Assembly: GCA_013299115.1 (NCBI GenBank)
Contig: JAAFKA010000021.1
Span: forward strand, 1-64,000
Length of the DNA: 64,000 nt
Origin: Cytophagales bacterium
GTDB taxonomy: Bacteria; Bacteroidota; Bacteroidia; Cytophagales; Thermoflexibacteraceae
Reading direction: 5' to 3'
The translations under genes were made by a program, and so were the position numbers. Positions 1 through 64,000 of the stretch are shown here, one piece after another; position 1 is the first letter of the stretch, and every line of letters begins with the position of its first letter. Under the pieces are notes generated by a model. It made no database searches and was not told the DNA's origin. It worked only from the letters and a program-made list of their open reading frames with translations.

Positions 1-139
1 CAAAAAACTAATCAAAAGAGGACATTTTAGCTCCAAAGAAGACCTCAAAGAAAAGCTAAACAAATTTATTGACTACTTCAATCAAACTATGGCAAAGCCT
101 TTTAAATGGACATATGGGGGAAAGCCTTGCAAGGTATAA
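1..139 (+). pseudogene. IS630-family transposase, C-terminal fragment
   Basis: An open frame runs from the left edge (frame starting at base 2) to TAA at 137-139. Its last residues include GHFSSKEDLKEKL, FIDYFNQTMAKPF and KWTYGGKP, which resemble the C-terminal tail of IS630/Tc1-type DDE transposases: a helix ending in the FNxTMAKPFKWT motif. Only about 45 residues are inside the window, so it is unclear whether the full transposase lies to the left or this is a remnant. The sequence after the stop shows no complete second frame and probably contains the right end of the element. Confidence 0.7.
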
Positions 140-638
140 AGTAAACGGTTATTTATGAGATGTAACACTAGCCACTTATGCTGTGCTGACAAAAAACGAA
201 AAATATGGCGAAGGCTGTACTCACAATACCTTGATAAACCTCGTGTTGTTGTTTGGTAACGACAACATAAAAAACTTTGCAATAATGTCAAAAATATCTT
301 TAAATTTGCACTCGTCATCGTGCTTTGCAAGCAGTTTGTGAACTCGGAGATAGGAAGCATAAGTTTGAGATTTTATTTCGCAAAACAAAATTACAAAATT
401 TTATGCTTCCTTGTTTTCTTTTTTTTAATGTCACTCATATTGAATAGGGTTTATGAATAAATTTTTGTTATGAGGTTTGAAAAAAGATGTCATTTTTTTG
501 AAAAATGACATCTTTCGAAAATTATTCATAAACTCTAATAGAGGTTATTACGATAATTTTTGTATGGAAAATTAACTTCTTGATTTTCAAATCATTGACC
601 TCGCACCCCAAAGGATACGGTACAAATCGTAATAACCT
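140..638. repeat. IS end and nested palindromes, no gene seen
   Basis: No convincing gene is present. Two nested inverted repeats can be read. The first has outer arms GTTTATGAATAA (about 450-461) and TTATTCATAAAC (about 524-535), enclosing the hairpin AAAGATGTCAT/ATGACATCTTT. The second has arms AGAGGTTATTACGAT (about 540-554) and ATCGTAATAACCTCT (about 627-641), close to the stop of the downstream minus-strand cyclophilin gene. They look like small non-autonomous palindromic elements. The AAAGATGTCAT core recurs in the long palindrome at 20221-20295. Confidence 0.5.
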
Positions 639-1337
639 CTAATTTACCAAAGTATCTAAAACTTCGATACTAAACGGAATTTTTTTTACAGGTTTATCAT
701 TTCCAAAGGTTTCTGCTGTTGCAATTTTGTCTATCACTTTCAAACCTTCTATCACTTCGCCAAAAACAGTGTATTTGCCGTCGAGAGAAATATCGCCACC
801 AATGGTTGTATAAACCTTGATTTGTTCTGCTGATAAACTTAGCTTTTGCATGATTGCTAACTCAACCACTTCTACCGAGTCGTAACGGCTGCCTTGAATA
901 AGATAAAACTCAGTAGCCGAAGATTTTTTTTCAGGGTTGTTGGCGTCGGGTCTTGCCATTGCCAAAGCCCCGCGTTTGTGGAAAAATTTGGTAGGCATTA
1001 TTTCATTTGGAATCATTACATTTTCTTGCCTTTGCGACAATTTGCCCAAATCTCCACCCTGAATCATAAAACGATGAATGATTCTATAAAATTGGGCTTG
1101 GTCGTCATAATATCCTTTTTTTATCAACCGAATAAAATTAGCTCTATGCAAAGGTGTTTCTTGGTAGAGTTTACACTTAATGGTTCCTGCTTTGGTGTGA
1201 ATGGCAATGATGGTTTCAGGGTTTTTTTGCCCATATTCCAATAATTGTTCCTTTACATTTTGCTCACTTAGCGAAGGTGAGCAAGCAAAGCAAGCCCCAA
1301 ATAGTAGCCAATAAAAAAAATACTTGAAAGGTAGCAT
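639..1337 (-). CDS. Cyclophilin-type peptidyl-prolyl isomerase lipoprotein
   Basis: A 232-aa protein expected to catalyse proline cis/trans isomerisation during folding outside the cytoplasm. Residues 1-20 form a lipoprotein-like signal with cysteines in LLFGAC and FACS. The cyclophilin fold starts near residue 42 (AIHTKAGTIKCKLY) and contains NFIRLIKKGYYD and FYRIIHRFMIQGGD. The catalytic Arg of the usual FHRV motif is kept, although the preceding His is Tyr. The mid-region of about 60 residues (EIMPTKFFHKRGALAMAR) carries the AMAR strand typical of the family. The end (TVFGEVIEGLKVIDKIA) matches the cyclophilin C-terminus. It stands alone, with palindromes on both sides, and faces away from mfd's end by about 550 nt. 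Confidence 0.9.
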   Translation of the reverse strand: MLPFKYFFYWLLFGACFACSPSLSEQNVKEQLLEYGQKNPETIIAIHTKAGTIKCKLYQETPLHRANFIRLIKKGYYDDQAQFYRIIHRFMIQGGDLGKLSQRQENVMIPNEIMPTKFFHKRGALAMARPDANNPEKKSSATEFYLIQGSRYDSVEVVELAIMQKLSLSAEQIKVYTTIGGDISLDGKYTVFGEVIEGLKVIDKIATAETFGNDKPVKKIPFSIEVLDTLVN

Positions 1338-1892
1338 ACGTTTTTAGTGTGTAAAATTTGTATAAGATAAAAAAGATACGTTTTTTTGCTTTTACTTGTT
1401 ATTTCTCCTATCCTCTCTTATTACCATACCCAAATGCTTGTCTATCACAAGACCTTGCGAATCAACCATATATAGACAACGAGTTGTATCATTTTTTTTG
1501 TCATTGCACTTTTTTATTGCCAACAAATTGCATAGCATAACAAGCAACCCAAAAGTAGGGCTACGAAAATTCGGATGTTGAATTTTTTGAATTGCATAGT
1601 TTTCTGTAGAATGGACTTTAGTCCAATGCTATTAAGCTAAGGAAATAAAAGAAGTAAATTTATAATTAATTGATTATCAATAACTTGTAATTTTTGTTAA
1701 GTCCGTAGGACTGCAATATTTATAGCAAAAGTAAGACACTACTCCTCAAAGTGCCGTAGGCACGAAATATATGTCGTGCCTACGGCACTTTGAAATGGAG
1801 GAAATATGGTGATTTGCTATAAATATTTCGTGCCTATGGCACTAAAAAAAATTTCTTAGTCTAATTTCATTCGCCTAAAGGCGAATATACGT
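1338..1892. repeat. Intergenic palindrome cluster
   Basis: No gene is supported in this 555-nt gap; short open frames of about 60 codons have no recognisable features. It holds a hairpin with 18-nt arms (1748-1765 and 1774-1791, core GTGCCGTAGGCACGA) nested inside the outer arms TATTTATAGCAAA (about 1718-1730) and TTTGCTATAAATA (about 1812-1824). A partial third copy, CGTGCCTATGGCACT, follows near 1830. The short palindrome ATTCGCCTAAAGGCGAAT lies at about 1868-1885 and recurs near 21570 and, slightly changed, near 25694. Confidence 0.6.
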
Positions 1893-4800
1893 TTACTTTA
1901 CCATTCCCTCCAACAACTTAATTGCAATATTTACATTCTTTATGTCCTTGACTATCAGCAGCAATTTGTTGTTCATTTCTTTCATTTGGAAGTTTTTGTT
2001 TCGGGGAACAAAGTTTAGCACCTTGCCAAACACTTCGGATTGGTAGTAAGTTGGCATTTTTACTTTGTCCACAAACCAGCCTTTGAGGGTGTCGTTTTTG
2101 AGGGTCAATTTCTCGAAACCAATTTTTTCGGCTACCCAACGCAACTCTACTGTTTTGAGCAAATCCTCTACCTGCGTAGGCAATTTGCCAAACCTATCGA
2201 CCAGCATTGCCTTAAATTTCTCCAATTCTTCGGGATTTTCCAATTCGTCTGCTTTGGCATAGAGCTGCAATCTTTCAGAAATATTGGAAACATAGTGGTC
2301 GGGTATCAAAATTTCCATGTCGGTTTCTATGCTGCAATCAGAGGTAACAAACTCATTATCAGTTAGTTTGAGTTCGGAGGCAAACAACTCCCTAAATTCC
2401 TCCTCTTTCAACTCCTTCATGGCTTCGTCTAAAATTTGGTGGTACATTTCATAGCCTACATCATTGATAAAACCACTTTGCTCGCCACCCAACAGATTGC
2501 CTGCCCCCCGAATATCCAAATCTCGCATAGCTATTTTGAAACCATCGCCCAACTCCGAAAACTCCTCTAAGGCACTTAGTTTTTTGCGTGCATCTGCCGT
2601 TAAGCCTTGCAGTGTAGGGGCAAGCAAATAGCAAAAGGCTTTGCGGTTTGACCTGCCGACTCTGCCCCGCATTTGGTGCAAATCTGATAAACCAAAATTG
2701 TGGGCATTGTTAATCATAATGGTATTGGCATTGGGAATATCCAAGCCCGACTCTATAATATTGGTGGAAACCATTACATCATAGTCGCCTTCTATGAATT
2801 TGACCATTACTTTTTCCAAATCATCGCCGTCCATCTGCCCATGTGCGTAGCAGACTCTGGCATCAGGCACTAAACGCAAAATAATATTGGCTACTTGCTC
2901 TATGTCACCCACTCTATTGTGGACAAAAAAGACCTGTCCACCCCGTTTGAGTTCATAGCTTACGGCATCTCGTATCAAAGCCTCGTTAAACGAATGAATT
3001 TCTGTGCTTACAGGCTGGCGGTTGGGCGGCGGCGTAGAAATTACCGACAAATCTCTTGCTCCCAACAAAGAAAAATGCAAAGTACGCGGAATAGGTGTAG
3101 CCGTTAAGGTTAGCGAATCTATGTTTACTTTCAATTCTTTGAGTTGCTCTTTTACTTTTACGCCAAATTTTTGCTCCTCGTCTATCACCAACAAGCCTAA
3201 TGCCTTGAATTTCACGTCTTTGCTCACCAAACGATGCGTGCCTATCAAAATATCTATTTTGCCACTTTCCACATCTTTTAACACCTGCTTTACCTCTTTT
3301 GCAGTTCGAAAACGGTTGATATAATCCACCGTACAAGGCAAATTTGCCAACCTGTCTTTAAACGTATGATAATGTTGCATAGCCAAAATGGTGGTTGGCA
3401 CTAAAACAGCTACTTGTTTGCTGTCGTTTACAGCCTTAAAAGCTGCTCGAATTGCCACTTCGGTTTTGCCAAAACCCACATCACCGCAGACTAACCTGTC
3501 CATTGGATAGGGTTTTTCCATATCTGTTTTTACGTCTGCCGTAGCTTTGGCTTGGTCGGGCGTGTCTTCGTAGATAAACGAAGATTCGAGTTCCATTTGC
3601 AAATAGTTATCTTTGTTAAAGGCAAAACCTTTGGCTGCTTTGCGTTTGGCATACAAAGCAATCAATTCTTTGGCTATGTCTTTTACCTTGCGTTTTACAG
3701 ATTTTTTCTTGTTTTCCCACTCTTGCGACCCCAATTTGCTTAGGCTGGGCATGGTGCCATCTTTGCCTGTGTATTTGGCTATTTTGTGCAAACTGTGGAT
3801 ACTGACGTACAAAATATCGTCATCTCTGTAAATCAACCGAATTGCCTCTTGCATTTTGCCATTGTTCTCTACTTTTTCTAAGCCTGCAAAACGAGCCACA
3901 CCATACTCCACGTGTGTTACATAATCACCAATTTGCAAACTACGCAACTCCTTCAAAGTCAAGGCTTTAGACTTGCTATATTTTTCCTGTCCTTTGTAGC
4001 GGTGAAACCTCCCAAACAGTTGGTGGTCTGTGTAGCAAGCCAGTTGCCTTTGTGAGTCTATAAAACCCTCACGCAAGGCAATGTTGAGGTCTTTGAACTT
4101 TACTTTGGTTTCTATTTCGTCAAAAATAGTTTTCAACCTTTCAAATTGTTTGGGAATTTCGGCTGCAATCAAAGTCGTAATGCCTCGAAGTTGGTTTTCT
4201 CCCAAATTTTTTGCCATTAGCCCAAAATCTTTGTTGAAAGCTGGTTGAGGTTTGGCATCGAGTTCAAAGGAAAAAAGAACCCCTTCCCCCAAAGGGGGAG
4301 TTTTTGACGTTGTTTCGTCATTACCCCCTTTGGGGGAAGGGGGGCTTTTTTCAGTTATATTTTTGGTATTGTAGCAAAATCTTTTGCCAAATTCTACAAT
4401 CGTAAAAGGTTTGATACCTTCGTCGAAAGATTGGGTAGTTTCAAAAAGGTCTTCGGGTTTTGGCACTAAACTGATGTCGCCACTGACTATGGTGTTGAAA
4501 TTGGCAACGGCTTTTTCATAATATTTGCCTATAATTTCGGAAGTGAGAAAAATATCTTTACACCAAATTTTGGTGTTTTTAGGCACAAAACGCAACATAG
4601 ATTCTCTTACTTCGTGCAACAATTTGGTCTGCACGTTTGGAATGAGGGCAATATTTTTGATACCTTCTACGGAAAGTTGGCTTGTTGGGTCGAAAGTGCG
4701 GATAGTTTCTATTTCATCGCCAAATAATTCTATGCGGTAAGGCAGTTCGTTGGCGTAAGAAAACACATCTATAATGCCCCCGCGTACAGCAAATTGCCCC

Positions 4801-5339
4801 GCCTCATAGACAAAATCGGATTTTTCGAAGTCGTAAGTGAGTAGCAATTCAGAAATGAAGTCGAGGTCTAACTTGTCGCCAATTTTGGCTGTGAAGGTAT
4901 TTTGCAACAAAGACCTTTGGTTGATAACTTTTTCTACTAAGGCTTCAGGGTAAGTTACAATTAACTCTGCCGTTTGGTTTTGCTTTGCCTGACTCACTCT
5001 GTTTAGCACTTCTGCCCGTTGCAAGACATTGGCATTGTCTATCTCCTCAAATTGATAAGGTCTTTTGTAAGAGGTGGGAAAAAACAAAATTTCGGTGCTT
5101 TTGCCTATCAAATTTTGGAGGTCATTGTGAAAGTAAGCAGCCTCCTCCCTGTCCACCAATACAAACAGCGTGGTTTGCGGGTAGAGTTTGTGGGAAGAAG
5201 CCGCCAGCACTGCATCAAGACTTCCCGCCAGCCCTTTGATTTGGACAACTTCGCCTTGTTGGGCTGCGTGAATTTGCTCGGCTATGAGCTGCACAATGGC
5301 ATCTTGGGTATAAAGTGCTAAGAAATCTGTTGTTTGCAT
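1893..5339 (-). CDS. mfd: Transcription-repair coupling factor Mfd
   Basis: Mfd displaces RNA polymerase stalled at DNA damage and recruits UvrA. The ATG at 5339 gives 1148 aa, the usual length, and starts MQTTDFLALYTQDA; an upstream ATG at 5459 adds 40 residues that look like translated leader. In order there are a UvrB-like N-terminal module (PEALVEKVINQRSL; GIIDVFSYANELPYRIELFGDEIE), the RNA polymerase-interacting CarD-like domain (GDYVTHVEYGVARFAG, about residues 463-525), and an SF2 helicase core with Walker A GDVGFGKTEVA near residue 617, DEEQ near 718 and HQMRGRVGRS. A C-terminal TRCF domain closes the protein. Residues about 332-353 are encoded by a palindromic in-frame insertion. About 160 bp around the start codon are duplicated at 9661-9822. 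Confidence 0.96.
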   Translation of the reverse strand: MQTTDFLALYTQDAIVQLIAEQIHAAQQGEVVQIKGLAGSLDAVLAASSHKLYPQTTLFVLVDREEAAYFHNDLQNLIGKSTEILFFPTSYKRPYQFEEIDNANVLQRAEVLNRVSQAKQNQTAELIVTYPEALVEKVINQRSLLQNTFTAKIGDKLDLDFISELLLTYDFEKSDFVYEAGQFAVRGGIIDVFSYANELPYRIELFGDEIETIRTFDPTSQLSVEGIKNIALIPNVQTKLLHEVRESMLRFVPKNTKIWCKDIFLTSEIIGKYYEKAVANFNTIVSGDISLVPKPEDLFETTQSFDEGIKPFTIVEFGKRFCYNTKNITEKSPPSPKGGNDETTSKTPPLGEGVLFSFELDAKPQPAFNKDFGLMAKNLGENQLRGITTLIAAEIPKQFERLKTIFDEIETKVKFKDLNIALREGFIDSQRQLACYTDHQLFGRFHRYKGQEKYSKSKALTLKELRSLQIGDYVTHVEYGVARFAGLEKVENNGKMQEAIRLIYRDDDILYVSIHSLHKIAKYTGKDGTMPSLSKLGSQEWENKKKSVKRKVKDIAKELIALYAKRKAAKGFAFNKDNYLQMELESSFIYEDTPDQAKATADVKTDMEKPYPMDRLVCGDVGFGKTEVAIRAAFKAVNDSKQVAVLVPTTILAMQHYHTFKDRLANLPCTVDYINRFRTAKEVKQVLKDVESGKIDILIGTHRLVSKDVKFKALGLLVIDEEQKFGVKVKEQLKELKVNIDSLTLTATPIPRTLHFSLLGARDLSVISTPPPNRQPVSTEIHSFNEALIRDAVSYELKRGGQVFFVHNRVGDIEQVANIILRLVPDARVCYAHGQMDGDDLEKVMVKFIEGDYDVMVSTNIIESGLDIPNANTIMINNAHNFGLSDLHQMRGRVGRSNRKAFCYLLAPTLQGLTADARKKLSALEEFSELGDGFKIAMRDLDIRGAGNLLGGEQSGFINDVGYEMYHQILDEAMKELKEEEFRELFASELKLTDNEFVTSDCSIETDMEILIPDHYVSNISERLQLYAKADELENPEELEKFKAMLVDRFGKLPTQVEDLLKTVELRWVAEKIGFEKLTLKNDTLKGWFVDKVKMPTYYQSEVFGKVLNFVPRNKNFQMKEMNNKLLLIVKDIKNVNIAIKLLEGMVK
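4280..4342. repeat. In-frame palindromic element inside mfd
   Basis: Arms of 19 nt, CCCCTTCCCCCAAAGGGGG (4280-4298) and its exact reverse complement (4324-4342), flank a 25-nt spacer inside mfd. In the mfd frame it reads as SPPSPKGG, a short linker, then TPPLGEG, a proline/glycine-rich insert between the N-terminal module and the RNA polymerase-interacting domain. The frame stays open, so the insert is tolerated, much as palindromic elements are tolerated in Rickettsia proteins. Confidence 0.75.
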
Positions 5340-5468
5340 GAAAAGTTTGAAAGCTGCTTTGGTGGCAACAAAGATAGGAAAAAGTATATTAGACTTCTTG
5401 CAAAAGTCTAAAAAAAGTACACTTTCTAAGTTTTGAAAACTTGGAAAGTATAAAATCAAATGTTTTGG

Positions 5469-8459
5469 TTATTTCACAATGCTTACCTGTTGGCTGTGCA
5501 ACAGTTCGCCATTGAAATAAACTTGCAACCAATAATTGCCTTCTTTGAGGCTGCTCACGTTAATAGTTTGAGTGGTGTTGTCCGTTAATTGTCCTGTTTG
5601 CACGGTTTGAGCAAAGAAATTGCGGAGTTGGTAGGTAAATGTACCGTTTTCCATTCGGCAGGGTGCAGGCGTGGGGTCTATGGGCAGACAAGTTACACAA
5701 CGATAGTCAGGGCTAATGATACGCAACTGAAAATCTGAAGTTGTCGGATTAGGATAAGTAATGACTACTCTGCAAGTACCAATTCCACAATCTAAAACAT
5801 TAACCACCACAGTATCTTGGCTGGTGCAAGTGCCGTTGGCAGCGTAAGATGTACGCAATAAGTATTTAATGCCTACTTCGGTGGCAAGCAACCCAATGCG
5901 TGTGCCATTGTTTGCACCTGTAACATTGGTAAACAATTCCATAGCCGTAGAAAGATTTGTCCACGTATAACGGGCGGCATTGCCTGTCAAAGGAATGAAA
6001 AACTCTCGGTATTGTTGGTTGCAAATCTCAAAAGATACAGGCGATGGCGTAGGGGCTGCACTGCTGGTGAGTTCTCGGCTGCTGGTGTAGGTACATTTGA
6101 ACAGGGCAAAGTCTAATTCTACTCTGGCTGTGCCAGCGGCTACTACTCTTACTACCAACTCATGGGTCTGCGAAGAACCAACAATCTCTAACTGCGAACT
6201 CACTCGCCAGCGTGGAATGATGCCTGCTGCCGACAATTCAGGTGCGGTAAACCGCAAAAGGTCGCCATTACAAAAATCTGTTGTATTGGAGGAAGACTGA
6301 ATAAGAGAATTTAGCCAATTATCAAAACCACCCAACGGAATGGTAGGGACTTTGCCCTTCAGCACCCTCTCCACTGCACGCCGAGCATCGACTCTGCCAT
6401 AACCAAAAAGGGTGTCGAAACCAGGATTTGGGTCTTTGATTGGTATTTCCATTGCCGATTCTTGGATATACTGTAAAACTTGAGAGGCAGTTAAATCAGG
6501 ATTAGTTTGCAACATTAAGGCTGCAATGCCTGAAACTTGAGGAGCTGCAGCGGAAGTACCAGCAAAAGTACCAATTGTATAATCTGGATATCTATGGCTC
6601 ATGCTACTATATCCTCTTCCTCCCATTCTGTCTGTAGTAGCTACAAAACTTTCAGCAAAAGCTACGACATCCATTGAAGCACCTCTACCACTTAGCTGAT
6701 AATAGCCCCCATCACGCAGGATACCACCAACAGTGATTACGCCATTAATATTAGCAGGAAAATCCACAGTTGAACTACCATTGCCAGATGCACCCACTAC
6801 CACCGTACCTAATCCATTGCGACCTTGTGTCAGTGCGTTTTGAACTGCATTGCGTACTTCGTTGCCACCTGGCGCACTTTCTGTTCTGCCCCAAGAAAAA
6901 TTTAAAATATCTGCTTTCCCATCGTCCCAAGCCCAGTTAATACCTTTGGCTGCGTCAAAATTAGTTTCTCCTTGGTATGTCCAAATATTGACAGGCACAA
7001 AGGTTACATTATTTGCTACGCCTTTCATGCCTACCTTGTTGTGCCTTGCTCCAGCTACACCTGCACAAGCTATACCATGACCTATTATTTGTCTACTTAA
7101 CTCTTGTTCAGGGCGACAAGCACCAAAACCCGTGGGGTCTAAAGGTGTATAGCCTTGCACCATTACCAAATCTTCGTGAGGGTCTAAGCCATCGTCCACC
7201 ATGCCTATAACCACAGGTGTATTTTCACAATTTTTAGTTAAAGCCCATGCTTCGTTTGCATTGAGGTCATAGTTACCTGCCACTCTTGTATTTAAGTGCC
7301 ACTGCAAAAGTTCAAGAGGGTCACCCTCTGACAATTTTAAATCTGCCCTAAAATTAGGATTGCTATAAGTAGCTACTCCACTTTCATAGATTTTATTGGC
7401 TATCTCAAACACTTGGGTGGCATCTGTTACTCGGAGCAAGTACATATTCCAAGGGGTGCTTTCTTTTAAGGTAACAGTCCCTTTGTAAGTTTCTATTACT
7501 TGCTCTATGGTAGTGCCTTTTTGCAACCCTACTGAAATTTCATTGGTAGCAAAATGCTGTTTCCCTTCACTGTCTTTGTAAACAGGCAACACATAATCTA
7601 TGGCGGGCTGGGCTTGTTTGGTCTGTGCCAAAAAGTCTGCTATTGCTTTGGGTGAAGTGTGCTGCACCACCACCGCAGGAAAACCACCAATATAAGTAGC
7701 CTCCGTTGTTATATTGGCGTTAGTAGCCAATTGCTTACCAAATTCTGCTGCATTTGCTTTTTTATCATTTAGCCTGATGATACTTTGGCTTGGGTCGGCT
7801 GTTAAATAGTGCTTTTCGCCATTTGTCCAGCAATAAACGGCTTGGGTTGTGGTAGGTGCAGTGCTTAGTTTAAGGTCTGCCCTAAAATTAGGGTTGGCAT
7901 AAATAGCTACTCCACTTTCATAAATTTTATTGGCTATGTCAAACACTTGTCGAGCATCTGTTGCACGCAATAGGTACATATTCCAAGGTGTGTTTTCTTT
8001 TAAAGTAACAGCCCCTTTGTAAGTTTGTATCACTTGCTCTATGGTAACATCTTTTTGCAAGCCTAACACAATTTCGTTAGTGGCATAGTAAGTTTGCCAT
8101 TCACTATCATAGTAAACAGGCAATACATAATCTATCATGGCTTCTGCTTGTTTGACTTGAGCCAAAAAGTCTGCTGTTGCTTTTGGCGTAGGGTGCTGCA
8201 CCACCACCGCAGGGAAACCGCCAACGTAGGTGGCAGTAGCCTTTAAGTTGGTAGTAGCAAATTTGCTAATCAAATCTGTAGCATTTGCCTTTCTATCATT
8301 GAGACGGATAATGCTTTGATTTTGGTCAACCGTCAAATATTGCTTTTTACCATTTGTCCAGCAATAGACAGTTTGGGTTATACTAAAAACAGTTTGGGCT
8401 ATACCAGTGGTGCTTAGTAAGCAAAGGAGCAAAGCCCCTATTAAATTGATTTTTTTCAT
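5469..8459 (-). CDS. T9SS-secreted subtilisin-like (S8) serine protease
   Basis: A 996-aa secreted endopeptidase. Residues 1-21 are a signal peptide ending in TGIAQ. Two near-identical repeats of about 170 residues follow (about 28-195 and 208-378). Each begins VYCWTNG, contains GGFPAVVVQH and ends NPNFRADLKLS; they sit where a propeptide would be. The S8 catalytic domain carries Asp in GMVDDGLDPHED (about 418), His in IIGHGIACAG (about 459) and Ser in FAGTSAAAPQVSG (about 632). After this comes a region rich in beta strands, and the last 90 or so residues (ITYPNPTTSDFQL, SLKEGNYWLQV, QQVSIVK) form a T9SS type A sorting domain. The gene starts 19 nt after the lipoprotein gene at 8479-8964, so the two are probably co-transcribed. 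Confidence 0.93.
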   Translation of the reverse strand: MKKINLIGALLLCLLSTTGIAQTVFSITQTVYCWTNGKKQYLTVDQNQSIIRLNDRKANATDLISKFATTNLKATATYVGGFPAVVVQHPTPKATADFLAQVKQAEAMIDYVLPVYYDSEWQTYYATNEIVLGLQKDVTIEQVIQTYKGAVTLKENTPWNMYLLRATDARQVFDIANKIYESGVAIYANPNFRADLKLSTAPTTTQAVYCWTNGEKHYLTADPSQSIIRLNDKKANAAEFGKQLATNANITTEATYIGGFPAVVVQHTSPKAIADFLAQTKQAQPAIDYVLPVYKDSEGKQHFATNEISVGLQKGTTIEQVIETYKGTVTLKESTPWNMYLLRVTDATQVFEIANKIYESGVATYSNPNFRADLKLSEGDPLELLQWHLNTRVAGNYDLNANEAWALTKNCENTPVVIGMVDDGLDPHEDLVMVQGYTPLDPTGFGACRPEQELSRQIIGHGIACAGVAGARHNKVGMKGVANNVTFVPVNIWTYQGETNFDAAKGINWAWDDGKADILNFSWGRTESAPGGNEVRNAVQNALTQGRNGLGTVVVGASGNGSSTVDFPANINGVITVGGILRDGGYYQLSGRGASMDVVAFAESFVATTDRMGGRGYSSMSHRYPDYTIGTFAGTSAAAPQVSGIAALMLQTNPDLTASQVLQYIQESAMEIPIKDPNPGFDTLFGYGRVDARRAVERVLKGKVPTIPLGGFDNWLNSLIQSSSNTTDFCNGDLLRFTAPELSAAGIIPRWRVSSQLEIVGSSQTHELVVRVVAAGTARVELDFALFKCTYTSSRELTSSAAPTPSPVSFEICNQQYREFFIPLTGNAARYTWTNLSTAMELFTNVTGANNGTRIGLLATEVGIKYLLRTSYAANGTCTSQDTVVVNVLDCGIGTCRVVITYPNPTTSDFQLRIISPDYRCVTCLPIDPTPAPCRMENGTFTYQLRNFFAQTVQTGQLTDNTTQTINVSSLKEGNYWLQVYFNGELLHSQQVSIVK

Positions 8460-8478
8460 CTTTTTATCTGTTTAAGAG

Positions 8479-8964
8479 TTAGTTACATTTAGTTAAAGAA
8501 AGTGAACTGGCACAAAATACATTTTTTGGTAATAAGCTACCTGACAAACCTGGACAATCCCTGTTGCCACCTAAACAACTGTAGGGGTTTGTATTTTGAG
8601 TATCCAGTTTAAAATATACCTTCGTACCATTTTTCCATTCTTGGTATGACAGAAATTCTTTTACCAAATAGGAATTACTGATGGCAATGGTATTTTTTAA
8701 AACAGGCTTGTCATCGTCTCCTTTAAGTGGGTCACGTGTATCAAACCCAATGTTGCCATTTTTTACACTAATCCAGATATAACTGGGACAGTCTGCAAAC
8801 ACCACTTCCCCCTCATAGCACTTGTTAGGGTCTGGTGTTTCAGGTTTATTGGGGTCTATGACCACAGGCTGGGGGGCTGCTGCCTGTTGTTGTTGGCAGC
8901 TACCCAAGCTGGCGAGTAGCACAGCTACGGCACAGCTAAGAATTAATTTTTTCATTTTCTTCAA
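8479..8964 (-). CDS. Small lipoprotein of unknown function
   Basis: A 161-aa protein that I do not recognise. It has a clear lipoprotein signal (MKKMKKLILSC, lipobox LGSC at residues 21-24), a Gln/Ala/Pro-rich linker, and then a small domain with cysteines in KCYEG, DCPSY, YSCLGG, RDCPG, FCASS and TKCN that could form disulphides. It should be anchored in the outer or inner membrane. Its stop lies 19 nt before the subtilase start, so it may be a partner, substrate or inhibitor of that protease, but nothing in the sequence settles this. Confidence 0.75.
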   Translation of the reverse strand: MKKMKKLILSCAVAVLLASLGSCQQQQAAAPQPVVIDPNKPETPDPNKCYEGEVVFADCPSYIWISVKNGNIGFDTRDPLKGDDDKPVLKNTIAISNSYLVKEFLSYQEWKNGTKVYFKLDTQNTNPYSCLGGNRDCPGLSGSLLPKNVFCASSLSLTKCN

Positions 8965-9429
8965 ATGAGTTAAAATGTGATAAATTGTACCCTACGCTTT
9001 AGCGTGGGCTGTTATTTGTTTGCTTTTGGTTGTTTGCAACCGAAAGCACTTAATGAGTGCAAAAGTAAATAGCATTTTTTACTTTATTGGTCAAATGTAA
9101 GATTAGTTGTTTTTTTATTTTTTTGAGGGTCAAAAAAATAATTGATTTGTTTAAAATATAATTTATAAGATTAAAATACTTGTTAAAGGAATATTGTAGG
9201 GGTTTTATTGGGTACTTTTTCGATGGAGTGATTTTGGGCAAAATTTAGTTAATTTTTTTAAAGTATTGATTATCAATAAACTAACAAAAAATAATATTTC
9301 AAAAAGTGCAAAAAGTTAGGAAAAAAAGTCACTTTTTCGAAATCACACTTTTTTTTGCAACTTTTACCAAAAAAATGAGCTGATTTTAGCTATTTTGCAA
9401 GGTGAAACTTTGTCGTTTGTGAGGACACA

Positions 9430-9660
9430 AACAACGGCAGTGAACCCTCGGCAGTGGTCGATAGACCCTGCCGATGGTTGAACGAAAGGCAGAAAACTAT
9501 TGGCAGGGCAAAAAATCGGAGTGCCGACCAGCCACTGCCAAAGTTTTTTTAGTGAAACCTCGGCAGTGGTCGATAGACCCTGCCGATGGTTGAACGGAGG
9601 AAGTTGAAACTATTGGCAGGGTCTTGCCATGACTGCCTAAGGCACTGCCAAAATTTCTCA
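9430..9660. repeat. REP-like hairpins, two tandem copies of ~108 bp
   Basis: The unit beginning GTGAACCCTCGGCAGTGG and containing CGATAGACCCTGCCGATGG occurs at about 9440-9550 and again at about 9550-9655. Each unit contains two imperfect palindromes, one of the form CGGCAG...CTGCCG and one of the form TTGGCAGGG...CACTGCCAA. The same family occurs at 35125-35215, 36331-36387, 39915-40026 and 46101-46222. Confidence 0.8.
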
Positions 9661-9822
9661 CAGCCCTTTGATTTGGACAATTTCGCCTTGTTGGGCTGCG
9701 TGAATTTGCTCGGCTATGAGCTACACAATGGCATCTTGGGTATAAATTGCTAAGAAATCTGTTGTTTGCATGAAAAAGTTTGAAAGCTGCTTTGGTGGCA
9801 ACAAAGACAGGAAAAAGTATAA
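9661..9822 (-). pseudogene. Duplicated fragment of the mfd 5' end
   Basis: About 160 bp match 5229-5388, which covers the first 37 codons of mfd and about 50 bp upstream, with only about five substitutions and one extra A. The copy includes the start codon and leader and keeps the same orientation as mfd, but is cut off on the 3' side where the REP-like hairpins begin. It cannot encode Mfd. The high identity points to a recent duplication. Confidence 0.85.
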
Positions 9823-9878
9823 TAATCGGAGAAATTTATCCGACACCTTTGAGGTGTCGGATAATTAGGTTTAACTGC

Positions 9879-12800
9879 CTACTCCTCACTTGCCAACTTC
9901 ACATTGTCCCTGCCCACTCTGTCAATCAATTTGTTATAAGGGTCTATGCCAGCTTTGTAAGGTTTTTCTTTTACTTTTAGCTTGATTTTGTGTAGTCCTT
10001 TCGTGAGCCAATGTTTTTGGAGGTAGAGAGGTTTGTGAAATTTCAAGCCGTTTTTGTCCTTTGTTTCAGGGGCAAAAATGCCGATGTCTATCAAATCACG
10101 TTGTACTTCTGCCTCTTTTTCGTTGCCTTTTGCGTCTGCATAGAGTTTGCGGGTGTTTACAGTTAGCGTAACTTCATATTCGTTTTCGCCAATTTTTTTG
10201 TACGTTACACCGTCTGCTCTGTTGTCGTACAGCGTAATTTTTTCGAACATATCTTCGGCTAAGTACCGCAAACTATCGGGTACGGCGGCTTTGATATATT
10301 GATACAAATCCAAAGAACTGGTGTAAGGTTTGGAAGTAAACGCAACACTGTCCACATATTTTTTGAGTTGCTTGTTCAGGTTTTCTTCGCCTATGTAGTC
10401 GGCTAAGGCATACATGACCATCGAGCCTTTGCGGTAGTAGATGTAAGATTGTCCGTCTTCGAGCAAAACTGTTGGCTCTTTTTTGCTTTCTCCACTTCTT
10501 TCGGTCAAATAACGGTCGAGTTCGTACTTCAAAAACTTCTGCATTTGGTCTGCCCCGTAGCGGTGTTTTTGCACCATAAGCGCCGAATATTCTGACATGG
10601 TTTCCGAAACAAAGCCGTTGCCTTTTGTGGCACGTGGCATCACTTGGTGTCCCCACCATTGATGAGCAACTTCGTGTGCCGTAACAAAATAGGCGTAATC
10701 CGTATCGTTAGGGTCTGAAAAATCGGAAATAAACCCAAAACTTTCGGCATAAGGCACTGTATTGGCAAAAGATTGGGCAAAAGTTCGGTAACGAGGAAAT
10801 TCCAAAATACGCATCTGGCGGTGCTGATAAGGCGAAAAATTGTCGCTATAATAGGTCAAAGAGGCTTTGATACTCTCCACCATGTGCGACAAATTGGTTT
10901 TGTGCGTAGGGTGATGATAAATTTCTATGTTTACCATTTTGCCATCTTTGCCCACCCATTTATCTCTCAACACTTCATAACGAGCCGAAATGACATTGAA
11001 AAACAAGAAATCTTTTGCTTCACCCATGTTGTAGTGATAATATTTGCGACCATTTTCTGTCCATTCTTTTTGCAAATAACCAGGGGCAATAGCAATTTGG
11101 TCGGGTGCAGTGCTGATAATAGCCTCAAAGGTTACGTAATCCGACTCGGCACTAATGAAATTGACATTTTTATAATAAGGGTCGTCAATGTCGGGTTGAT
11201 TTTCTTTCTTTTCGGGCAAATTATTTTTCTTTCTCTCCTTGTCGCTGTTTAGTTCGCCGCGGGGATTGTAGCCCATACTTGGAAAAATGCCTGTATTGAA
11301 AAACGTACCGTTGTAAACCACTTGTTCGTTGTAACCACTGTTGGTAAAACCTTTGTAAGCACCTTCCAAACTCACTTCGAGCAAAGCTGTATCTTTGGGG
11401 GCAAGAGTTTTGGGCAACTTGTAAATCATAAAGTTAGTTTCCTTGTCGTCTGTAAGCAAGGTAAGAGCTACTTCATTCATTTTCAAGGTTTTAATCTGCG
11501 TATTTGGCACACGTGTAAGGTACAAGGTATCGATGGCTTGGTCTTTGTCATTCCAAATTTTAAACAAACCTTTGAGTTTGACTTCCCTGTTTTCGGGCAT
11601 CAAATCTGCATAAAGTTTCACCTCAAATACTTTGGGTTGGGCTACAAATTGCAACTTTTTGTATCTTTTTTCATACAAAACTTGAGATTGGCGACCTTCT
11701 TCTGCGGTTTGGTATTTGTTTACCATAGCCGTATTGTAATAAACCCAACCACCAAAAGCCACCGCCAACAACAGGGCTGTAACCAAACTTAGTTTGGCAG
11801 GTGTATTCAGGCGTTGCAAAGCAAGCAAAATTCTTTCCTTGAAACTTGCCTCTATGCCCCGCACCCACAACAGATTGCCAATGACCAACAGCATGGCACA
11901 AATGGAAAACCAATAGCCGTTGTAAGACAAAGTAGGCAAATAAAAATGCCCAAATTTGTTCATATCCGAATACAAATAGTCGGGAGTTTGGGCAAACAAA
12001 TACATCTTAAAGTTATATTCGGCTATGTTCAGCCCAATCTGCACAATCCAAATGGCTGCAACGGCAAAGTAGCCCGCAAATTTGTTATTTACCAAAATCT
12101 GCACCACAAAAGACAATATGGCTAATTGCAAATAAAAAGGCAGCGTAAAGACCAACAAATCAACTAGATAGACATCAAGTTCATACACAAAATAACCTTT
12201 GAGAGTCTGCACCAATACGCCCACCACCAAAGGCAGGGCAGTGAGAAAAAGGCAAATATAAAGCATACCCACCAATTTGGAGCCGTAAAGCAACCAATTA
12301 GGCACAGGAAAAGCATCTGAAATGTTGGAAAAACGCAACAATCTATCTCTAAACACCATTTCGCCTGTATAGAAAATGATGATAATGAAAAAGAGCAAAG
12401 AAAAATTGCCACTTTTGGCATCGAGCATGATGTAGGTGGTAGGCATGGAAGAAGTACCATATTTTTCGTCGCCACGCCAGCAGTCTATCACCAAAAAAAT
12501 GAAGGCTGCGGACACCATAGCCAGAAAGTAAGGATTGCGAATTGCCTGTTGAAACTCCAAAACGGCAAAGTTAAACAACTTACGAAGGTCTAAGGCAAAA
12601 GAAAAAGATTGCTGCACTTTGGGCAGAGAAGCTAAGGACTGAAAACCCGATGACTGTTCAGTTTTTTCCTGTTTTTTCTTAGTGGAAGTGGTAGCAGTTG
12701 CCAAGAAATTTTGGAAGTTAAACCGCCACAACAAAGCCACCAAAAACACCAAACTGATGCCCACCCACAGCAAACGGTTATACAAAAACAAGCCTGCAAG

Positions 12801-13514
12801 GGGAACTATTTGCGTGTTTTGTTCGGGTACAGTCCAATAACGCACCACGTCATTGAAAGCCCTGATGCCAAAAACATCGAGCATGACAGCCATAGTTCGG
12901 TTGTCCAAATTGCTCAGTAGTTGGGCAGTCAGGATATACGCCATGAGCATGACCACATTGCCCACATAAGCCGAAAATACATTGCGGGTAAGGGCAACAA
13001 CAGCAAAAAAGATAGTGCCACTTAAAAACAAATTGGGTACAACCAAAGTGAAATAAGGCATAAGATAGTGGGCAACATTGAAACTACCAAACCTCTCTGC
13101 CTCCACCAAACCAAACAAAGGTGCCAACCAACTACCCACCAAAATACCAAAACCTACACTCACAAACACAAAGGCAAGCACCACAAAAGAGCCTAAAAAA
13201 CGACCTAACAAATAGGCATTTTCAGAGATAGGCAAGGCAAAAAAGTAGGTATTAGTTTTGTGTTCTATATCACGATAGACAGGCACACCCATAATGGCAG
13301 AGGCTACCAAAATACCAAAGGCACTCAAAATGCCCATGTACGTGCCAATGACAGTCGGTGCATTTTTCAATACCTTTTCGGAAGCAGCCCCAATTTGCAC
13401 CGCATCAGACATGACGGCAGCCAAAGGCAGGACAAAAAAGATAAGAAAATACAAATAGGTTGCAGGTCGGGTCAGCCGATAACGCAACTCAAAAAGGAAA
13501 ATTTCTTTTAACAT
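9879..13514 (-). CDS. ABC-2 permease fused to M1 aminopeptidase
   Basis: A 1211-aa membrane protein. Residues 1-600 hold two ABC-2 type permease halves with about twelve membrane segments (LFELRYRLTRPATYLYFLI; FNFAVLEFQQAIRNPYFLAM). Residues about 640-1211 form a gluzincin peptidase domain with the zinc motif HEVAHQWWGHQ near 944 and the downstream zinc-ligand Glu in TMSEYSAL near 967. Fusions of this type are known in Bacteroidota and normally work with an ABC ATPase. No ATPase gene adjoins it; the nearest is at 20308-21201 on the same strand, beyond the nuclease-like array and the RloAB pair. The substrate is unknown. Confidence 0.9.
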   Translation of the reverse strand: MLKEIFLFELRYRLTRPATYLYFLIFFVLPLAAVMSDAVQIGAASEKVLKNAPTVIGTYMGILSAFGILVASAIMGVPVYRDIEHKTNTYFFALPISENAYLLGRFLGSFVVLAFVFVSVGFGILVGSWLAPLFGLVEAERFGSFNVAHYLMPYFTLVVPNLFLSGTIFFAVVALTRNVFSAYVGNVVMLMAYILTAQLLSNLDNRTMAVMLDVFGIRAFNDVVRYWTVPEQNTQIVPLAGLFLYNRLLWVGISLVFLVALLWRFNFQNFLATATTSTKKKQEKTEQSSGFQSLASLPKVQQSFSFALDLRKLFNFAVLEFQQAIRNPYFLAMVSAAFIFLVIDCWRGDEKYGTSSMPTTYIMLDAKSGNFSLLFFIIIIFYTGEMVFRDRLLRFSNISDAFPVPNWLLYGSKLVGMLYICLFLTALPLVVGVLVQTLKGYFVYELDVYLVDLLVFTLPFYLQLAILSFVVQILVNNKFAGYFAVAAIWIVQIGLNIAEYNFKMYLFAQTPDYLYSDMNKFGHFYLPTLSYNGYWFSICAMLLVIGNLLWVRGIEASFKERILLALQRLNTPAKLSLVTALLLAVAFGGWVYYNTAMVNKYQTAEEGRQSQVLYEKRYKKLQFVAQPKVFEVKLYADLMPENREVKLKGLFKIWNDKDQAIDTLYLTRVPNTQIKTLKMNEVALTLLTDDKETNFMIYKLPKTLAPKDTALLEVSLEGAYKGFTNSGYNEQVVYNGTFFNTGIFPSMGYNPRGELNSDKERKKNNLPEKKENQPDIDDPYYKNVNFISAESDYVTFEAIISTAPDQIAIAPGYLQKEWTENGRKYYHYNMGEAKDFLFFNVISARYEVLRDKWVGKDGKMVNIEIYHHPTHKTNLSHMVESIKASLTYYSDNFSPYQHRQMRILEFPRYRTFAQSFANTVPYAESFGFISDFSDPNDTDYAYFVTAHEVAHQWWGHQVMPRATKGNGFVSETMSEYSALMVQKHRYGADQMQKFLKYELDRYLTERSGESKKEPTVLLEDGQSYIYYRKGSMVMYALADYIGEENLNKQLKKYVDSVAFTSKPYTSSLDLYQYIKAAVPDSLRYLAEDMFEKITLYDNRADGVTYKKIGENEYEVTLTVNTRKLYADAKGNEKEAEVQRDLIDIGIFAPETKDKNGLKFHKPLYLQKHWLTKGLHKIKLKVKEKPYKAGIDPYNKLIDRVGRDNVKLASEE

Positions 13515-13521
13515 TTTGGTT

Positions 13522-13554
13522 TTTGGTTTTTTTAAGTTAGTTTTTGTATTTTTG
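13522..13554 (+). promoter_or_regulatory. Bacteroidota-type promoter of the paralogue array
   Basis: TTTG at 13522-13525 is followed by 21 nt and TATTTTTG at 13547-13554. This matches the TTTG-N19-21-TAnnTTTG consensus of the phylum's housekeeping sigma factor. Transcription would start near 13561, about 15 nt before the first ATG. No other such site is seen between the five genes, so one transcript is likely. Confidence 0.5.
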
Positions 13555-13575
13555 TAATAATAAACTAATAAAATT

Positions 13576-14214
13576 ATGGAAACGAGTTATTCTTTTTCAA
13601 ACATTAAGTTCTCTGAACTTAAACAAATTGTGCCTATCAAAAAAACAAATAATCAAGATAAGTTTGTTGAATGGTTTACTGCTCCATTTGAAATAAATGA
13701 GGTAGATAGCGTATTCTTAGAAAAATTGATAAAAAAACATTCTTTATACGTGCCTTCCTATTCAGAAGAAGACCTTAAAGTAAAATTTATTGCACCAATT
13801 CTCAACCAAATAGATTTTATTCAAGAAAATATCAATGACTTTTATAATGCAAGTTTAACCGCCATAGTAAATGGCGTGGAACTCAATGGTTTTGCCGATT
13901 ATATGGTTGCAAAAGGCACAGACGAACCCGAGCAACCTTACTTCTTTTTACAAGAGTTTAAACCTTCACAAGTTGGCAAAAAAGTAGATGACCAGCTTTT
14001 TGCCGAATTGGTTGCTGCTATTGCCAAAAATGACACCAATCTTATGCGTGGTTGTTACATTATTGGGCAAAATTGGCGTTTTGTTATTATGGAAAAAGAC
14101 CAAAACAACAATTATTTTGCTTACATTTCCGACCAACTTGACAGCCTCAAAATAGTAGATTTGCTCCAAATTTATAAGAACTTGCAAATTGTAAAATTGC
14201 ATTATTGTCAATAA
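13576..14214 (+). CDS. PD-(D/E)XK nuclease-like protein, array copy 1
   Basis: A 212-aa protein, first of five tandem paralogues. The order of conserved residues fits a PD-(D/E)XK nuclease core: helix Glu in YSEEDLKVKF (about 58), Asp in LNGFADYMV (about 108), ExK in LQEFKP (about 130) and Gln in DDQLFAEL (about 144). The closing strand IIGQNWRFVIMEKD and tail QIYKNLQIVKLHYCQ are nearly invariant in all copies. Residues 15-55 differ most between copies. Such proteins are usually left as hypothetical or called type I restriction R-subunit-like; the activity is inferred, not shown. Copy 1 shares a long, almost identical central block with copy 4. Confidence 0.75.
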   Translation: METSYSFSNIKFSELKQIVPIKKTNNQDKFVEWFTAPFEINEVDSVFLEKLIKKHSLYVPSYSEEDLKVKFIAPILNQIDFIQENINDFYNASLTAIVNGVELNGFADYMVAKGTDEPEQPYFFLQEFKPSQVGKKVDDQLFAELVAAIAKNDTNLMRGCYIIGQNWRFVIMEKDQNNNYFAYISDQLDSLKIVDLLQIYKNLQIVKLHYCQ

Positions 14215-14233
14215 AATAAAACAAAGAACTTGT

Positions 14234-14872
14234 ATGCAAACATCATATTCATTTTCAAATATTAGCTTCTCCGAACTTAACAAAATTGTAAGTTTGGAAA
14301 AAAGCTATAATTTTGACAAATTCAAAGAATGGTTTGAGACAGACTTTGAATTGAGTGAAACAGACTTGCAATTTTTAGAGAAATTGCGAAAGAAACAGTA
14401 TCCTTTTTTGTTCTCTTATTCCGAAGAAGACTTAAAAGTAAAGTTCATTGCACCTATTCTCAATCAAGTTGATTTTATTGTCAATAAAATCAATGACTTT
14501 TATCACGCAAGCCTAAAAGCCGAAATAAATGGCATAGAGTTCAATGGTTTTGCAGATTATGTGGTGGCAAAAGGCGTAAAAGAGCCCGAAAAACCTTACT
14601 TTTTTGTCCAAGAATTTAAGCCAAACTTAGGAGCAAAAGACGTTGAAGACCAACTTTTTGCCGAATTATTGGCAGGAATTGCTATCAACGAATCCACGCT
14701 GATGCGAGGTGCTTACATCATTGGGCAAAATTGGCGTTTTGTTATTATGGAAAAAGACGAAAATAACAATTACACTGCTTTTGTTTCCAAACAATTTGAT
14801 AGTCTCGAACTTGACGATTTAAAACAAATTTATAAGAACCTGCAAATCGTAAAATTGCATTATTGTCAATAA
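14234..14872 (+). CDS. PD-(D/E)XK nuclease-like protein, array copy 2
   Basis: 212 aa, with the same pattern as copy 1: YSEEDLKVKF, FNGFADYVV, VQEFKP, EDQLFAEL and IIGQNWRFV. It starts 19 nt after copy 1, and the spacer ending CAAAGAACTTGTATG is repeated before every later copy. The stretch EPEKPYFF to INESTLM, including LGAKDVEDQLFAELLAGIA, is almost identical to copy 5 and different from copies 1, 3 and 4. The C-terminal segment YTAFVSKQFDSLELDDLKQ is shared with copies 3 and 5. Confidence 0.75.
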   Translation: MQTSYSFSNISFSELNKIVSLEKSYNFDKFKEWFETDFELSETDLQFLEKLRKKQYPFLFSYSEEDLKVKFIAPILNQVDFIVNKINDFYHASLKAEINGIEFNGFADYVVAKGVKEPEKPYFFVQEFKPNLGAKDVEDQLFAELLAGIAINESTLMRGAYIIGQNWRFVIMEKDENNNYTAFVSKQFDSLELDDLKQIYKNLQIVKLHYCQ

Positions 14873-14891
14873 AACAAAACAAAGAACTTGT

Positions 14892-15530
14892 ATGAAAAAG
14901 ACCTATTCATTTTCAAATATCAGATTTGCCGAACTAAGGCAAATTGTAAACATAGAAAAACGCAAAGGTACTACCCAGTTTGATTCTTGGTTTAGGGCAG
15001 ACTATACTATTTTGGCTGCTGATATAGACTTTTTGCAGCAATTAATAGACTTTCATTATTTGCGTTTGCCTTCTTATTCGGAGGAAGACCTCAAAATGAA
15101 ATTCCTCTCCATTATTTTAAACAAAGTTCAATTTGCAAATGATACGATTAACGACTTTTATAATGCCAGCCTGTTTGCAGAAGTGAATGGTGTAGAACTC
15201 AATGGTTTTGCCGATTATATGGTGGCAAAAGGAATTGACGAGCCTGAACAACCTTACTTTTTTCTCCAAGAATTTAAGCCTCTCAAAGCTGGCAAGGACG
15301 TAGATGACCAACTTTTTGCCGAACTCATTGCTGCCATTGCCATTAACAAAACGAACATTATGCGTGGTTGTTATATTATTGGGCAAAATTGGCGTTTTGT
15401 TATTATGGAAAAAGACGAAAATAACAATTACACTGCTTTTGTTTCCAAACAATTTGACAGCCTCGAACTTGACGATTTAAAACAAATTTATAAGAACTTG
15501 CAAATTGTAAAATTACATTATTGTCAATAA
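14892..15530 (+). CDS. PD-(D/E)XK nuclease-like protein, array copy 3
   Basis: 212 aa. It keeps all putative catalytic positions (YSEEDLKMKF, LNGFADYMV, LQEFKP, DDQLFAEL). It looks like a mosaic: the middle (GIDEPEQPYFFLQEFKP, AELIAAIA) follows the copy 1/4 type, while the C-terminus (YTAFVSKQFDSLELDDLKQ) follows the copy 2/5 type. Its N-terminal 50 residues (KRKGTTQFDSWFRADYTIL) are its own. This patchwork suggests recombination or gene conversion inside the array. Confidence 0.75.
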   Translation: MKKTYSFSNIRFAELRQIVNIEKRKGTTQFDSWFRADYTILAADIDFLQQLIDFHYLRLPSYSEEDLKMKFLSIILNKVQFANDTINDFYNASLFAEVNGVELNGFADYMVAKGIDEPEQPYFFLQEFKPLKAGKDVDDQLFAELIAAIAINKTNIMRGCYIIGQNWRFVIMEKDENNNYTAFVSKQFDSLELDDLKQIYKNLQIVKLHYCQ

Positions 15531-15549
15531 AATAAAACAAAGAACTTGT

Positions 15550-16188
15550 ATGCAAACCTCCTATTCATTTTCAAATATTAAATTCTCTGAACTTAAAAAA
15601 ATTGTTCCGTTAGAAAAAGGATCAAGCCAAACTAAATTTGAAGAGTGGTTTTCATTGCCTTATCATTTGACTGACGAAGAAATTTATTTTTTGCAAGACC
15701 ACCTCGATTTTCATAAAGATTTAGTTCCTTATTATTCGGAAGAAAATCTAAAAGTAAAGTTTATTGCTGTTATTCTCAATAAAATTAGATTTGCAAACAA
15801 GAAAATCAATGATTTTTATGATGCAAGTTTGACTGCCGTAGTAAACGGCGTGGAACTCAATGGTTTTGCCGATTATATGGTTGCAAAAGGCACAGACGAA
15901 CCCGAGCAACCTTACTTCTTTTTACAAGAGTTTAAACCTTCGCAGGTTGGCAAAAAAGTAGATGACCAGCTTTTTGCCGAATTGGTTGCTGCTATTGCTC
16001 TCAATGAAACCAATGTCATACGTGGTTGTTACATTATTGGGCAAAATTGGTATTTTGTCATTATGGAAAAAGACCAAAACAACAATTATTTTGCTCATAT
16101 TTCTAAACAATTTGATAGTTTGGAAATAGAGGATTTACTCCAAATTTATAAGAACTTGCAAATTGTAAAATTGCATTATTGTCAATAA
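15550..16188 (+). CDS. PD-(D/E)XK nuclease-like protein, array copy 4
   Basis: 212 aa. The central block GVELNGFADYMVAKGTDEP through KKVDDQLFAELVAAIA is the same as copy 1 at protein level and almost the same at DNA level. The helix motif reads YSEENLKVKF, with the second acidic residue of EED changed to N, and the usual QNWRF is QNWYF; both changes are unique in the set. The N-terminal third differs from the others. The 19-nt leader spacer is conserved. Confidence 0.75.
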   Translation: MQTSYSFSNIKFSELKKIVPLEKGSSQTKFEEWFSLPYHLTDEEIYFLQDHLDFHKDLVPYYSEENLKVKFIAVILNKIRFANKKINDFYDASLTAVVNGVELNGFADYMVAKGTDEPEQPYFFLQEFKPSQVGKKVDDQLFAELVAAIALNETNVIRGCYIIGQNWYFVIMEKDQNNNYFAHISKQFDSLEIEDLLQIYKNLQIVKLHYCQ

Positions 16189-16208
16189 AAATAAAACAAA
16201 GAACTTGT

Positions 16209-16847
16209 ATGCAAACCTCCTATTCATTTTCAAATATTAGTTTCTCCGAACTTACAAAAATTGTAAATTTGGAAAAAGTTGTAAATGCCCAAAAATTTGT
16301 TTCTTGGTTTGAGGCAGACTATACTGTTTCTCAACCTGATACAGCTTTTTTAGAACAACTTATTGATGAACACAGCCTTGCTTTGCCCTCTTATTCAGAA
16401 GAAGACCTCAAAATGAAATTTCTTGCTCCTCTTTTGAATAAAGTAAAGTTTGCCAATAAAAAAATCAACGACTTTTATCACGCAAGCCTCAAAGCCAAAG
16501 TAAATGGTGTTGAGTTCAATGGTTTTGCTGATTATATGGTGGCTATCGGATTTAAAGAACCCGAAAAACCTTACTTTTTTATCCAAGAATTTAAGCCAAA
16601 CTTAGGAGCAAAAGATGTTGAAGACCAACTTTTTGCCGAATTATTGGCAGGAATTGCTATCAACGAATCCACGCTGATGCATGGTGCTTACATTATTGGG
16701 CAAAATTGGCGTTTTGTTATTATGGAAAAAGACCCACAAAATAATTATACAGCCTTTGTTTCCAAACAATTTGACAGCCTTGAACTTGACGATTTAAAAC
16801 AAATTTATAAGAACTTGCAAATTGTAAAATTGCATTATTGCCAATAA
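16209..16847 (+). CDS. PD-(D/E)XK nuclease-like protein, array copy 5
   Basis: 212 aa from the ATG at 16209, which aligns with the starts of the other copies and follows the repeated leader CAAAGAACTTGTATG. An upstream in-frame start at 16179 overlaps copy 4's end and is unlikely to be used. It shows YSEEDLKMKF, FNGFADYMV, IQEFKP and EDQLFAEL, and its second half is close to copy 2. It ends 1 nt before the stop of the convergent RloB-like gene, the tightest spacing in the window. Confidence 0.75.
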   Translation: MQTSYSFSNISFSELTKIVNLEKVVNAQKFVSWFEADYTVSQPDTAFLEQLIDEHSLALPSYSEEDLKMKFLAPLLNKVKFANKKINDFYHASLKAKVNGVEFNGFADYMVAIGFKEPEKPYFFIQEFKPNLGAKDVEDQLFAELLAGIAINESTLMHGAYIIGQNWRFVIMEKDPQNNYTAFVSKQFDSLELDDLKQIYKNLQIVKLHYCQ

Positions 16848-16848
16848 A

Positions 16849-17529
16849 CTACTTTAAAATATTGCCAACCAAAATATGTAACCTTGTACCTATTCGGTTT
16901 TCGTGCCATGTTTCGTTTGCTTGCAAATCTAAGGCTTGTGCCTGATTAATTGCCAAATCAATAGTTGCAAGGCACTTTTTGGCATCATAATTAGACTTGT
17001 TATAGTTCCCTAACAGTTTTGTTAATGCTGTTTCCAAAAACCTCTTGGAGTTGGTAGTTTTGGGTTTATTTTCCAATAAGTCTTTTTCGTCATAATTTTT
17101 GTAATCAGCCAAATGCAACAACAGCCAAAATTCAAAGCAAGGATTGGTAATAGCCAATTCATAACTTTTTTGTTTGCACAACTGCACAATTTCCGAAAGA
17201 TTTTTTAATTTGAAATTTTGCCTATCTCTGTCCAAGACTAACCATAATTCGTCTTGTTCTTCGATGGCATACTGTTTTTTATAATTATCCAACTGCGTTA
17301 TTACTTCTGCTGCCGAACTTTTGCTTTTGTCTTTCGCTGTTCTTTCCAAAAATTCTATTTTGACAATAGGGTTTTGTGAATTGGCTTGCCAATTTGTTTT
17401 TAGCCAAACTTGCAAAGCCTCAAAATAAATTTTCTCCGTAGCCTCTCCTTCGGCTGCTATCACAAAAAATTTGCGAACCTCTTTGGTCTGCGATTTTCGG
17501 GGTGTAATTCCTTTTCGTTCTCTTGGCAT
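16849..17529 (-). CDS. RloB-like protein
   Basis: A 226-aa protein of the RloB family, small Toprim-like proteins usually paired with an AAA ATPase. Motifs: RKFFVIAAEGEATEKIYFEAL near residue 20 (Glu of the Toprim-like first strand), DELWLVLDRDRQNFK near 96 (acidic DRD pair), and ITNPCFEFWLLLH near 130. It begins 2 nt after the ATPase gene ends, so the two are one operon. RloAB pairs occur in restriction-modification islands, and the AAA/RloB pairing also defines AbiL-type abortive infection modules; the phage defence role here is inferred from that family context. Confidence 0.8.
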   Translation of the reverse strand: MPRERKGITPRKSQTKEVRKFFVIAAEGEATEKIYFEALQVWLKTNWQANSQNPIVKIEFLERTAKDKSKSSAAEVITQLDNYKKQYAIEEQDELWLVLDRDRQNFKLKNLSEIVQLCKQKSYELAITNPCFEFWLLLHLADYKNYDEKDLLENKPKTTNSKRFLETALTKLLGNYNKSNYDAKKCLATIDLAINQAQALDLQANETWHENRIGTRLHILVGNILK

Positions 17530-17531
17530 GG

Positions 17532-18917
17532 CTAATTTTCCTGTTTAGTTTCCCAACCCAATTCTGAAATGTTGCCAATAAAAGGAATAGCCCCAAACCG
17601 ACCTTGCAAATAGGCTTTGCGAATGTCTAAATCTTTGCGAGGTGCAAATTCCTCTAAGGAATAGCATTGTGTTGCTCCGTTTTCGTCTTTTTCTGTAAAC
17701 CAAATTTCGTCACGTCTAAGCAAATCCAAATTCAATAAATTAGATTCATGTGTCGTAACAATTAACTGATTTTCAACACCTTGCGAAATAGTTAAAAACA
17801 ATTCTATGATTTTATAAGTCAGTTCAGGGTGCAAACTACGGTCTATTTCGTCTATGAAAATGGTCATGGGCGAAGTTTGCAAATGTGCTAAAAGAGGAAT
17901 ATAATCCATAATTGTTTTCGTGCCATCAGATTCTTCTGAATTATCAAATGCAACCTCAATATTATTACCCTTGTGAATATTTAGCTGCACCGCAACTTCT
18001 AATTCATTATTATCATTTTTTTGAATTAGCACATTTTGTCGAATTTTGGTTGTGGCAACAGCAAAAGAGTTATACTGCATAAATTGAAGCACATCTCTAC
18101 GCTGTTCATTAGTTAAACTTTCTAAAAAATCTTTTGTATTTAGACGAAAAGCATTAATTTCTTTGATGCCTGTATTAAAATAAGGGATATATTGATTTAG
18201 TATGTTTAGAAAGTTTTGTATGTGGGGATTAGTATTTTTATTTTTCAAGCCAATATCTTTTATTGTATTTGAGAATATAACAAATATGTAGATATTAAAA
18301 AAAACAAAAACATCTTTAAATATTTTTATTTTTTCATCTGCCTCCTCTAAATTTTTCCCATTTATTTCGGTCAAAAAAAGTTGGTCGTGTTGCAAATCCT
18401 CAAAATACACATCAAAACGGTTTTGTGTTTTTTTGTCTAATTTTAGCCCCAATTTGCTTTGAATTTTGCCTTCTGCGGTAAGGTTTCTCTCAAAAATTGC
18501 TATTTCTTTTGTCTTACCTATTTCAAAAAGCCATTCTTCCTTTATTTTTCTTTCGTTCAGTTGCACCACAAAACCATAAGCATAGACTTTGTTTGCCAAT
18601 TTTAGTTCAAATTCAAATTTGGTGGCTTGTTGCAAATTTTCGTTGCCCAACCGAAAATGTTTGTTGTCTGTAATGGTGTTTTTTATTCCACCTACAATAA
18701 TTTGTTTGGCAAAATCAACAGCTTTCAACAAATTGGATTTTCCAGAGGCATTTGCCCCATAAATTACAGCAGCTTTGAGCATATTAACAGGCAAAGAATC
18801 CTCTTTTTTTCCTTTGATGAGGTGTGTAGGGTGATTTTCTGCCTTGCCCGCCACCATAGAAAAAATGGTTTCTTTGTCAAAAGACATAAAATTTTCGACC
18901 TTGAATGTAATTAGCAT
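17532..18917 (-). CDS. RloA-like AAA (ABC-type) ATPase
   Basis: A 461-aa SMC/OLD-like ATPase. It opens MLITFKVENFMSFDKE, typical of AAA_15/AAA_21 proteins, with Walker A YGANASGKSNLL near residue 55, an ATPase lobe interrupted by a helical insert, Walker B MTIFIDEIDRSLHPEL near 360 and a His switch VTTHESNLLNLD. The tail QGRFGAIPFIGN is common in RloA-type partners of RloB. It is probably the sensor or motor of a two-gene defence module with the following gene. A dyad with 7-nt arms lies about 20 nt upstream of the start codon. Confidence 0.85.
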   Translation of the reverse strand: MLITFKVENFMSFDKETIFSMVAGKAENHPTHLIKGKKEDSLPVNMLKAAVIYGANASGKSNLLKAVDFAKQIIVGGIKNTITDNKHFRLGNENLQQATKFEFELKLANKVYAYGFVVQLNERKIKEEWLFEIGKTKEIAIFERNLTAEGKIQSKLGLKLDKKTQNRFDVYFEDLQHDQLFLTEINGKNLEEADEKIKIFKDVFVFFNIYIFVIFSNTIKDIGLKNKNTNPHIQNFLNILNQYIPYFNTGIKEINAFRLNTKDFLESLTNEQRRDVLQFMQYNSFAVATTKIRQNVLIQKNDNNELEVAVQLNIHKGNNIEVAFDNSEESDGTKTIMDYIPLLAHLQTSPMTIFIDEIDRSLHPELTYKIIELFLTISQGVENQLIVTTHESNLLNLDLLRRDEIWFTEKDENGATQCYSLEEFAPRKDLDIRKAYLQGRFGAIPFIGNISELGWETKQEN

Positions 18918-18938
18918 AATCGTATTTTTTGTGCAATA

Positions 18939-18957
18939 TACGTGATATTTTCACGTA
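18939..18957. promoter_or_regulatory. Possible operator dyad upstream of the RloAB operon
   Basis: TACGTGA (18939-18945), five bases, then TCACGTA (18951-18957) form a perfect dyad between the RloA start (18917) and the DUF4386 gene end (18989). Its size and location fit a repressor site, which would be useful for a toxic defence module, but no regulator gene is next to it. Confidence 0.35.
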
Positions 18958-18988
18958 AAAACAAAATAAATTGGCTTTTTTTGCTTTA

Positions 18989-19690
18989 TTAAATCATTTT
19001 ATTTTCTTTTGCCCCCATCACCAACAGCCACAAACACATTCCAATTTCGCCCAAACTTGCGGGCAAACCGATAAAAGAAGCAACGCCAAGTTTTGAATAA
19101 TTTGGTAGCAAAGAAAACCCCAAGAAATTTATAAGATAGCCAAAACAGCCCAGCATTAACAAAAATCCTAAGACTTTGGGCAGAATTTCTGACTTGAAAA
19201 CCAAATAGCCAAACGGAAATAACCAAAGTCCCCAAAATATCTGCACAATTAAAATTCCATCGTTGTATTGGCTTAAGTAAAACAATACTTGTGCTTGTAA
19301 CTCCTGATTGGTAAATACTTCAAGATAATTTTTGCCACCTATCAAGGATAAAACCGCATATTTATTCTGCATATTGAGAAACGAAATGGGTACACTCACG
19401 ATTGCCAAAATCACCATCAGTTTAGCGTAAGCTTCATCAACAAATCTCAATAATTTGTAAAGCACCAAAGGCAGAAACAAAAAGAAACTGTAGCAAGCCA
19501 AACTGCTCACAATTCCAAGCCGAAAAAGTGTTTCATTTGCCACTATATTCTGAAAAGTAGTTGCTGCATTGTCCCAAACAACGAGTTGTTTGGGTACGTA
19601 TATGAGGCTAAAAATACCTGTCAATACAACGCCTAAATATAGCAAACCTGCAATTCTTGCTACTTTTTTGTTTGAAATTGTGTTTTCCAT
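18989..19690 (-). CDS. DUF4386 family membrane protein
   Basis: A 233-aa polytopic membrane protein with about six hydrophobic segments. The start ISNKKVARIAGLLYLGVVLTGIF and the internal ETLFRLGIVSSLACYSFF and VSVPISFLN segments are typical of DUF4386 proteins, whose function is not known. It starts 15 nt after the stop of the 142-aa membrane protein and is probably expressed with it. Confidence 0.8.
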   Translation of the reverse strand: MENTISNKKVARIAGLLYLGVVLTGIFSLIYVPKQLVVWDNAATTFQNIVANETLFRLGIVSSLACYSFFLFLPLVLYKLLRFVDEAYAKLMVILAIVSVPISFLNMQNKYAVLSLIGGKNYLEVFTNQELQAQVLFYLSQYNDGILIVQIFWGLWLFPFGYLVFKSEILPKVLGFLLMLGCFGYLINFLGFSLLPNYSKLGVASFIGLPASLGEIGMCLWLLVMGAKENKMI

Positions 19691-19705
19691 TGCAATAGAT
19701 TTTGT

Positions 19706-20134
19706 TTAGTTTACTGTATTTTCTCTCTGCCAATTCCACGCACACCACACAACGAAGGAGGTAATGCAACTTTCCAAAATAGCTAAGAATACATAAAAAG
19801 CATACCACTCATATTTGTAGGTATCAAAGGCTATCAAAACCATAATGGCAGTAAAAAATAATCCAAATATGATGTTCAACCATTTATTGAGTTGCGGTTT
19901 TAAAACCAAAGACAAGAAAACCATTACGGCAGGAATAGCCAATAAAATTGCAGCACCAAATAATTTTGTAGGGCTGTTCAGTAGATTAATGCCACTGATT
20001 AATCCTTCCACTTTTTTGGGAACATACAACTCAAAATAGTCGCCATACAAATAACACAGAGTTACCGATGCCCAAAGTGCCGAAAGTTTGATTTTGACGT
20101 TGATTTCAAAATCTTGTAAATTATTTTTGTTCAT
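19706..20134 (-). CDS. Small four-helix membrane protein (DUF6326-like)
   Basis: 142 aa with four hydrophobic helices. The segment IKLSALWASVTLCYLYGDYFELYVP resembles the N-terminus of proteins grouped as DUF6326; this assignment is from memory of the motif. Function unknown. It lies 15 nt upstream of the DUF4386 gene on the same strand, with a 37-bp-arm palindrome upstream of its start. Confidence 0.65.
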   Translation of the reverse strand: MNKNNLQDFEINVKIKLSALWASVTLCYLYGDYFELYVPKKVEGLISGINLLNSPTKLFGAAILLAIPAVMVFLSLVLKPQLNKWLNIIFGLFFTAIMVLIAFDTYKYEWYAFYVFLAILESCITSFVVWCAWNWQRENTVN

Positions 20135-20220
20135 ATTTTTTATTATTTTGTAGTGATTTAAGTAATATGTTGCTGTTCGAGTGTTCTTCTGTTGTTTTCA
20201 ATAATTGATAAGAGTTGTTG

Positions 20221-20295
20221 ATAGTTGTAAAAAGTGTTTTTAAAGATGACATCTTTTAAAAAGATGTCATCTTTAAAAACACTTTTTACAACTAT
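20221..20295. repeat. 37-bp-arm perfect palindrome
   Basis: The arm 20221-20257 (begins ATAGTTGTAAAAAGTG, ends GACATCTTTT) is the exact reverse complement of 20259-20295, with a single base between. It lies between the end of the ABC ATPase (20308) and the start of the 142-aa gene (20134), both on the minus strand. It could end transcription of the ATPase, but an arm this long with almost no loop would extrude as a cruciform and looks more like a palindromic element. The core AAAGATGACAT recurs near 490-516. Confidence 0.9.
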
Positions 20296-20307
20296 TCATT
20301 GTCATCT

Positions 20308-21201
20308 TTATATCGTAATCGTATCCACTTTCTTAGAAATCGTAGCAAAATAGACATCTTCCAAATTGGCTTCGATAGGCTCAAAACTTGCATCGGGTTT
20401 TGCCTCTGCCACCACGTGAATCTGCGTTTTGCCCTCGTGCAGGTGCGTAGAAATCACTTTGTAGTCTGGTTTGTTGCGGTATTGGGTTATTTCTTGGCGG
20501 TTAATCAACTTACGCCACACCTTGCCCTGAATTTCATTCAGCAAATCTTTGGGGTGACCTTGTGCCATGAGTTCACCCAAACAAATAATTGCCATATCTT
20601 TACACAAATTGCTCACGTCCTCGACTATGTGCGTAGAGAGAATGACAATCGTATTTTCGCCAATTTCACTCAACAAATTGTGAAAACGGTTGCGTTCTGC
20701 GGGGTCAAGTCCTGCCGTTGGCTCATCTACAATTATCAACTTCGGGTTGCCAATAAGGGCCTGTGCAATACCAAATCGTTGTTTCATACCACCTGAATAG
20801 GTGCCGAGGTTTTTGCTCTTGGTGTGATACAAATTCACTTTTTGTAACAGGGCTGTTACAATTTCCTTCCGTTCCGCAGAATTGGTAATTCCTTTGAGGC
20901 TGGCTATGTGGTCCAGCATGGTTTCTGCCGACACTTTGGGATAAACCCCAAACTCTTGGGGCAAATAACCCAACTGTTTGCGAACTTCGTTTTTCTCTTG
21001 CAACACATTCAAATCTCCCAAAAAAATGCTGCCTGAGTCGGCTTCCTGCAAAGTGGCAATGGTACGCATCAGTGAGGATTTGCCTGCACCGTTAGGTCCC
21101 AGTAAACCAAACATTCCCTTCGGAATAGTCAAATTGATACCTTTTAAGGCATGAACTCCGTTTGAATAGGTTTTAGATAGGTTTTTTATTTCGAGCTGCA
21201 T
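20308..21201 (-). CDS. ABC transporter ATP-binding protein
   Basis: A 297-aa ABC ATPase of the ABC-2 exporter class. The start at 21201 (MQLEIKNLSKTYSNGVHALKG) is the natural one. An upstream ATG at 21309 would add 36 residues made of a repeated FGFEKPKS sequence that comes from a non-coding direct repeat. Motifs: Walker A LLGPNGAGKSS, Q-loop YLPQEFG, signature TYSGGMKQR, Walker B LIIVDEPTAGLDP and H-loop ILSTHIVED. About 75 C-terminal residues follow, as in ATPases that serve permease/M1 fusion proteins. Its likely partner is the 1211-aa permease at 9879-13514. Confidence 0.9.
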   Translation of the reverse strand: MQLEIKNLSKTYSNGVHALKGINLTIPKGMFGLLGPNGAGKSSLMRTIATLQEADSGSIFLGDLNVLQEKNEVRKQLGYLPQEFGVYPKVSAETMLDHIASLKGITNSAERKEIVTALLQKVNLYHTKSKNLGTYSGGMKQRFGIAQALIGNPKLIIVDEPTAGLDPAERNRFHNLLSEIGENTIVILSTHIVEDVSNLCKDMAIICLGELMAQGHPKDLLNEIQGKVWRKLINRQEITQYRNKPDYKVISTHLHEGKTQIHVVAEAKPDASFEPIEANLEDVYFATISKKVDTITI

Positions 21202-21228
21202 ATCGTTAATGGTGAATTGTAAGTTTTT

Positions 21229-21310
21229 AATTGTAAATTTTAGAAGTGATTTTGGTTTCTCAAAACCAAAATGCAAACGTGATTTTGGTTTCTCAAAACC
21301 AAAATGCAAG
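21229..21310. repeat. Direct/inverted repeat GATTTTGGTTTCTCAAAACC
   Basis: The sequence GTGATTTTGGTTTCTCAAAACCAAAATGCAA occurs twice in tandem and is itself palindromic (TTTTGGTTT/AAAACCAAAA). It lies directly upstream of the ABC ATPase start and creates a false N-terminal extension in that frame. Confidence 0.75.
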
Positions 21311-21660
21311 GTGTTTTTTGCATAGTAATCTCAAATACAATGCTAAAAATTAACTACTTGCTAATCAATTAATTAGCAATAAAAATTTGCAAATAAAGTG
21401 TTCAAAAATGAATAGTTTGTTCGCAAATGAACAAACTGCATATTCGCCTTTTAGCCGTATAACGTAAATTGCGTAGTATGTAACACACGCTAAAGCGTAT
21501 GTTACATTCCTACTACGCAACTTACATTATATATTTACCTTCAGGCTAATGATTGAAGTGATTATCACATTCGCCTAAAGGCGAATATACAGGTTACTAA
21601 TAAAATTTTTGCAAAAAAATTTTATTAATCAATATTTTTATCTTAAACTTGCAAAGTAAA
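21311..21660. repeat. Spacer with nested palindromes
   Basis: No gene is seen. A long imperfect inverted repeat spans 21464-21525, with arms based on TTGCGTAGTA...GTAACA and its complement around the core ACGCTAAAGCGT. It is enclosed by ATTCGCC near 21441 and the palindrome ATTCGCCTAAAGGCGAAT near 21570. AATAAAATTTTT/AAAAATTTTATT lies at about 21599-21626. The core is the same one repeated three times at 40326-40403. Confidence 0.6.
21608..21640 (+). promoter_or_regulatory. Likely promoter of tRNA-Ala
   Basis: TTTG at 21608-21611, 21 nt, then TATTTTTA at 21633-21640 is one base from the TAnnTTTG consensus. The expected start is about 20 nt before the tRNA. Confidence 0.4.
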
Positions 21661-21665
21661 CAAAT

Positions 21666-21739
21666 GGGGGATTAGCTCAGCTGGCTAGAGTATTTGCATG
21701 GCATGCAAAGGGTCGTCGGTTCGAATCCGATATTCTCCA
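21666..21739 (+). tRNA. tRNA-Ala (GGC)
   Basis: A complete cloverleaf of 74 nt: acceptor GGGGGAT/ATTCTCC with G-U pairs, D-stem GCTC/GAGT, anticodon stem TTTGC/GCAAA with loop ATGGCAT (anticodon GGC), T-arm GTCGG-TTCGAAT-CCGAT and discriminator A. CCA is not encoded. A promoter-like site lies upstream and a hairpin terminator downstream. Confidence 0.93.
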
Positions 21740-21762
21740 CATGATAAACTATAGTTTTAATA

Positions 21763-21800
21763 AAACAGCCCTTAATTGAAAAAATTAGGGGCTGTTTTTC
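21763..21800 (+). terminator. Intrinsic terminator after tRNA-Ala
   Basis: The hairpin AACAGCCCTTAATT / AATTAGGGGCTGTT is followed directly by a run of T, 24 nt past the tRNA end. Confidence 0.8.
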
Positions 21801-21898
21801 TTTGTTAAAAAAACTAATTTTGTAATTTTTGGTTTACTAACAAGGTAAATTATGTATTATTCCAATCTATAACTACTTCTAATTGTGCAGTGGCACTT

Positions 21899-23896
21899 AT
21901 GATAAAAAACTTTCCTTTTTTCTATTGCCTTTTGTGGTTATTTTTTGCTTGCAATAGCCTTTCTGCTCAATCTGTTGTGTTGTTAGATCACTTAGAAACT
22001 GCCTACGATTTGGGTGGCGAAAATACATTGGTTTTGCAAGACGAAACAAGCAACCTGACCATAGAAAATATTTTGCAACCTGCTTACCAAGCACAATTTC
22101 AGAAAAGAACCGAAAAAACTTTTCATTTCGGAACAAATAATCATGCCTATTGGATAAAGTTTAAAATCCAAAATCTGCATCAAGCCACTTTTATTTTAGA
22201 ATGTGTAGAAGCCTACAAAAGTCATATAGACCTTTATACGCTAACAGACGAAAATTTGGGGACTTATACAATTCAAAAAGCAGGGGCAGCAGTGAATTGG
22301 AAAGACAAAAAATTGCCTCATTACTACGCTGCGTTTTATTTAGACTCCAAAGCCCAACCGACTACTTATTACCTTCGGTTGGTAAATAATGGGGTTATTT
22401 CGCCTCTCAAAATTCAGACTCATGCTTCTTTTACAGATTTTTATCAACTCAAAAATCTTTTTCTTGGCATTTTTATTGGCTTGTTTTGTTTTTCGTTGGT
22501 TTACAATTTGTATGCAGCTTATTTATCTAAACAAAAAATCTATCTCATTTATAGTTTTTTAGCAACTACTTATGTTTTGTTCAGCCTTTACTTTGAAGGT
22601 TATATGGGCTGGATTCTCAAAGGCTTTGAATGGAACAACCAACACTACCAGTATGTTGGCGGCAGTGTGATGTATGGCACACTTTCCATTAGTTTATTGG
22701 TCTATGGACTAACTTTTTTTAAAGTACCTACCAACAGTTATTTTTTCCGAATTGCTGCTTTACTTATTATTTGTTACCTCTGTTATTTTTTTATTCCTCC
22801 TTATTGGGGGGCTTTGTTTGGGCAACTACTGGGTGGTTGCACCTTGGTTTATGCAGTCTGTTTGGGCGTAAGCGGAGTTCGCAAAAAAATTGCTGGAGCT
22901 TTTTATTATCTTTTGGCTTATATTGTGCTATTGTCTTTTTCTCTCCTCGAAGATATGCGGGTAACTTTTGGCTTTCCTTATTACTTTCCTCTTTCTTACT
23001 TGACCTTGGGGTTTTTGTCAGAAATGTTAACATTGGCTTATGGTTTAAGTTACCACATGAACAACCACAAGCTAAAATTAGAGCAAGATAATTTGCGAAT
23101 AACAGCCGAAAACTTGCAACTCATAGAAGAGCAAAAAGAAAGATTGGAGGAATTGGTCAATCTCCGAACAGCCGAACTTCAAAAACAAACTTTTGAACTC
23201 GAACAAGCCAATGAAACAAAAAACAAGCTATTTGCTATTATTGGACATGACTTGCGAAGCCCCATTGCCAATTTGGGTAGTATTTTAGATATGGTGAGAG
23301 AAAATCAGGTAACACAAGAGGAGTTTTTTATGCTTTTGCCTAAGCTACACGACAGGGTAAAAAACTTGCGATATACCTTAGAAAATTTATTAGAATGGTC
23401 TTACTCCCAATTAGAAGGTTTGCAAACAAAGCCTACCTCTGTTTATTTGCCCCAACTCATAGAGGAAAAGGTTAATTTTTTGGCAGATTTGGCACAAATG
23501 AAAGCAATTAGTTTTGAAACCTCTATACAAGCCGAACTTACTATATGGGCAGACGAAAACCATTTGCGGTTAATTTTGCGAAATTTGCTGAACAATGCCA
23601 TTAAGTTCACAAATCCAAACGGAATAGTTACTATCAAAGGCTATGACAGCCCTTTGCAAAAAGATTTTGCAGAAATAGCCATTCAAGATACAGGCGTGGG
23701 TATGTCCGCCAGCAAACTCAAAACCTTGTTTCACCCTAACCAATCTGTTTCTACCTACGGCACAGCAGGCGAAAAAGGCACAGGTTTGGGCTTACTCCTC
23801 TGCAAAGAAACGGTAGAAAAAAACGGTGGGCAGATTTGGGTAACAAGTGAGGAGGGCAAGGGCAGCACTTTTTATTTTACGATGCCAAAAAATTAA
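21899..23896 (+). CDS. 7TMR-DISM sensor histidine kinase
   Basis: About 665 aa starting at the second in-frame ATG (MIKNFPFFYCLL); an ATG at 21890 adds three residues. A signal peptide ends near SLSAQ. The 7TMR-DISM extracellular sensor domain (residues about 40-175, AYWIKFKIQN) is followed by seven membrane helices (about 190-385), a coiled coil, HisKA with the phospho-accepting His in IIGHDLRSPIANL, and a HATPase with N-box LRNLLNNAIKF, G1 DTGVGMS and G2 GEKGTGLGLLLC. There is no receiver domain and no response regulator next door. DISM domains often bind carbohydrates or small ligands; the ligand is unknown. The sigma factor gene follows 120 nt later on the same strand. Confidence 0.9.
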   Translation: MIKNFPFFYCLLWLFFACNSLSAQSVVLLDHLETAYDLGGENTLVLQDETSNLTIENILQPAYQAQFQKRTEKTFHFGTNNHAYWIKFKIQNLHQATFILECVEAYKSHIDLYTLTDENLGTYTIQKAGAAVNWKDKKLPHYYAAFYLDSKAQPTTYYLRLVNNGVISPLKIQTHASFTDFYQLKNLFLGIFIGLFCFSLVYNLYAAYLSKQKIYLIYSFLATTYVLFSLYFEGYMGWILKGFEWNNQHYQYVGGSVMYGTLSISLLVYGLTFFKVPTNSYFFRIAALLIICYLCYFFIPPYWGALFGQLLGGCTLVYAVCLGVSGVRKKIAGAFYYLLAYIVLLSFSLLEDMRVTFGFPYYFPLSYLTLGFLSEMLTLAYGLSYHMNNHKLKLEQDNLRITAENLQLIEEQKERLEELVNLRTAELQKQTFELEQANETKNKLFAIIGHDLRSPIANLGSILDMVRENQVTQEEFFMLLPKLHDRVKNLRYTLENLLEWSYSQLEGLQTKPTSVYLPQLIEEKVNFLADLAQMKAISFETSIQAELTIWADENHLRLILRNLLNNAIKFTNPNGIVTIKGYDSPLQKDFAEIAIQDTGVGMSASKLKTLFHPNQSVSTYGTAGEKGTGLGLLLCKETVEKNGGQIWVTSEEGKGSTFYFTMPKN

Positions 23897-23988
23897 GTTA
23901 ATCTTGCAGCTATAATCACACCCTCCGAACAATCAATAAAATATTTTATTTTCTGAAAAAATATTTTAACTTGCTGCTAAATTTCGGT

Positions 23989-23996
23989 TACTTTTG
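23989..23996 (+). promoter_or_regulatory. Possible -7 element of the sigma factor gene
   Basis: TACTTTTG matches TAnnTTTG and lies 20 nt before the ATG at 24017. A TTG upstream is a few bases too close for the usual -33 spacing, so this is tentative. Confidence 0.3.
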
Positions 23997-24016
23997 TCTA
24001 TTTCAGCAATCAACTA

Positions 24017-24595
24017 ATGAAAAAAGAAATTGGTTTTACAAGTGAGGTCTATCTCATAGCCCAGATTCAGGAGGGCAACCAGAAAGCCTTGCAATACTTA
24101 TACAAACAACACTATGCTATGATTGAGAACCTTATTCGCAAGAATAGTGGTTCGGAGGAAGATGCACAGGAGATTTATCAAGAAGCTATGTTGGTGGTTT
24201 ACGAAAAATTAAATCAACCTGCTTTTCAGTTGTCTTGTTCTTTGAAAACCTATATCTATTCGGTTTGCCGAAATATGTGGATGTATCAACTGCGAAAAAA
24301 TGAGCAAGCCGAAACTCGTTTTCAAGATTTTGAGCAATATTTGCCCATAGACCATACACCCGCAGAAGGCGAAAATCCTGAATATGAAACTTTGCTAAAC
24401 GAAGTGATGAACTACATAGACGATAAATGTAGGCAACTATTGGAGTTATTTTATTATCATAATTTGCCTTTGGAAACCATAGCCCAAAAATTAGGCTACA
24501 ATAATAGTAATACTGCCAAAAGCAAAAAAAATAAGTGTATGGAAAAGGCAAGAGAAAAAGCCAAAGAGCTAATAGACAAGTTTCATAAGGAATAA
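24017..24595 (+). CDS. ECF-type RNA polymerase sigma-70 factor
   Basis: 192 aa. Region 2 is at about 25-95 (YKQHYAMIENLIRKNSG, EEDAQEIYQEAMLVVYEKL, KTYIYSVCRNMWMYQLRK). Region 4 is at about 130-185 (CRQLLELFYYHNLPLETIA, LGYNNSNTAKSKKNKCMEKA), with NSNTAKSKKNK in the DNA-recognition helix position. This pattern is typical of Bacteroidota sigma-70 family members. An anti-sigma-like membrane protein lies 1.1 kb downstream with a lipoprotein gene between them, a common sigma/anti-sigma arrangement. Confidence 0.9.
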   Translation: MKKEIGFTSEVYLIAQIQEGNQKALQYLYKQHYAMIENLIRKNSGSEEDAQEIYQEAMLVVYEKLNQPAFQLSCSLKTYIYSVCRNMWMYQLRKNEQAETRFQDFEQYLPIDHTPAEGENPEYETLLNEVMNYIDDKCRQLLELFYYHNLPLETIAQKLGYNNSNTAKSKKNKCMEKAREKAKELIDKFHKE

Positions 24596-24600
24596 AAGTT

Positions 24601-24651
24601 GTAGCATAGGCTTTAGCCTGTGTTTTTTACACAGGCTAAAGCCTATGCTAC
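24601..24651. repeat. 23-bp-arm palindrome (GCTTTAGC type)
   Basis: GTAGCATAGGCTTTAGCCTGTGT (24601-24623) and its exact complement (24629-24651) surround TTTTT. It sits 5 nt after the sigma factor stop and may stop or weaken read-through, but no T-run follows it on the plus strand. Related GCTTTAGC palindromes occur at about 8994, 21490, 40326-40403 and 45380-45450. Confidence 0.8.
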
Positions 24652-24769
24652 AATAAAATAAAAAAATTAAATTAAACCTTTGCTTTTCGTTTCTATCAAA
24701 AGAATATAGTGCAGCAAAACAACAGCACTATTTTATTAAAACGCAACAATTTAAACTTTTGATAGCCGT

Positions 24770-25603
24770 ATGAAAATGCAATGGAAAAAAGCCCTATTAG
24801 TTTTGGTAACAATGGGCATCGTATTAACAGGTTGCAAAAAAGCCTTAGAAGATTTGTTTGACTCTGAAGCCAGCGAAGATGATAGCAGCATAGCAGCCCA
24901 AGTCGAAGACATTAATTCGCAAGCTACCGACATCGTCATGAACGAAAACATGGGTGGACGGACAGATGACGAAACCCTAAGCGGAGGACGAACAGAAGGC
25001 AGATTTTTAAATGCAGCTTCTGTTATCTATAACCCCACTACTCGAACTATCACATTCGACTTTGGTGCTACCAATGTACTATGTGATGATGGCAAAAATA
25101 GAAGGGGTAAAATTATAGTAAGATTGGTAGAAGGAAGACCTTTGGTATTGCCTTTTGAAACGGAAACTACTCACGAAAATTATTTTGTGAACGACAATAA
25201 AGTAGAAGGTTTGCGGAGAGAAAGAACAATCTCAACAGGCGTGGGTGTTCGCCAAACCACAATTACAGTGGTAAATAGAACAGTAACTTTTACAGACAAT
25301 AGAGTAGCCACAAGAAATGTGAACCATGTACGGACAAGAACAGTAGTAGGCACAGGTTTCGAATTTAGCACCATAGGCAGTGCCAACGGTACTACTCGCA
25401 AAGGCAGAACTTATACCAATACCATTGTTTTACCTTTGATTTCAAAAACTTCTTGCAACAACAATTTGTTTCCTGTACAGGGAAGTATCAATATGACAGT
25501 CAATTCATTTGAAAATCCTTTTGTATTGGATTTTGGCAACGGAAGTTGCGACAAAACATTTACAGTTACTTACAATGGCAGAACCAAAACTGTTACCCGA
25601 TAA
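24770..25603 (+). CDS. Putative exported lipoprotein
   Basis: 277 aa, not recognised. The N-terminus KALLVLVTMGIVLTGCKK has a clear lipobox (LTGC) and is followed by an acidic linker. The body is rich in Thr, Arg and Asn and alternates polar and hydrophobic residues (TRTITFDFGATNVLC, TTITVVNRTVTF, FTVTYNGRTKTVTR), suggesting an all-beta fold. Two Cys residues near the C-terminus (KTSCNNN, GSCDKT) could pair. It sits between the sigma factor and the anti-sigma-like gene and may be part of that regulon. Confidence 0.7.
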   Translation: MKMQWKKALLVLVTMGIVLTGCKKALEDLFDSEASEDDSSIAAQVEDINSQATDIVMNENMGGRTDDETLSGGRTEGRFLNAASVIYNPTTRTITFDFGATNVLCDDGKNRRGKIIVRLVEGRPLVLPFETETTHENYFVNDNKVEGLRRERTISTGVGVRQTTITVVNRTVTFTDNRVATRNVNHVRTRTVVGTGFEFSTIGSANGTTRKGRTYTNTIVLPLISKTSCNNNLFPVQGSINMTVNSFENPFVLDFGNGSCDKTFTVTYNGRTKTVTR

Positions 25604-25644
25604 TTGATAAAAAAATTGTCAAAGTTTTGGTTGCCAAAAAATAT

Positions 25645-25715
25645 CCTAAACCTTGTAAGGTTTTAGAAACCTTACAAGGTTTGATAAGTAGTTCATTCGC
25701 CTAAGGCGAACATAC
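25645..25715. repeat. Palindromes between lipoprotein and anti-sigma genes
   Basis: AAACCTTGTAAGGTTT and its complement form a hairpin at about 25648-25682. The palindrome ATTCGCCTAAGGCGAA follows at about 25694-25709, a one-base-shorter version of the element near 1868 and 21570. Confidence 0.7.
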
Positions 25716-25743
25716 ACACAAGCAACACAAAACTTTGACAATT

Positions 25744-26436
25744 ATGTTGAATCATGACGATTTTATTGCAAAAATAGATGCTTACTTAGACCACAACCTC
25801 TCTGCCGATGATTTGGTGCTGTTTGAGCAGACTTTGCAAGCTAACCCCACACTAAAAAAAGAAATTGCAGCCCAACGCCTTGTTCGCAAAAGTCTTCAAC
25901 GGACTGGACAAGCCGAAATGAGGCAATTATTCAAGCAATTTCAGGCAGAATTGCAAACCGAAAATTCTCCTCTTGTTGATGAGAATGGAACAAAAGGAAA
26001 GGTAAAGCAACTGCACACCGAGCAAAAACGCCGTTATGCTTTATTGGCAGTGGCAGCCTCGATAGCCATTTTTATAGGCATTGGCGTAGTTTTTTGGTTT
26101 ACAGACAAGCCTGAACAGGCAACTTTTGCTCAAAATCTATCTACCCACAAAATAGAATACATAGAGCAAAACGGAGAAACTATGGGCTATGCAGGCACAG
26201 GTAGCGAAGGCAAAGACTACAAAACTTTGCTCTTTTCTAAAAGTGAAACTTATGACAAACCGCATTACGAATTTGTACATAGAGATACTATTTTGCTCTT
26301 TTCCAACTCTTTAAGCCCAGCAAAAGATAATTTGCAGTTGGTTTATGACAGCCAACAAAACAAATATTTTTTGCGTATCAATGGCAAACCACACGAGGTA
26401 GAGCAAGGTTTTAAAGGAGTGAAGGAATTGAAGTAG
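25744..26436 (+). CDS. Anti-sigma-factor-like membrane protein
   Basis: About 230 aa from ATG 25744 (MLNHDDFIAKIDAYLDHNL); an in-frame start three codons earlier is also possible. The cytoplasmic N-terminal 75 residues are helical, as in anti-sigma factors of the phylum (LFEQTLQANPTLKKEIAAQ), without a zinc-binding HxxxCxxC. One membrane helix lies near residue 100 (RRYALLAVAASIAIFIGIGVVFW), followed by a periplasmic domain of about 110 residues. It probably restrains the sigma factor encoded at 24017-24595; this is inferred from layout and domain order. Confidence 0.7.
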   Translation: MLNHDDFIAKIDAYLDHNLSADDLVLFEQTLQANPTLKKEIAAQRLVRKSLQRTGQAEMRQLFKQFQAELQTENSPLVDENGTKGKVKQLHTEQKRRYALLAVAASIAIFIGIGVVFWFTDKPEQATFAQNLSTHKIEYIEQNGETMGYAGTGSEGKDYKTLLFSKSETYDKPHYEFVHRDTILLFSNSLSPAKDNLQLVYDSQQNKYFLRINGKPHEVEQGFKGVKELK

Positions 26437-26488
26437 AGGTTTAGCCAAAAAAAAATTAAAACTTACTACCACCCATTTTCATTTGCCC

Positions 26489-27673
26489 ATGCAAAACCTC
26501 AATAGTACAGATAAAAAACAAGAAACTGCCATTTTAGTTGCCCTGATTCACCAAAAACAAGGTGTAGAAAAGACACAAGAATACTTAGACGAATTGGCTT
26601 TTTTGGCAGCTACAGCAGGAATTCTGACTCTCAAAACCTTTACGCAACGATTGGAAAGACCCGATATAAAAACTTTTGTGGGCAAAGGAAAATTGGAAGA
26701 CATAGCAGCCTACCAAAAACACCATGATGTGAATTTGGTTATCTTCGATGACGAACTCAACGCCTCGCAACTCCGCAACCTCGAACAGCTTTTGAACTGC
26801 CGTATTTTAGACCGCAGTATGTTGATACTGAAAATTTTTATGCTCAGAGCAAAAACTGCACAAGCCAAAATTCAGGTAGAGTTAGCAAACTACCAATACA
26901 TTTTACCTCGTCTTACCCGACTCTGGTCCCACCATTCTCGCCAGAAAGGTGGCATTGGACTGCGTGGCGGACCTGGCGAAACCGAACTCGAAACAGACCG
27001 CCGTATTGTAAGAGATAAAATTTCGTTGCTCAAAGAAAAGTTGGAACTCATTGAAAAACAAGCTTTTACCCAACGAAAGTCGAGAGAAGCCTTAGTTCGA
27101 GTGGCTTTGGTGGGCTATACCAACGTGGGTAAATCTACACTGATGAATTTGCTTTCAAAATCGGAGGTCTTTGCCGAAAATAAATTGTTTGCCACCGTAG
27201 ATGCCACGGTTCGCAAGGTGGTTTTAGACCAAACTCCTTTTTTGCTTACTGATACGGTTGGGTTTATTCGCAAATTACCCACTACACTAATTGAGTGTTT
27301 TAAGTCGACACTTGCCGAAATAGTAGAGGCAGATATTTTGCTGCACGTGATAGATGTTTCTCACGAGTCTTACGAGGAGCATATAGAAGTGGTAAACAAA
27401 ACCTTAGCCGAAATTGGGGCTGCAAATAAAACTATTATCTTGGTTTTCAATAAGATAGACCTTTACAAAAATGAGGAAATTGTAAATAATGATGATGCTT
27501 TGACTTCTACTATGGAACAGTTGCAAGCTACTTACATAGGCAAAAATCCACAAGAAGACCGAAAAGCTATTTTTATTTCTGCTCTCCAAAAAGAAGGAAT
27601 TAACGACTTGCGGGCTTTGCTGGCAAAACAAGTAGCAAAAATTCACTTTACTATCTACCCAAATTATCATTAG
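26489..27673 (+). CDS. hflX: Ribosome-associated GTPase HflX
   Basis: 394 aa from ATG 26489 (MQNLNSTDKKQE); an in-frame TTG at 26483 is a weaker start. HflX splits stalled or dormant ribosomes in stress. The N-terminal HflX domain includes TFVGKGKLEDIAAYQ and VIFDDELNASQLRNLE. The glycine-rich linker KGGIGLRGGPGETELETDRR is diagnostic. G-domain motifs are G1 VGYTNVGKSTLMN, G3 DTVGFIRKLP and G4 FNKIDLY, with IFISALQKEG as G5. It ends 4 nt into the convergent HisA-like gene. Confidence 0.95.
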   Translation: MQNLNSTDKKQETAILVALIHQKQGVEKTQEYLDELAFLAATAGILTLKTFTQRLERPDIKTFVGKGKLEDIAAYQKHHDVNLVIFDDELNASQLRNLEQLLNCRILDRSMLILKIFMLRAKTAQAKIQVELANYQYILPRLTRLWSHHSRQKGGIGLRGGPGETELETDRRIVRDKISLLKEKLELIEKQAFTQRKSREALVRVALVGYTNVGKSTLMNLLSKSEVFAENKLFATVDATVRKVVLDQTPFLLTDTVGFIRKLPTTLIECFKSTLAEIVEADILLHVIDVSHESYEEHIEVVNKTLAEIGAANKTIILVFNKIDLYKNEEIVNNDDALTSTMEQLQATYIGKNPQEDRKAIFISALQKEGINDLRALLAKQVAKIHFTIYPNYH

Positions 27674-28401
27674 GCATTTTTTGCTATGAATTCTTCGATT
27701 TCCTTTAAGGAAACTAATCCGTCATAATAAGATTTGCCTATGATTACGCCATATAACCCCATATCATTCAGCCGTTTGATGTCGTCCATAGAACGGACAC
27801 CACCACTTGCAAAAATTCGCAAGTTGGGGAAAGAGGCTTGCAATTTTTTATACAGGTCAAAATTAGGACCTTGCAAAGCACCGTCTTGAGCTATATCAGC
27901 ACATTTTAGGTAGATGATACTTCTTTCGTAGTAGTATGCGATATGCTCCATAAGACTGAGTTGCGTGTTTTTCAATCGTCCTCGCACTGCCACTTTTCCA
28001 TGCAACGAATCTGCACTCAATATGATTTTTGACCTACCATAAGAAACTATCCATGAAGAAAAAAGTTCTTTATTTTCGGCTGCTATGCTTCCAATCGTAA
28101 CCATTTTTGCCCCAAATTCAAAGGCGTGACTGATATCACCAAAAGACTGAATACCCCCACCAAAGTCTATGTTTAGTTGAGTATGACCAGCAATCAGTTG
28201 TAAAGCTGCATAATTGACTACGGTTCTTTGTTTTGCCCCGTCGAGGTCTATCAGGTGTAAACGGCGGATTCCATGCTCCTCAAAACGCATAGCAAACTCT
28301 AAGGCAGACTCCGAATAGGTGGTTTTATTATTGTAATCTCCATACACAAGGCGTACACATTTACCTTCGAAAATGGAAATGGAGGGGATTATTTCTATCA
28401 T
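27670..28401 (-). CDS. HisA-like TIM barrel with altered active site
   Basis: 243 aa, clearly in the HisA family (ProFAR isomerase, fourth step of histidine synthesis): GKCVRLVYGDY, LHLIDLDGAKQ, NIDFGGGIQS, GSIAAENKE, FASGGVRSMDDI and GVIIGKSYYDG. The first catalytic Asp, in the IIPAxDL motif after strand 1, is Ser here (IIPSISIFEGK). The second (LSADSLHGKV) is kept. Around it the usual KDG is LHG, GW is GR, and DIxRDGxLxGPN is DIAQDGALQGPN. No other his gene is close. It may be an inactive or altered paralogue; whether another hisA exists cannot be seen here. Confidence 0.8.
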   Translation of the reverse strand: MIEIIPSISIFEGKCVRLVYGDYNNKTTYSESALEFAMRFEEHGIRRLHLIDLDGAKQRTVVNYAALQLIAGHTQLNIDFGGGIQSFGDISHAFEFGAKMVTIGSIAAENKELFSSWIVSYGRSKIILSADSLHGKVAVRGRLKNTQLSLMEHIAYYYERSIIYLKCADIAQDGALQGPNFDLYKKLQASFPNLRIFASGGVRSMDDIKRLNDMGLYGVIIGKSYYDGLVSLKEIEEFIAKNA

Positions 28402-28529
28402 AATTGGTTACAAATTTTTGTTTATGTCAAAGTAAATAAATTATTGCTATAAAATCCTAATTTTATACACAATTTCTTTTGGTATGCTTCTTGTGAAAAC
28501 TAATTCATACGCACACCCCACGATACCTA

Positions 28530-29990
28530 ATGATTGACAGTTCAAAAATAGCCTACATATTAAACAACTCACCAAGTGTTGAATTGCTGAAACTTAGAAA
28601 CAGGGAGGTTATCATTACTTTTTTGTTCAATACTTTTTCAAATCAACAAGGAACAATTTTATTAGCAAAGCTACATCATCAACTGATGGATTATTTGGAG
28701 ACTATTCAAGTAGAAATTGATGAGGATATTGAAATAACATTTGCAGATACTTATGAGGTTAAAGCTAAAAAATATATTCAAAGCTGGACAAACAAAGGGT
28801 TTCTGACAAATTATCAAGACGAAACAGGGGAAATCTACTATGAACTTTCATCACATTCGAGCAAAACACTGGACTGGCTTGCAAGTCTGAAAAAAGAAGA
28901 ATATGTTGGCACTGAGTCTAAGTTCAAAAACATTTTCAACCAACTCAAAGAACTTGTTGAGTTTACTAATGAAGATACTGACAAACGAATACAGCTACTC
29001 GAAGACAAAAAACTCGAAATCGAACACCAAATACAAAGAATTAAAATAGGGGAAGATGTAAAAGTATTTCAGGATTTTGAAATAGTTCCTCGTTTCAACC
29101 AATTAACGAAATCTGCCAAAGAATTAATTTCGGACTTTAAAGAAGTAGAAGATAATTTCAAAGAAATAACAAAAAATATTTATCTTAAACACGCAGAAGG
29201 CAGTTTAACAAAAAGCCATATTCTTGAATTTACTTTTGATTCAATAGATGAATTAAAAAATAGCCAACAGGGAAAAAGTTTTTACGCCTTTTATACTTTT
29301 ATTCTAAGTTCATCATTGCAAGAAGAATGGGGCAATTTGACAAAGGAATTGTATAAAATACTGGAAGCAAGAGAAATAGAAGTTACAGACTACTTTTTAA
29401 AAGGAATGAAAAAACATCTTCATTCATCGGGGCAAAAAGTTTCAAAAGCCAACGATAAAATGGCAGAGAAGTTGAGCAGAATAATTAGGGAAAATGAAAC
29501 CTCAAAGTCGGAGGTTACAAAAAGTATTATTCAAGATATTAAAAAATCTTTGATTGAATTGAGCAAAGCCAAAATAAAACCCGATGTTTCTTTTGAACTT
29601 GAGGAAGAGGCTGACCTACATATTCCTTATGAGAGAAAACTAACTTTTGAGCAAGGTGAAGAACTTGTCTATAAAACAAAACCTAAATTGGCAGTCGATG
29701 ATATTTCTCAGGCAAATCATCTGAATAAATTATTCAACATCTCGGCGATTGACAAAGAAATGCTGAGAAAAAGAATTAAGGAGGTGCTTAGAAACAAATC
29801 GCAGACGACAATAGCAGAAGTAATTGAGAATTTTGGAGGAATTGAAAAAGGATTGCCCGAAGTATTTGGCTATATTGGAATAGCAAAGGAATTTAAACAT
29901 TCAATAAATCCCAATAAAACGCAAAGTATCGAATTTGATAGGAAACATAAAAAATCAATTTTAATACCTGAAATAATTTTGACCAAATGA
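28530..29990 (+). CDS. jetA: Wadjet subunit JetA (DUF3375)
   Basis: 486 aa. The protein starts like DUF3375/JetA kleisin-type subunits (NNSPSVELLKLRNREVIITFL), has winged-helix segments in the first 130 residues (KSWTNKGFLTNY-like stretch and YYELSSHSSKTLDWLASL), and a long helical middle. JetA links the SMC-like JetC arms in Wadjet type I, which recognises and cleaves small circular DNA. It overlaps JetB by 4 nt (ATGA). It is divergent from the HisA-like gene, with a 128-nt promoter region between them. Confidence 0.9.
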   Translation: MIDSSKIAYILNNSPSVELLKLRNREVIITFLFNTFSNQQGTILLAKLHHQLMDYLETIQVEIDEDIEITFADTYEVKAKKYIQSWTNKGFLTNYQDETGEIYYELSSHSSKTLDWLASLKKEEYVGTESKFKNIFNQLKELVEFTNEDTDKRIQLLEDKKLEIEHQIQRIKIGEDVKVFQDFEIVPRFNQLTKSAKELISDFKEVEDNFKEITKNIYLKHAEGSLTKSHILEFTFDSIDELKNSQQGKSFYAFYTFILSSSLQEEWGNLTKELYKILEAREIEVTDYFLKGMKKHLHSSGQKVSKANDKMAEKLSRIIRENETSKSEVTKSIIQDIKKSLIELSKAKIKPDVSFELEEEADLHIPYERKLTFEQGEELVYKTKPKLAVDDISQANHLNKLFNISAIDKEMLRKRIKEVLRNKSQTTIAEVIENFGGIEKGLPEVFGYIGIAKEFKHSINPNKTQSIEFDRKHKKSILIPEIILTK

Positions 29991-30568
29991 ACAGTTTAGA
30001 AAAAAATATAAAACCTTACTCAAAAGCAATAGTGAAATTGCTTAAAGGCAGCGTAGAAAGAAATGCTACTGTATGGGAAGATATAGTCTATTATCAACTA
30101 GAAATTCAAGAATATGTAAGTCAAATAGGTTTGGAACTTATTGTAAAAAAGAACGAGGGTTTTGCTTTCTTAAAACAATTTGAAGACAGCGAAGGCAATA
30201 CCTTGGGGCTTGTTACAAGAAGGCAAATTGGATTTGAAACTTCGATTGTATTAGTAGTACTTCGTCAGATTCTCGAAGAATTTGACAGCAATCCTACACA
30301 ATTTCAGGTCTTCGAAAAATTTATTAGTGATGCAGAAATAAAGGAAGAAGTAGAGTTATTTCTTCCCGAAAAATTTAACAGGGTTAAATTTTTGAAAGAA
30401 TTAGATGGTTACATAAAAAAAATTGTTGAATTAGGTTATTTATCAGAGGTAAATAAAAAAGATAATGAAACCAAGTATCAAATTAAACGAATTATTAAGG
30501 AAAAAGTTACCTTAGATGTTCTTAAAGAGTTTAAACTAAAATTGCAAGACTATGTTGAGTCTATTTAG
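29987..30568 (+). CDS. jetB: Wadjet subunit JetB (DUF4194)
   Basis: 193 aa with the DUF4194 features of a KITE/MukE-like winged-helix subunit: IVKLLKGSVERNATVWEDI, GLVTRRQIGFETSIVLVVLRQ and FLKELDGYIKKIVELGYL. It binds the kleisin JetA in the Wadjet complex. Start and stop overlap both neighbours (4 nt with jetA, 17 nt with jetC), which suggests coupled translation. Confidence 0.9.
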   Translation: MNSLEKNIKPYSKAIVKLLKGSVERNATVWEDIVYYQLEIQEYVSQIGLELIVKKNEGFAFLKQFEDSEGNTLGLVTRRQIGFETSIVLVVLRQILEEFDSNPTQFQVFEKFISDAEIKEEVELFLPEKFNRVKFLKELDGYIKKIVELGYLSEVNKKDNETKYQIKRIIKEKVTLDVLKEFKLKLQDYVESI

Positions 30569-33500
30569 CACAAGTTCGGATAAGGCAGGTTTTAGACTTC
30601 AATCTATGGAAGTCTATAATTGGGGGACTTTTCACGAGAAAATATTTAAGATAAATCCGCAAGGCAATAATTCTCTTTTAACAGGTGCAAATGCGTCGGG
30701 CAAAAGCACCTATATCGATGCGTTGCTGACTTTGCTTGTTCCTATAAAAAAAGACCGTTTTTATAACCAATCGTCAGGTGTAGAAAAGAAAGGTGATAGA
30801 ACAGAAGAAACCTACGTTTGTGGGCACTATGGCAATATTCAACGAGAGGGAGAATCTGGCACGACAACGCAAATGCTAAGAGGAAAAGATACTTATTCTG
30901 TTTTGTTGGCATCATTCTCAAATACTGACCAAAAAAATATTACACTTTTTCAAGTTCGATGGTTTGGCTCTTCTGATGGTACATTGAAGCAGGCTTTTGG
31001 TATTGCACACCTTGCTTTGACTATTGAAGCCGATTTTAGCCAATTTGACGGCAAAGGCAACTGGAAAAAAAGACTTGATAACATCTATAATATCAATTCA
31101 AGCAAAAAGAAAGTTGAATTTTTTGATGGACCAACTTCTTATGGAGATAGAATAGCAGAGGTATTTGGTATGCGGTCAATAAAGGGACTAAGTTTGTTCA
31201 ATCAGGTTGTTGGTGTGAAAGTTTTGGAAGATTTAGACCAATTCATAAGAACTAATATGCTCGAAGCTTACGAGGAGGACAAAGAAAATGCAGAGGAAAA
31301 ATTTATCAAACTGAAATCCAGCTTTGAAGCCTTGATTGATGCTAAAACCAATATAGAAAAAGCTAAAGAGCAAATTGAGCTATTAACATCAATAGATAAA
31401 ATAGCCGAAGAATTATCAACAATAGAAGCTGAACTGAAAGCACTTGCGGTTTCAAAAGAAATGGCGGTTTGTTGGTTTGCTAAAAAAACAGTTGAATTGT
31501 CTGCATTGGAGTTAGCGAAAAACGAAACTGCATTAGCTAAACTTCATGAGGAGTTATTAAATCTTCAATCCAAAGAAACCAACCTAAAAGCAGAAGAAAC
31601 TGATTTGATGGTTCAAATCAAAACAGACAGTGTTGGAAATCAAATTGAAAAATTAAAAACTGAAATTACAAGATTAGAAAACAGCAGAGATATAAGAAAT
31701 AAGAAACTTATTGAATATAACAACATTGCACAAAAAATTGAACTTTCGCTAAATCCAAGTAGTGAGGTTTTCGGAGAAAATAGAGAAACAGCAAAAAACA
31801 AAAAAAGTGCGTATCAGATAAAAATTGAGGTTGAAACCGAGAATCAGAGAAAACTTAAAAACGAAGAAGAAAAACTTAGGGAACAAAGTGCAGATATTAC
31901 TGCTACCATTCAAAAACTTCAAAAAAACAAGAACAATATTTCGGGCAGAGAAGCCGAAATACGGGAGGAGATTATTGCCTATGTGGGTGCAACGAAGGAG
32001 GAAATACCATTTATTGGAGAACTCATAAGAGTTTGTGAGGAAGAGAAAAATTGGGAGTTATCTATTGAAAAAATATTGCACAATTTTGCTTTGCGATTAA
32101 TTGTTTCTGATGAATACTATGCAAAAGTGAATGAGTATGTGAACAAAACCAACCTTAATGGTAAAATAACCTACCAGAAATATAGTCGTTTTACAGCATT
32201 GGGGAACTTAAAAACAAAAATTATTTTGCAAAATAGTTTGCTAAATAAAATTGAGTTTAAACCTAAAAATCTATATACAGTTTGGCTTGAAGATGTGATT
32301 GCAAATCAATATGACTATGCTTGTGTAAATGACTTATCCGAATTTAACCGTTATGACGAAAGGGCAGTTACGCAGGAAGGATTAATCAAATTCGCAAAAG
32401 GAAAACACGAAAAAGACGATAGACCACATATTTCAAAAAGGGAAAATTATGTTTTGGGTTGGGACAACAAGGAGAAAATTGCAAAACTGAAACAGGATTT
32501 GATTGAAATTCAAACTGCACAAGCAAAAAACCAAAAGGAATTAACAACCAATAAGGAACTTATTAAAAGTCTTGGGACTTTGAAAGAAGATTGTTCCAAT
32601 ATATACAATATCTACACTAAATATGACGATATTGATTGGCAAACTTATGCTAATCAAATTCAGGAAAAGGAAGAAGCAAAGAAAAAGTTGGAGGCTACAA
32701 ACGACAGGGTGAAAACATTGCAAGAACAGTTGGAGAAAGTGCAAGAAGATTTGGCACTTTTGACAAATACTCACATTAAAAATAAAAACAACGAAATATT
32801 TAAGTTAGAAGAAGTTACAATTAAAGGCATAAATGCTGATTTAAAACTAAATCAAAAACTGCTTGTTTCTATTGGCAATAAAGATACTTCGGAATTTGAA
32901 AAGTTGAATTCGGAATTACTTCAAGTGGAGTTTGCAAACATAACAACTAAGCAAACAGAGTTTCAAACGCATAAAACCTCAAAAATTAATCAATTCAATA
33001 CTAAAAAAGGAAATCTTGAATCGGAAGTTAGAATAAAAATCAATGCATTTAAGCAACCCGATGAAAGCATCACAAGTAAGTTTAAAGATTGGCGTGCAGA
33101 TGTGAGCAGACTGCCCGATTCTACTAATTTAGATTTATTGGTGGAATATCAAACTTTCTATCAAAAGTTGAAAGCTGATGATTTGCCAAAGTTTGAAAAG
33201 AAATTTAATGAATATTTGCAAGAAACCATTAGCCATAAAATTGGTGATTTTAGACTGTTTTTTGAAAATTGGTCTGATTCTATAAAGGAGAATATCCGTT
33301 TATTGAACGAATCATTAAAAGAAATTAATTTTAAAAATTCGCCTACCACTTATATTCAGCTTGTAGCACCGACGAGAATAAGTGATGAAGTAAAAGAGTT
33401 TAGAAATTTATTGTATCATGCAACTCCAAATTTCAAAGAAATAGATTCTACCATTGATGGTAGAAAAAACCACTTCTATAACCATATTGAGCCTCTCATC

Positions 33501-33974
33501 AATAAACTGAACAAAGAAGAGTGGAGGAAAAAAGTAATGGAAGTCCGTTTTTGGTATAGTTATAAAGCTGAGGAGTTTTATAGGGAAACTAATCAAAAAT
33601 TTAAGACTTATGAGAATATGGGGCAACTTTCGGGTGGCGAAAAAGCACAACTGACTTATACCATTTTAGGTTCTGCTATTGCTTATCAATTTGGACTTAC
33701 AAAAGAAGGCTTACAAACCAATTCTTTCCGATTTATTGCCATTGACGAGGCTTTTAAAGCACAAGATGAGGACAAAGCTCGTTATTTAATTACCCTCTGC
33801 AAACAACTTCATCTGCAACTTTTAGTGGTAACACCAAGTGATAATATTCATATTGTGGAAGACGCAATTTCTTATGTTCATTTTGTGGAAAGAAAAGATG
33901 AAAAATATTCTTGGCTGTATGATATGCCAATTGAGCAATTTAAAGAAGAAAGAGAAAATTTTATCAACAAATGA
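30552..33974 (+). CDS. jetC: Wadjet SMC-like ATPase JetC
   Basis: A 1140-aa MukB/SMC-like ATPase, motor of the loop-extruding Wadjet complex. The N-terminal head has SMEVYNWGTFHEKIFKI and Walker A LTGANASGKSTYIDALL near residue 47. Coiled-coil arms are at about 250-480 and 660-960 around a hinge. The C-terminal head has the signature LSGGEKAQLTYTILGSAIAY and Walker B RFIAIDEAFKAQDEDKARY, with VVTPSDNIHIVE after it. The Gly-rich P-loop and the DEAF Walker B are intact, so the motor should be active. It overlaps jetD by 4 nt. Confidence 0.95.
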   Translation: MLSLFSTSSDKAGFRLQSMEVYNWGTFHEKIFKINPQGNNSLLTGANASGKSTYIDALLTLLVPIKKDRFYNQSSGVEKKGDRTEETYVCGHYGNIQREGESGTTTQMLRGKDTYSVLLASFSNTDQKNITLFQVRWFGSSDGTLKQAFGIAHLALTIEADFSQFDGKGNWKKRLDNIYNINSSKKKVEFFDGPTSYGDRIAEVFGMRSIKGLSLFNQVVGVKVLEDLDQFIRTNMLEAYEEDKENAEEKFIKLKSSFEALIDAKTNIEKAKEQIELLTSIDKIAEELSTIEAELKALAVSKEMAVCWFAKKTVELSALELAKNETALAKLHEELLNLQSKETNLKAEETDLMVQIKTDSVGNQIEKLKTEITRLENSRDIRNKKLIEYNNIAQKIELSLNPSSEVFGENRETAKNKKSAYQIKIEVETENQRKLKNEEEKLREQSADITATIQKLQKNKNNISGREAEIREEIIAYVGATKEEIPFIGELIRVCEEEKNWELSIEKILHNFALRLIVSDEYYAKVNEYVNKTNLNGKITYQKYSRFTALGNLKTKIILQNSLLNKIEFKPKNLYTVWLEDVIANQYDYACVNDLSEFNRYDERAVTQEGLIKFAKGKHEKDDRPHISKRENYVLGWDNKEKIAKLKQDLIEIQTAQAKNQKELTTNKELIKSLGTLKEDCSNIYNIYTKYDDIDWQTYANQIQEKEEAKKKLEATNDRVKTLQEQLEKVQEDLALLTNTHIKNKNNEIFKLEEVTIKGINADLKLNQKLLVSIGNKDTSEFEKLNSELLQVEFANITTKQTEFQTHKTSKINQFNTKKGNLESEVRIKINAFKQPDESITSKFKDWRADVSRLPDSTNLDLLVEYQTFYQKLKADDLPKFEKKFNEYLQETISHKIGDFRLFFENWSDSIKENIRLLNESLKEINFKNSPTTYIQLVAPTRISDEVKEFRNLLYHATPNFKEIDSTIDGRKNHFYNHIEPLINKLNKEEWRKKVMEVRFWYSYKAEEFYRETNQKFKTYENMGQLSGGEKAQLTYTILGSAIAYQFGLTKEGLQTNSFRFIAIDEAFKAQDEDKARYLITLCKQLHLQLLVVTPSDNIHIVEDAISYVHFVERKDEKYSWLYDMPIEQFKEERENFINK

Positions 33975-35119
33975 TAAGCCCTAACGAAATAAAAGTTAAA
34001 GCAGAACGGAAATATCTTTCCTTTCTCCAAGCTGTTGTGCAGGAAATTGCATTTTCAAAAATTATCATTACAGGCGACAAAACATATAACGACTTATCAA
34101 TTTCTGACTTTGAAAAAGAAATTTTGGCTCTTGTCAGTCAATCAAAAGAGAAAAAAGGATTTGGTTTTACGATAGCATACCAAACTGTAAAAACCAAAAC
34201 ACTTGGAACTCAAAGTGTGCCAACTACTATTTATTTTGATACAGAAAAAGACTTTTTACAATTCTTAGGCAAAGAAAAAGAGGTTGAACTTTTTATAAAA
34301 GATTGTCAAACTATTTATGCTCATTTTTCTGAATTAAAGGATTGGATAATTAAAAACCCAGCAAAAATAATTGAGCAGCAGGGCAAATGGGAAAGCATAC
34401 TAAGGGTTTGTAACTACTTTAAAAATTGCCCTAAGCCCAATATTTATAGTAGAGAAATACCTGCAAATGTTCACACAAAATTTATTGAACTAAATCAAAG
34501 CATTATTGCTGAACTACTCGATATAATTATTCAAAATTACGTTAATTTTAACGAAAAAGGATTTGAAAAAAGGTTTAATTTAAAATTTGTTGAACCCTTG
34601 ATTAGATTCAAAGTTTTAGACAAAGAAATTAGCCAAACTTATTTTTCAAACCTCGACGATATTTCTATTCCTGTTAGTCAATTTGAAAGCCTAAAACTTC
34701 CTTTGAGGCAAGTGCTTATCGTAGAAAATAAGACGACTCTTTACACAACTCTGACCTTGCCCAAGATGGATAAAACCATTGCAATTTTCGGACAAGGCAA
34801 TGCTGTTACCAATATTCAAAATGCCAAATGGCTAAATGAACTTGCTGTACTATACTGGGGCGACATTGATGTTCACGGATTTGAAATACTTTCGAGAATA
34901 AGAAAATACTTCGCCCATACGCAAAGTGTTTTAATGGACAAGGTAACTTTTGAAAAATTCTTTGAAAATGAACAGGGTAAGCCAACTACAGATACAACAA
35001 TGCTTAATTTGACAGACAAAGAAAGAGAACTTTACAAGCTACTCAAAACAAATAATTGGCGACTTGAACAAGAGAAAATATCATTTGACTATGTTAATCA
35101 ATATTTTAACAAGGAATAA
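33971..35119 (+). CDS. jetD: Wadjet nuclease JetD (DUF3322/DUF2220)
   Basis: 382 aa. N-terminal DUF3322 region (WESILRVCNYFKNCPKPNIY, REIPANVHTKFIELN) and C-terminal DUF2220 Toprim domain, related to topoisomerase VI A. Toprim signatures are the Glu in VLIVENKTTLYTTL near residue 250 and the acidic pair in YWGDIDVHGFEILSRIR near 300. In Wadjet, JetD cuts the DNA once JetABC has extruded it. With jetABC upstream in the standard order A-B-C-D and overlapping frames, the operon is complete and type I. REP-like hairpins follow the stop. Confidence 0.93.
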   Translation: MISPNEIKVKAERKYLSFLQAVVQEIAFSKIIITGDKTYNDLSISDFEKEILALVSQSKEKKGFGFTIAYQTVKTKTLGTQSVPTTIYFDTEKDFLQFLGKEKEVELFIKDCQTIYAHFSELKDWIIKNPAKIIEQQGKWESILRVCNYFKNCPKPNIYSREIPANVHTKFIELNQSIIAELLDIIIQNYVNFNEKGFEKRFNLKFVEPLIRFKVLDKEISQTYFSNLDDISIPVSQFESLKLPLRQVLIVENKTTLYTTLTLPKMDKTIAIFGQGNAVTNIQNAKWLNELAVLYWGDIDVHGFEILSRIRKYFAHTQSVLMDKVTFEKFFENEQGKPTTDTTMLNLTDKERELYKLLKTNNWRLEQEKISFDYVNQYFNKE

Positions 35120-35122
35120 CTC

Positions 35123-35215
35123 CGTTCAACCATTGGCAGGGTCTACAAACCACTGCCAATAGTTTTTTACCCCCCGTTTAACCATTGGCAGGGTCTATCG
35201 ACCACTGCCAAGGTT
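35123..35215. repeat. Two REP-like hairpins after jetD
   Basis: CCATTGGCAGGGTCTACAAACCACTGCCAATAG and CCATTGGCAGGGTCTATCGACCACTGCCAA lie in tandem between the convergent jetD and iron-binding protein genes. They are reverse-complement copies of the 9430-9660 family and may end both transcripts. Confidence 0.8.
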
Positions 35216-35227
35216 TCACTACCTTTT

Positions 35228-36310
35228 TTACTTCCACTTAGCTATGTCAAAAATCTTCACTGCATCTGTGTTCAGTTTGCCCAACATACTCAAATCGAGG
35301 GTGTCGGCTTTGAAAGTGCCAAAAGAAGCTAATTCTTTTGAGTTGTTTACGCCTGCACGCACAGGATACTCTTGGTTTGCCTCTGCATAGGTCTGTTGTG
35401 AACTTTGGCTGACCAAAAACTCCAATAATTTGATAGCATTGGCTTTGTTGGGTGCATACTTGCATACGCCAGCCCCGCTGATGTTGATGTGTGAGCCAAA
35501 TTTGTTTTGGTCAGGGAAAAACACCCCCACTTGGGCTACAGCTTTTTTCTCTGCCTCGTCTTTGGAGGTCATCATTTGCCCCACATAATAGGTATTGACA
35601 ATGGCAACTTGCCCTTCGCCTGCTGCTAAGGCAAAAATTTGGTCTTTGTCGCCACCTTTTGGCTCTCTTGCCATGTTTTTAACTATGCCTTCTGCCCATT
35701 TTTGAGCTTTTTCTGCTCCGTTGTGGTGGATAATAGAGGCTAACAACGATTGGTTGTAGATATTATCGGAGGCACGAATCAAGATTTTTCCTTTCCATTT
35801 GGGCGTTGCCAAGTCTTCATAAGTAGAAAGTTGAGCAGGTTTTACTTTGCCTGTGTGATAGACTATGACCCTTGCTCGTTTGGTCAAACCAAACCAATAA
35901 CCTTCACCATCTCGCAAATAAGATGGAATGGTGCTGTTCAAAACTTCGGAAGTGATGGGCTGAAACAAGCCTTTTTCCTTGATTCTATGCAGACTGCCCG
36001 CATCTACCGTTACCAGCACGTCAGCAGGAGAACTTGCCCCTTCCATTTCCAGACGTTGCAGCAGTTGGTCGGCTTTTGCCTTCACTACATTGACCTTGAT
36101 ACCTGTTTCTTTGCTAAAAGCATCGTACAATAGCTGGTCTGCCTCATAGTGGCGGTGCGAATAGACATTGACTATTTGCTCTTTGGTAGCCGTAGAATCA
36201 ACTTTTTCGGCTGCATTGGCATTGTTTCCTTGCTCTTTGGCGGGGTTGCAACGGGTAAAAAAGGCTACTAAGCAGACAAGTAGCCCAAAGCAATACATTG
36301 TTTTTTTCAT
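35228..36310 (-). CDS. Fe(3+) ABC transporter substrate-binding lipoprotein
   Basis: A 360-aa class II solute-binding protein of the FbpA/FutA type that captures ferric iron in the periplasm. Its lipoprotein signal ends FFTRC. VNVYSHRHYEADQLLYDAF (near residue 48) contains the usual YSxRHY start. Iron-ligand tyrosines are expected in IVNTYYVGQMM (near 237). Other family segments: VLVTVDAGSLHRIKEKGLFQ, RARVIVYHTGKV and NISGAGVCKYAPN. No permease or ATPase gene adjoins it, so the importer partners are elsewhere. An inverted REP-like element lies upstream of the start. Confidence 0.9.
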   Translation of the reverse strand: MKKTMYCFGLLVCLVAFFTRCNPAKEQGNNANAAEKVDSTATKEQIVNVYSHRHYEADQLLYDAFSKETGIKVNVVKAKADQLLQRLEMEGASSPADVLVTVDAGSLHRIKEKGLFQPITSEVLNSTIPSYLRDGEGYWFGLTKRARVIVYHTGKVKPAQLSTYEDLATPKWKGKILIRASDNIYNQSLLASIIHHNGAEKAQKWAEGIVKNMAREPKGGDKDQIFALAAGEGQVAIVNTYYVGQMMTSKDEAEKKAVAQVGVFFPDQNKFGSHINISGAGVCKYAPNKANAIKLLEFLVSQSSQQTYAEANQEYPVRAGVNNSKELASFGTFKADTLDLSMLGKLNTDAVKIFDIAKWK

Positions 36311-36330
36311 GTTGAAAAATTAGAGTTACC

Positions 36331-36387
36331 AATATTTTTTATACGATTGTCAAGGTCTGCGACCGTTGCCAACGTATAAAAAATATT
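36331..36387. repeat. REP-like palindrome between iron-binding and DinB genes
   Basis: The 15-nt arms AATATTTTTTATACG and CGTATAAAAAATATT enclose TTGTCAAGGTCTGCGACCGTTGCCAA, a member of the TTGTCAAGG...GCCAA family. It lies in the divergent promoter region. Confidence 0.8.
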
Positions 36388-36498
36388 ATTTAGATTAATT
36401 TTAAATAAGGATTGCAAATGTAAACAAATAATTGTGTGAAAAGATATAAAATTTTAGAAAAAAGTTATATTGCAAGCCAAATCAATTATCAAACAGCT

Positions 36499-37020
36499 AT
36501 GGTTATTGCACCGCCTACTCCTCACGAAAATTATGTTTCGCTAAACAATTACATCAGCAAAGTAACTTATACCGATTTGCTGGTGGGTTTAGCTGCCGTA
36601 CAACAAGAAACGCAGGCTTTGTTAGGGGCTTTGACAGAAGAACAAGCCAATTTTAGGTATGCTCCCGAAAAATGGAGTATCAAAGAATTGGTGTTGCACC
36701 TTGCCGACTCCGAAAGGATTTTTGCTTACCGAGCTTTGCGTTTTGCAAGGCAGGACAAAACAGATTTGCCCGGTTTTGACGAAAATACTTATGTGCCTGT
36801 ATCGGAGGCAGAGAAACGAAGTATGGAAAGTTTATTGCGTGAATATCAAGCAGTTAGACAAGCTACCATTGCTTTGTTCGAAAATTTTACAGAGGAAATG
36901 CTCAATTCTAATGGTACAGCCAACGACAAAATAATGACGGTAAGGGCATTAGGTTATGCTATTTTGGGTCATGAAGTTCACCACGTAGAAGTGATAAAAA
37001 GCAGGTATTTAACAGCATAA
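36499..37020 (+). CDS. DinB family protein
   Basis: 173 aa from ATG 36499 (MVIAPPTPHENYVSLNNYI); a GTG at 36436 would add 21 residues and is less likely. DinB/YfiT four-helix proteins bind a metal through three His residues: one in KELVLHLADSERIFAYR and two in GHEVHHVEVIKSRYL. EKWSIKELVLH is typical for the family. Members act as thiol-dependent transferases or damage-induced proteins; the substrate here is unknown. The acetyltransferase gene begins 3 nt after its stop. Confidence 0.85.
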   Translation: MVIAPPTPHENYVSLNNYISKVTYTDLLVGLAAVQQETQALLGALTEEQANFRYAPEKWSIKELVLHLADSERIFAYRALRFARQDKTDLPGFDENTYVPVSEAEKRSMESLLREYQAVRQATIALFENFTEEMLNSNGTANDKIMTVRALGYAILGHEVHHVEVIKSRYLTA

Positions 37021-37023
37021 ACA

Positions 37024-37557
37024 ATGAATTTACCATCTATCAAAACACAACGCCTGATACTCCGCCCTTTGTCTGTTGGCGATGGCGAACATATTTACAA
37101 AGGATTGACCGACCAAAATAACAGTGCTGTTCGTTTTTATGGCGTAGAATTTCAACTATTGGAAGATGCACAAATTCACATAGATTGGTTGGAGTCTTTG
37201 CTCAAAGAACAAAAAGGCGTATGGTGGAGCATAGGTTTTCATTCTCAACCTGCCTTGATAGGGGCTTGTGGGCTTTATCATTTGTCGAAACAACACAAAA
37301 AAGCCGAAATTGAGTTTTGGTTGCAACCACCTTATTGGAAACAAGGCATCATGACCGAAGCCTTGCCCCAAGTCGTGGGCTATGGTTTCGAAGAGTTGGG
37401 GCTGCACCGCATAGAGGCTTTTGTAGAAACTCACAATAGCGTAACCAAAGATTTGTTGCAAAAAGTTGGCTTTGCACACGAGGGTTGCATGGTGGACTCT
37501 AAGTTTCAATACGGCAGGTTTATGAGTATTGATATTTTGGCAAAGGTAAAAAAATAA
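37024..37557 (+). CDS. GNAT-family N-acetyltransferase (RimJ/RimL type)
   Basis: 177 aa. The start IKTQRLILRPLSVGDGEHIY is typical of the RimJ/RimL branch. ALIGACGLYHLSKQHKKAEIEFWL and the acetyl-CoA-binding motif region YWKQGIMTEALPQVVGYGFEELG follow, then HRIEAFVETHNSVTKDLLQKVGF and HEGCMVDS. It uses acetyl-CoA to modify an amine, either a protein N-terminus or a small molecule. It is translated right after the DinB-like gene and probably shares its transcript. Confidence 0.9.
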   Translation: MNLPSIKTQRLILRPLSVGDGEHIYKGLTDQNNSAVRFYGVEFQLLEDAQIHIDWLESLLKEQKGVWWSIGFHSQPALIGACGLYHLSKQHKKAEIEFWLQPPYWKQGIMTEALPQVVGYGFEELGLHRIEAFVETHNSVTKDLLQKVGFAHEGCMVDSKFQYGRFMSIDILAKVKK

Positions 37558-37604
37558 AAAAATTAGTTACTGTTGCATTTTATTTCAATAACAGTTCACT
37601 TTTT

Positions 37605-39887
37605 CTAATCCACCAACAACTTCGTTACGGCAGCCGTATTTTTCACCCACTCACGATTGTAAACTTCATCGGCTGTTGGTTCTTCTATGATAGTCAAACC
37701 TTGTGCTTCAGCTTTGATTTTCAGCAAGTTACCTACACTTAGTTTGTTGTTGAGTTTTGCCAACAAACTCAAAACTGTTTGCGTACTCAACCCTTGCACC
37801 ATCTGACCCGCAAAAGGCATTTCGAGCCAAATTATTTCTTTCGTTGCCACTTCCAATACACCAAACACCAAGCCTTTTGCCAATGATTGCGTAATACGCA
37901 CCTGATGCTGCACACACGAAGGGTCGTAAGCCACACCTGTTGTTTCTGAAATAGTCATTTTGTTTTGGCTGTTCATCCAGCCCAACAACAAATTAGGTAC
38001 AATGGCACCGTTGCTATACGCATTGCAAGTAAAGGTAACATATTGAACCTGAGCTTTTTGCAATTCGTCTAAGTTGATTTCTATATACTCTGCCGTACCA
38101 ATTTTTTCGGGTATGCTGCGTATATCTCCGCTATGTTTGCAACCAATCGTAACTAAGCTACTGTACGAACAAAGCAAAACTTTTTCGTTTTGCAGTGCCA
38201 AATGACAACTCAAATCCATGTCTAAGTGCTGGGCAGGCAATCCTTCTCCCCACTGCATAAACAACCTCACCGCATTGCCCTCTACGGCAAACCTCGTACC
38301 CATGAGGGCAGCAGGCAAATCTTGCACTGTTTCGGCTCTGTCGCCAATAGCCACAGGAATTTTATACAAATCGGGGTCTATGAACATGGTTTTGTTGGTA
38401 GTTGGCAATTTTTCAAACCTTTTTTTCATTGCCAATAAACACAAGTCGCCAACCTGTTCTTGCATAGCAGCCAACTGTTCGGCTGTATATAAACCCAATA
38501 ATTTGTTAGTTGCAATGTTTTTTGCCACCCCACCCAAAGGTTTTACAGTTCTGCCGTTGGTAGGGTCAAAGTATAATTGGGCATACATATTCAGCGTAAA
38601 TACCAATCTTGCGGGTACTTTGTCTATCACTTCGCCAAAAGCAGCCAAAGTTTCCTCCGCACCAAACCAAAGCATGGTGGCAAACAAAGACCTTGCAAAC
38701 AAACCAGGTCGTTGTTTTAACAGCTTAAACGTAACTTCGCTGTCTAAACGCAATTTGGCTGTGTGTACTTTGCCCTGCCAAACCGTATAAGTTTGGTTAT
38801 AAAATACATCTAAAATTTCATGCAATTTGTCAAAACCTTTTCTTTTGCTGTACTCCGCCAAACGCAAGGCACGAATAAAACGTACCCATAATTGGCGTTT
38901 GGGGTGCATAATTTCGCAAATAGTTTGGCTGTCTTGAGTCAAAGCATTGAGCCAAGAGGCTACTGTTAAGCACATTTTGCGGTTGTATTTCAGTTTCAAA
39001 GCTACTTTTGCTTCCATTTGCCCCTTTGCAGCTAAGGCTTTTTGATTTTTGCTATGTTCTTTTGGCGTTTGCAAACTCAAAAAAGGCGTAAGCTGTTGCG
39101 TATTGCTTTTTTTGCGTTTGATAATAGTTTTAGGCTCTATAATTTGCAAAAAACCTGTGTGTTTGTACCACAAATAACGCAAAATATCAGTAGGCGAAGT
39201 AAACAAGTTGCCCGCCTCAATTACTTGATTTTGAGCAATGTAGGTGTCTATTACCGCCATTAAAGTTTCTTTCATACCTATCTGCACAGCAGGCAAAGGC
39301 AATACACCCAACAACAATTTCAGGCTGTCCATTTGCGTTGCATCGAGAGCAGTTTTGGAAGTCAATAAGTCCTCGAAAAAAGCCTTTGCGTCTTGCTCTG
39401 TCCAGAGAGTCAAAAGTTTCAATTTGCTACCTTTTCCATAGCTTTCTATTTTGCCAAACTCAAATGGTGTACCGCAAAAAGGGCAACCATTGTATCTTTC
39501 CAAAGGAAAAGTATTGGCGGGAATGGTATGTCCGCAAGCCAATAAAGTGCCTTTGCCCTGAAAAAGATTGACAAAAAACGTAATGATGTGGTCGGTTAAG
39601 GACTCACCCGTAGGCACGTCCCAACCTTTGACTAAGGGTGTCCAATTTTTGTTAGTTCCCATCACTTCTCTAAATTGAGCAAGCAAATCTGCCTGAAACA
39701 CAGGCTTAGTCTGGTTCAATGCCCACAGCAACTGTTCTGTAACAGTGAAACCCAACTGCCACAAATTGGCTACCAAAACCGAAGTAGTGGAGTTTAAAGC
39801 CGTTTTGGTAGCTGGTTGAGCTACCAACTGCGTAGCAGGAATGAAAACAGCCGACTGGCGAAGACTTACTTTCAATAAAGAGTGCAT
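37605..39887 (-). CDS. RING-like/TerD-like domain protein (MXAN_6230/SCO0854-like)
   Basis: A 760-aa cytoplasmic-looking protein. Near residues 115-145 a compact metal-binding pattern occurs (LLACGHT... GCPFCGTPF), as in the RING-domain family named after MXAN_6230/SCO0854; I recall that family but cannot check it. The middle is helical. Residues about 555-690 resemble TerD-type calcium-binding domains: LDMDLSCHLALQNEKVLLCSY, HSGDIRSIPEK, AEYIEINLDELQKAQVQYVTF and NAYSNGAIVPNLLLGWM. TerD proteins belong to stress/tellurite-resistance systems. No ter genes are close. Function unknown. Confidence 0.6.
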   Translation of the reverse strand: MHSLLKVSLRQSAVFIPATQLVAQPATKTALNSTTSVLVANLWQLGFTVTEQLLWALNQTKPVFQADLLAQFREVMGTNKNWTPLVKGWDVPTGESLTDHIITFFVNLFQGKGTLLACGHTIPANTFPLERYNGCPFCGTPFEFGKIESYGKGSKLKLLTLWTEQDAKAFFEDLLTSKTALDATQMDSLKLLLGVLPLPAVQIGMKETLMAVIDTYIAQNQVIEAGNLFTSPTDILRYLWYKHTGFLQIIEPKTIIKRKKSNTQQLTPFLSLQTPKEHSKNQKALAAKGQMEAKVALKLKYNRKMCLTVASWLNALTQDSQTICEIMHPKRQLWVRFIRALRLAEYSKRKGFDKLHEILDVFYNQTYTVWQGKVHTAKLRLDSEVTFKLLKQRPGLFARSLFATMLWFGAEETLAAFGEVIDKVPARLVFTLNMYAQLYFDPTNGRTVKPLGGVAKNIATNKLLGLYTAEQLAAMQEQVGDLCLLAMKKRFEKLPTTNKTMFIDPDLYKIPVAIGDRAETVQDLPAALMGTRFAVEGNAVRLFMQWGEGLPAQHLDMDLSCHLALQNEKVLLCSYSSLVTIGCKHSGDIRSIPEKIGTAEYIEINLDELQKAQVQYVTFTCNAYSNGAIVPNLLLGWMNSQNKMTISETTGVAYDPSCVQHQVRITQSLAKGLVFGVLEVATKEIIWLEMPFAGQMVQGLSTQTVLSLLAKLNNKLSVGNLLKIKAEAQGLTIIEEPTADEVYNREWVKNTAAVTKLLVD

Positions 39888-39914
39888 GGTCTAACAAGTT
39901 TTAATTTTTATACT

Positions 39915-40026
39915 ATTTTTTTACGTTGGCAATGGTGCTTTTGCACCTTGACAATCGTACTCAAATCTATTTTTTTACGATTGTCAAGGTCTTGACGGGG
40001 CTGCCTAAGCCATTGCCAACGTAAAA
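39915..40026. repeat. Two REP-like palindromes in opposite orientation
   Basis: TTACGTTGGCAATGG...CCTTGACAATCGTA (about 39921-39959) is followed by TTACGATTGTCAAGG...CCATTGCCAACGTAA (about 39976-40023). The second is the same sequence as the copies at 46101-46222; the first is a shorter inverted relative. Confidence 0.8.
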
Positions 40027-40039
40027 AGGTAAAAAACAA

Positions 40040-40105
40040 GGTAATTTTTTTGCTGGTTTGAACCCTAATCAAGTGCCTTTCGGCAGAAGTAAGCAAAAAT
40101 TGACC
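40040..40105. repeat. GGTAATT/TTGACC hairpin unit, copy next to the split tRNA
   Basis: It begins GGTAATT and ends AATTGACC, with stem TTTTTGCT/AGCAAAAA. Inside are GGTTTGAACCC, which looks like a tRNA T-arm read backwards, GCCTTTCGGC, and the shared block CAGAAGTA just before the second stem strand. Related to 40186-40265 and 40407-40465. Confidence 0.7.
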
Positions 40106-40158
40106 TTGTTTTAGCGAAGCAGGTGGGAGTCGAACCCACGACCAACGGGACCACAACC

Positions 40159-40289
40159 AAGAAGTAAGTTAGTTTTGACCTCGTTGGTAATTTTCAGGCA
40201 GTTATTAGGTTTCGAACCTAAGCATCTTGCGATGCCTAACCAGTAGGAGTATGCCTGAATTGACCAAATAAGGTAATCAAAAAACTATA
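40159..40289 (-). other. Structured 131-nt insert (putative intron) in the tRNA
   Basis: On the minus strand the insert runs from TATAG to CTTCTT. Its outer part can pair: GTT-TTTTG-ATT-ACC near the 5' end with GGT-CAAAA-CT-AAC near the 3' end, with small bulges. Inside lies the complete hairpin unit 40186-40265, which itself has tRNA-like arms: a 7-bp TCAGGCA/TGCCTGA stem, the hairpin GCATC-GCAA-GATGC, and TTAGG-TTCGAAA-CCTAA. It is too short for an intact group I or II intron and has no open frame. Confidence 0.6.
40186..40265. repeat. GGTAATT/TTGACC hairpin unit inside the split tRNA
   Basis: 80 nt from GGTAATTTT to AATTGACC with stem CAGGCA/TGCCTG. It carries the block AGTAGGAGTA before the second stem strand, as in the other units, and has the longest tRNA-like interior of the family. 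Confidence 0.7.
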
Positions 40290-40325
40290 CGTTGCTCTGA
40301 CCTCTGAGCTACTGCTTCGATAAAC

Positions 40326-40403
40326 TGCACACGCTAAAGCGTATGTTACATTGCACACGCTAAAGCGTATGGTACATTGCACACGCTAAAGCGTATGGTA
40401 CAT
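40326..40403. repeat. Three tandem 26-bp repeats
   Basis: TGCACACGCTAAAGCGTATG followed by TTACAT (copy 1) or GTACAT (copies 2 and 3) occurs at 40326-40351, 40352-40377 and 40378-40403. Each contains the palindrome ACGCTAAAGCGT. The array lies just upstream of the tRNA 5' half as transcribed. Confidence 0.9.
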
Positions 40404-40406
40404 TCA

Positions 40407-40465
40407 GGTAATTGGCAAAGTTTTTTTCGTCCAAAGAAAGTGAGAGGAGTAACTTTGCCTTGACC
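40407..40465. repeat. GGTAATT/TTGACC hairpin unit, upstream copy
   Basis: 59 nt with stem GGCAAAGT/ACTTTGCC between GGTAATT and TTGACC, and the block GAGGAGTA before the second strand. Its interior lacks tRNA-like arms, which shows that the flanks and stem, not the tRNA resemblance, define the family. Confidence 0.7.
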
Positions 40466-40570
40466 TTGAATAATAATGCAAAGTAAAACAAAAACTACAA
40501 AGTTTTGAAAATTTGGTAGGTCTTTATTTGTATAATTTTTACATTTGTAAGTTATACTTACAATTATTTT

Positions 40571-41926
40571 ATGCTTTTATTCTCTGCCGACTACCAACGC
40601 CACTACAAAGAAACTTTGCGTTTGGCTCTGCCCATCATAGCGGGGCAACTCTCCACCATTGTCATTATGATAACCGACAATGTAGTCGTTGGCAATTTCA
40701 GTGCAGATTCGTTGGCTGCTGCCTCCATTTCTCACGCCATTTTTATGACCCTCCAAATTTTTGGCATGGGCGTAACTTTGGGCTTAACTCCTCTGGTGGC
40801 TGCTGCCGTAGCAACAAAAAAACATAATACTTGTCGCAAATTATTCAAACATGGCTTGTTGCTCTATACTTCTTTGGGCGTGGCTTTGTGTGCCATTATT
40901 CTCGGCATCACGTGGGGTTTGGAGTTCATAAAACAGCCTCCCCATATTACTGCCCTTGCCAAACCTTTTTTGATGGTGGTCGGTTTTTCGGTCATTCCTT
41001 TTATGATTTTCCAAACTTTCAAGCAATTTATGGAAGGTTTGTCGCAAACCAAAGAGCCTATGTACGTAGCCATAGTGGGCGAGGTACTCAATGCAGGGTT
41101 GAATATAGTTTTGGTTTTTGGCTTTCTGGGTTTTCCTCGTTTGGGTTTGGTAGGTTCAGGCATTGCTACCTTAATTGCAAGGGTGTTCATGGTGGTTATG
41201 ATTGCTTGGTTTTTCTTCAATCGCAAAAAATTTGCAATTTATACGCAAGCCGTTTATTGGCGGTTGGTGTCTGCCAATTTGTTTAAAAAACTGCTCAATA
41301 TTGGTTTGCCCATTGGTTTGCAAGTCATTTTTGAGTCGTCTTGCTTTGCTTTTTCGGCAATTATGGCGGGTTGGTTGCCCGACAACGGCAAGACCTTAGC
41401 AGCCCACCAAATAGCCTTGAATATTGCAGCCACGACCTACCTCATTGCAGCAGGTTTTGGTACAGCAGCCTCTATTCGCACTGCCAACCAAAAAGGGCTG
41501 AACAATCCTTTGGAAATGCAACGTGCAGGCGAAAGTGCTTTATTGATTGTCATTGTTTTTATGGCTTGTTGTGCTATTTTGCTCATTTTCAGCAGCTTAG
41601 TTTTGCCTTCTCTTTATGTGCAAGATGCCGAAGTAATAAAAATTGCCTCTACCTTGATTCTATTGGCTTCCATTTTCCAACTTTCAGACGGCATACAAGT
41701 CGTTTCTATTGGGGCTTTGCGGGGTTTGCAAGACGTAAAAGTGCCTACTGTCATTACGCTAATTGCCTACTGGGGCGTAGGTACACCCGTAGGGGCTTTG
41801 CTTGCTTTTTATTTTGGCTGGGGAGGTTTGGGCATCTGGACAGCCTTGTTGGTTTCTTTGACTGTGGCGGCGGGTTTGCTCTGCATCAGGTTTTTGCGGT
41901 TGAGTGAGCAACAAGCAACAAGATAA
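40571..41926 (+). CDS. MATE family efflux transporter
   Basis: 451 aa with twelve predicted membrane helices in two similar halves. The start YKETLRLALPIIAGQLSTIVIMITDNVVVG is a clear MATE N-terminus; the second half has LFKKLLNIGLPIGLQVIFESS and AAHQIALNIAATTYLIAAGFG. MATE proteins export drugs and metabolites using Na+ or H+ gradients. The gene stands alone, with the repeat and tRNA cluster upstream and a convergent permease gene 8 nt after its stop. Confidence 0.93.
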   Translation: MLLFSADYQRHYKETLRLALPIIAGQLSTIVIMITDNVVVGNFSADSLAAASISHAIFMTLQIFGMGVTLGLTPLVAAAVATKKHNTCRKLFKHGLLLYTSLGVALCAIILGITWGLEFIKQPPHITALAKPFLMVVGFSVIPFMIFQTFKQFMEGLSQTKEPMYVAIVGEVLNAGLNIVLVFGFLGFPRLGLVGSGIATLIARVFMVVMIAWFFFNRKKFAIYTQAVYWRLVSANLFKKLLNIGLPIGLQVIFESSCFAFSAIMAGWLPDNGKTLAAHQIALNIAATTYLIAAGFGTAASIRTANQKGLNNPLEMQRAGESALLIVIVFMACCAILLIFSSLVLPSLYVQDAEVIKIASTLILLASIFQLSDGIQVVSIGALRGLQDVKVPTVITLIAYWGVGTPVGALLAFYFGWGGLGIWTALLVSLTVAAGLLCIRFLRLSEQQATR

Positions 41927-41934
41927 TAGCTATT

Positions 41935-43185
41935 TTATTTTGACCGAATAGCAATTACAGGGTCTAACCTCGATGCTACAATGGCAGGAATGATGCCCGC
42001 CAAAATACCAATGGCAGAAGCTATGAGCAGACCTTTTACGATATGCGAAAATTTGAGGACTATCTCAAAACCTTCGGTGGAGAAAAACGTGATGCCAGAA
42101 ACCAACAACAGCCCTGCTATGCCGCCAATTCCACTCAAAAATATGGCTTCAAAGAGGAATTGAAACAAAATGAAAAAGTTTTTTGCTCCCAACGATTTCT
42201 GAATACCTATTAAGTTGGTTCTTTCTTTCACAGATACAAACATGATGTTGGCAATGCCAAAACCACCAACCAACAAAGAAAAAAAGCTGATAAACCAACC
42301 TGCAATCGTCAAGGTTTTTATCAACCCATCGATAAAATTTGACAACATTTCGGGTCTGTTCAGAGCAAAACTGTCTTCTTGTTTGGGTTTTAGGCCCCTG
42401 ATTCCTCGCATCATACCTGTTAGCTCATTTTCCAATTCCAACAGTCCCTCGTCTGTTTCAGGGTTTCCTTTTAAGGCAATGGTAGGATTTACTCGTTTGC
42501 GATTGGCTAAGGTTTTCATAAAAAAATTATACGGCACAATACACAAATTATCGGCACTTGGCGAATCCAACAAGTTTGCCCCTTGTTTTTTCATTACGGC
42601 AATTATCCGAATGACTTTGTTTTTTATCTTAATTTCTTTGCCTATTGGGTTTTCATTGCCAAATAAATCTTCTGCCAACACTGCCCCAATCAAGGCTACA
42701 TTGGCACCGCCCTCTGATTCCTGAATAGAAAAATACCTGCCCGTTTCTATTCGCACATCAGAAACTTTGTCGTGATAGTAAGAAACACCAATCACGTTTA
42801 CACCACCAATGCTGCTGTTTTTATATTTGGCTGTCAAGTTGCCACGCACTGCCGAAATGGAGATAGCAGTTGCTAAAGTCATACGTTTTTCGAGGGCTTT
42901 ATACTCCTCGTAGTTAGGCACAGGACGGTTTACGTATTTCCACCAAGGATAGTCATCTACAAAAAGCCAAGGCCATTTGGCTACATAAATCACATCACTA
43001 CCCAAAAAATTGAAACTTGTTTTGATACTTTTTTCTAAACTGTCCACCAAAGTCAAGACACTAATAATGGCAAAAATTCCCACTGTTACGCCCAACAAAG
43101 ACAAAATAGTGCGTAATAAATTTTCTCGCAAAGCCCCCAAAGCAAACAAAAGACTTTCATAAATCAACCGAAAAGTTAGGAACAT
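41935..43185 (-). CDS. MacB/FtsX-type ABC transporter permease
   Basis: 416 aa with the MacB topology: a first membrane helix (LRTILSLLGVTVGIFAIISVL), a large periplasmic domain (residues about 45-280), and three C-terminal helices containing GGFGIANIMFVSVKERTNLIGIQ and GILAGIIPAIVASRLDPVIAIRSK. Such permeases drive export of peptides, lipoproteins or antibiotics together with an ATPase and a periplasmic adaptor. Neither partner is encoded next to it. Confidence 0.9.
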   Translation of the reverse strand: MFLTFRLIYESLLFALGALRENLLRTILSLLGVTVGIFAIISVLTLVDSLEKSIKTSFNFLGSDVIYVAKWPWLFVDDYPWWKYVNRPVPNYEEYKALEKRMTLATAISISAVRGNLTAKYKNSSIGGVNVIGVSYYHDKVSDVRIETGRYFSIQESEGGANVALIGAVLAEDLFGNENPIGKEIKIKNKVIRIIAVMKKQGANLLDSPSADNLCIVPYNFFMKTLANRKRVNPTIALKGNPETDEGLLELENELTGMMRGIRGLKPKQEDSFALNRPEMLSNFIDGLIKTLTIAGWFISFFSLLVGGFGIANIMFVSVKERTNLIGIQKSLGAKNFFILFQFLFEAIFLSGIGGIAGLLLVSGITFFSTEGFEIVLKFSHIVKGLLIASAIGILAGIIPAIVASRLDPVIAIRSK

Positions 43186-43469
43186 AAAATTAGTTTTTAA
43201 TGGTGAGCTGTTAAATGATGACCCGTATTTTTTACAATCTTAATTAACAATGGCTTTGTTGTATGAATTAGTTTTGTTTAAATAGCTTTTTGTTTAATTT
43301 TGTGCCACAATCAATCAATTACATGGAAAATATTTAGAAATCCTAAGCAAAGGTAATTACAAAATAATAAATTTGCAAAAGTTGCGTGCAGTACAATTTT
43401 TTTAAATTCATCTCCACAAAAATTGTCAGACAACCGTTAAAGTTAAGCATTAAAAATTAAAAAATTACC

Positions 43470-44357
43470 ATGAAATGTTCAGTAGTTATTCGGAGTTTTA
43501 ACGAGCAAAAATATTTGCGTTTATTGCTCGAAGGAATTTTGAAACAGACCGAAAAAGACATAGAAATTATTTTGGTCGACTCTGGTTCTACCGACCATAC
43601 ATTGGCTATTGCTGCGGAATATCCTGTTCAAGTCGTACCGATTCTGTCTGCCGATTTTACTTTTGGTAGGGCATTAAACAAAGGGATTGCAGTAGCCCAA
43701 GGAGATTTTATTGTCATTGCAAGTGCGCATGTGTACCCTACAGACGAATATTGGATTGAAAAGTTGCTTGCTCCTTTTCAAAATCCGCAAGTAGTTTTGA
43801 GTTATGGCAGACAAATTGGCAATGAAATTACCAAGTTTTCGGAGCATCAGGTTTTTAAAAAGTGGTTTCCAGAAGGTATCAGTGCGGTGCAAGACCACCC
43901 TTTTTGCAACAATGCTAATGCCGCCATCCGCAAATCACTGTGGGAGTTGCTGCCTTATGATGAAAGTTTAACAGGACTGGAAGACTTAGATTGGGCAAAA
44001 AGGGCTTTGGTTTTAAAGCACAAACTGGCTTATGTGTCTGACGCAGTCATTGTACATATACACGAGGAAACTCCGCAGCGAATTTTGAACCGTTATCGGC
44101 GGGAAGCTATTGCTTATAGGCGAATTTTTCCCGAAGCTACCTTTAGTTTTGCCGATTTTTTGTATTTATTCCCTTCCAATGTATTGAGTGATTATTATTT
44201 TGCTGCTAAACAAGGAATTTTTTTTCGAGAACTAAGTGCTATTTTTGTGTTTAGGCTCATGCAATTTTGGGGAACTTACAAAGGCTACCAACAAAAGGGC
44301 GAGGTAAGTAAGTTGCTAAAACACCGTTTTTACTATCCTAATAAATTGAAAGGGTGA
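43470..44357 (+). CDS. Family 2 glycosyltransferase
   Basis: 295 aa, GT-A fold. Motifs: SVVIRSFNEQKYLRLLLEGI at the N-terminus, IEIILVDSGSTDHTLAIA, and FTFGRALNKGIAVAQGDFIVIASAH, where the usual DxD region reads SAH. Later come FCNNANAAIRKSLWELLPYDE and LTGLEDLDWAKRAL (the catalytic ED motif). It transfers a sugar, probably in surface polysaccharide assembly. No sugar-pathway cluster surrounds it. About 280 nt of AT-rich sequence upstream has no other gene. Confidence 0.88.
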   Translation: MKCSVVIRSFNEQKYLRLLLEGILKQTEKDIEIILVDSGSTDHTLAIAAEYPVQVVPILSADFTFGRALNKGIAVAQGDFIVIASAHVYPTDEYWIEKLLAPFQNPQVVLSYGRQIGNEITKFSEHQVFKKWFPEGISAVQDHPFCNNANAAIRKSLWELLPYDESLTGLEDLDWAKRALVLKHKLAYVSDAVIVHIHEETPQRILNRYRREAIAYRRIFPEATFSFADFLYLFPSNVLSDYYFAAKQGIFFRELSAIFVFRLMQFWGTYKGYQQKGEVSKLLKHRFYYPNKLKG

Positions 44358-44384
44358 GGTGAAAGAAGGCTGCTCAAAGGTATT

Positions 44385-44436
44385 TTAGCCAAAAGAGTCT
44401 TTGATAAATCTTAGCTAAAAGGCTCTTTGATAAATC
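44385..44436. repeat. Tandem 26-bp direct repeat
   Basis: TTAGCCAAAAGAGTCTTTGA (continuing TAAATC) and TTAGCTAAAAGGCTCTTTGA (continuing TAAATC) lie head to tail after the glycosyltransferase stop, differing at two positions. Confidence 0.8.
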
Positions 44437-44462
44437 AAAGACCTACGTTTCCACAAAAATTA

Positions 44463-44499
44463 TCGGAAAAAAAAGAGGCTGCCTTTTTGGACAGCCCCA
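44463..44499 (-). terminator. Intrinsic terminator of the PspA gene
   Basis: On the minus strand, GGGGCTGTCC, an A-rich loop and GGCAGCCTC are followed by a run of eight T, 27 nt past the PspA stop. Confidence 0.7.
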
Positions 44500-44525
44500 T
44501 ACTTTTCGCAAACTACACCTATCTA

Positions 44526-45266
44526 CTACACAGCAGGTGGCGGTGGAGGCGTATTTTCTGAACCTGTGCCTAACAAGCCCATTTTTGCCTTCAAAGCCAA
44601 CAAAGACTCTGAATTGCCCGAAGTTACACTCAATACTTTGTCCACTTCGTCATCTACGGTTTTGCTCTCTAAGGCAATAGCACCATAAGACTCGGCTAAG
44701 GCTTCGTCTTGTGTTACTTTTTCCTTCATTCTTTCGAGCATAGCCACTGTGCTACTGGAGTCCACCTGTGCCAACTGTTTGTTGATTTTTTTGGTAGCTT
44801 CGCTTACTTTTGCCCTTGCTTTCAAGGTACGCAATTCGTTTTCGTAGGTATTGACCTTCGATTTTAGCGTATTGATATTTTGCTCCATTTTCTGAACAGA
44901 AGATTCGTGCATCACCAATTCTTTGGCTGTGCGTTGTGCCTCTTGTTCAAATTTTTCTTTGTTTTTGAGCATCTCACCCGCCAATCTGTCGGCATCTTCT
45001 ACCGTAATTTGACCTGTTTGTGCTCGTTGCAACAAAGCTACGGCTTTTTGCTCCGCCACTTGTGCGTCTGCCTTAAACTTTGCATTATCATTACGAGTGC
45101 GAATAGCCAAGGCTTTTATCTCTGCCAATCCTTGAAGACTTTTGTTGAGGTCTTCTTTTAAGTCGCGGATACCCTGCTCACTCATTTTGATAGGGTCTTC
45201 TAATTTATCTAAAGCATTGTGGGCTTCTGCCTTGCCAATGCCGAAAAGTCTGCTGAAAATGCCCAT
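44526..45266 (-). CDS. PspA/IM30 family protein
   Basis: 246 aa, almost all helical coiled coil. The start MGIFSRLFGIGKAEAHNALDKLEDP and the following IKMSEQGIRDLKEDLNKSLQ are typical of PspA/Vipp1 proteins, which assemble on the inner membrane and protect it under stress. The last 15 residues are a Pro-rich tail (GSENTPPPPPAV) not usual in PspA. A YbjN-like gene lies 200 nt upstream on the same strand. Confidence 0.9.
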   Translation of the reverse strand: MGIFSRLFGIGKAEAHNALDKLEDPIKMSEQGIRDLKEDLNKSLQGLAEIKALAIRTRNDNAKFKADAQVAEQKAVALLQRAQTGQITVEDADRLAGEMLKNKEKFEQEAQRTAKELVMHESSVQKMEQNINTLKSKVNTYENELRTLKARAKVSEATKKINKQLAQVDSSSTVAMLERMKEKVTQDEALAESYGAIALESKTVDDEVDKVLSVTSGNSESLLALKAKMGLLGTGSENTPPPPPAV

Positions 45267-45374
45267 ATTATTGGTCTTTTTATAACGTGGAAATTAAGAT
45301 AATATACGAAAAAACTAATTTTTTGTTTAAATTTCTTGCAAAAGTCTATGAATTTATCTGACCTCAAAAAAGTG

Positions 45375-45460
45375 CCAAATAAAGCACAGGCTAAAGTCTA
45401 TGACAGTTAATTTTGCATTATAAAGCACAGACTAAAGTCTATGCTACAATTAATTTTGTA
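45375..45460. repeat. Tandem AAAGCACAG-CTAAAGTCTATG repeat
   Basis: Two copies of TAAAGCACAGRCTAAAGTCTATG followed by AATTAATTTTG-like sequence, between the pspA start and the YbjN-like gene. Each contains a short GACTTTAG/CTAAAGTC dyad related to the GCTTTAGC family. Confidence 0.6.
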
Positions 45461-45468
45461 TTAGTAAT

Positions 45469-45864
45469 TTACCTCATCATAGAGAGCAAATCTCCAGAGT
45501 ATTCGGCAATTAATAATTTGAGAGAATTAAGCGAAGCCTCCAATTCGTTGAGGTCTAAGTTTTCTAACTGCAAGGTGTCGCGGAATAGCACTCGTTTGCC
45601 TGTGTCATCTAAAACAAAAGCCCCATGCACAATTTCGCGGTTTTTTTGCAACAGACGGCGATAATATTCGGGCGTGGTGGTGTTGGGTAGTGTAAAAATA
45701 AACTGCTCGATGACCAAAATAGGATACTCACAATCAAGCACCAAGTTTTTGATGCCGTTGGATTCGTCATTTATCACATACACTTCGTCTTTTTCGTCTT
45801 CGTGTGTGATGTCGTAACCGAGTTCTTGTAGGTAGTGCTTTACCTTTGTGAAATGCTTGTCCAT
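45469..45864 (-). CDS. YbjN-like domain protein
   Basis: 131 aa from ATG 45864 (MDKHFTKVKHYLQELGYDI); the frame is open 59 codons further, but that part reads like untranslated sequence. EDEKDEVYVINDESNGIKNLVLDCEYPILVIEQFIF and EIVHGAFVLDDTGKRVLFRDTLQLENLDLNELEASL fit the type III secretion chaperone-like YbjN fold. Such proteins are often encoded beside PspA homologues, which matches its place upstream of the PspA gene. Confidence 0.75.
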   Translation of the reverse strand: MDKHFTKVKHYLQELGYDITHEDEKDEVYVINDESNGIKNLVLDCEYPILVIEQFIFTLPNTTTPEYYRRLLQKNREIVHGAFVLDDTGKRVLFRDTLQLENLDLNELEASLNSLKLLIAEYSGDLLSMMR

Positions 45865-46100
45865 ATTAACTGTTAGAAAAAAGATGAATTTGGTAATTGG
45901 TAATACCTTAACGTAAGAAATGTGGCAAAAGTTATGAAATTCTTTTGGAATATTCCAAATAAAAGGATTGTAATTTTTTTTGTCCAATAATGTAGGCTTT
46001 ATGCTGACGTACTTCGGGTCGAAAACCGTTGCTATTCTCAAAACCCAAAGCCTTGTGGTTTCTCAAAGCCACAAACACATTGAACCACAGTTGAAAGTAT

Positions 46101-46222
46101 GTTACGATTGTCAAGGTCTTGACGGGGCTGCCTAAGCCATTGCCAACGTAACTAAACAGTTACAAAAAAAGTTACGATTGTCAAGGTCTTGACGGGGCTG
46201 CCTAAGCCATTGCCAACGTAAC
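46101..46222. repeat. Two identical 52-bp REP-like palindromes
   Basis: GTTACGATTGTCAAGGTCTT through CCATTGCCAACGTAAC occurs at 46101-46152 and 46171-46222 with no difference, 18 nt apart. The second lies 15 nt after the stop of the giant minus-strand gene and is followed on that strand by no T-run, so a terminator role is uncertain. Confidence 0.9.
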
Positions 46223-46237
46223 TTTTTTTGTATTTTT

Positions 46238-49200
46238 CTAATACTTCACAATAGACTTCCGCACTACACCTTTTTTGTGCGAAACTTCTATGCTATACAC
46301 ACCCGCCGCCAATAGGTCTAAGTCTATTTGCAAACGACCATCTACTTGTGCTATTGGCACTGCCACCACTTGACCCATTGTATTGTAAATTTGTACAATC
46401 AAATCCGTAACCAAAATTCCATCTGCCTCTACGTAGAGGTATTTGTTGGTTGGGTTAGGGAATAGTCGCAAGGCTTGGTCGAGCAGGTTGTCGGCTGAAC
46501 TGGTTACGGCTACGCTGACGGTTGCAGATTTGGCAGGGCAACCTCTGCTGTCTGTTGCCACTACGTAATAGCTACCTGCGGTGCTTGGTTTAAACTCTGT
46601 CAAGTTGGCGGTGTTCGGCACTATTTGGTTGTTCAGATACCATTGCGTTTGTACGTTGCCTTGTGTATTGGTGATGGTTGCCCGCAATACATTTTGGAAA
46701 TAGACTACATTCACACTTGGTTTTTGAATAACCTCTATGGCTATGGCTTGCGAAGAGTACACACAACCCTGCGCATCTGTAACTTGTACCGAATAATTGC
46801 CTCCCAAAATAACTGATAACCTGTCTTTGGTTTCATTGGCTATTCTGTTGCTACCCACAAACCATTGGTAAGCCGTTGGGCGGAGGTTGTTGTCTATCAC
46901 TTGGGCAACCAAAGTCGTGTTAATGGTTTCGTCTGCACAATATTTCAACGAGCCACTTGGCGAAATGACTACGCTGGTTGTATTGCCACACACCACACGC
47001 ACTACTATATCTCTGCTCACTAAAATTAATTGGTTGGTGGCAGTATTGGTAACTTGTACGGTGTAAGTTCCTCCATCTAAAATGGTTGGGCTGCTGCGGA
47101 CAAAGGTAGCCGAAGTTGCACCTGCTATGGGGTTGCCATCTTTAAACCATTGGTAACGATTGTTTGCACCAGGGGTGTTAATTGCCAACCTAATGGTTTG
47201 GTCGAGAGTAAAGATAAGGCTCTGCTCCTCCCCTATCTTGTCTTGCGGTTGGTAAATAGCTGCGGGTGTGTTAATGATAGCAAAATTACGCAAAGGTTCG
47301 AGGTCGCCAAAGTCGAAGAAGTTGGAGTGCAAGACCAAATTACGCAAGGTGGTTAGGGTTGCAAAACTTGCGGGTAAGTCACGCAGACGGTTGTTTTGGG
47401 CTGCAAACTCTTGCAAGTTACGCAAAGCACCGAAAATGTCGGGCAAGGTGGCAAACAAGTTGTTAGCCAAGTTCAAGACTTCCAATTTTGTCCAACGGCT
47501 GGCATTGGCGGGCAATGCGGTAAGTTGGTTGTTGGCTACGGACAATCTACGCAATTCGGTCAAGCTGCTCAATTCATTGGGCAGGGTTTTGAATAGGTTG
47601 TTTTGCAAGAAGAAGTTTTGCAATTTTGTTAGCCTACTCAAATTGCTGTGGATATTGTCTAATCTGTTGTTTGACAACCAGAAGGTTACTAATTCAGACA
47701 AATTGCCCAACTCGGCAGGTACTGTACCTGTGAGGTTGTTGTTGCTCAAGTCTAAGTATTCTAATTTACGCAAGTTGCCCAAAGACGTTGGTATATTGCC
47801 TGAAATTTGGTTGCCTGATAAGTTGAGATAAGTCAAGTCGGACAACAAACCTGTGGTATTCAACGGAATGACGTTTGGTATTGTACCTACTAAGTTGTTG
47901 TTTGCCAAGTTGATAGACTTAATTTTGTTGCCTTCCATCACAATACCATGCCACTGGGCTACGGGTTTGCTTCTGTCCCATTTGTTTGTCCAGTTGCTAC
48001 CACCTAAGGCATCGTTAATTTGCACCAAAACCATAGAGTCTAAGCTGTTATTGACATAGCTTACTACACGCAAACGAATGGTGCGGCGTTGCAAGGTAAG
48101 TTGCGTGCCTATGTTGTTGGTGATGAAGGCGGTGTAAAGCCCTGCATCTGTGAGTTTTACGTTGTTGATAAGTAAATTGGCTACATTGCTTGCTGGCACA
48201 TTTACGCCATCTTTTGTCCACCGATAGACATTTGCCAACCCTCTGGTGATGGTGCGAAGTGTTACGGAGTCGTTTTCAAAACGGGTGATTTCTGTTTCGT
48301 TGTTGATACGGTCTTGGTTGGTATAGATAAATCCAAAACTGCGACCTACAAATGGCTCTACTGAACCGAAATCTAAAGCATTGCCACTGATATCCAAAAT
48401 ACGCAACCTACGCAAGTTCAACACACTTTGGGTTAATAGCCCTGTGAGGTTGTTGCTTGGCAACCTGATTTCTGTAACCCGACCTGCAAAGACTTGTACG
48501 CCGATGAAAGTGGTGTAGGATTTGGAGAAATCCCAACGGACAAACCAGTTGTCGCCATTGGTGCTGTTATAGACCTCACGCAAGATGTCGAGTTCTTCGG
48601 ATAAAATACCGTCTATTACTTTCACTTGTACGGCGTTGCGTGTTACTAATACTCTACAACCTGTGCGTATGTGTGTACCAAACACACGATACGAGGCTGT
48701 TTGGGTCAAAGTGTCGGTTATGAAAGACAAGGTGCTGTTTGTGCCAATTTTTGGCGTGCCAATGACCTGCCCTGTTTCTACTTTTACCAATTCGTAGCTT
48801 ACGCTGTCTTGCGACCTGTTGAGGGTGATGACGCTGGGGAAACGTGGCGAAACTTCATCGGGGTTTGCCGATGCTACCAGCGTGGTGTCTATACCCGCAG
48901 GGGCTACTAAGGTGGCTGCAAATGGGAACAAAGGACTGTAACAATACAAGCCGCCTTGGAATACGCCGACTGATGCCCCTATGCGTGTGCCTATGGGCAA
49001 GCCTGTGATACGCAAAGTAGAGTCTGGATTCATTAAAATTCCTGCATAATCTGCTCTTACTAAGCCTGATACGCCTACTTCGTACCTCTCCCCTATTCTT
49101 GGGTTTTGGACTTTGATAACCAACTGTCCGTTGGCGGTGGTGCAGCTTGTGGGCTGAATAACTCTTACGTTGGTAACAGTTGGCACTGGCAAACGCAAGT

Positions 49201-52200
49201 TGGGAACTTCTACCAAACCTCCTGCATAGAGGGCAGACAAACAGCCCGACCCTGTGTGGCGTACTCTGGTGTTGATAAATTTGGTAGTGCCAATTACGTC
49301 ATTGATTACTAAGGTATTAAAGGCGGTGAGGGTAATACCAGTATAATCGTACAATCCGTTGCCATCTGTGTCTATGTCGTAAGTTCCTGCCAAAGGCACT
49401 GGGGACAACTGCAAGGTGATGGTGGCGGTTGTGTTGCGACAAGTGGTAAAAATATTGCTCATCGTTATGGTAGGAATATTGGCACAAGAAACCGAAAAGG
49501 CATCAGAAATTGGCGAACTGCTGTTGTCGGCTAAGTTTGTGGCAATGACCGTAATAAAGTCAGGTGTGGCTGGCATAGGCAACAATGAAACTATGACATT
49601 GTTAGGTATATTTGCAACCATATTGGCAGTAGTTGTTCCTAACAAAGTAGTTGTTTCTGCAAAACCACGTAAACCATTGTTAAATGTGTAGTAATATTCT
49701 AAACGGAAATTACCACTTTGATTAACTGTTGTTGTTACAGTTGCTTGCCCTGCTGCGGGGAAGTTGGCTGCAATGCTGGTAATGATTGGTTTTTCTAATC
49801 CGCCTTGCGAAGTTGTTGCAAACACTGTATTGTTTGGCGTGGCAAAGGTGGTATTGTTGTCGTAAATTTGGTTGAACAACACCGTATTTCCTACTGCTGT
49901 GCCTGTGATGTTAATACCACGTACTGTATTGTTGCGAATAATATTAGGTGCTTGACTTGTTGGGGCTGCTGCTGTGCCTGTAAAACCAATGGCGTTGTTG
50001 TTGCTATTGATGTTTAGGGCTGTGCCTCCATCGGTAATGGTGTTTTGGGTTATTCTGTTGCCTGTGCTTGCAGTTGCAACCTCAATACCTGTTGTGTTGC
50101 CACTAAAAGTATTTCCTGCTACGTTGTTGCTACTTCCTACCAAATTTACCCCTACTCCGTTGTTGGTAAAGGTATTTGGATTGATTGCTGTACCAATTAT
50201 TGCATTTGTACCTGATACCAAAACACCTGCTGCATTGGCAGCAAGCCCTGTACCTCCAAAGGTATTTCGTATAACATTAGCAATACCTGTGTTTGCCCTC
50301 ACAATTAGCCCATCATTATTTCGCATAAAGGTATTGTCTTGAATATTTACGCTGCCTGTGCCTACATAATCTATGCCCGTCTGATTGCTGATATTGGCAG
50401 TTCCAATATTATTAAACTGCACTGTTGAAACCGCAGTTGCAGCAATACGAATACCTGTTATGTTACCTGCAATGGTGTTTCCGTTGCCTGATGTACCAAT
50501 GGTTGCTACTGCTAATACGTTAATACCAGTGGTGTTACCTAATGTAGCACTTGCAGAGTTTGTACCTATGAAGTTATTGGTAATTGCTGTGCCAGTGCCG
50601 ATGTTATAGCTGATACCTGTTGTGTTGCCACCAATAGTATTTGCGTTAATGGTAACTCCACCGTCATTCAAATTAATTCCAATAGGCTGCGTACCTAATG
50701 TATTATTTCCAGCTTCGTCAGTTCCTATTCGGTTGTTTGCTATTGTCAATCCTGAGCCTGTACTGACCAATATACCTTGTGTGCTATTGTTTGAAATGGT
50801 ATTATTGGTTATAGCTACACTTGGATTGGTGGAGTTACCTGCAATGACAATACCTGTTGCATTGCTTTGTATATAGTTACTTTGTCCTGTTGCAGTTCCT
50901 CCAATTTTCAAACCACTATTACCATTTGCAGTTACATTGATTGCATTATCAAAACCTCCTGCTATCTCCAACCCATAAATTTCTGTGTTGGGGGCTGTGA
51001 TGGAGAAGGCATCGCCTGTGGCAAAAGATAAAGGTGAAGTAGTTTTATTTATCCGCACTTTTGAAGCTAAGGCACTTGCATTGATTTTTACACCTTCTGT
51101 TATGGTTGGGAGTGGCGAATTGATGGCAATAACACCTCCCGACAAGGATGATAAAAACGTAATTTCATCAACCCCACTCACCATATTCGCCAAGTTGATT
51201 TTATCTCGCAAACTTTCTGGGGCAGTGTCCGAATTGTTTTTGACAATGAAGTCAGTGAATGATAACACTTCGCCCATACTATATGAATTACCTAAACTTG
51301 CATTTGGCGTAATGTTATAAGTAAATGTTTTAGCCATGTTGCTAATTTGACTATTTGACTGAATATCCCAAAGTGTACCGTTTGAATGGGCAACTACATA
51401 ATTAGTTGTAACTCCTGCGGTTGGTCTTACTTCGGTATCTATGTAACCAAAAGTCCAATTTCCACTACTTACTGTGGCAGTTCCTGCAATATCCCAATAA
51501 CGACCTAATGTATTGGCGTTTGCAGGTGCATTTGTATTAGGAATAGTACCACCTATCATTGACACTGGAATTGGTCTTACTACGGCAGTGCCACCACCTG
51601 CATTAATAGTTCCTGATAAAGTTGCAGGAGAATAAACTGTGCCTGTGCCTATTGGGAATGTGAATGCTGGTGTTATTGTGCCTGCAACAAAGTTTTTAAT
51701 CAATCTGCCACTATTGGCTGCTCCATTAGCTACAAACATTTTGGTATTGTCAAAAGCAGCACCTGTAAACGTAACCGAAGCACCTGTACCTAACTCAAAA
51801 TCAGAACCATTTAGTAATATTCTACCATTGACAAAGTTTACAGCACCGTTTGCAAGAGTTTTTACGCCTAAACTTACATTTGCAGTATTGTTATTAATTA
51901 CCATACTATTAAATATAGTGCTATTGCCTGTAATATTTTGTGCTGCAACTGGTACACCTGCACCAGCATTAAAACTTACAGTGCTTGTCATTGCATTAAA
52001 ATTACCGTTATTAGTCCAATCTTTATAGACATTAATTGTATTTACGTTTGCATTGACAGTTGAGCCTGTGATGGTTAAGTTATTGGCTGCAATTCCTCCC
52101 GAAGCTGACAGGTTTTTAGCACCTGTTCCTTCAAAAATTACATTGCCTTGATAATTGTCTAAGACATTTTGTGCATTCACACCACTATATTTTACTGTGT

Positions 52201-55200
52201 GTGTATGTGCATTGTCTTGCGAACTTGGTAATAAAGTAGTCAAAGCATTGCTTGCACCTTTGAGGTCTAAAATGTGGTTTAGCCCTGCACCTGTCATATT
52301 GATAGTTGCCCCTGCACCTGTATTAACTTGTGATAAATTGCCTCCAATCGTAACAGTTTTTGCAGGTGCTGCACCAAAAACTATTGCAGCATTGTTATTA
52401 TCTAATAAAACATTACCATTTACGTCAAGTATAGTGGCAACTGTTCCTAAATCAAACGTAACACCACCTTGTATATCTATTTGATTTTTGACTGTAATAT
52501 TTCCTGCTGCGGTTTTGGTGCTTGCAGTTATTAAGCCCAAAGCACCATAACTCAATGCTGCTATAGTTTGTGTTGTGCCTAAATACTGTGTAGTTGAACC
52601 TGCTTGCAAGGTGTAAGTAGTATAGTTTATAGGGAATGTATTTGTTCCACCAATGCTAAATGTAGCACTTCCATTTAAAGTAAATGTGCCACCATTAGTA
52701 GTTCTATCCAAAGTAAACCCTGCAATATTTACACCACCACTTGCAATGGTAACATTGCCCAAGACTGAAATATTGGCTTGTAAAGTTTTGGTGCTTCCTG
52801 CTTGCGTGAATAACAAGTTAGGCAAGTTTCCTGATACAGAATTAAATGCTGTTAGGTTAGTTGCATCTGGTAAGGTGTAGTTTATTCCTGCTGCTGTTGC
52901 ATAAAACTCCACTGTTCCCAAACCTCCGCTTGCAAAAGTGTTAGTTCCTACTGTTGGCAAAGTTGCTGCATTTGGAGGAATAGCAGTAACTCTTATTTTA
53001 CTACCACTTACCCCTGTCAAACTTGTTATCGGGTTTGTTGGCACAATAGCACCAAAATCAAGCACCGAAGTAGCACTATTTAGGTTAATGGTGTTATTGA
53101 GTTTGATGTCAGTTGCACCTGTAACCGTAATTGTATGGGCATCAATATTGACAATACCGTTGTCGTTTGGCGTACAGTTACAAGTTAAACCACCCGAAGT
53201 TAAAGACCAATTTCCGTTTGTGTTCCACTGTCCGTTGCCACCTACTATGCTGTAATAGGTTACTGGGTCTGGGGAGTAAATTGCCACCAAGTTATTGCCT
53301 GTAATATTTGCTGTCAAGTTTGCCGAAGTACCTGTTATTGTACCTGTCAATGGAGCTAAGCCCCAAATTGAGCCATTGTATAAGTAACCTTTGGTAGCTG
53401 GCGAAATTGTACCTGTAATGTCTGTAACATTATTCGCCCAAGTCATAGACAAATTAGCTGGATTTGGGGAATTTGGGCTTATCTGCCAAGCTACATTTAC
53501 GTAGCTTTGAGTAGGTGCAGTTGCAGGAATACTAGGTGCTGTTGTTGCACTTTTTACCCTTACACTTGTATTGCCAAAGGCAACAGTTGGTGTAATCGTA
53601 ATTGGCGTATAACTTGAAGTAGAGATACCAATAGGGAATAAATAAGAACTTGTACCTAAACCATTCCAAATCACAAAACCACCATTGGTTACAATATAAC
53701 CATTCGTACCTGTGCTACCTGTGATGTTGTTTACTGTTATACTATTTGCACCCAAAACTAATTTTGCGGTGTTATTAGTTGCAAAGTTTAGCGTATTGCC
53801 AAGCATAGCTATATCTACTGTAACGTCATTGCTACCAGTCTTGTCTATTATTAAGTTGTTAAAATTAGTGCTTCGTGTACCTCCAATGATTTGGGCAGCA
53901 TTACTATTCAACGTAACCGTAGAACCTGTTGTAACTAAATCACTAACATTTAGGGTGTTATTTGTCCAGTTGCCTCTCACAAAAATACTACTTGGATTAG
54001 GCAATATTTTTGTGCCTGTGCTATTGAAAGTAATATTTTGGTAATTGCCAACAGTTGGTGCAAAAACTTGCTGCATACCACTACTACCACTGTAATTTAC
54101 GGTGCTTGCATTTGCATCAGTTGTCAAAGTATGCAAGGTATTGCTTGCACCTTTGAGGTCTAAAGTGTGGTTTTGTCCTGTCATAGCAATCGTTGCACCT
54201 GTGGCACTGCCTAACAAATTACCTTCTACTGTTACAGTTCTTGCTGCTGCGGTGCTAAAATCAAGGGTAGTGCTTCCACTTACAGTTAAATCTCCTTTCA
54301 CTGTTACGTTGCCTGTGCCTATGGTTTTGGTACTTGCACCCGATACTATCAAATGTCCGTAAGTTTCGGGGGCTATGGTCTGCCCTGCTGCACCATTGTA
54401 ATTTACAGTTGCAAAAGGTGAGGTTGTACCCAAATTGCGTGTGCCGAAATCTGTCGGGAATTGTCCACCTACTAACAAGGTTGTGCCTGTGGCAAGGGTA
54501 AGGGTTTTTGTGCCTGTACCTGTGACAAGGTTTGTACCCAAATCTAATGTGCCATTGTTTACTGTCAAATCTCCGCTTATGCTCATTGCATTAGCAGACA
54601 AAGTAGGCGAAGCATTGACTATCAAATTATTATAGTTTGAACCAAACGTAGTAGGAATAGTATAACCTGTGCCACTATATTCTACTGTGCCAGCAGCTGT
54701 GAAAGTATTAGTTCCTGTTACCGTTGGCAAGGTTGCAGAAGACAATTTTAGTGTGCCACTGCCCGATAAATTGGTAATGGTGTGTCCTGTGGTGGTGCCT
54801 AAATCTAAGGTGCCGTCAATAGTTAAATTAGCTGTGTTAATCGTATGTGCAGGCGAAACAGGAATAATAATTGTATGTCCTGCCTGAATTGTAACAACAT
54901 CACTTGCAGCATTGGGGAAAGTAGTTGCAGGAATAGTATTAGCAACATCTAACCACCAATTAGCCACAACATTCCAATCTCCTGTTGTTACTCTACTGAA
55001 ATACGTTGTAGGAGTAACCGTTAAAACTACTGGATTACTTATTACAGTTCCACAAGTGCCTGTTACAATACATTGGTATTGGTTGCCATTCATTCCAAGA
55101 GGAGGATTGGTAATAGTCAAACTTGCTGTCGTTGCATTGCTATACATACCACCATTGGTAATGTTAGCAAAAGGTAATGCACCTATTTTCTCCTGCCACT

Positions 55201-58200
55201 GGTAAGTTAATGTACCTGTGCCTGTGGCTGCAACGGTAAAGGTTGCGGTTTGGGTGGTGGTTACGGCTTGGGCTGCGGGTTGAGTGCTAATGGCTGTTAT
55301 TGGATTGACTGTCAAAGCAACTGCATTACTCGTAACATTTGGCGTACAAGTGCCTGAAACCACACACTGGTATTGGTTCGTAGTCATACCTGCGGTTACG
55401 CCTGTGAGAACTAAGTTTGCCGAAGTTGCACCACCATACACCCCACCATTGGTAATATTAGCAAAGGCTGCAACGCCTACTTTTTCCTGCCATTGATAGG
55501 TTAAACCTGTTCCCGAAGCTGCTACTGTGAAAGTTGCGTTTGCACCTGCACATACGGTTTGGGCTGTGGGTTGGGTGCCAATAGCTGGCAAAGTGTTTAC
55601 TGTCAAAAGAGCTGGTGTACTCGTAACTGCTGGCGTACAAGTGCCTGAAACAATACAATCATAATTGCCTGCATCTCCTAAAACAGTAGTGCCGATGCTA
55701 TAAGAAGAGGCTGTTGCTCCGCTAATAGGTGTACCATTTTTACGCCATTGATACGTTAAACCTGTTCCCGAAGCTGCCACTGTGAAAGTTGCATTTGCAC
55801 CTGCACAAATAGTTGAGGCTGTGGGTTGGGTGGTAATGGCTGGCAAGGCATTAACCGTACTCGTAGGAATAGACACATTCGGATTATTTGCCCCTGTGCT
55901 TGTGTGCGTAATCTCATTTCCTACTCCACCATATGTACCTGCTAATGCACCTGTCAAACGAACATAAATTGTGGTTGTGGCTACATTTCCTCCTGTTTGT
56001 GTCAAGTTTAATGTAGGCGTAAATGTACCTCCCGAAGTTAAACTAAGTTCAAAACCTGCTGGTGCTGTGATAGCAATATTGGCTGTTAAACCTGTGCCTG
56101 TTACTGTATATTGCTGCTCTGCTGAAACTGAACCTGCACAAGAGGTGAAGGCTGTTAAAGTGCCTGTGGTGGTGATGGTTGGCAAGCTAAACACAGCAAA
56201 AGACCTTGTGCCATTGAAAATAGTACCACCAGTTGCTGAACCAGAGAAACCTGATGCAGAGTTTGTTCCTGCTGCCACTGCCCAAGAAGTATTATACTCT
56301 TGTATTTTTGTTGTAGTAATTATATTTGGAGTTGTCCAACCCAAAGTTAAACCAGTAACATCTGTAGCTGAATTGATAGACCAAACCCAAGGCGTATTAT
56401 TGCTAAAATTAGTTGGGAAGTCGGGCAAACTTAATGTATTCCTCTCTCCTACCCTAACAGAAGTATTGCTACCACCACCTAATCCGTAAGTTAAAGTAAC
56501 AGGTGCATATTGTGGGGCTGGCGTAGTAATACCACCAACAGGGAACACAAAAGTACCGTTGGTAATACCATTTCGAATTAAATGCCCTGTGCCATTGGTT
56601 AGGATATAATTGCTTATTGAAAAATCTCCAACTGCACTATTGCCTGAACCATTGACAATAGTTGCACCAGTAGCCAAAGTTAAATCAAAAGCACCTGTTC
56701 CCAAAGCTAAAACCCCAGCACTCAAACGCAGTTGATTATTTACCGTTGCGGCTGCTTGCAAGGTTTTTGTGCCACCATTCGCCATTTCTAACTGTTGGTA
56801 CGTAGCACCAAAAACTTGTTGTGTGCCTGTGCCACCATACACTACTTTTGCGGAGGTGTTGCCTGTTGCATTGTAGGTAGTGATTGCGTTAGTAGTTCCG
56901 TTTAAAGTTAAGGTATGGGCAAGGCTTGTGCCTGTCATATCTATTGTGCCTGTGCCTGTATTTATTAGATTACCATTTACTGTTAAAGTAGTGGCTGTTG
57001 CACCAAAAGTTAAAGTAGCATTATTTATCTCTACATCTGTTGCGGTAACTGGTGTGGCTGGCATAGTTCTATTGCCCCAAACTCGCAAAGTGCGGTAGGT
57101 ATCGGCAAAGATTGTAGGCGTACCAGCACCATAAATCACTTCATTGGCATTGCTACTTACATCAAAATTGGTTGCAGTCATAAGAGCAGTAATATCACCA
57201 TTCATATACAAAACAGAGCTTGCCCCTGCCACAAAATTACCTGCACCTGTTAAATTGGAACTTGCAGAGTTTATGCTAACTACGCCATTGTTGGTAAGTG
57301 TACCTGCTGCAATACTTAAATTATCTCTGATGACTACTCCCGCAGGAATACCACCCAAAGAAACAGTTGTATTGCGGTTAATTGTAACTCCGCCTAAATT
57401 CATTTCGCCATTGTGCGTAATGATATGGTCTGCTGTGTTTGAAAAATCAAATAAAGAACCTACTGCTACGTCAAGTCTTGCCCCTGTGCCAACTATCAAA
57501 TCTTTGTGAATAACAGAATTACCAACTACCATTGATTTTATATCTCCTAACGAGCCTGTGATTTGCAAAGTAGGGTAAGCCCTGTGAGGAATACCACTAT
57601 ACGCCCCTCCATAAAACTCCACCGTATTCCCCGCAGTCGTAAAGAAAGTACTACCTACGCCTGTTGTGGCAATAGTAGGGGCTGCTGTGCCTCCACCAAT
57701 TAGCAACTTGCCTACATTGGCAGGAGGATATGTATCAATAACTAATGTACTAATTGTGTGATTGTGGTCTTGCAAATCTAATTCTCCACCCAAATAAAGA
57801 ATAGCAGGTATATTGTTGTTGCCTGCATTAAAAGGCTGGTTTGCAATTACTTTATGCCCATTTTGGATATAAACCGTTGCCCCTGTGGGTGGAACTATGG
57901 CTGACACTGTGCCTGTGTGAGAACCCGTAGCCCAAGAATTTGCTGTATTCCAATCTACCCCTGTTGCAATGTTAGGATTATTTGCATTACTATAATAAAT
58001 AGGCAACTCCACATCTATAAACTCCTTGCGAGAGGTAAAGCCTGTTTGGGCTATGGTAGTGCTTGGCGAGGCAGTAGAAGTAAGTTCTATGGCAAAGTTG
58101 TCGGCATTGGTATTGCGAGTAGCAAAACGGCTGCTGGAGGTTACGCCACTACCTTTTGTTAAAGTTGCATCATAAGTATAGCTACCAATATTGAAAACCC

Positions 58201-61200
58201 CAAAATAAGGGTTATCTGGCATATTGGGAGTCAAACCAGCATTGGCAGGTATTGCATCTACTCTATACAGTTGTACGCCTTGTGCAGTAGACATTGCAGC
58301 AGAATTAGCCAAAGCAAAAGTTTTGCCCCCACCTGCTAATGATGAAGTTAATGACGAAAGATTATACTGAGCCACCGAAGCATCTCCCAAAGCTGCACCC
58401 GAAACTCCTCTTGTTGGTGCATTAAACAACGTACCATCAGCAGTAGCTAATCTTGCTCGGTTTTCTACTACCGCAGGAGAACCTACCGACTCATCAAAAC
58501 GGAAGTAACTTACCAAATTTGTATTGTAAGGTGCTGCCAAAATATCCGCAGTGCTAATTTTGCGACACATATCACTTTGAATACTGTTAGCCCCTGTCAA
58601 TGGTCTTGCCACATTCCAGATTTTTACTTCGTCTATTTGTCCGTTGAAGTATAAAAGTGGTGTAGCTGATTCGGTTACACCTGCCCCTATACGCAAAGGT
58701 CGGGCGGTGTTTGGCACATACGGAGTGCTTGATGCCTGTGCTACCTGCACCCCATTGATAAACAAAGTTTTTGTACCTCCTGCAAAGGTAGCTGCTACGT
58801 GTGTCCACTGTCCTGTGGGTAGGGGACTTGTTGTGTTCAATACATGCCAACCACCAATTCCATCGCCTGTCCATAAAGAAAGATTGCCAGTCAAGGATGT
58901 TACATACAAAATGTAACCTTTTTGTGGGTATTGATCTCTTGACGTAACAATAGATTGGAATGAACCTGTAATACTTGCCAAATTTATCCACGCCTCTACG
59001 GTAAAGGCGGCGGGGTTGTTGGCAGGATGATAAGGCTGTTCTACGTATTGGTTTGTTCCGTTAAACTCCAACCTGTTGCCACTGCCCGCAGGGAGAATGG
59101 TGGAGGTCATGCGTGGGATAGACCAAGCGGATGGCGTGGTGGTGCGTACACGATAAAAATAGACAGTGTTAGCTGATAAGCCTGTTACAAGTTGGTTTGT
59201 GCCACTTAAAGCTGTGAAGTTTTGCACTCCCACAGTAAATATATCATTTTCAGCTACTTGCAAATCATAAGCAACCCCAAGACTTTCCCAGTTAGCAGTA
59301 AATCTATCTGCTGCCTGATTAGTGGCTGCATAGACCTGCGGTGGCAGTGGCGACATGGCTACAAACTCATTGCGGAGGCTGTTATTTGGTTGCGTAAGGA
59401 CTGTGGTGGAAGTGGCAGACGAATTGAAGTTAGCTGTCCACGTTGCCACTGAATTGTCTGCTCGGTTGCCAAAACGGAAAGTACTGTTATAAATGGCTGT
59501 GCTTTGTATTTGCGTAGCAGTATAGGTTACGCCACCAACAGGGAACACACCAAAGTAAGGGTTGCTTACCTGCAAAGTTGCACCTATATGGCTGGTAGTC
59601 GTGCTGTTTGGTGCTGCATTCACTTGGTATAGCTGCACACCTTGCACTGCTGTCAAAGGCAAGCCTGATATATTGAAATTTTTGTCTGGACCTGTAAGGG
59701 TTTGGAATAAAGTACTTGTATTGTATTGGAATACAGAGGCATCGCCGAGGGCTGCACCAGAGAGAGGATTGGCGTGAGTAGAAACCCCATCATTATAACC
59801 TCCTGCACCTGCCAAGTCTAAAGCACTGTTTGCTCCTTCGTCAAAACGGTAGTAAGCCAACAAGCCATTATTAGCAGGGAGGTTTACGTCTATTTTTCTA
59901 CACATCATTTGCCTAACTTCTGCGTCTGATAATGCCCTATTCCAAATTGTAAATTCGTCAATAGAACCATTGAAAGGTAAATTAGGTGCGTGGTATTGCC
60001 TAAAACCAATATTCATATTGGCAATAGAAGGAATATTGGTCAAGTAAGCATCGTTAGTATGCCCAGTTCCTGTTATAAAACCAATATCACCAGATTGATA
60101 CCTTACGCCGTCTAAATACATTCTATTGTTTGCCCCATCAACCACTACTGCAAAATGATGCCATTGGTTATCTGCCAAGTAGCTTGGATTATTTCCAATG
60201 TTTATTCCCATATACAATTTATTAGCAGAAGAAAAACCATTATCAGAAGCAGTAACAAAAAAACATTCATTGGTTAAGCCAATACCAGCATCACCTGTAC
60301 CTATCTGCAACCAACTTGTTAAGCCTGACGTACCCGCAGTAAACAACATTTGTGTACCTGTATTGGTGGTTTTAAACCAACCTGTGATTGTACCATTGGC
60401 TAAGCCTCCTAATGTGCCTATGTGCGAAGATAAGTTTACTTGTGTGTTGCTACTTTGTAGGGTATTGCCTGCACCTACTGCCGAAGGATATACTCTTACA
60501 GGTAAGGGTAGAGAAAAATCAGAAGTGTTATTGCTTCCTGTTGCAGTAGCAGTAATAGCTTTGCCCAAAGTAAAGCTACCTGATAAAGTCCAATTCGTAG
60601 CCACTACTGTTGCAGTTCCTAAATAGGTTCTACCTTGATTTTCTCCTGCATTGTTCTCAAAAACTTCTACTATATCTCCTGCTTCACAAGTTCCTGAAAT
60701 TGAAGTAGGGGTTGCTGCTGTAATAGTAGGGCGTTGTTTGTTGGCATTGCCTATTGGTGTACCTGTTAGACTAATACCAAGGCCATTATTATATATGCTG
60801 TTTTGAGCAATGCGGTTGCCTGTTGTGGATCCACCATTTACCTCAATAGCCCCTCCACTATTTGCAATGATATTTCCTTCATTGGTTGCTGTGCCACCAA
60901 CTATGTTGTTTTGAGAGCCATTCCAAATATGAATAGCAAGAGGATTGTCACCAATTGCGAAGGCTGTTAATGTTGGTGTTAATCCAAACAAGTTATTTTG
61001 TATTTTGCTTGCACCACTACCCATTCCACCATTTACCTGCACGGCATTTAAAGCATTTGCAAATAAGTTTCTATCCGCAGCTGCTGGGCTTCCAACCTCT
61101 GCTCCTGTTATGTTTCCTGTAGGTGGCACAACAACCCCCAAAGTATTGGCAAGAGCTGTAGTACCTGCTGCATCTGTACCAATAAAACAGCCTTTTATTT

Positions 61201-64000
61201 TCGTATTGTTTGCCCCTATGCGAATAGCCCCATCATCATTTGAAGATGGTGGTGATAGCTTAAAACTATTCATTGCCAAGCCTCTTACTTCTGAGTTGGT
61301 AGCTGTCGAGTTAAAATCAATAGCATATCTTGAACCACTTAAACCATTAAAAGTTCCTGTACCTTTTAACTCTACTCTTAGGGCTGCATTTGTTCCCGCA
61401 GCCAAACCTGTTAGCATATTGGGAGAACTACCAAAAGCCGAATAACCGTCTATGATAATAGGCTGAGAAATTGGTATAGGTGCATCAAGGTTGATAATGC
61501 TTACAGAACCTGTCTGCTGAATAGAAAAATCAATATAATCTGTATCTTCGTTAGGAGCAATATCACTATTTGCTTGCGTAATAGCCCAACGCAACATACC
61601 TTGTGTAAGGTTATCTGCGGTGTTGTCTGTAACACGCAAAGCCCAAAGAGGTGTGTTCGGACTATTAGCCAAAGCACCATTTCCCGCAGGGGCTAATGTA
61701 CCTAAATTGGTAACAGTCATACCTGTACTGTTATCTACATCAAAATCCCAGTAGCCCGCTGCACCGTTATTGCCTGTTGTTGCCATATCGGTTTGGATTT
61801 GGGCAGGGGTGCGGACTGAGGTGAATATGCGTACTTCGTCTATTTGTCCTTTAAAAGGCAGAACAGGATTAGGAAGCGAAGCACTAGCCCCTATCAAAAC
61901 AGGAGCTGTTGTGCTTGGTTGTGGACTACTAAATGATGAACTTGTAGCTACTTCAACACCATCAAAATATATCTTCAATGTTGGATTACTATAAGTTGTT
62001 GTTACGTGAACCCATTTATTTTCGGGAACAACAGCAGTAGTCTGTACATTCCAAGGAGCAACATTTCTATAACTCATTACCGTACCATCTGGCATGAGCC
62101 ACAATGCCCACCCAGCATTGGTACCATCATGGTACTTGCTTATAATTGTACGCTGAATTGTATTACCAGGACATCTTTTTATCCACGCAGATATGGTGTA
62201 ATCAGACGTTGTAAAATTGAAAGAGGAAACATTACCCACATTCACAAAATCACCCTGCCCTGCGGTTTGGTCGCCATCAAAATACATTCCTCTGTTGCCA
62301 AGGGGTTTGTCGGGCAGAGGTGCTGTCAAAATGCTGACTGTATTAGCACCATAATTAGCCACTGCCATATCTGCTCTGCCATCGCCGTTGAAGTTGCCAA
62401 TGACTACGGAGTTTGTATTATTGCCTGTGGCTATCGTAAATGGTGTTTGGAAAAAAAAGCCTGCATTTTTTAAACAAACTGTTATGGAATTGCCATCATC
62501 TTTGGCAGCTACAATGTCTATCTCATTATCTCCATTCAAATCTCCTATTTCAATAAAGTTGTGGTTGGAAGCAATAAGAATAGTTGCAGCAGGTGAAGCA
62601 CCTAAAGTCGAAGTCATTGTACCATTTCCCTTGAAAACTTTTATGCTACCACCACCACCATCTACTCTACTTACTACTGCCACATCAGGCTTGCCATCTT
62701 TGTCAAAGTCTGCTATGCGTGTACCAATGTGATTGTTATTGCCAATAGTATAAGGTTGTGAAGTAAAACCATCTCCCGAAGCATCTTTGATATAAACCCC
62801 TATTTGTGTACCTCCATTGGAATAACTTACAACAAAGTCAGCCTTGCCATCGCCACTCAAATCTCCTACCGACAAGCCACGTGGATTATTAAGAGTTGTC
62901 ATAGGAGTTCCAAGTTGCGTAAACCCTCCTGCACCATTGCCAGCATACACCACTATTCTGTTTCCAAAGAAATCTGCCACCACCAAATCCATATTGCCAT
63001 CTCCATTAAAATCTCCTGTTGCCAAACATTCTAAACCTACATTAAAGGTAAAACCTATTAAAGTAGGTGTAGGAACTAAAGTAAAACCTAAACCTGCGTT
63101 TTTGGTATAAATCTCTATGGTATTTCCTCCTGCAATAGCAAAATCTGTTCTCCCGTCATTGTTAAAGTCGGCAGTGGTTACGTTACGTGGAGCTATGCCT
63201 GTAGTAACAGTAGAGGCTGCAAAACCACCTGATCCATTGCCTGATAAAATTGTAACCTCTGTTGCTATGCCTTGTCTTGCTACAATGATGTCTGCATTGT
63301 TATCATTGTCAAAATCTGCTGAAGCTAAGGCTATGGGTGTATCGGCTACGTTTATATCCGTTTTCACATAACTTGTTGCAGTAATAGCCAACGCTGGGCT
63401 GTTGGTTACGGTAAACAACTTGCCATAGTCGGCAGATGAGCCTTGTAAGTTGGTGGCGTTGTTGCGGACTATTATCGGCGTAACGGAGGTAGCTCCTGTG
63501 GGTACGGTTACGGTGATTTGTGTTCCTGCACCGTTTGCGTTGGCTGTTACTTTTACTGCACCGAAATAGACATCGTTAGGTGCAGAAGGATTAAAGTTTG
63601 TACCTGTGAGGGTAATGGTTGTGCCAATAGTGCCACTGTATGCCGAAAAGGTTTGGACAGTGGGGGCGGAGGAGGCGGTAAGTACTGTAATATGATTGAG
63701 TACACCACCTCCTGTAAAAGCAAAACCCCCTGCACTTCCTGCTTGGGTAGCTGTTTGAGCTGCCACTGTATAATTATCTGGCGATGCAGGGTTGTGGGTA
63801 GTCCACGCACCAGCACCTATTTTGGTTTGCACTCTACCCGAAGCAGCTAATGTACCATTTGCAGACTGCCAAGCCAAAGCCGAAATACGTGCTGTGTTGC
63901 TGGCACTTGGCGTAACTACCCATACTCTATCAACTTGTGGGCTGGCTACAGGTGCTGCGGGAGTATCTGTGCTTGGTCTTACCAAAACCCCTGCACTACC
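46238..64000 (-). CDS. Giant multidomain T9SS surface protein, 5' end outside window
   Basis: The frame is open from the right edge (…GSAGVLVRPST) to the stop at 46238: about 5920 residues without a true start, so the protein is longer. Numbered from the edge: IPT/TIG-like domain (105-195, YSGTIGTTITLTGTNF); FG-GAP/VCBS repeats (205-555, ADFDNDNNADIIVARQG, GNFNGDGRADMAVANYG); LamG-like domains (562-735, 1168-1360, 1635-1800); Fn3-like (1538-1618); long strand-rich repeats; Ig-like units (2710-2990, CAGANATFTVAASGTGLTYQW); right-handed beta-helix (4345-4745); leucine-rich repeats (5350-5570, LNLSGNQISGNIP, LDLSNNNLTGTVP); Ig-like units; T9SS type A sorting tail (5845-5915, LFPNPTNKYLYVEADG to VRKSIVKY). 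Likely a cell-surface adhesin or gliding-type protein. Confidence 0.92.
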   Translation of the reverse strand, partial: GSAGVLVRPSTDTPAAPVASPQVDRVWVVTPSASNTARISALAWQSANGTLAASGRVQTKIGAGAWTTHNPASPDNYTVAAQTATQAGSAGGFAFTGGGVLNHITVLTASSAPTVQTFSAYSGTIGTTITLTGTNFNPSAPNDVYFGAVKVTANANGAGTQITVTVPTGATSVTPIIVRNNATNLQGSSADYGKLFTVTNSPALAITATSYVKTDINVADTPIALASADFDNDNNADIIVARQGIATEVTILSGNGSGGFAASTVTTGIAPRNVTTADFNNDGRTDFAIAGGNTIEIYTKNAGLGFTLVPTPTLIGFTFNVGLECLATGDFNGDGNMDLVVADFFGNRIVVYAGNGAGGFTQLGTPMTTLNNPRGLSVGDLSGDGKADFVVSYSNGGTQIGVYIKDASGDGFTSQPYTIGNNNHIGTRIADFDKDGKPDVAVVSRVDGGGGSIKVFKGNGTMTSTLGASPAATILIASNHNFIEIGDLNGDNEIDIVAAKDDGNSITVCLKNAGFFFQTPFTIATGNNTNSVVIGNFNGDGRADMAVANYGANTVSILTAPLPDKPLGNRGMYFDGDQTAGQGDFVNVGNVSSFNFTTSDYTISAWIKRCPGNTIQRTIISKYHDGTNAGWALWLMPDGTVMSYRNVAPWNVQTTAVVPENKWVHVTTTYSNPTLKIYFDGVEVATSSSFSSPQPSTTAPVLIGASASLPNPVLPFKGQIDEVRIFTSVRTPAQIQTDMATTGNNGAAGYWDFDVDNSTGMTVTNLGTLAPAGNGALANSPNTPLWALRVTDNTADNLTQGMLRWAITQANSDIAPNEDTDYIDFSIQQTGSVSIINLDAPIPISQPIIIDGYSAFGSSPNMLTGLAAGTNAALRVELKGTGTFNGLSGSRYAIDFNSTATNSEVRGLAMNSFKLSPPSSNDDGAIRIGANNTKIKGCFIGTDAAGTTALANTLGVVVPPTGNITGAEVGSPAAADRNLFANALNAVQVNGGMGSGASKIQNNLFGLTPTLTAFAIGDNPLAIHIWNGSQNNIVGGTATNEGNIIANSGGAIEVNGGSTTGNRIAQNSIYNNGLGISLTGTPIGNANKQRPTITAATPTSISGTCEAGDIVEVFENNAGENQGRTYLGTATVVATNWTLSGSFTLGKAITATATGSNNTSDFSLPLPVRVYPSAVGAGNTLQSSNTQVNLSSHIGTLGGLANGTITGWFKTTNTGTQMLFTAGTSGLTSWLQIGTGDAGIGLTNECFFVTASDNGFSSANKLYMGINIGNNPSYLADNQWHHFAVVVDGANNRMYLDGVRYQSGDIGFITGTGHTNDAYLTNIPSIANMNIGFRQYHAPNLPFNGSIDEFTIWNRALSDAEVRQMMCRKIDVNLPANNGLLAYYRFDEGANSALDLAGAGGYNDGVSTHANPLSGAALGDASVFQYNTSTLFQTLTGPDKNFNISGLPLTAVQGVQLYQVNAAPNSTTTSHIGATLQVSNPYFGVFPVGGVTYTATQIQSTAIYNSTFRFGNRADNSVATWTANFNSSATSTTVLTQPNNSLRNEFVAMSPLPPQVYAATNQAADRFTANWESLGVAYDLQVAENDIFTVGVQNFTALSGTNQLVTGLSANTVYFYRVRTTTPSAWSIPRMTSTILPAGSGNRLEFNGTNQYVEQPYHPANNPAAFTVEAWINLASITGSFQSIVTSRDQYPQKGYILYVTSLTGNLSLWTGDGIGGWHVLNTTSPLPTGQWTHVAATFAGGTKTLFINGVQVAQASSTPYVPNTARPLRIGAGVTESATPLLYFNGQIDEVKIWNVARPLTGANSIQSDMCRKISTADILAAPYNTNLVSYFRFDESVGSPAVVENRARLATADGTLFNAPTRGVSGAALGDASVAQYNLSSLTSSLAGGGKTFALANSAAMSTAQGVQLYRVDAIPANAGLTPNMPDNPYFGVFNIGSYTYDATLTKGSGVTSSSRFATRNTNADNFAIELTSTASPSTTIAQTGFTSRKEFIDVELPIYYSNANNPNIATGVDWNTANSWATGSHTGTVSAIVPPTGATVYIQNGHKVIANQPFNAGNNNIPAILYLGGELDLQDHNHTISTLVIDTYPPANVGKLLIGGGTAAPTIATTGVGSTFFTTAGNTVEFYGGAYSGIPHRAYPTLQITGSLGDIKSMVVGNSVIHKDLIVGTGARLDVAVGSLFDFSNTADHIITHNGEMNLGGVTINRNTTVSLGGIPAGVVIRDNLSIAAGTLTNNGVVSINSASSNLTGAGNFVAGASSVLYMNGDITALMTATNFDVSSNANEVIYGAGTPTIFADTYRTLRVWGNRTMPATPVTATDVEINNATLTFGATATTLTVNGNLINTGTGTIDMTGTSLAHTLTLNGTTNAITTYNATGNTSAKVVYGGTGTQQVFGATYQQLEMANGGTKTLQAAATVNNQLRLSAGVLALGTGAFDLTLATGATIVNGSGNSAVGDFSISNYILTNGTGHLIRNGITNGTFVFPVGGITTPAPQYAPVTLTYGLGGGSNTSVRVGERNTLSLPDFPTNFSNNTPWVWSINSATDVTGLTLGWTTPNIITTTKIQEYNTSWAVAAGTNSASGFSGSATGGTIFNGTRSFAVFSLPTITTTGTLTAFTSCAGSVSAEQQYTVTGTGLTANIAITAPAGFELSLTSGGTFTPTLNLTQTGGNVATTTIYVRLTGALAGTYGGVGNEITHTSTGANNPNVSIPTSTVNALPAITTQPTASTICAGANATFTVAASGTGLTYQWRKNGTPISGATASSYSIGTTVLGDAGNYDCIVSGTCTPAVTSTPALLTVNTLPAIGTQPTAQTVCAGANATFTVAASGTGLTYQWQEKVGVAAFANITNGGVYGGATSANLVLTGVTAGMTTNQYQCVVSGTCTPNVTSNAVALTVNPITAISTQPAAQAVTTTQTATFTVAATGTGTLTYQWQEKIGALPFANITNGGMYSNATTASLTITNPPLGMNGNQYQCIVTGTCGTVISNPVVLTVTPTTYFSRVTTGDWNVVANWWLDVANTIPATTFPNAASDVVTIQAGHTIIIPVSPAHTINTANLTIDGTLDLGTTTGHTITNLSGSGTLKLSSATLPTVTGTNTFTAAGTVEYSGTGYTIPTTFGSNYNNLIVNASPTLSANAMSISGDLTVNNGTLDLGTNLVTGTGTKTLTLATGTTLLVGGQFPTDFGTRNLGTTSPFATVNYNGAAGQTIAPETYGHLIVSGASTKTIGTGNVTVKGDLTVSGSTTLDFSTAAARTVTVEGNLLGSATGATIAMTGQNHTLDLKGASNTLHTLTTDANASTVNYSGSSGMQQVFAPTVGNYQNITFNSTGTKILPNPSSIFVRGNWTNNTLNVSDLVTTGSTVTLNSNAAQIIGGTRSTNFNNLIIDKTGSNDVTVDIAMLGNTLNFATNNTAKLVLGANSITVNNITGSTGTNGYIVTNGGFVIWNGLGTSSYLFPIGISTSSYTPITITPTVAFGNTSVRVKSATTAPSIPATAPTQSYVNVAWQISPNSPNPANLSMTWANNVTDITGTISPATKGYLYNGSIWGLAPLTGTITGTSANLTANITGNNLVAIYSPDPVTYYSIVGGNGQWNTNGNWSLTSGGLTCNCTPNDNGIVNIDAHTITVTGATDIKLNNTINLNSATSVLDFGAIVPTNPITSLTGVSGSKIRVTAIPPNAATLPTVGTNTFASGGLGTVEFYATAAGINYTLPDATNLTAFNSVSGNLPNLLFTQAGSTKTLQANISVLGNVTIASGGVNIAGFTLDRTTNGGTFTLNGSATFSIGGTNTFPINYTTYTLQAGSTTQYLGTTQTIAALSYGALGLITASTKTAAGNITVKNQIDIQGGVTFDLGTVATILDVNGNVLLDNNNAAIVFGAAPAKTVTIGGNLSQVNTGAGATINMTGAGLNHILDLKGASNALTTLLPSSQDNAHTHTVKYSGVNAQNVLDNYQGNVIFEGTGAKNLSASGGIAANNLTITGSTVNANVNTINVYKDWTNNGNFNAMTSTVSFNAGAGVPVAAQNITGNSTIFNSMVINNNTANVSLGVKTLANGAVNFVNGRILLNGSDFELGTGASVTFTGAAFDNTKMFVANGAANSGRLIKNFVAGTITPAFTFPIGTGTVYSPATLSGTINAGGGTAVVRPIPVSMIGGTIPNTNAPANANTLGRYWDIAGTATVSSGNWTFGYIDTEVRPTAGVTTNYVVAHSNGTLWDIQSNSQISNMAKTFTYNITPNASLGNSYSMGEVLSFTDFIVKNNSDTAPESLRDKINLANMVSGVDEITFLSSLSGGVIAINSPLPTITEGVKINASALASKVRINKTTSPLSFATGDAFSITAPNTEIYGLEIAGGFDNAINVTANGNSGLKIGGTATGQSNYIQSNATGIVIAGNSTNPSVAITNNTISNNSTQGILVSTGSGLTIANNRIGTDEAGNNTLGTQPIGINLNDGGVTINANTIGGNTTGISYNIGTGTAITNNFIGTNSASATLGNTTGINVLAVATIGTSGNGNTIAGNITGIRIAATAVSTVQFNNIGTANISNQTGIDYVGTGSVNIQDNTFMRNNDGLIVRANTGIANVIRNTFGGTGLAANAAGVLVSGTNAIIGTAINPNTFTNNGVGVNLVGSSNNVAGNTFSGNTTGIEVATASTGNRITQNTITDGGTALNINSNNNAIGFTGTAAAPTSQAPNIIRNNTVRGINITGTAVGNTVLFNQIYDNNTTFATPNNTVFATTSQGGLEKPIITSIAANFPAAGQATVTTTVNQSGNFRLEYYYTFNNGLRGFAETTTLLGTTTANMVANIPNNVIVSLLPMPATPDFITVIATNLADNSSSPISDAFSVSCANIPTITMSNIFTTCRNTTATITLQLSPVPLAGTYDIDTDGNGLYDYTGITLTAFNTLVINDVIGTTKFINTRVRHTGSGCLSALYAGGLVEVPNLRLPVPTVTNVRVIQPTSCTTANGQLVIKVQNPRIGERYEVGVSGLVRADYAGILMNPDSTLRITGLPIGTRIGASVGVFQGGLYCYSPLFPFAATLVAPAGIDTTLVASANPDEVSPRFPSVITLNRSQDSVSYELVKVETGQVIGTPKIGTNSTLSFITDTLTQTASYRVFGTHIRTGCRVLVTRNAVQVKVIDGILSEELDILREVYNSTNGDNWFVRWDFSKSYTTFIGVQVFAGRVTEIRLPSNNLTGLLTQSVLNLRRLRILDISGNALDFGSVEPFVGRSFGFIYTNQDRINNETEITRFENDSVTLRTITRGLANVYRWTKDGVNVPASNVANLLINNVKLTDAGLYTAFITNNIGTQLTLQRRTIRLRVVSYVNNSLDSMVLVQINDALGGSNWTNKWDRSKPVAQWHGIVMEGNKIKSINLANNNLVGTIPNVIPLNTTGLLSDLTYLNLSGNQISGNIPTSLGNLRKLEYLDLSNNNLTGTVPAELGNLSELVTFWLSNNRLDNIHSNLSRLTKLQNFFLQNNLFKTLPNELSSLTELRRLSVANNQLTALPANASRWTKLEVLNLANNLFATLPDIFGALRNLQEFAAQNNRLRDLPASFATLTTLRNLVLHSNFFDFGDLEPLRNFAIINTPAAIYQPQDKIGEEQSLIFTLDQTIRLAINTPGANNRYQWFKDGNPIAGATSATFVRSSPTILDGGTYTVQVTNTATNQLILVSRDIVVRVVCGNTTSVVISPSGSLKYCADETINTTLVAQVIDNNLRPTAYQWFVGSNRIANETKDRLSVILGGNYSVQVTDAQGCVYSSQAIAIEVIQKPSVNVVYFQNVLRATITNTQGNVQTQWYLNNQIVPNTANLTEFKPSTAGSYYVVATDSRGCPAKSATVSVAVTSSADNLLDQALRLFPNPTNKYLYVEADGILVTDLIVQIYNTMGQVVAVPIAQVDGRLQIDLDLLAAGVYSIEVSHKKGVVRKSIVKY

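Follow-up and report, generated by a model that had tools for sequence, protein, structure and literature searches.

The window, a stretch of 64,000 nucleotides from contig JAAFKA010000021.1 of a Cytophagales bacterium, carries on its minus strand a tRNA-His(GTG)-like element interrupted by a long insert, with a hairpin module on either side and a gene for a 760-amino-acid protein downstream. The features of the locus, in the order of the minus strand and with the basis of each assignment in brackets, are:

40477..40487, minus strand: TAnnTTTG, presumably a promoter -7-like element (putative), just 5' of the first module
40407..40465, minus strand: 5' free hairpin module GGTCAA-stem-TTACTCCT-...-stem-AATTACC, with the 7-nt loop TTTGGAC (hairpin 40425-40439) (script and sequence)
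40115..40318, minus strand: tRNA-His(GTG)-like element, whole, including the insert (sequence and split-testing script)
40290..40318, minus strand: 5' half of the element, comprising the acceptor strand, D arm and positions 26-29 (sequence)
40159..40289, minus strand: insert of 131 nt between positions 29 and 30 (sequence and script)
40272..40287, minus strand: outer permuted module, strand B (stem, then ATTACC) (script and sequence)
40186..40265, minus strand: inner nested module GGTCAA ... AATTACC, with an 8-bp stem, a GCAA hairpin and a T-arm-like hairpin (script and sequence)
40160..40180, minus strand: outer permuted module, strand A (GGTCAA, stem, TTACTTCT) (script and sequence)
40115..40158, minus strand: 3' half of the element, positions 30-73, with anticodon GTG (sequence and script)
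40150..40156, minus strand: anticodon loop TTGTGGT, identical to that of the intact tRNA-His (comparison of loops)
40040..40105, minus strand: 3' free hairpin module with the GCCGAAAGGC hairpin and the 7-nt loop TTAGGGT (hairpin 40058-40072) (script and sequence)
37605..39887, minus strand: gene for the 760-amino-acid protein, with a weak RING-like match, a helical middle and a C-terminal TerD fold (profile and structure comparison)

Between the 5' hairpin and the tRNA-like element, CATACGCTTTAGCGTGTGCA occurs three times (40326-40397), and an inverted repeat (39921-39935 and 40010-40024) lies between the 3' hairpin and the start of the protein gene.

Read from 40318 to 40115, the element consists of an acceptor stem (GAAGCAG/CTGCTTC), a D arm, A26, ACG and the 131-nt insert (40289-40159), followed by GG-TTGTGGT-CCCGT, a variable loop, a T arm and G73. 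When the two halves (40318-40290 and 40158-40115) are joined, the product is a tRNA-His(GTG) whose acceptor, D, anticodon and T stems are all complete, just as a sequence-only reading of the locus had concluded from the excision of 40159-40289; its coordinates and structure were right, and the gene is on the minus strand. That reading had also held that no other junction it tried restores the anticodon stem, and a script that tried splits throughout the stem and loop found a single joint with 5/5 pairs, after position 29. The odd -1/73 pair to which it drew attention is indeed in the sequence, with C at position -1 and G at position 73; the rule for tRNA-His is G-1:C73. The ARAGORN and Infernal searches that it proposed did not recover the gene: ARAGORN made no call for the split tRNA-His-like gene in the window, and the Rfam tRNA model scored 19.3 bits, below the cut-off of 29, with the D arm joined to the wrong T-like arm. 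A second tRNA-His(GTG), for which it had proposed to look, was found intact on another contig of the same genome (G000:C9:41135-41208), also with the loop TTGTGGT, so that the split gene is not needed for reading histidine codons and the notion that it is the sole tRNA-His of the cell was rejected; the refuting observations that it had named are thereby borne out in part, but relatives retain both insert and stems without decay. The split element is present in one copy in the genome.

The insert is structured, as had been read from its letters. In its helix, the strand preceding ATTACC (or ATTATC) pairs with the one that is flanked by GGTCAA and TTACTTCT. Arranged in another order (GGTCAA, stem, TTACTTCT, apical part, stem, AATTACC), these parts form the free hairpins that flank the tRNA on both sides, so that the module of the insert and the free hairpins are circular permutations of each other; in the window, an inner module in the hairpin order is nested within an outer permuted module. 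Across 89 upstream regions of the kind described below, 379 modules were found (257 hairpin and 122 permuted, as assigned by script), compared with 2 when the regions were reversed. Rfam searches at the gathering threshold in eight stretches returned no family for the module, the single match being the general tRNA family in some copies. In an alignment (A4) of 30 of 36 non-redundant short-insert elements, from which odd cases were left out (two of L090, L093, the second of L135, the first of L142 and the second of L149), two-sided changes occur in 26 of 31 pairs, including all seven pairs of the insert helix, both of the pairs 27-28/42-43 that span the insert, and all three of 29-31/39-41; the three GGT/ATC pairs of the module have one-sided changes only. 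Because perfect acceptor, D and T stems were demanded by the finder, covariation in those stems is no evidence. RNAalifold applied to this alignment recovered the acceptor, D, T and insert helices and missed the anticodon arm. The occurrence of the same body with the same kind of insert in other genera and families, together with compensatory changes on both sides, places the split element beyond chance.

These results bear on the proposal, made from the sequence alone, that the locus is a tRNA gene inactivated by a small mobile RNA-like element. The existence of an intact tRNA-His is what such a gene would allow; conservation with covariation across Bacteroidota is not what an inactivated gene would show, and an element that moves is at odds with one genomic copy and a module pattern confined to this locus. 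The pattern GGTCAA-N-TTACTTC has seven matches in the genome, two of them here, and the other five, inspected by eye, show no module; mobility was rejected on that result, and the proposal as a whole has next to no probability.

A search of 39 genomes (that of the window and 38 relatives) found full-length matches to the element in a sister species and in a different family of this order. The anticodons of the related elements are for Asn and Tyr (G001), Asp (G034), Pro (G015 and G032), His (G009) and Glu (G005); across all species the anticodons seen are those for His, Asn, Asp, Tyr, Lys, Arg, Pro, Glu, Gly and Gln. The related elements adjoin, on the upstream side, homologues of the 760-amino-acid protein gene. 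The RNA is directly upstream in eight of 11 protein matches (G000, G003, G005, G009, G015, G025, G032 and G034); the other three are a homologue in G001 (C138) with one hairpin module in a short upstream stretch, a gene fragment, and the homologue in G013, discussed below. A scan with the protein alignment of one genome from each of 84,980 species returned 376 relatives, of which the best 80 were taken as the set of loci; 48 of these are titled Flavobacterium (F. johnsoniae, of which laboratory strains exist, has its homologue in L107), and the others include Aquimarina, Chitinophaga, Niastella, Emticicia, Dysgonomonas and Bacteroides. In 77 of the 80 loci, tRNA-like elements with an insert were detected upstream of the gene and on its strand by a script for which the acceptor, D and T stems had to be perfect; imperfect copies were recognized by eye in the remaining three (L101, L127 and L164). 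Some of the 108 tRNA-like matches are composites of doubtful status (those with acceptors GACCTTG/GGCCTTG at four loci or with GCTCCAT in L133, the two matches of L093, and the first matches of G009 and G025), and these enter class counts only when five pairs are restored. Among 296 sampled genomes of Bacteroidota, the protein is encoded in eight, and a covariance model of the insert-bearing element scores at least 99 bits in six, all of them among the eight and all adjoining the gene; the other two protein carriers (G000 and G324) have long inserts. Ordinary tRNAs reach about 64 bits or less on this model, and an insert-bearing element in a genome lacking the protein (G050) reaches 72; at E<=0.01 the model (R1) matches all 296 genomes because ordinary tRNAs match it, so that bit score and length are what discriminate.

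Tandem arrays of tRNA genes with many anticodons and some odd shapes lie upstream of the array in L133 (4074-5320, 11 tRNAs), L091 (4906-5426, six tRNAs, with a seventh at 5560) and L127 (2932-3767, six tRNAs). Plasmid-borne homologues of the protein gene with insert-bearing tRNA-like elements upstream are present in Hymenobacter volaticus (L185, 4809) and Segatella hominis (L186, 4767). Spread by viruses was rejected: viral_contigs contained no relative of the protein, 11 stretches that fit a peptide pattern being unrelated, and no complementary module was found in the 80 stretches listed and tested of 120 viral stretches with a loose DNA pattern. A tblastn search returned six phage records with distant partial relatives of the protein.

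In 62 of the 80 loci (L087-L166), compared with three of 74 control segments, the 200 nt that precede the first module contain a palindrome (TRCGCA-N7-TGCGYA), a putative operator to which a dedicated regulator would bind. No copy was seen in the window, where TTGTAAGTATAACTTACAA is found instead at 40545-40563. The palindrome is among the features that could be explained if the RNA were a leader that regulates its own gene, with the protein or a tRNA-binding factor sensing the leader and controlling transcription or translation of the gene for the 760-amino-acid protein: the RNA is upstream of that gene on the same strand, and by eye a hairpin module stands a few tens of bases 5' of the start codon at many of the loci shown. 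In our judgement the size of the array and the diversity of its loops are more than autoregulation needs, and this explanation, which is compatible with the preferred one given below and does not exclude it, is very unlikely as an account of the array.

The 760-amino-acid protein combines recognizable and remote domains. Residues 536-701 have the TerD fold (3ibz, Z 13.9, rmsd 2.6 over 144 residues) and belong with the TerD proteins, and the RING match at residues 112-139 is below its cut-off. The match to the MXAN_6230/SCO0854 RING family (NF041916) has E 2.2e-40 over about 330 residues and scores 138.6 bits against a curated cut-off of 600; judged by its sequence profile, the protein is a distant relative of this family. 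The helical middle (residues 160-515, AlphaFold pLDDT 84) aligns along its whole length with Ro60 bound to misfolded pre-5S rRNA (9nep, Z 7.4, rmsd 6.0 over 261 residues), which is the only match spanning the domain at rmsd <10 among the matches listed. A Z score of 7.4 is in the grey zone for helical repeats; in a second-look comparison 38 of 971 chains reached Z 5 and none reached Z 8. Foldseek returned nothing for the domain at E<=0.001, Pfam gave no TROVE match, hhalign against a true TROVE protein gave 0.6%, and searches of PDB sequences with the protein and its profile gave no match (the protein alignments A3 and A6 hold 36 and 25 of 81 sequences, respectively). The modelled structure hints at a Ro60-like middle domain, a fold that had been sought because of the RNA. 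A true TROVE/Ro60 gene (PF05731, 1.4e-33) is present in the sister species (L071 1566-3080, G001:C228), with a tRNA-like sequence upstream.

Genes of RNA repair are frequent downstream on the same strand. Of the 80 loci, 30 have RtcB, 15 an RNA ligase of the T4 type, 12 a Pnkp kinase-phosphatase, ten a Hen1 N-terminal protein, ten a ligase of the PNKP type, nine RlaP and five a second RlaP-like protein; at least one of these seven families is downstream in 48 loci, which establishes a linkage to RNA repair. An exonuclease of the RNase T type is downstream in five loci and elsewhere within the locus in four more. Families were assigned by Pfam on one representative each and by blastp for the rest, and many contigs are short, so that the counts are lower bounds. 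Taken together with the linkage to the protein gene, the insert-bearing tRNA-like elements are a conserved bacterial RNA family tied to this gene and to RNA-repair genes. The rtcB of the genome to which the window belongs is on another contig; a gene for a JetD (Wadjet) protein (PF09983) is located at 33971-35119 of the window.

Distant relatives of the protein have comparable neighbours. In Variovorax, a relative is divergent from rtcR with three small genes between them; after the RING-family gene of a Variovorax plasmid (L187, about 9480-9700) there are two stretches that resemble hairpins and recall the module, in which TTCCTTCT occurs together with a loop of the kind TTCTTTTGGTTGAA. In the Rhodococcus phage Weasels2 (L190), a relative is encoded among five tRNA genes and rtcB. 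A second system is present in three genomes that lack the gene for the 760-amino-acid protein (G050, G312 and G245; L179, L181 and L184): rtcB is followed by an array and a 585-amino-acid protein without a Pfam match, then by two rlaP genes in G050 and G312, and a divergent WYL regulator adjoins (rtcB and rlaP were assigned by Pfam in G050 and by likeness in the others). The module of the second system consists of GGCAAA or GGTAAA, a stem and TTCCTATA; the arrays contain tRNA-like elements with an insert in G050 and G312 and hairpins in G245, one of which has the Lys loop CTTTTAA. The families of the 760- and 585-amino-acid proteins are weakly similar by hhalign (39.7%, E 3e-4).

The anticodon loops are under constraint. 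The 72 elements that are split within the stem amount to 33 distinct combinations of stem and loop and 26 distinct loops, which have T33 in 18 cases and a purine at position 37 in 25; the binomial P values for these counts disregard relatedness among the sequences. Seven of the 26 are identical to anticodon loops of tRNAs in the genome of the window, whereas 2000 column shuffles in which T33 and purine 37 were kept gave 1.3 such loops on average and 6 at most (the Lys loop CTTTTAA was entered by hand into the list of host loops). In the 52 elements with an anticodon-stem start of the Flavobacterium type, positions 33, 37 and 38 are nearly fixed and position 35 varies (T 39, C 11, A 2). The 195 apical regions of hairpin modules contain 182 seven-nucleotide loops closed by at least three pairs, some of which are T-loops, compared with a shuffled mean of 69; loops of 5, 6, 8 and 9 nt number 126, 139, 97 and 118 versus 80, 75, 68 and 64, so that seven is the size most enriched. 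Exact Asp, Asn, Leu, Gly, Glu, Tyr, Met, Thr, His and Gln loops occur in free hairpins, several of them once only. Imitation of anticodon loops by these RNAs is thus established. The acceptor type RRRGCAG/CTGCYYY is common to bodies with different anticodons and was found in none of the 39 other tRNAs called in the genome of the window.

The main rival to the explanation preferred here is that the insert is a bacterial tRNA intron of a new type, which would be excised by a protein or by the RNA itself, after which the halves would be sealed, probably by RtcB, to give a mature tRNA-like molecule. It has this position because the unspliced RNA, folded on its own, is not predicted to yield the anticodon arm: a complete stem and loop are restored by the joint, and the arm is predicted in 67 of 69 spliced molecules and in 1 of 69 unspliced ones (at least two of its pairs in 30 of the latter). 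Nineteen distinct cases in which the insert is in or at the edge of the loop are likewise coherent only across the insert, with T33, on the upstream side, in 13 and purine 37, on the downstream side, in 15. RtcB is known as a tRNA-splicing ligase, and it is encoded downstream in 30 of the 80 loci and elsewhere in the genome of the window. Against splicing, the module is commoner as a free hairpin, where there is nothing to splice (257 versus 122 permuted, by script), and the splice site would have to vary, being after position 27, 28, 29 or 30 or within the loop. Nor would an intron explain why the acceptor is uniform whatever the anticodon and foreign to the other tRNAs of the host, why the window element has C-1 and G73 where a tRNA-His has G-1:C73, or why it coexists with an intact tRNA-His. 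Splicing is judged unlikely on this evidence; if it did occur, bacterial tRNA-like genes would have a small intron that is not of group I, with RtcB as the candidate ligase.

The best explanation, given about an even chance of being correct, is that the element belongs to an array of non-coding RNA that mimics tRNAs and serves as bait, decoy or sensor for anticodon nucleases. By analogy, the array would be a set of mimics of tRNAs and of anticodon loops that the protein holds by their modules. Located ahead of the gene for the 760-amino-acid protein on the same strand, it would be transcribed as one RNA and remain unspliced; each unit would consist of a module (GGTCAA, stem and TTACTTCT, plus stem and ATTACC), probably the binding site of the 760-amino-acid protein or a partner, and of a mimic, either a free hairpin with a seven-nucleotide loop resembling that of an anticodon arm or T arm, or a cloverleaf with the permuted module inside its anticodon arm. 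The ribonucleoprotein, encoded with or near RNA-repair enzymes, would present host-like anticodon loops to nucleases that cut the anticodon loops of tRNAs, for which the RNAs would act as bait, decoy or sensor, and cleavage of the bait would feed a repair response through signalling. Known targets of anticodon nucleases (PrrC, colicin D, zymocin and colicin E5) are Lys UUU, Arg UCU, Glu UUC and the GUN set of Tyr, His, Asn and Asp. Loops that track host anticodons, vary between species and are displayed in hairpins as well as cloverleaves fit such targets. The explanation is supported by the linkage of RNA and gene in 77 of 80 loci, the counts of modules, the covariation, the host-like loops, the high-scoring model matches that adjoin the gene in the 296-genome sample, the repair neighbours and the second system, and also by the distant protein relatives near rtcR in Variovorax and near tRNAs and rtcB in the Rhodococcus phage.

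Other observations count against the tRNA-mimic array. The homologue in G013 has no such RNA in the 1.4 kb upstream that was examined. The linkage to repair genes is found in 42 of 49 loci of the Flavobacterium type and in only six of the other 31 (L091, L093, L139, L140, L147 and L159), so that much of the total of 48 comes from one genus, and no RNA-repair gene is present among the nine open reading frames tested around the element in the window (33971-45266). T33 is absent from eight of the 26 distinct loops, and some copies, such as the first tRNA-like element of G032, have no clear anticodon loop. For the window itself, a display structure drawn by hand has an energy of -43.7 kcal/mol compared with -70.5 kcal/mol for the best fold.

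A Ro/Y-RNA-like role, in which the anticodon loops serve for docking only, would share much of this evidence. Its logic matches that of the rsr-yrlBA-rtcBA operon (PMC7790460, PMC8394870), and the helical middle of the protein aligns over its whole length with Ro60; against it stand the lack of a TROVE match by sequence, a Z score within the grey zone and the empty Foldseek result at E<=0.001, and docking alone would leave unexplained why the anticodons are varied and identical to those of the host. Such a role is not a likely one. A more far-reaching form of the tRNA-mimic interpretation, offered tentatively and on the doubtful side, is that the array represents a new class of RNA-based surveillance, in which a library of tRNA and anticodon-loop mimics is mounted on a ribonucleoprotein by a single permutable module, a toxin or a nuclease triggered by phage that cuts a tRNA also cuts the bait and so evokes a repair or protective response, and the split tRNAs are the cloverleaf baits.

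No description of these RNAs was found in the openly accessible literature searched. If the tRNA-mimic interpretation is true, an unclassified RNA family that copies host anticodon loops is spread across Bacteroidota, the field of RNA repair gains an RNA that tells which tRNAs come under attack, and the question of what bacterial RNA-repair systems and Ro/Y-type ribonucleoproteins protect against becomes directly testable. The array also explains the missing or broken tRNA calls of gene finders at such loci.

Several known systems resemble the element in part. Bacterial group I introns are inserted in the anticodon arm of tRNAs, as is the insert of 131 nt described here; no Rfam intron family matched at the gathering threshold in the window or at E<=10 in 39900-40600, in agreement with the sequence-only reading, which had set this structured insert at position 29/30 apart from self-splicing introns. 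The introns of archaeal and eukaryotic tRNAs also interrupt the anticodon arm, and RtcB is nearby in 30 of 80 loci here, but the host of the element is bacterial and its insert is a module that recurs as free hairpins. Like tmRNA, the element has tRNA-like ends and a long insertion in the anticodon arm; unlike tmRNA, it retains an anticodon loop, and tmRNA was rejected as an identification on its score (18.6 bits versus 47). The genome has a tmRNA of its own on another contig (C73, locus L002). On the protein side, the relatives named for the MXAN_6230/SCO0854 family are found in Streptomyces, and a relative in RING finger family 4 is near rtcR in Variovorax; ARAGORN and the finder detected no tRNA-like RNA at one RING-family locus each of Variovorax, Streptomyces and Deinococcus.

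The closest parallel is YrlA with Rsr (Ro60), in which, according to a paper on YrlA (PMC8394870), a non-coding RNA that mimics tRNA is encoded with an RNA-binding protein and RtcB. The array differs from YrlA in having a full cloverleaf with an anticodon arm, several units and a different module that is permuted and nested, and its protein, with RING, helical and TerD parts and without a TROVE sequence match, differs from Rsr. No Y RNA family of Rfam matched at the gathering threshold in the window or in seven related loci, or at E<=10 in 39900-40600; the array loci have tRNA-like arms and a conserved stem whose role in protein binding is putative. In Salmonella, the RNA-repair operon rsr-yrlBA-rtcBA, which encodes a tRNA-like RNA, is induced by fragments of tRNA, and the authors of that study propose that the tRNA-like domain of this RNA may inhibit an anticodon nuclease (PMC7790460). 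By analogy, and as an RNA outside the Y RNA families as modelled, the array may work as Rsr and YrlA do in rtcBA operons.
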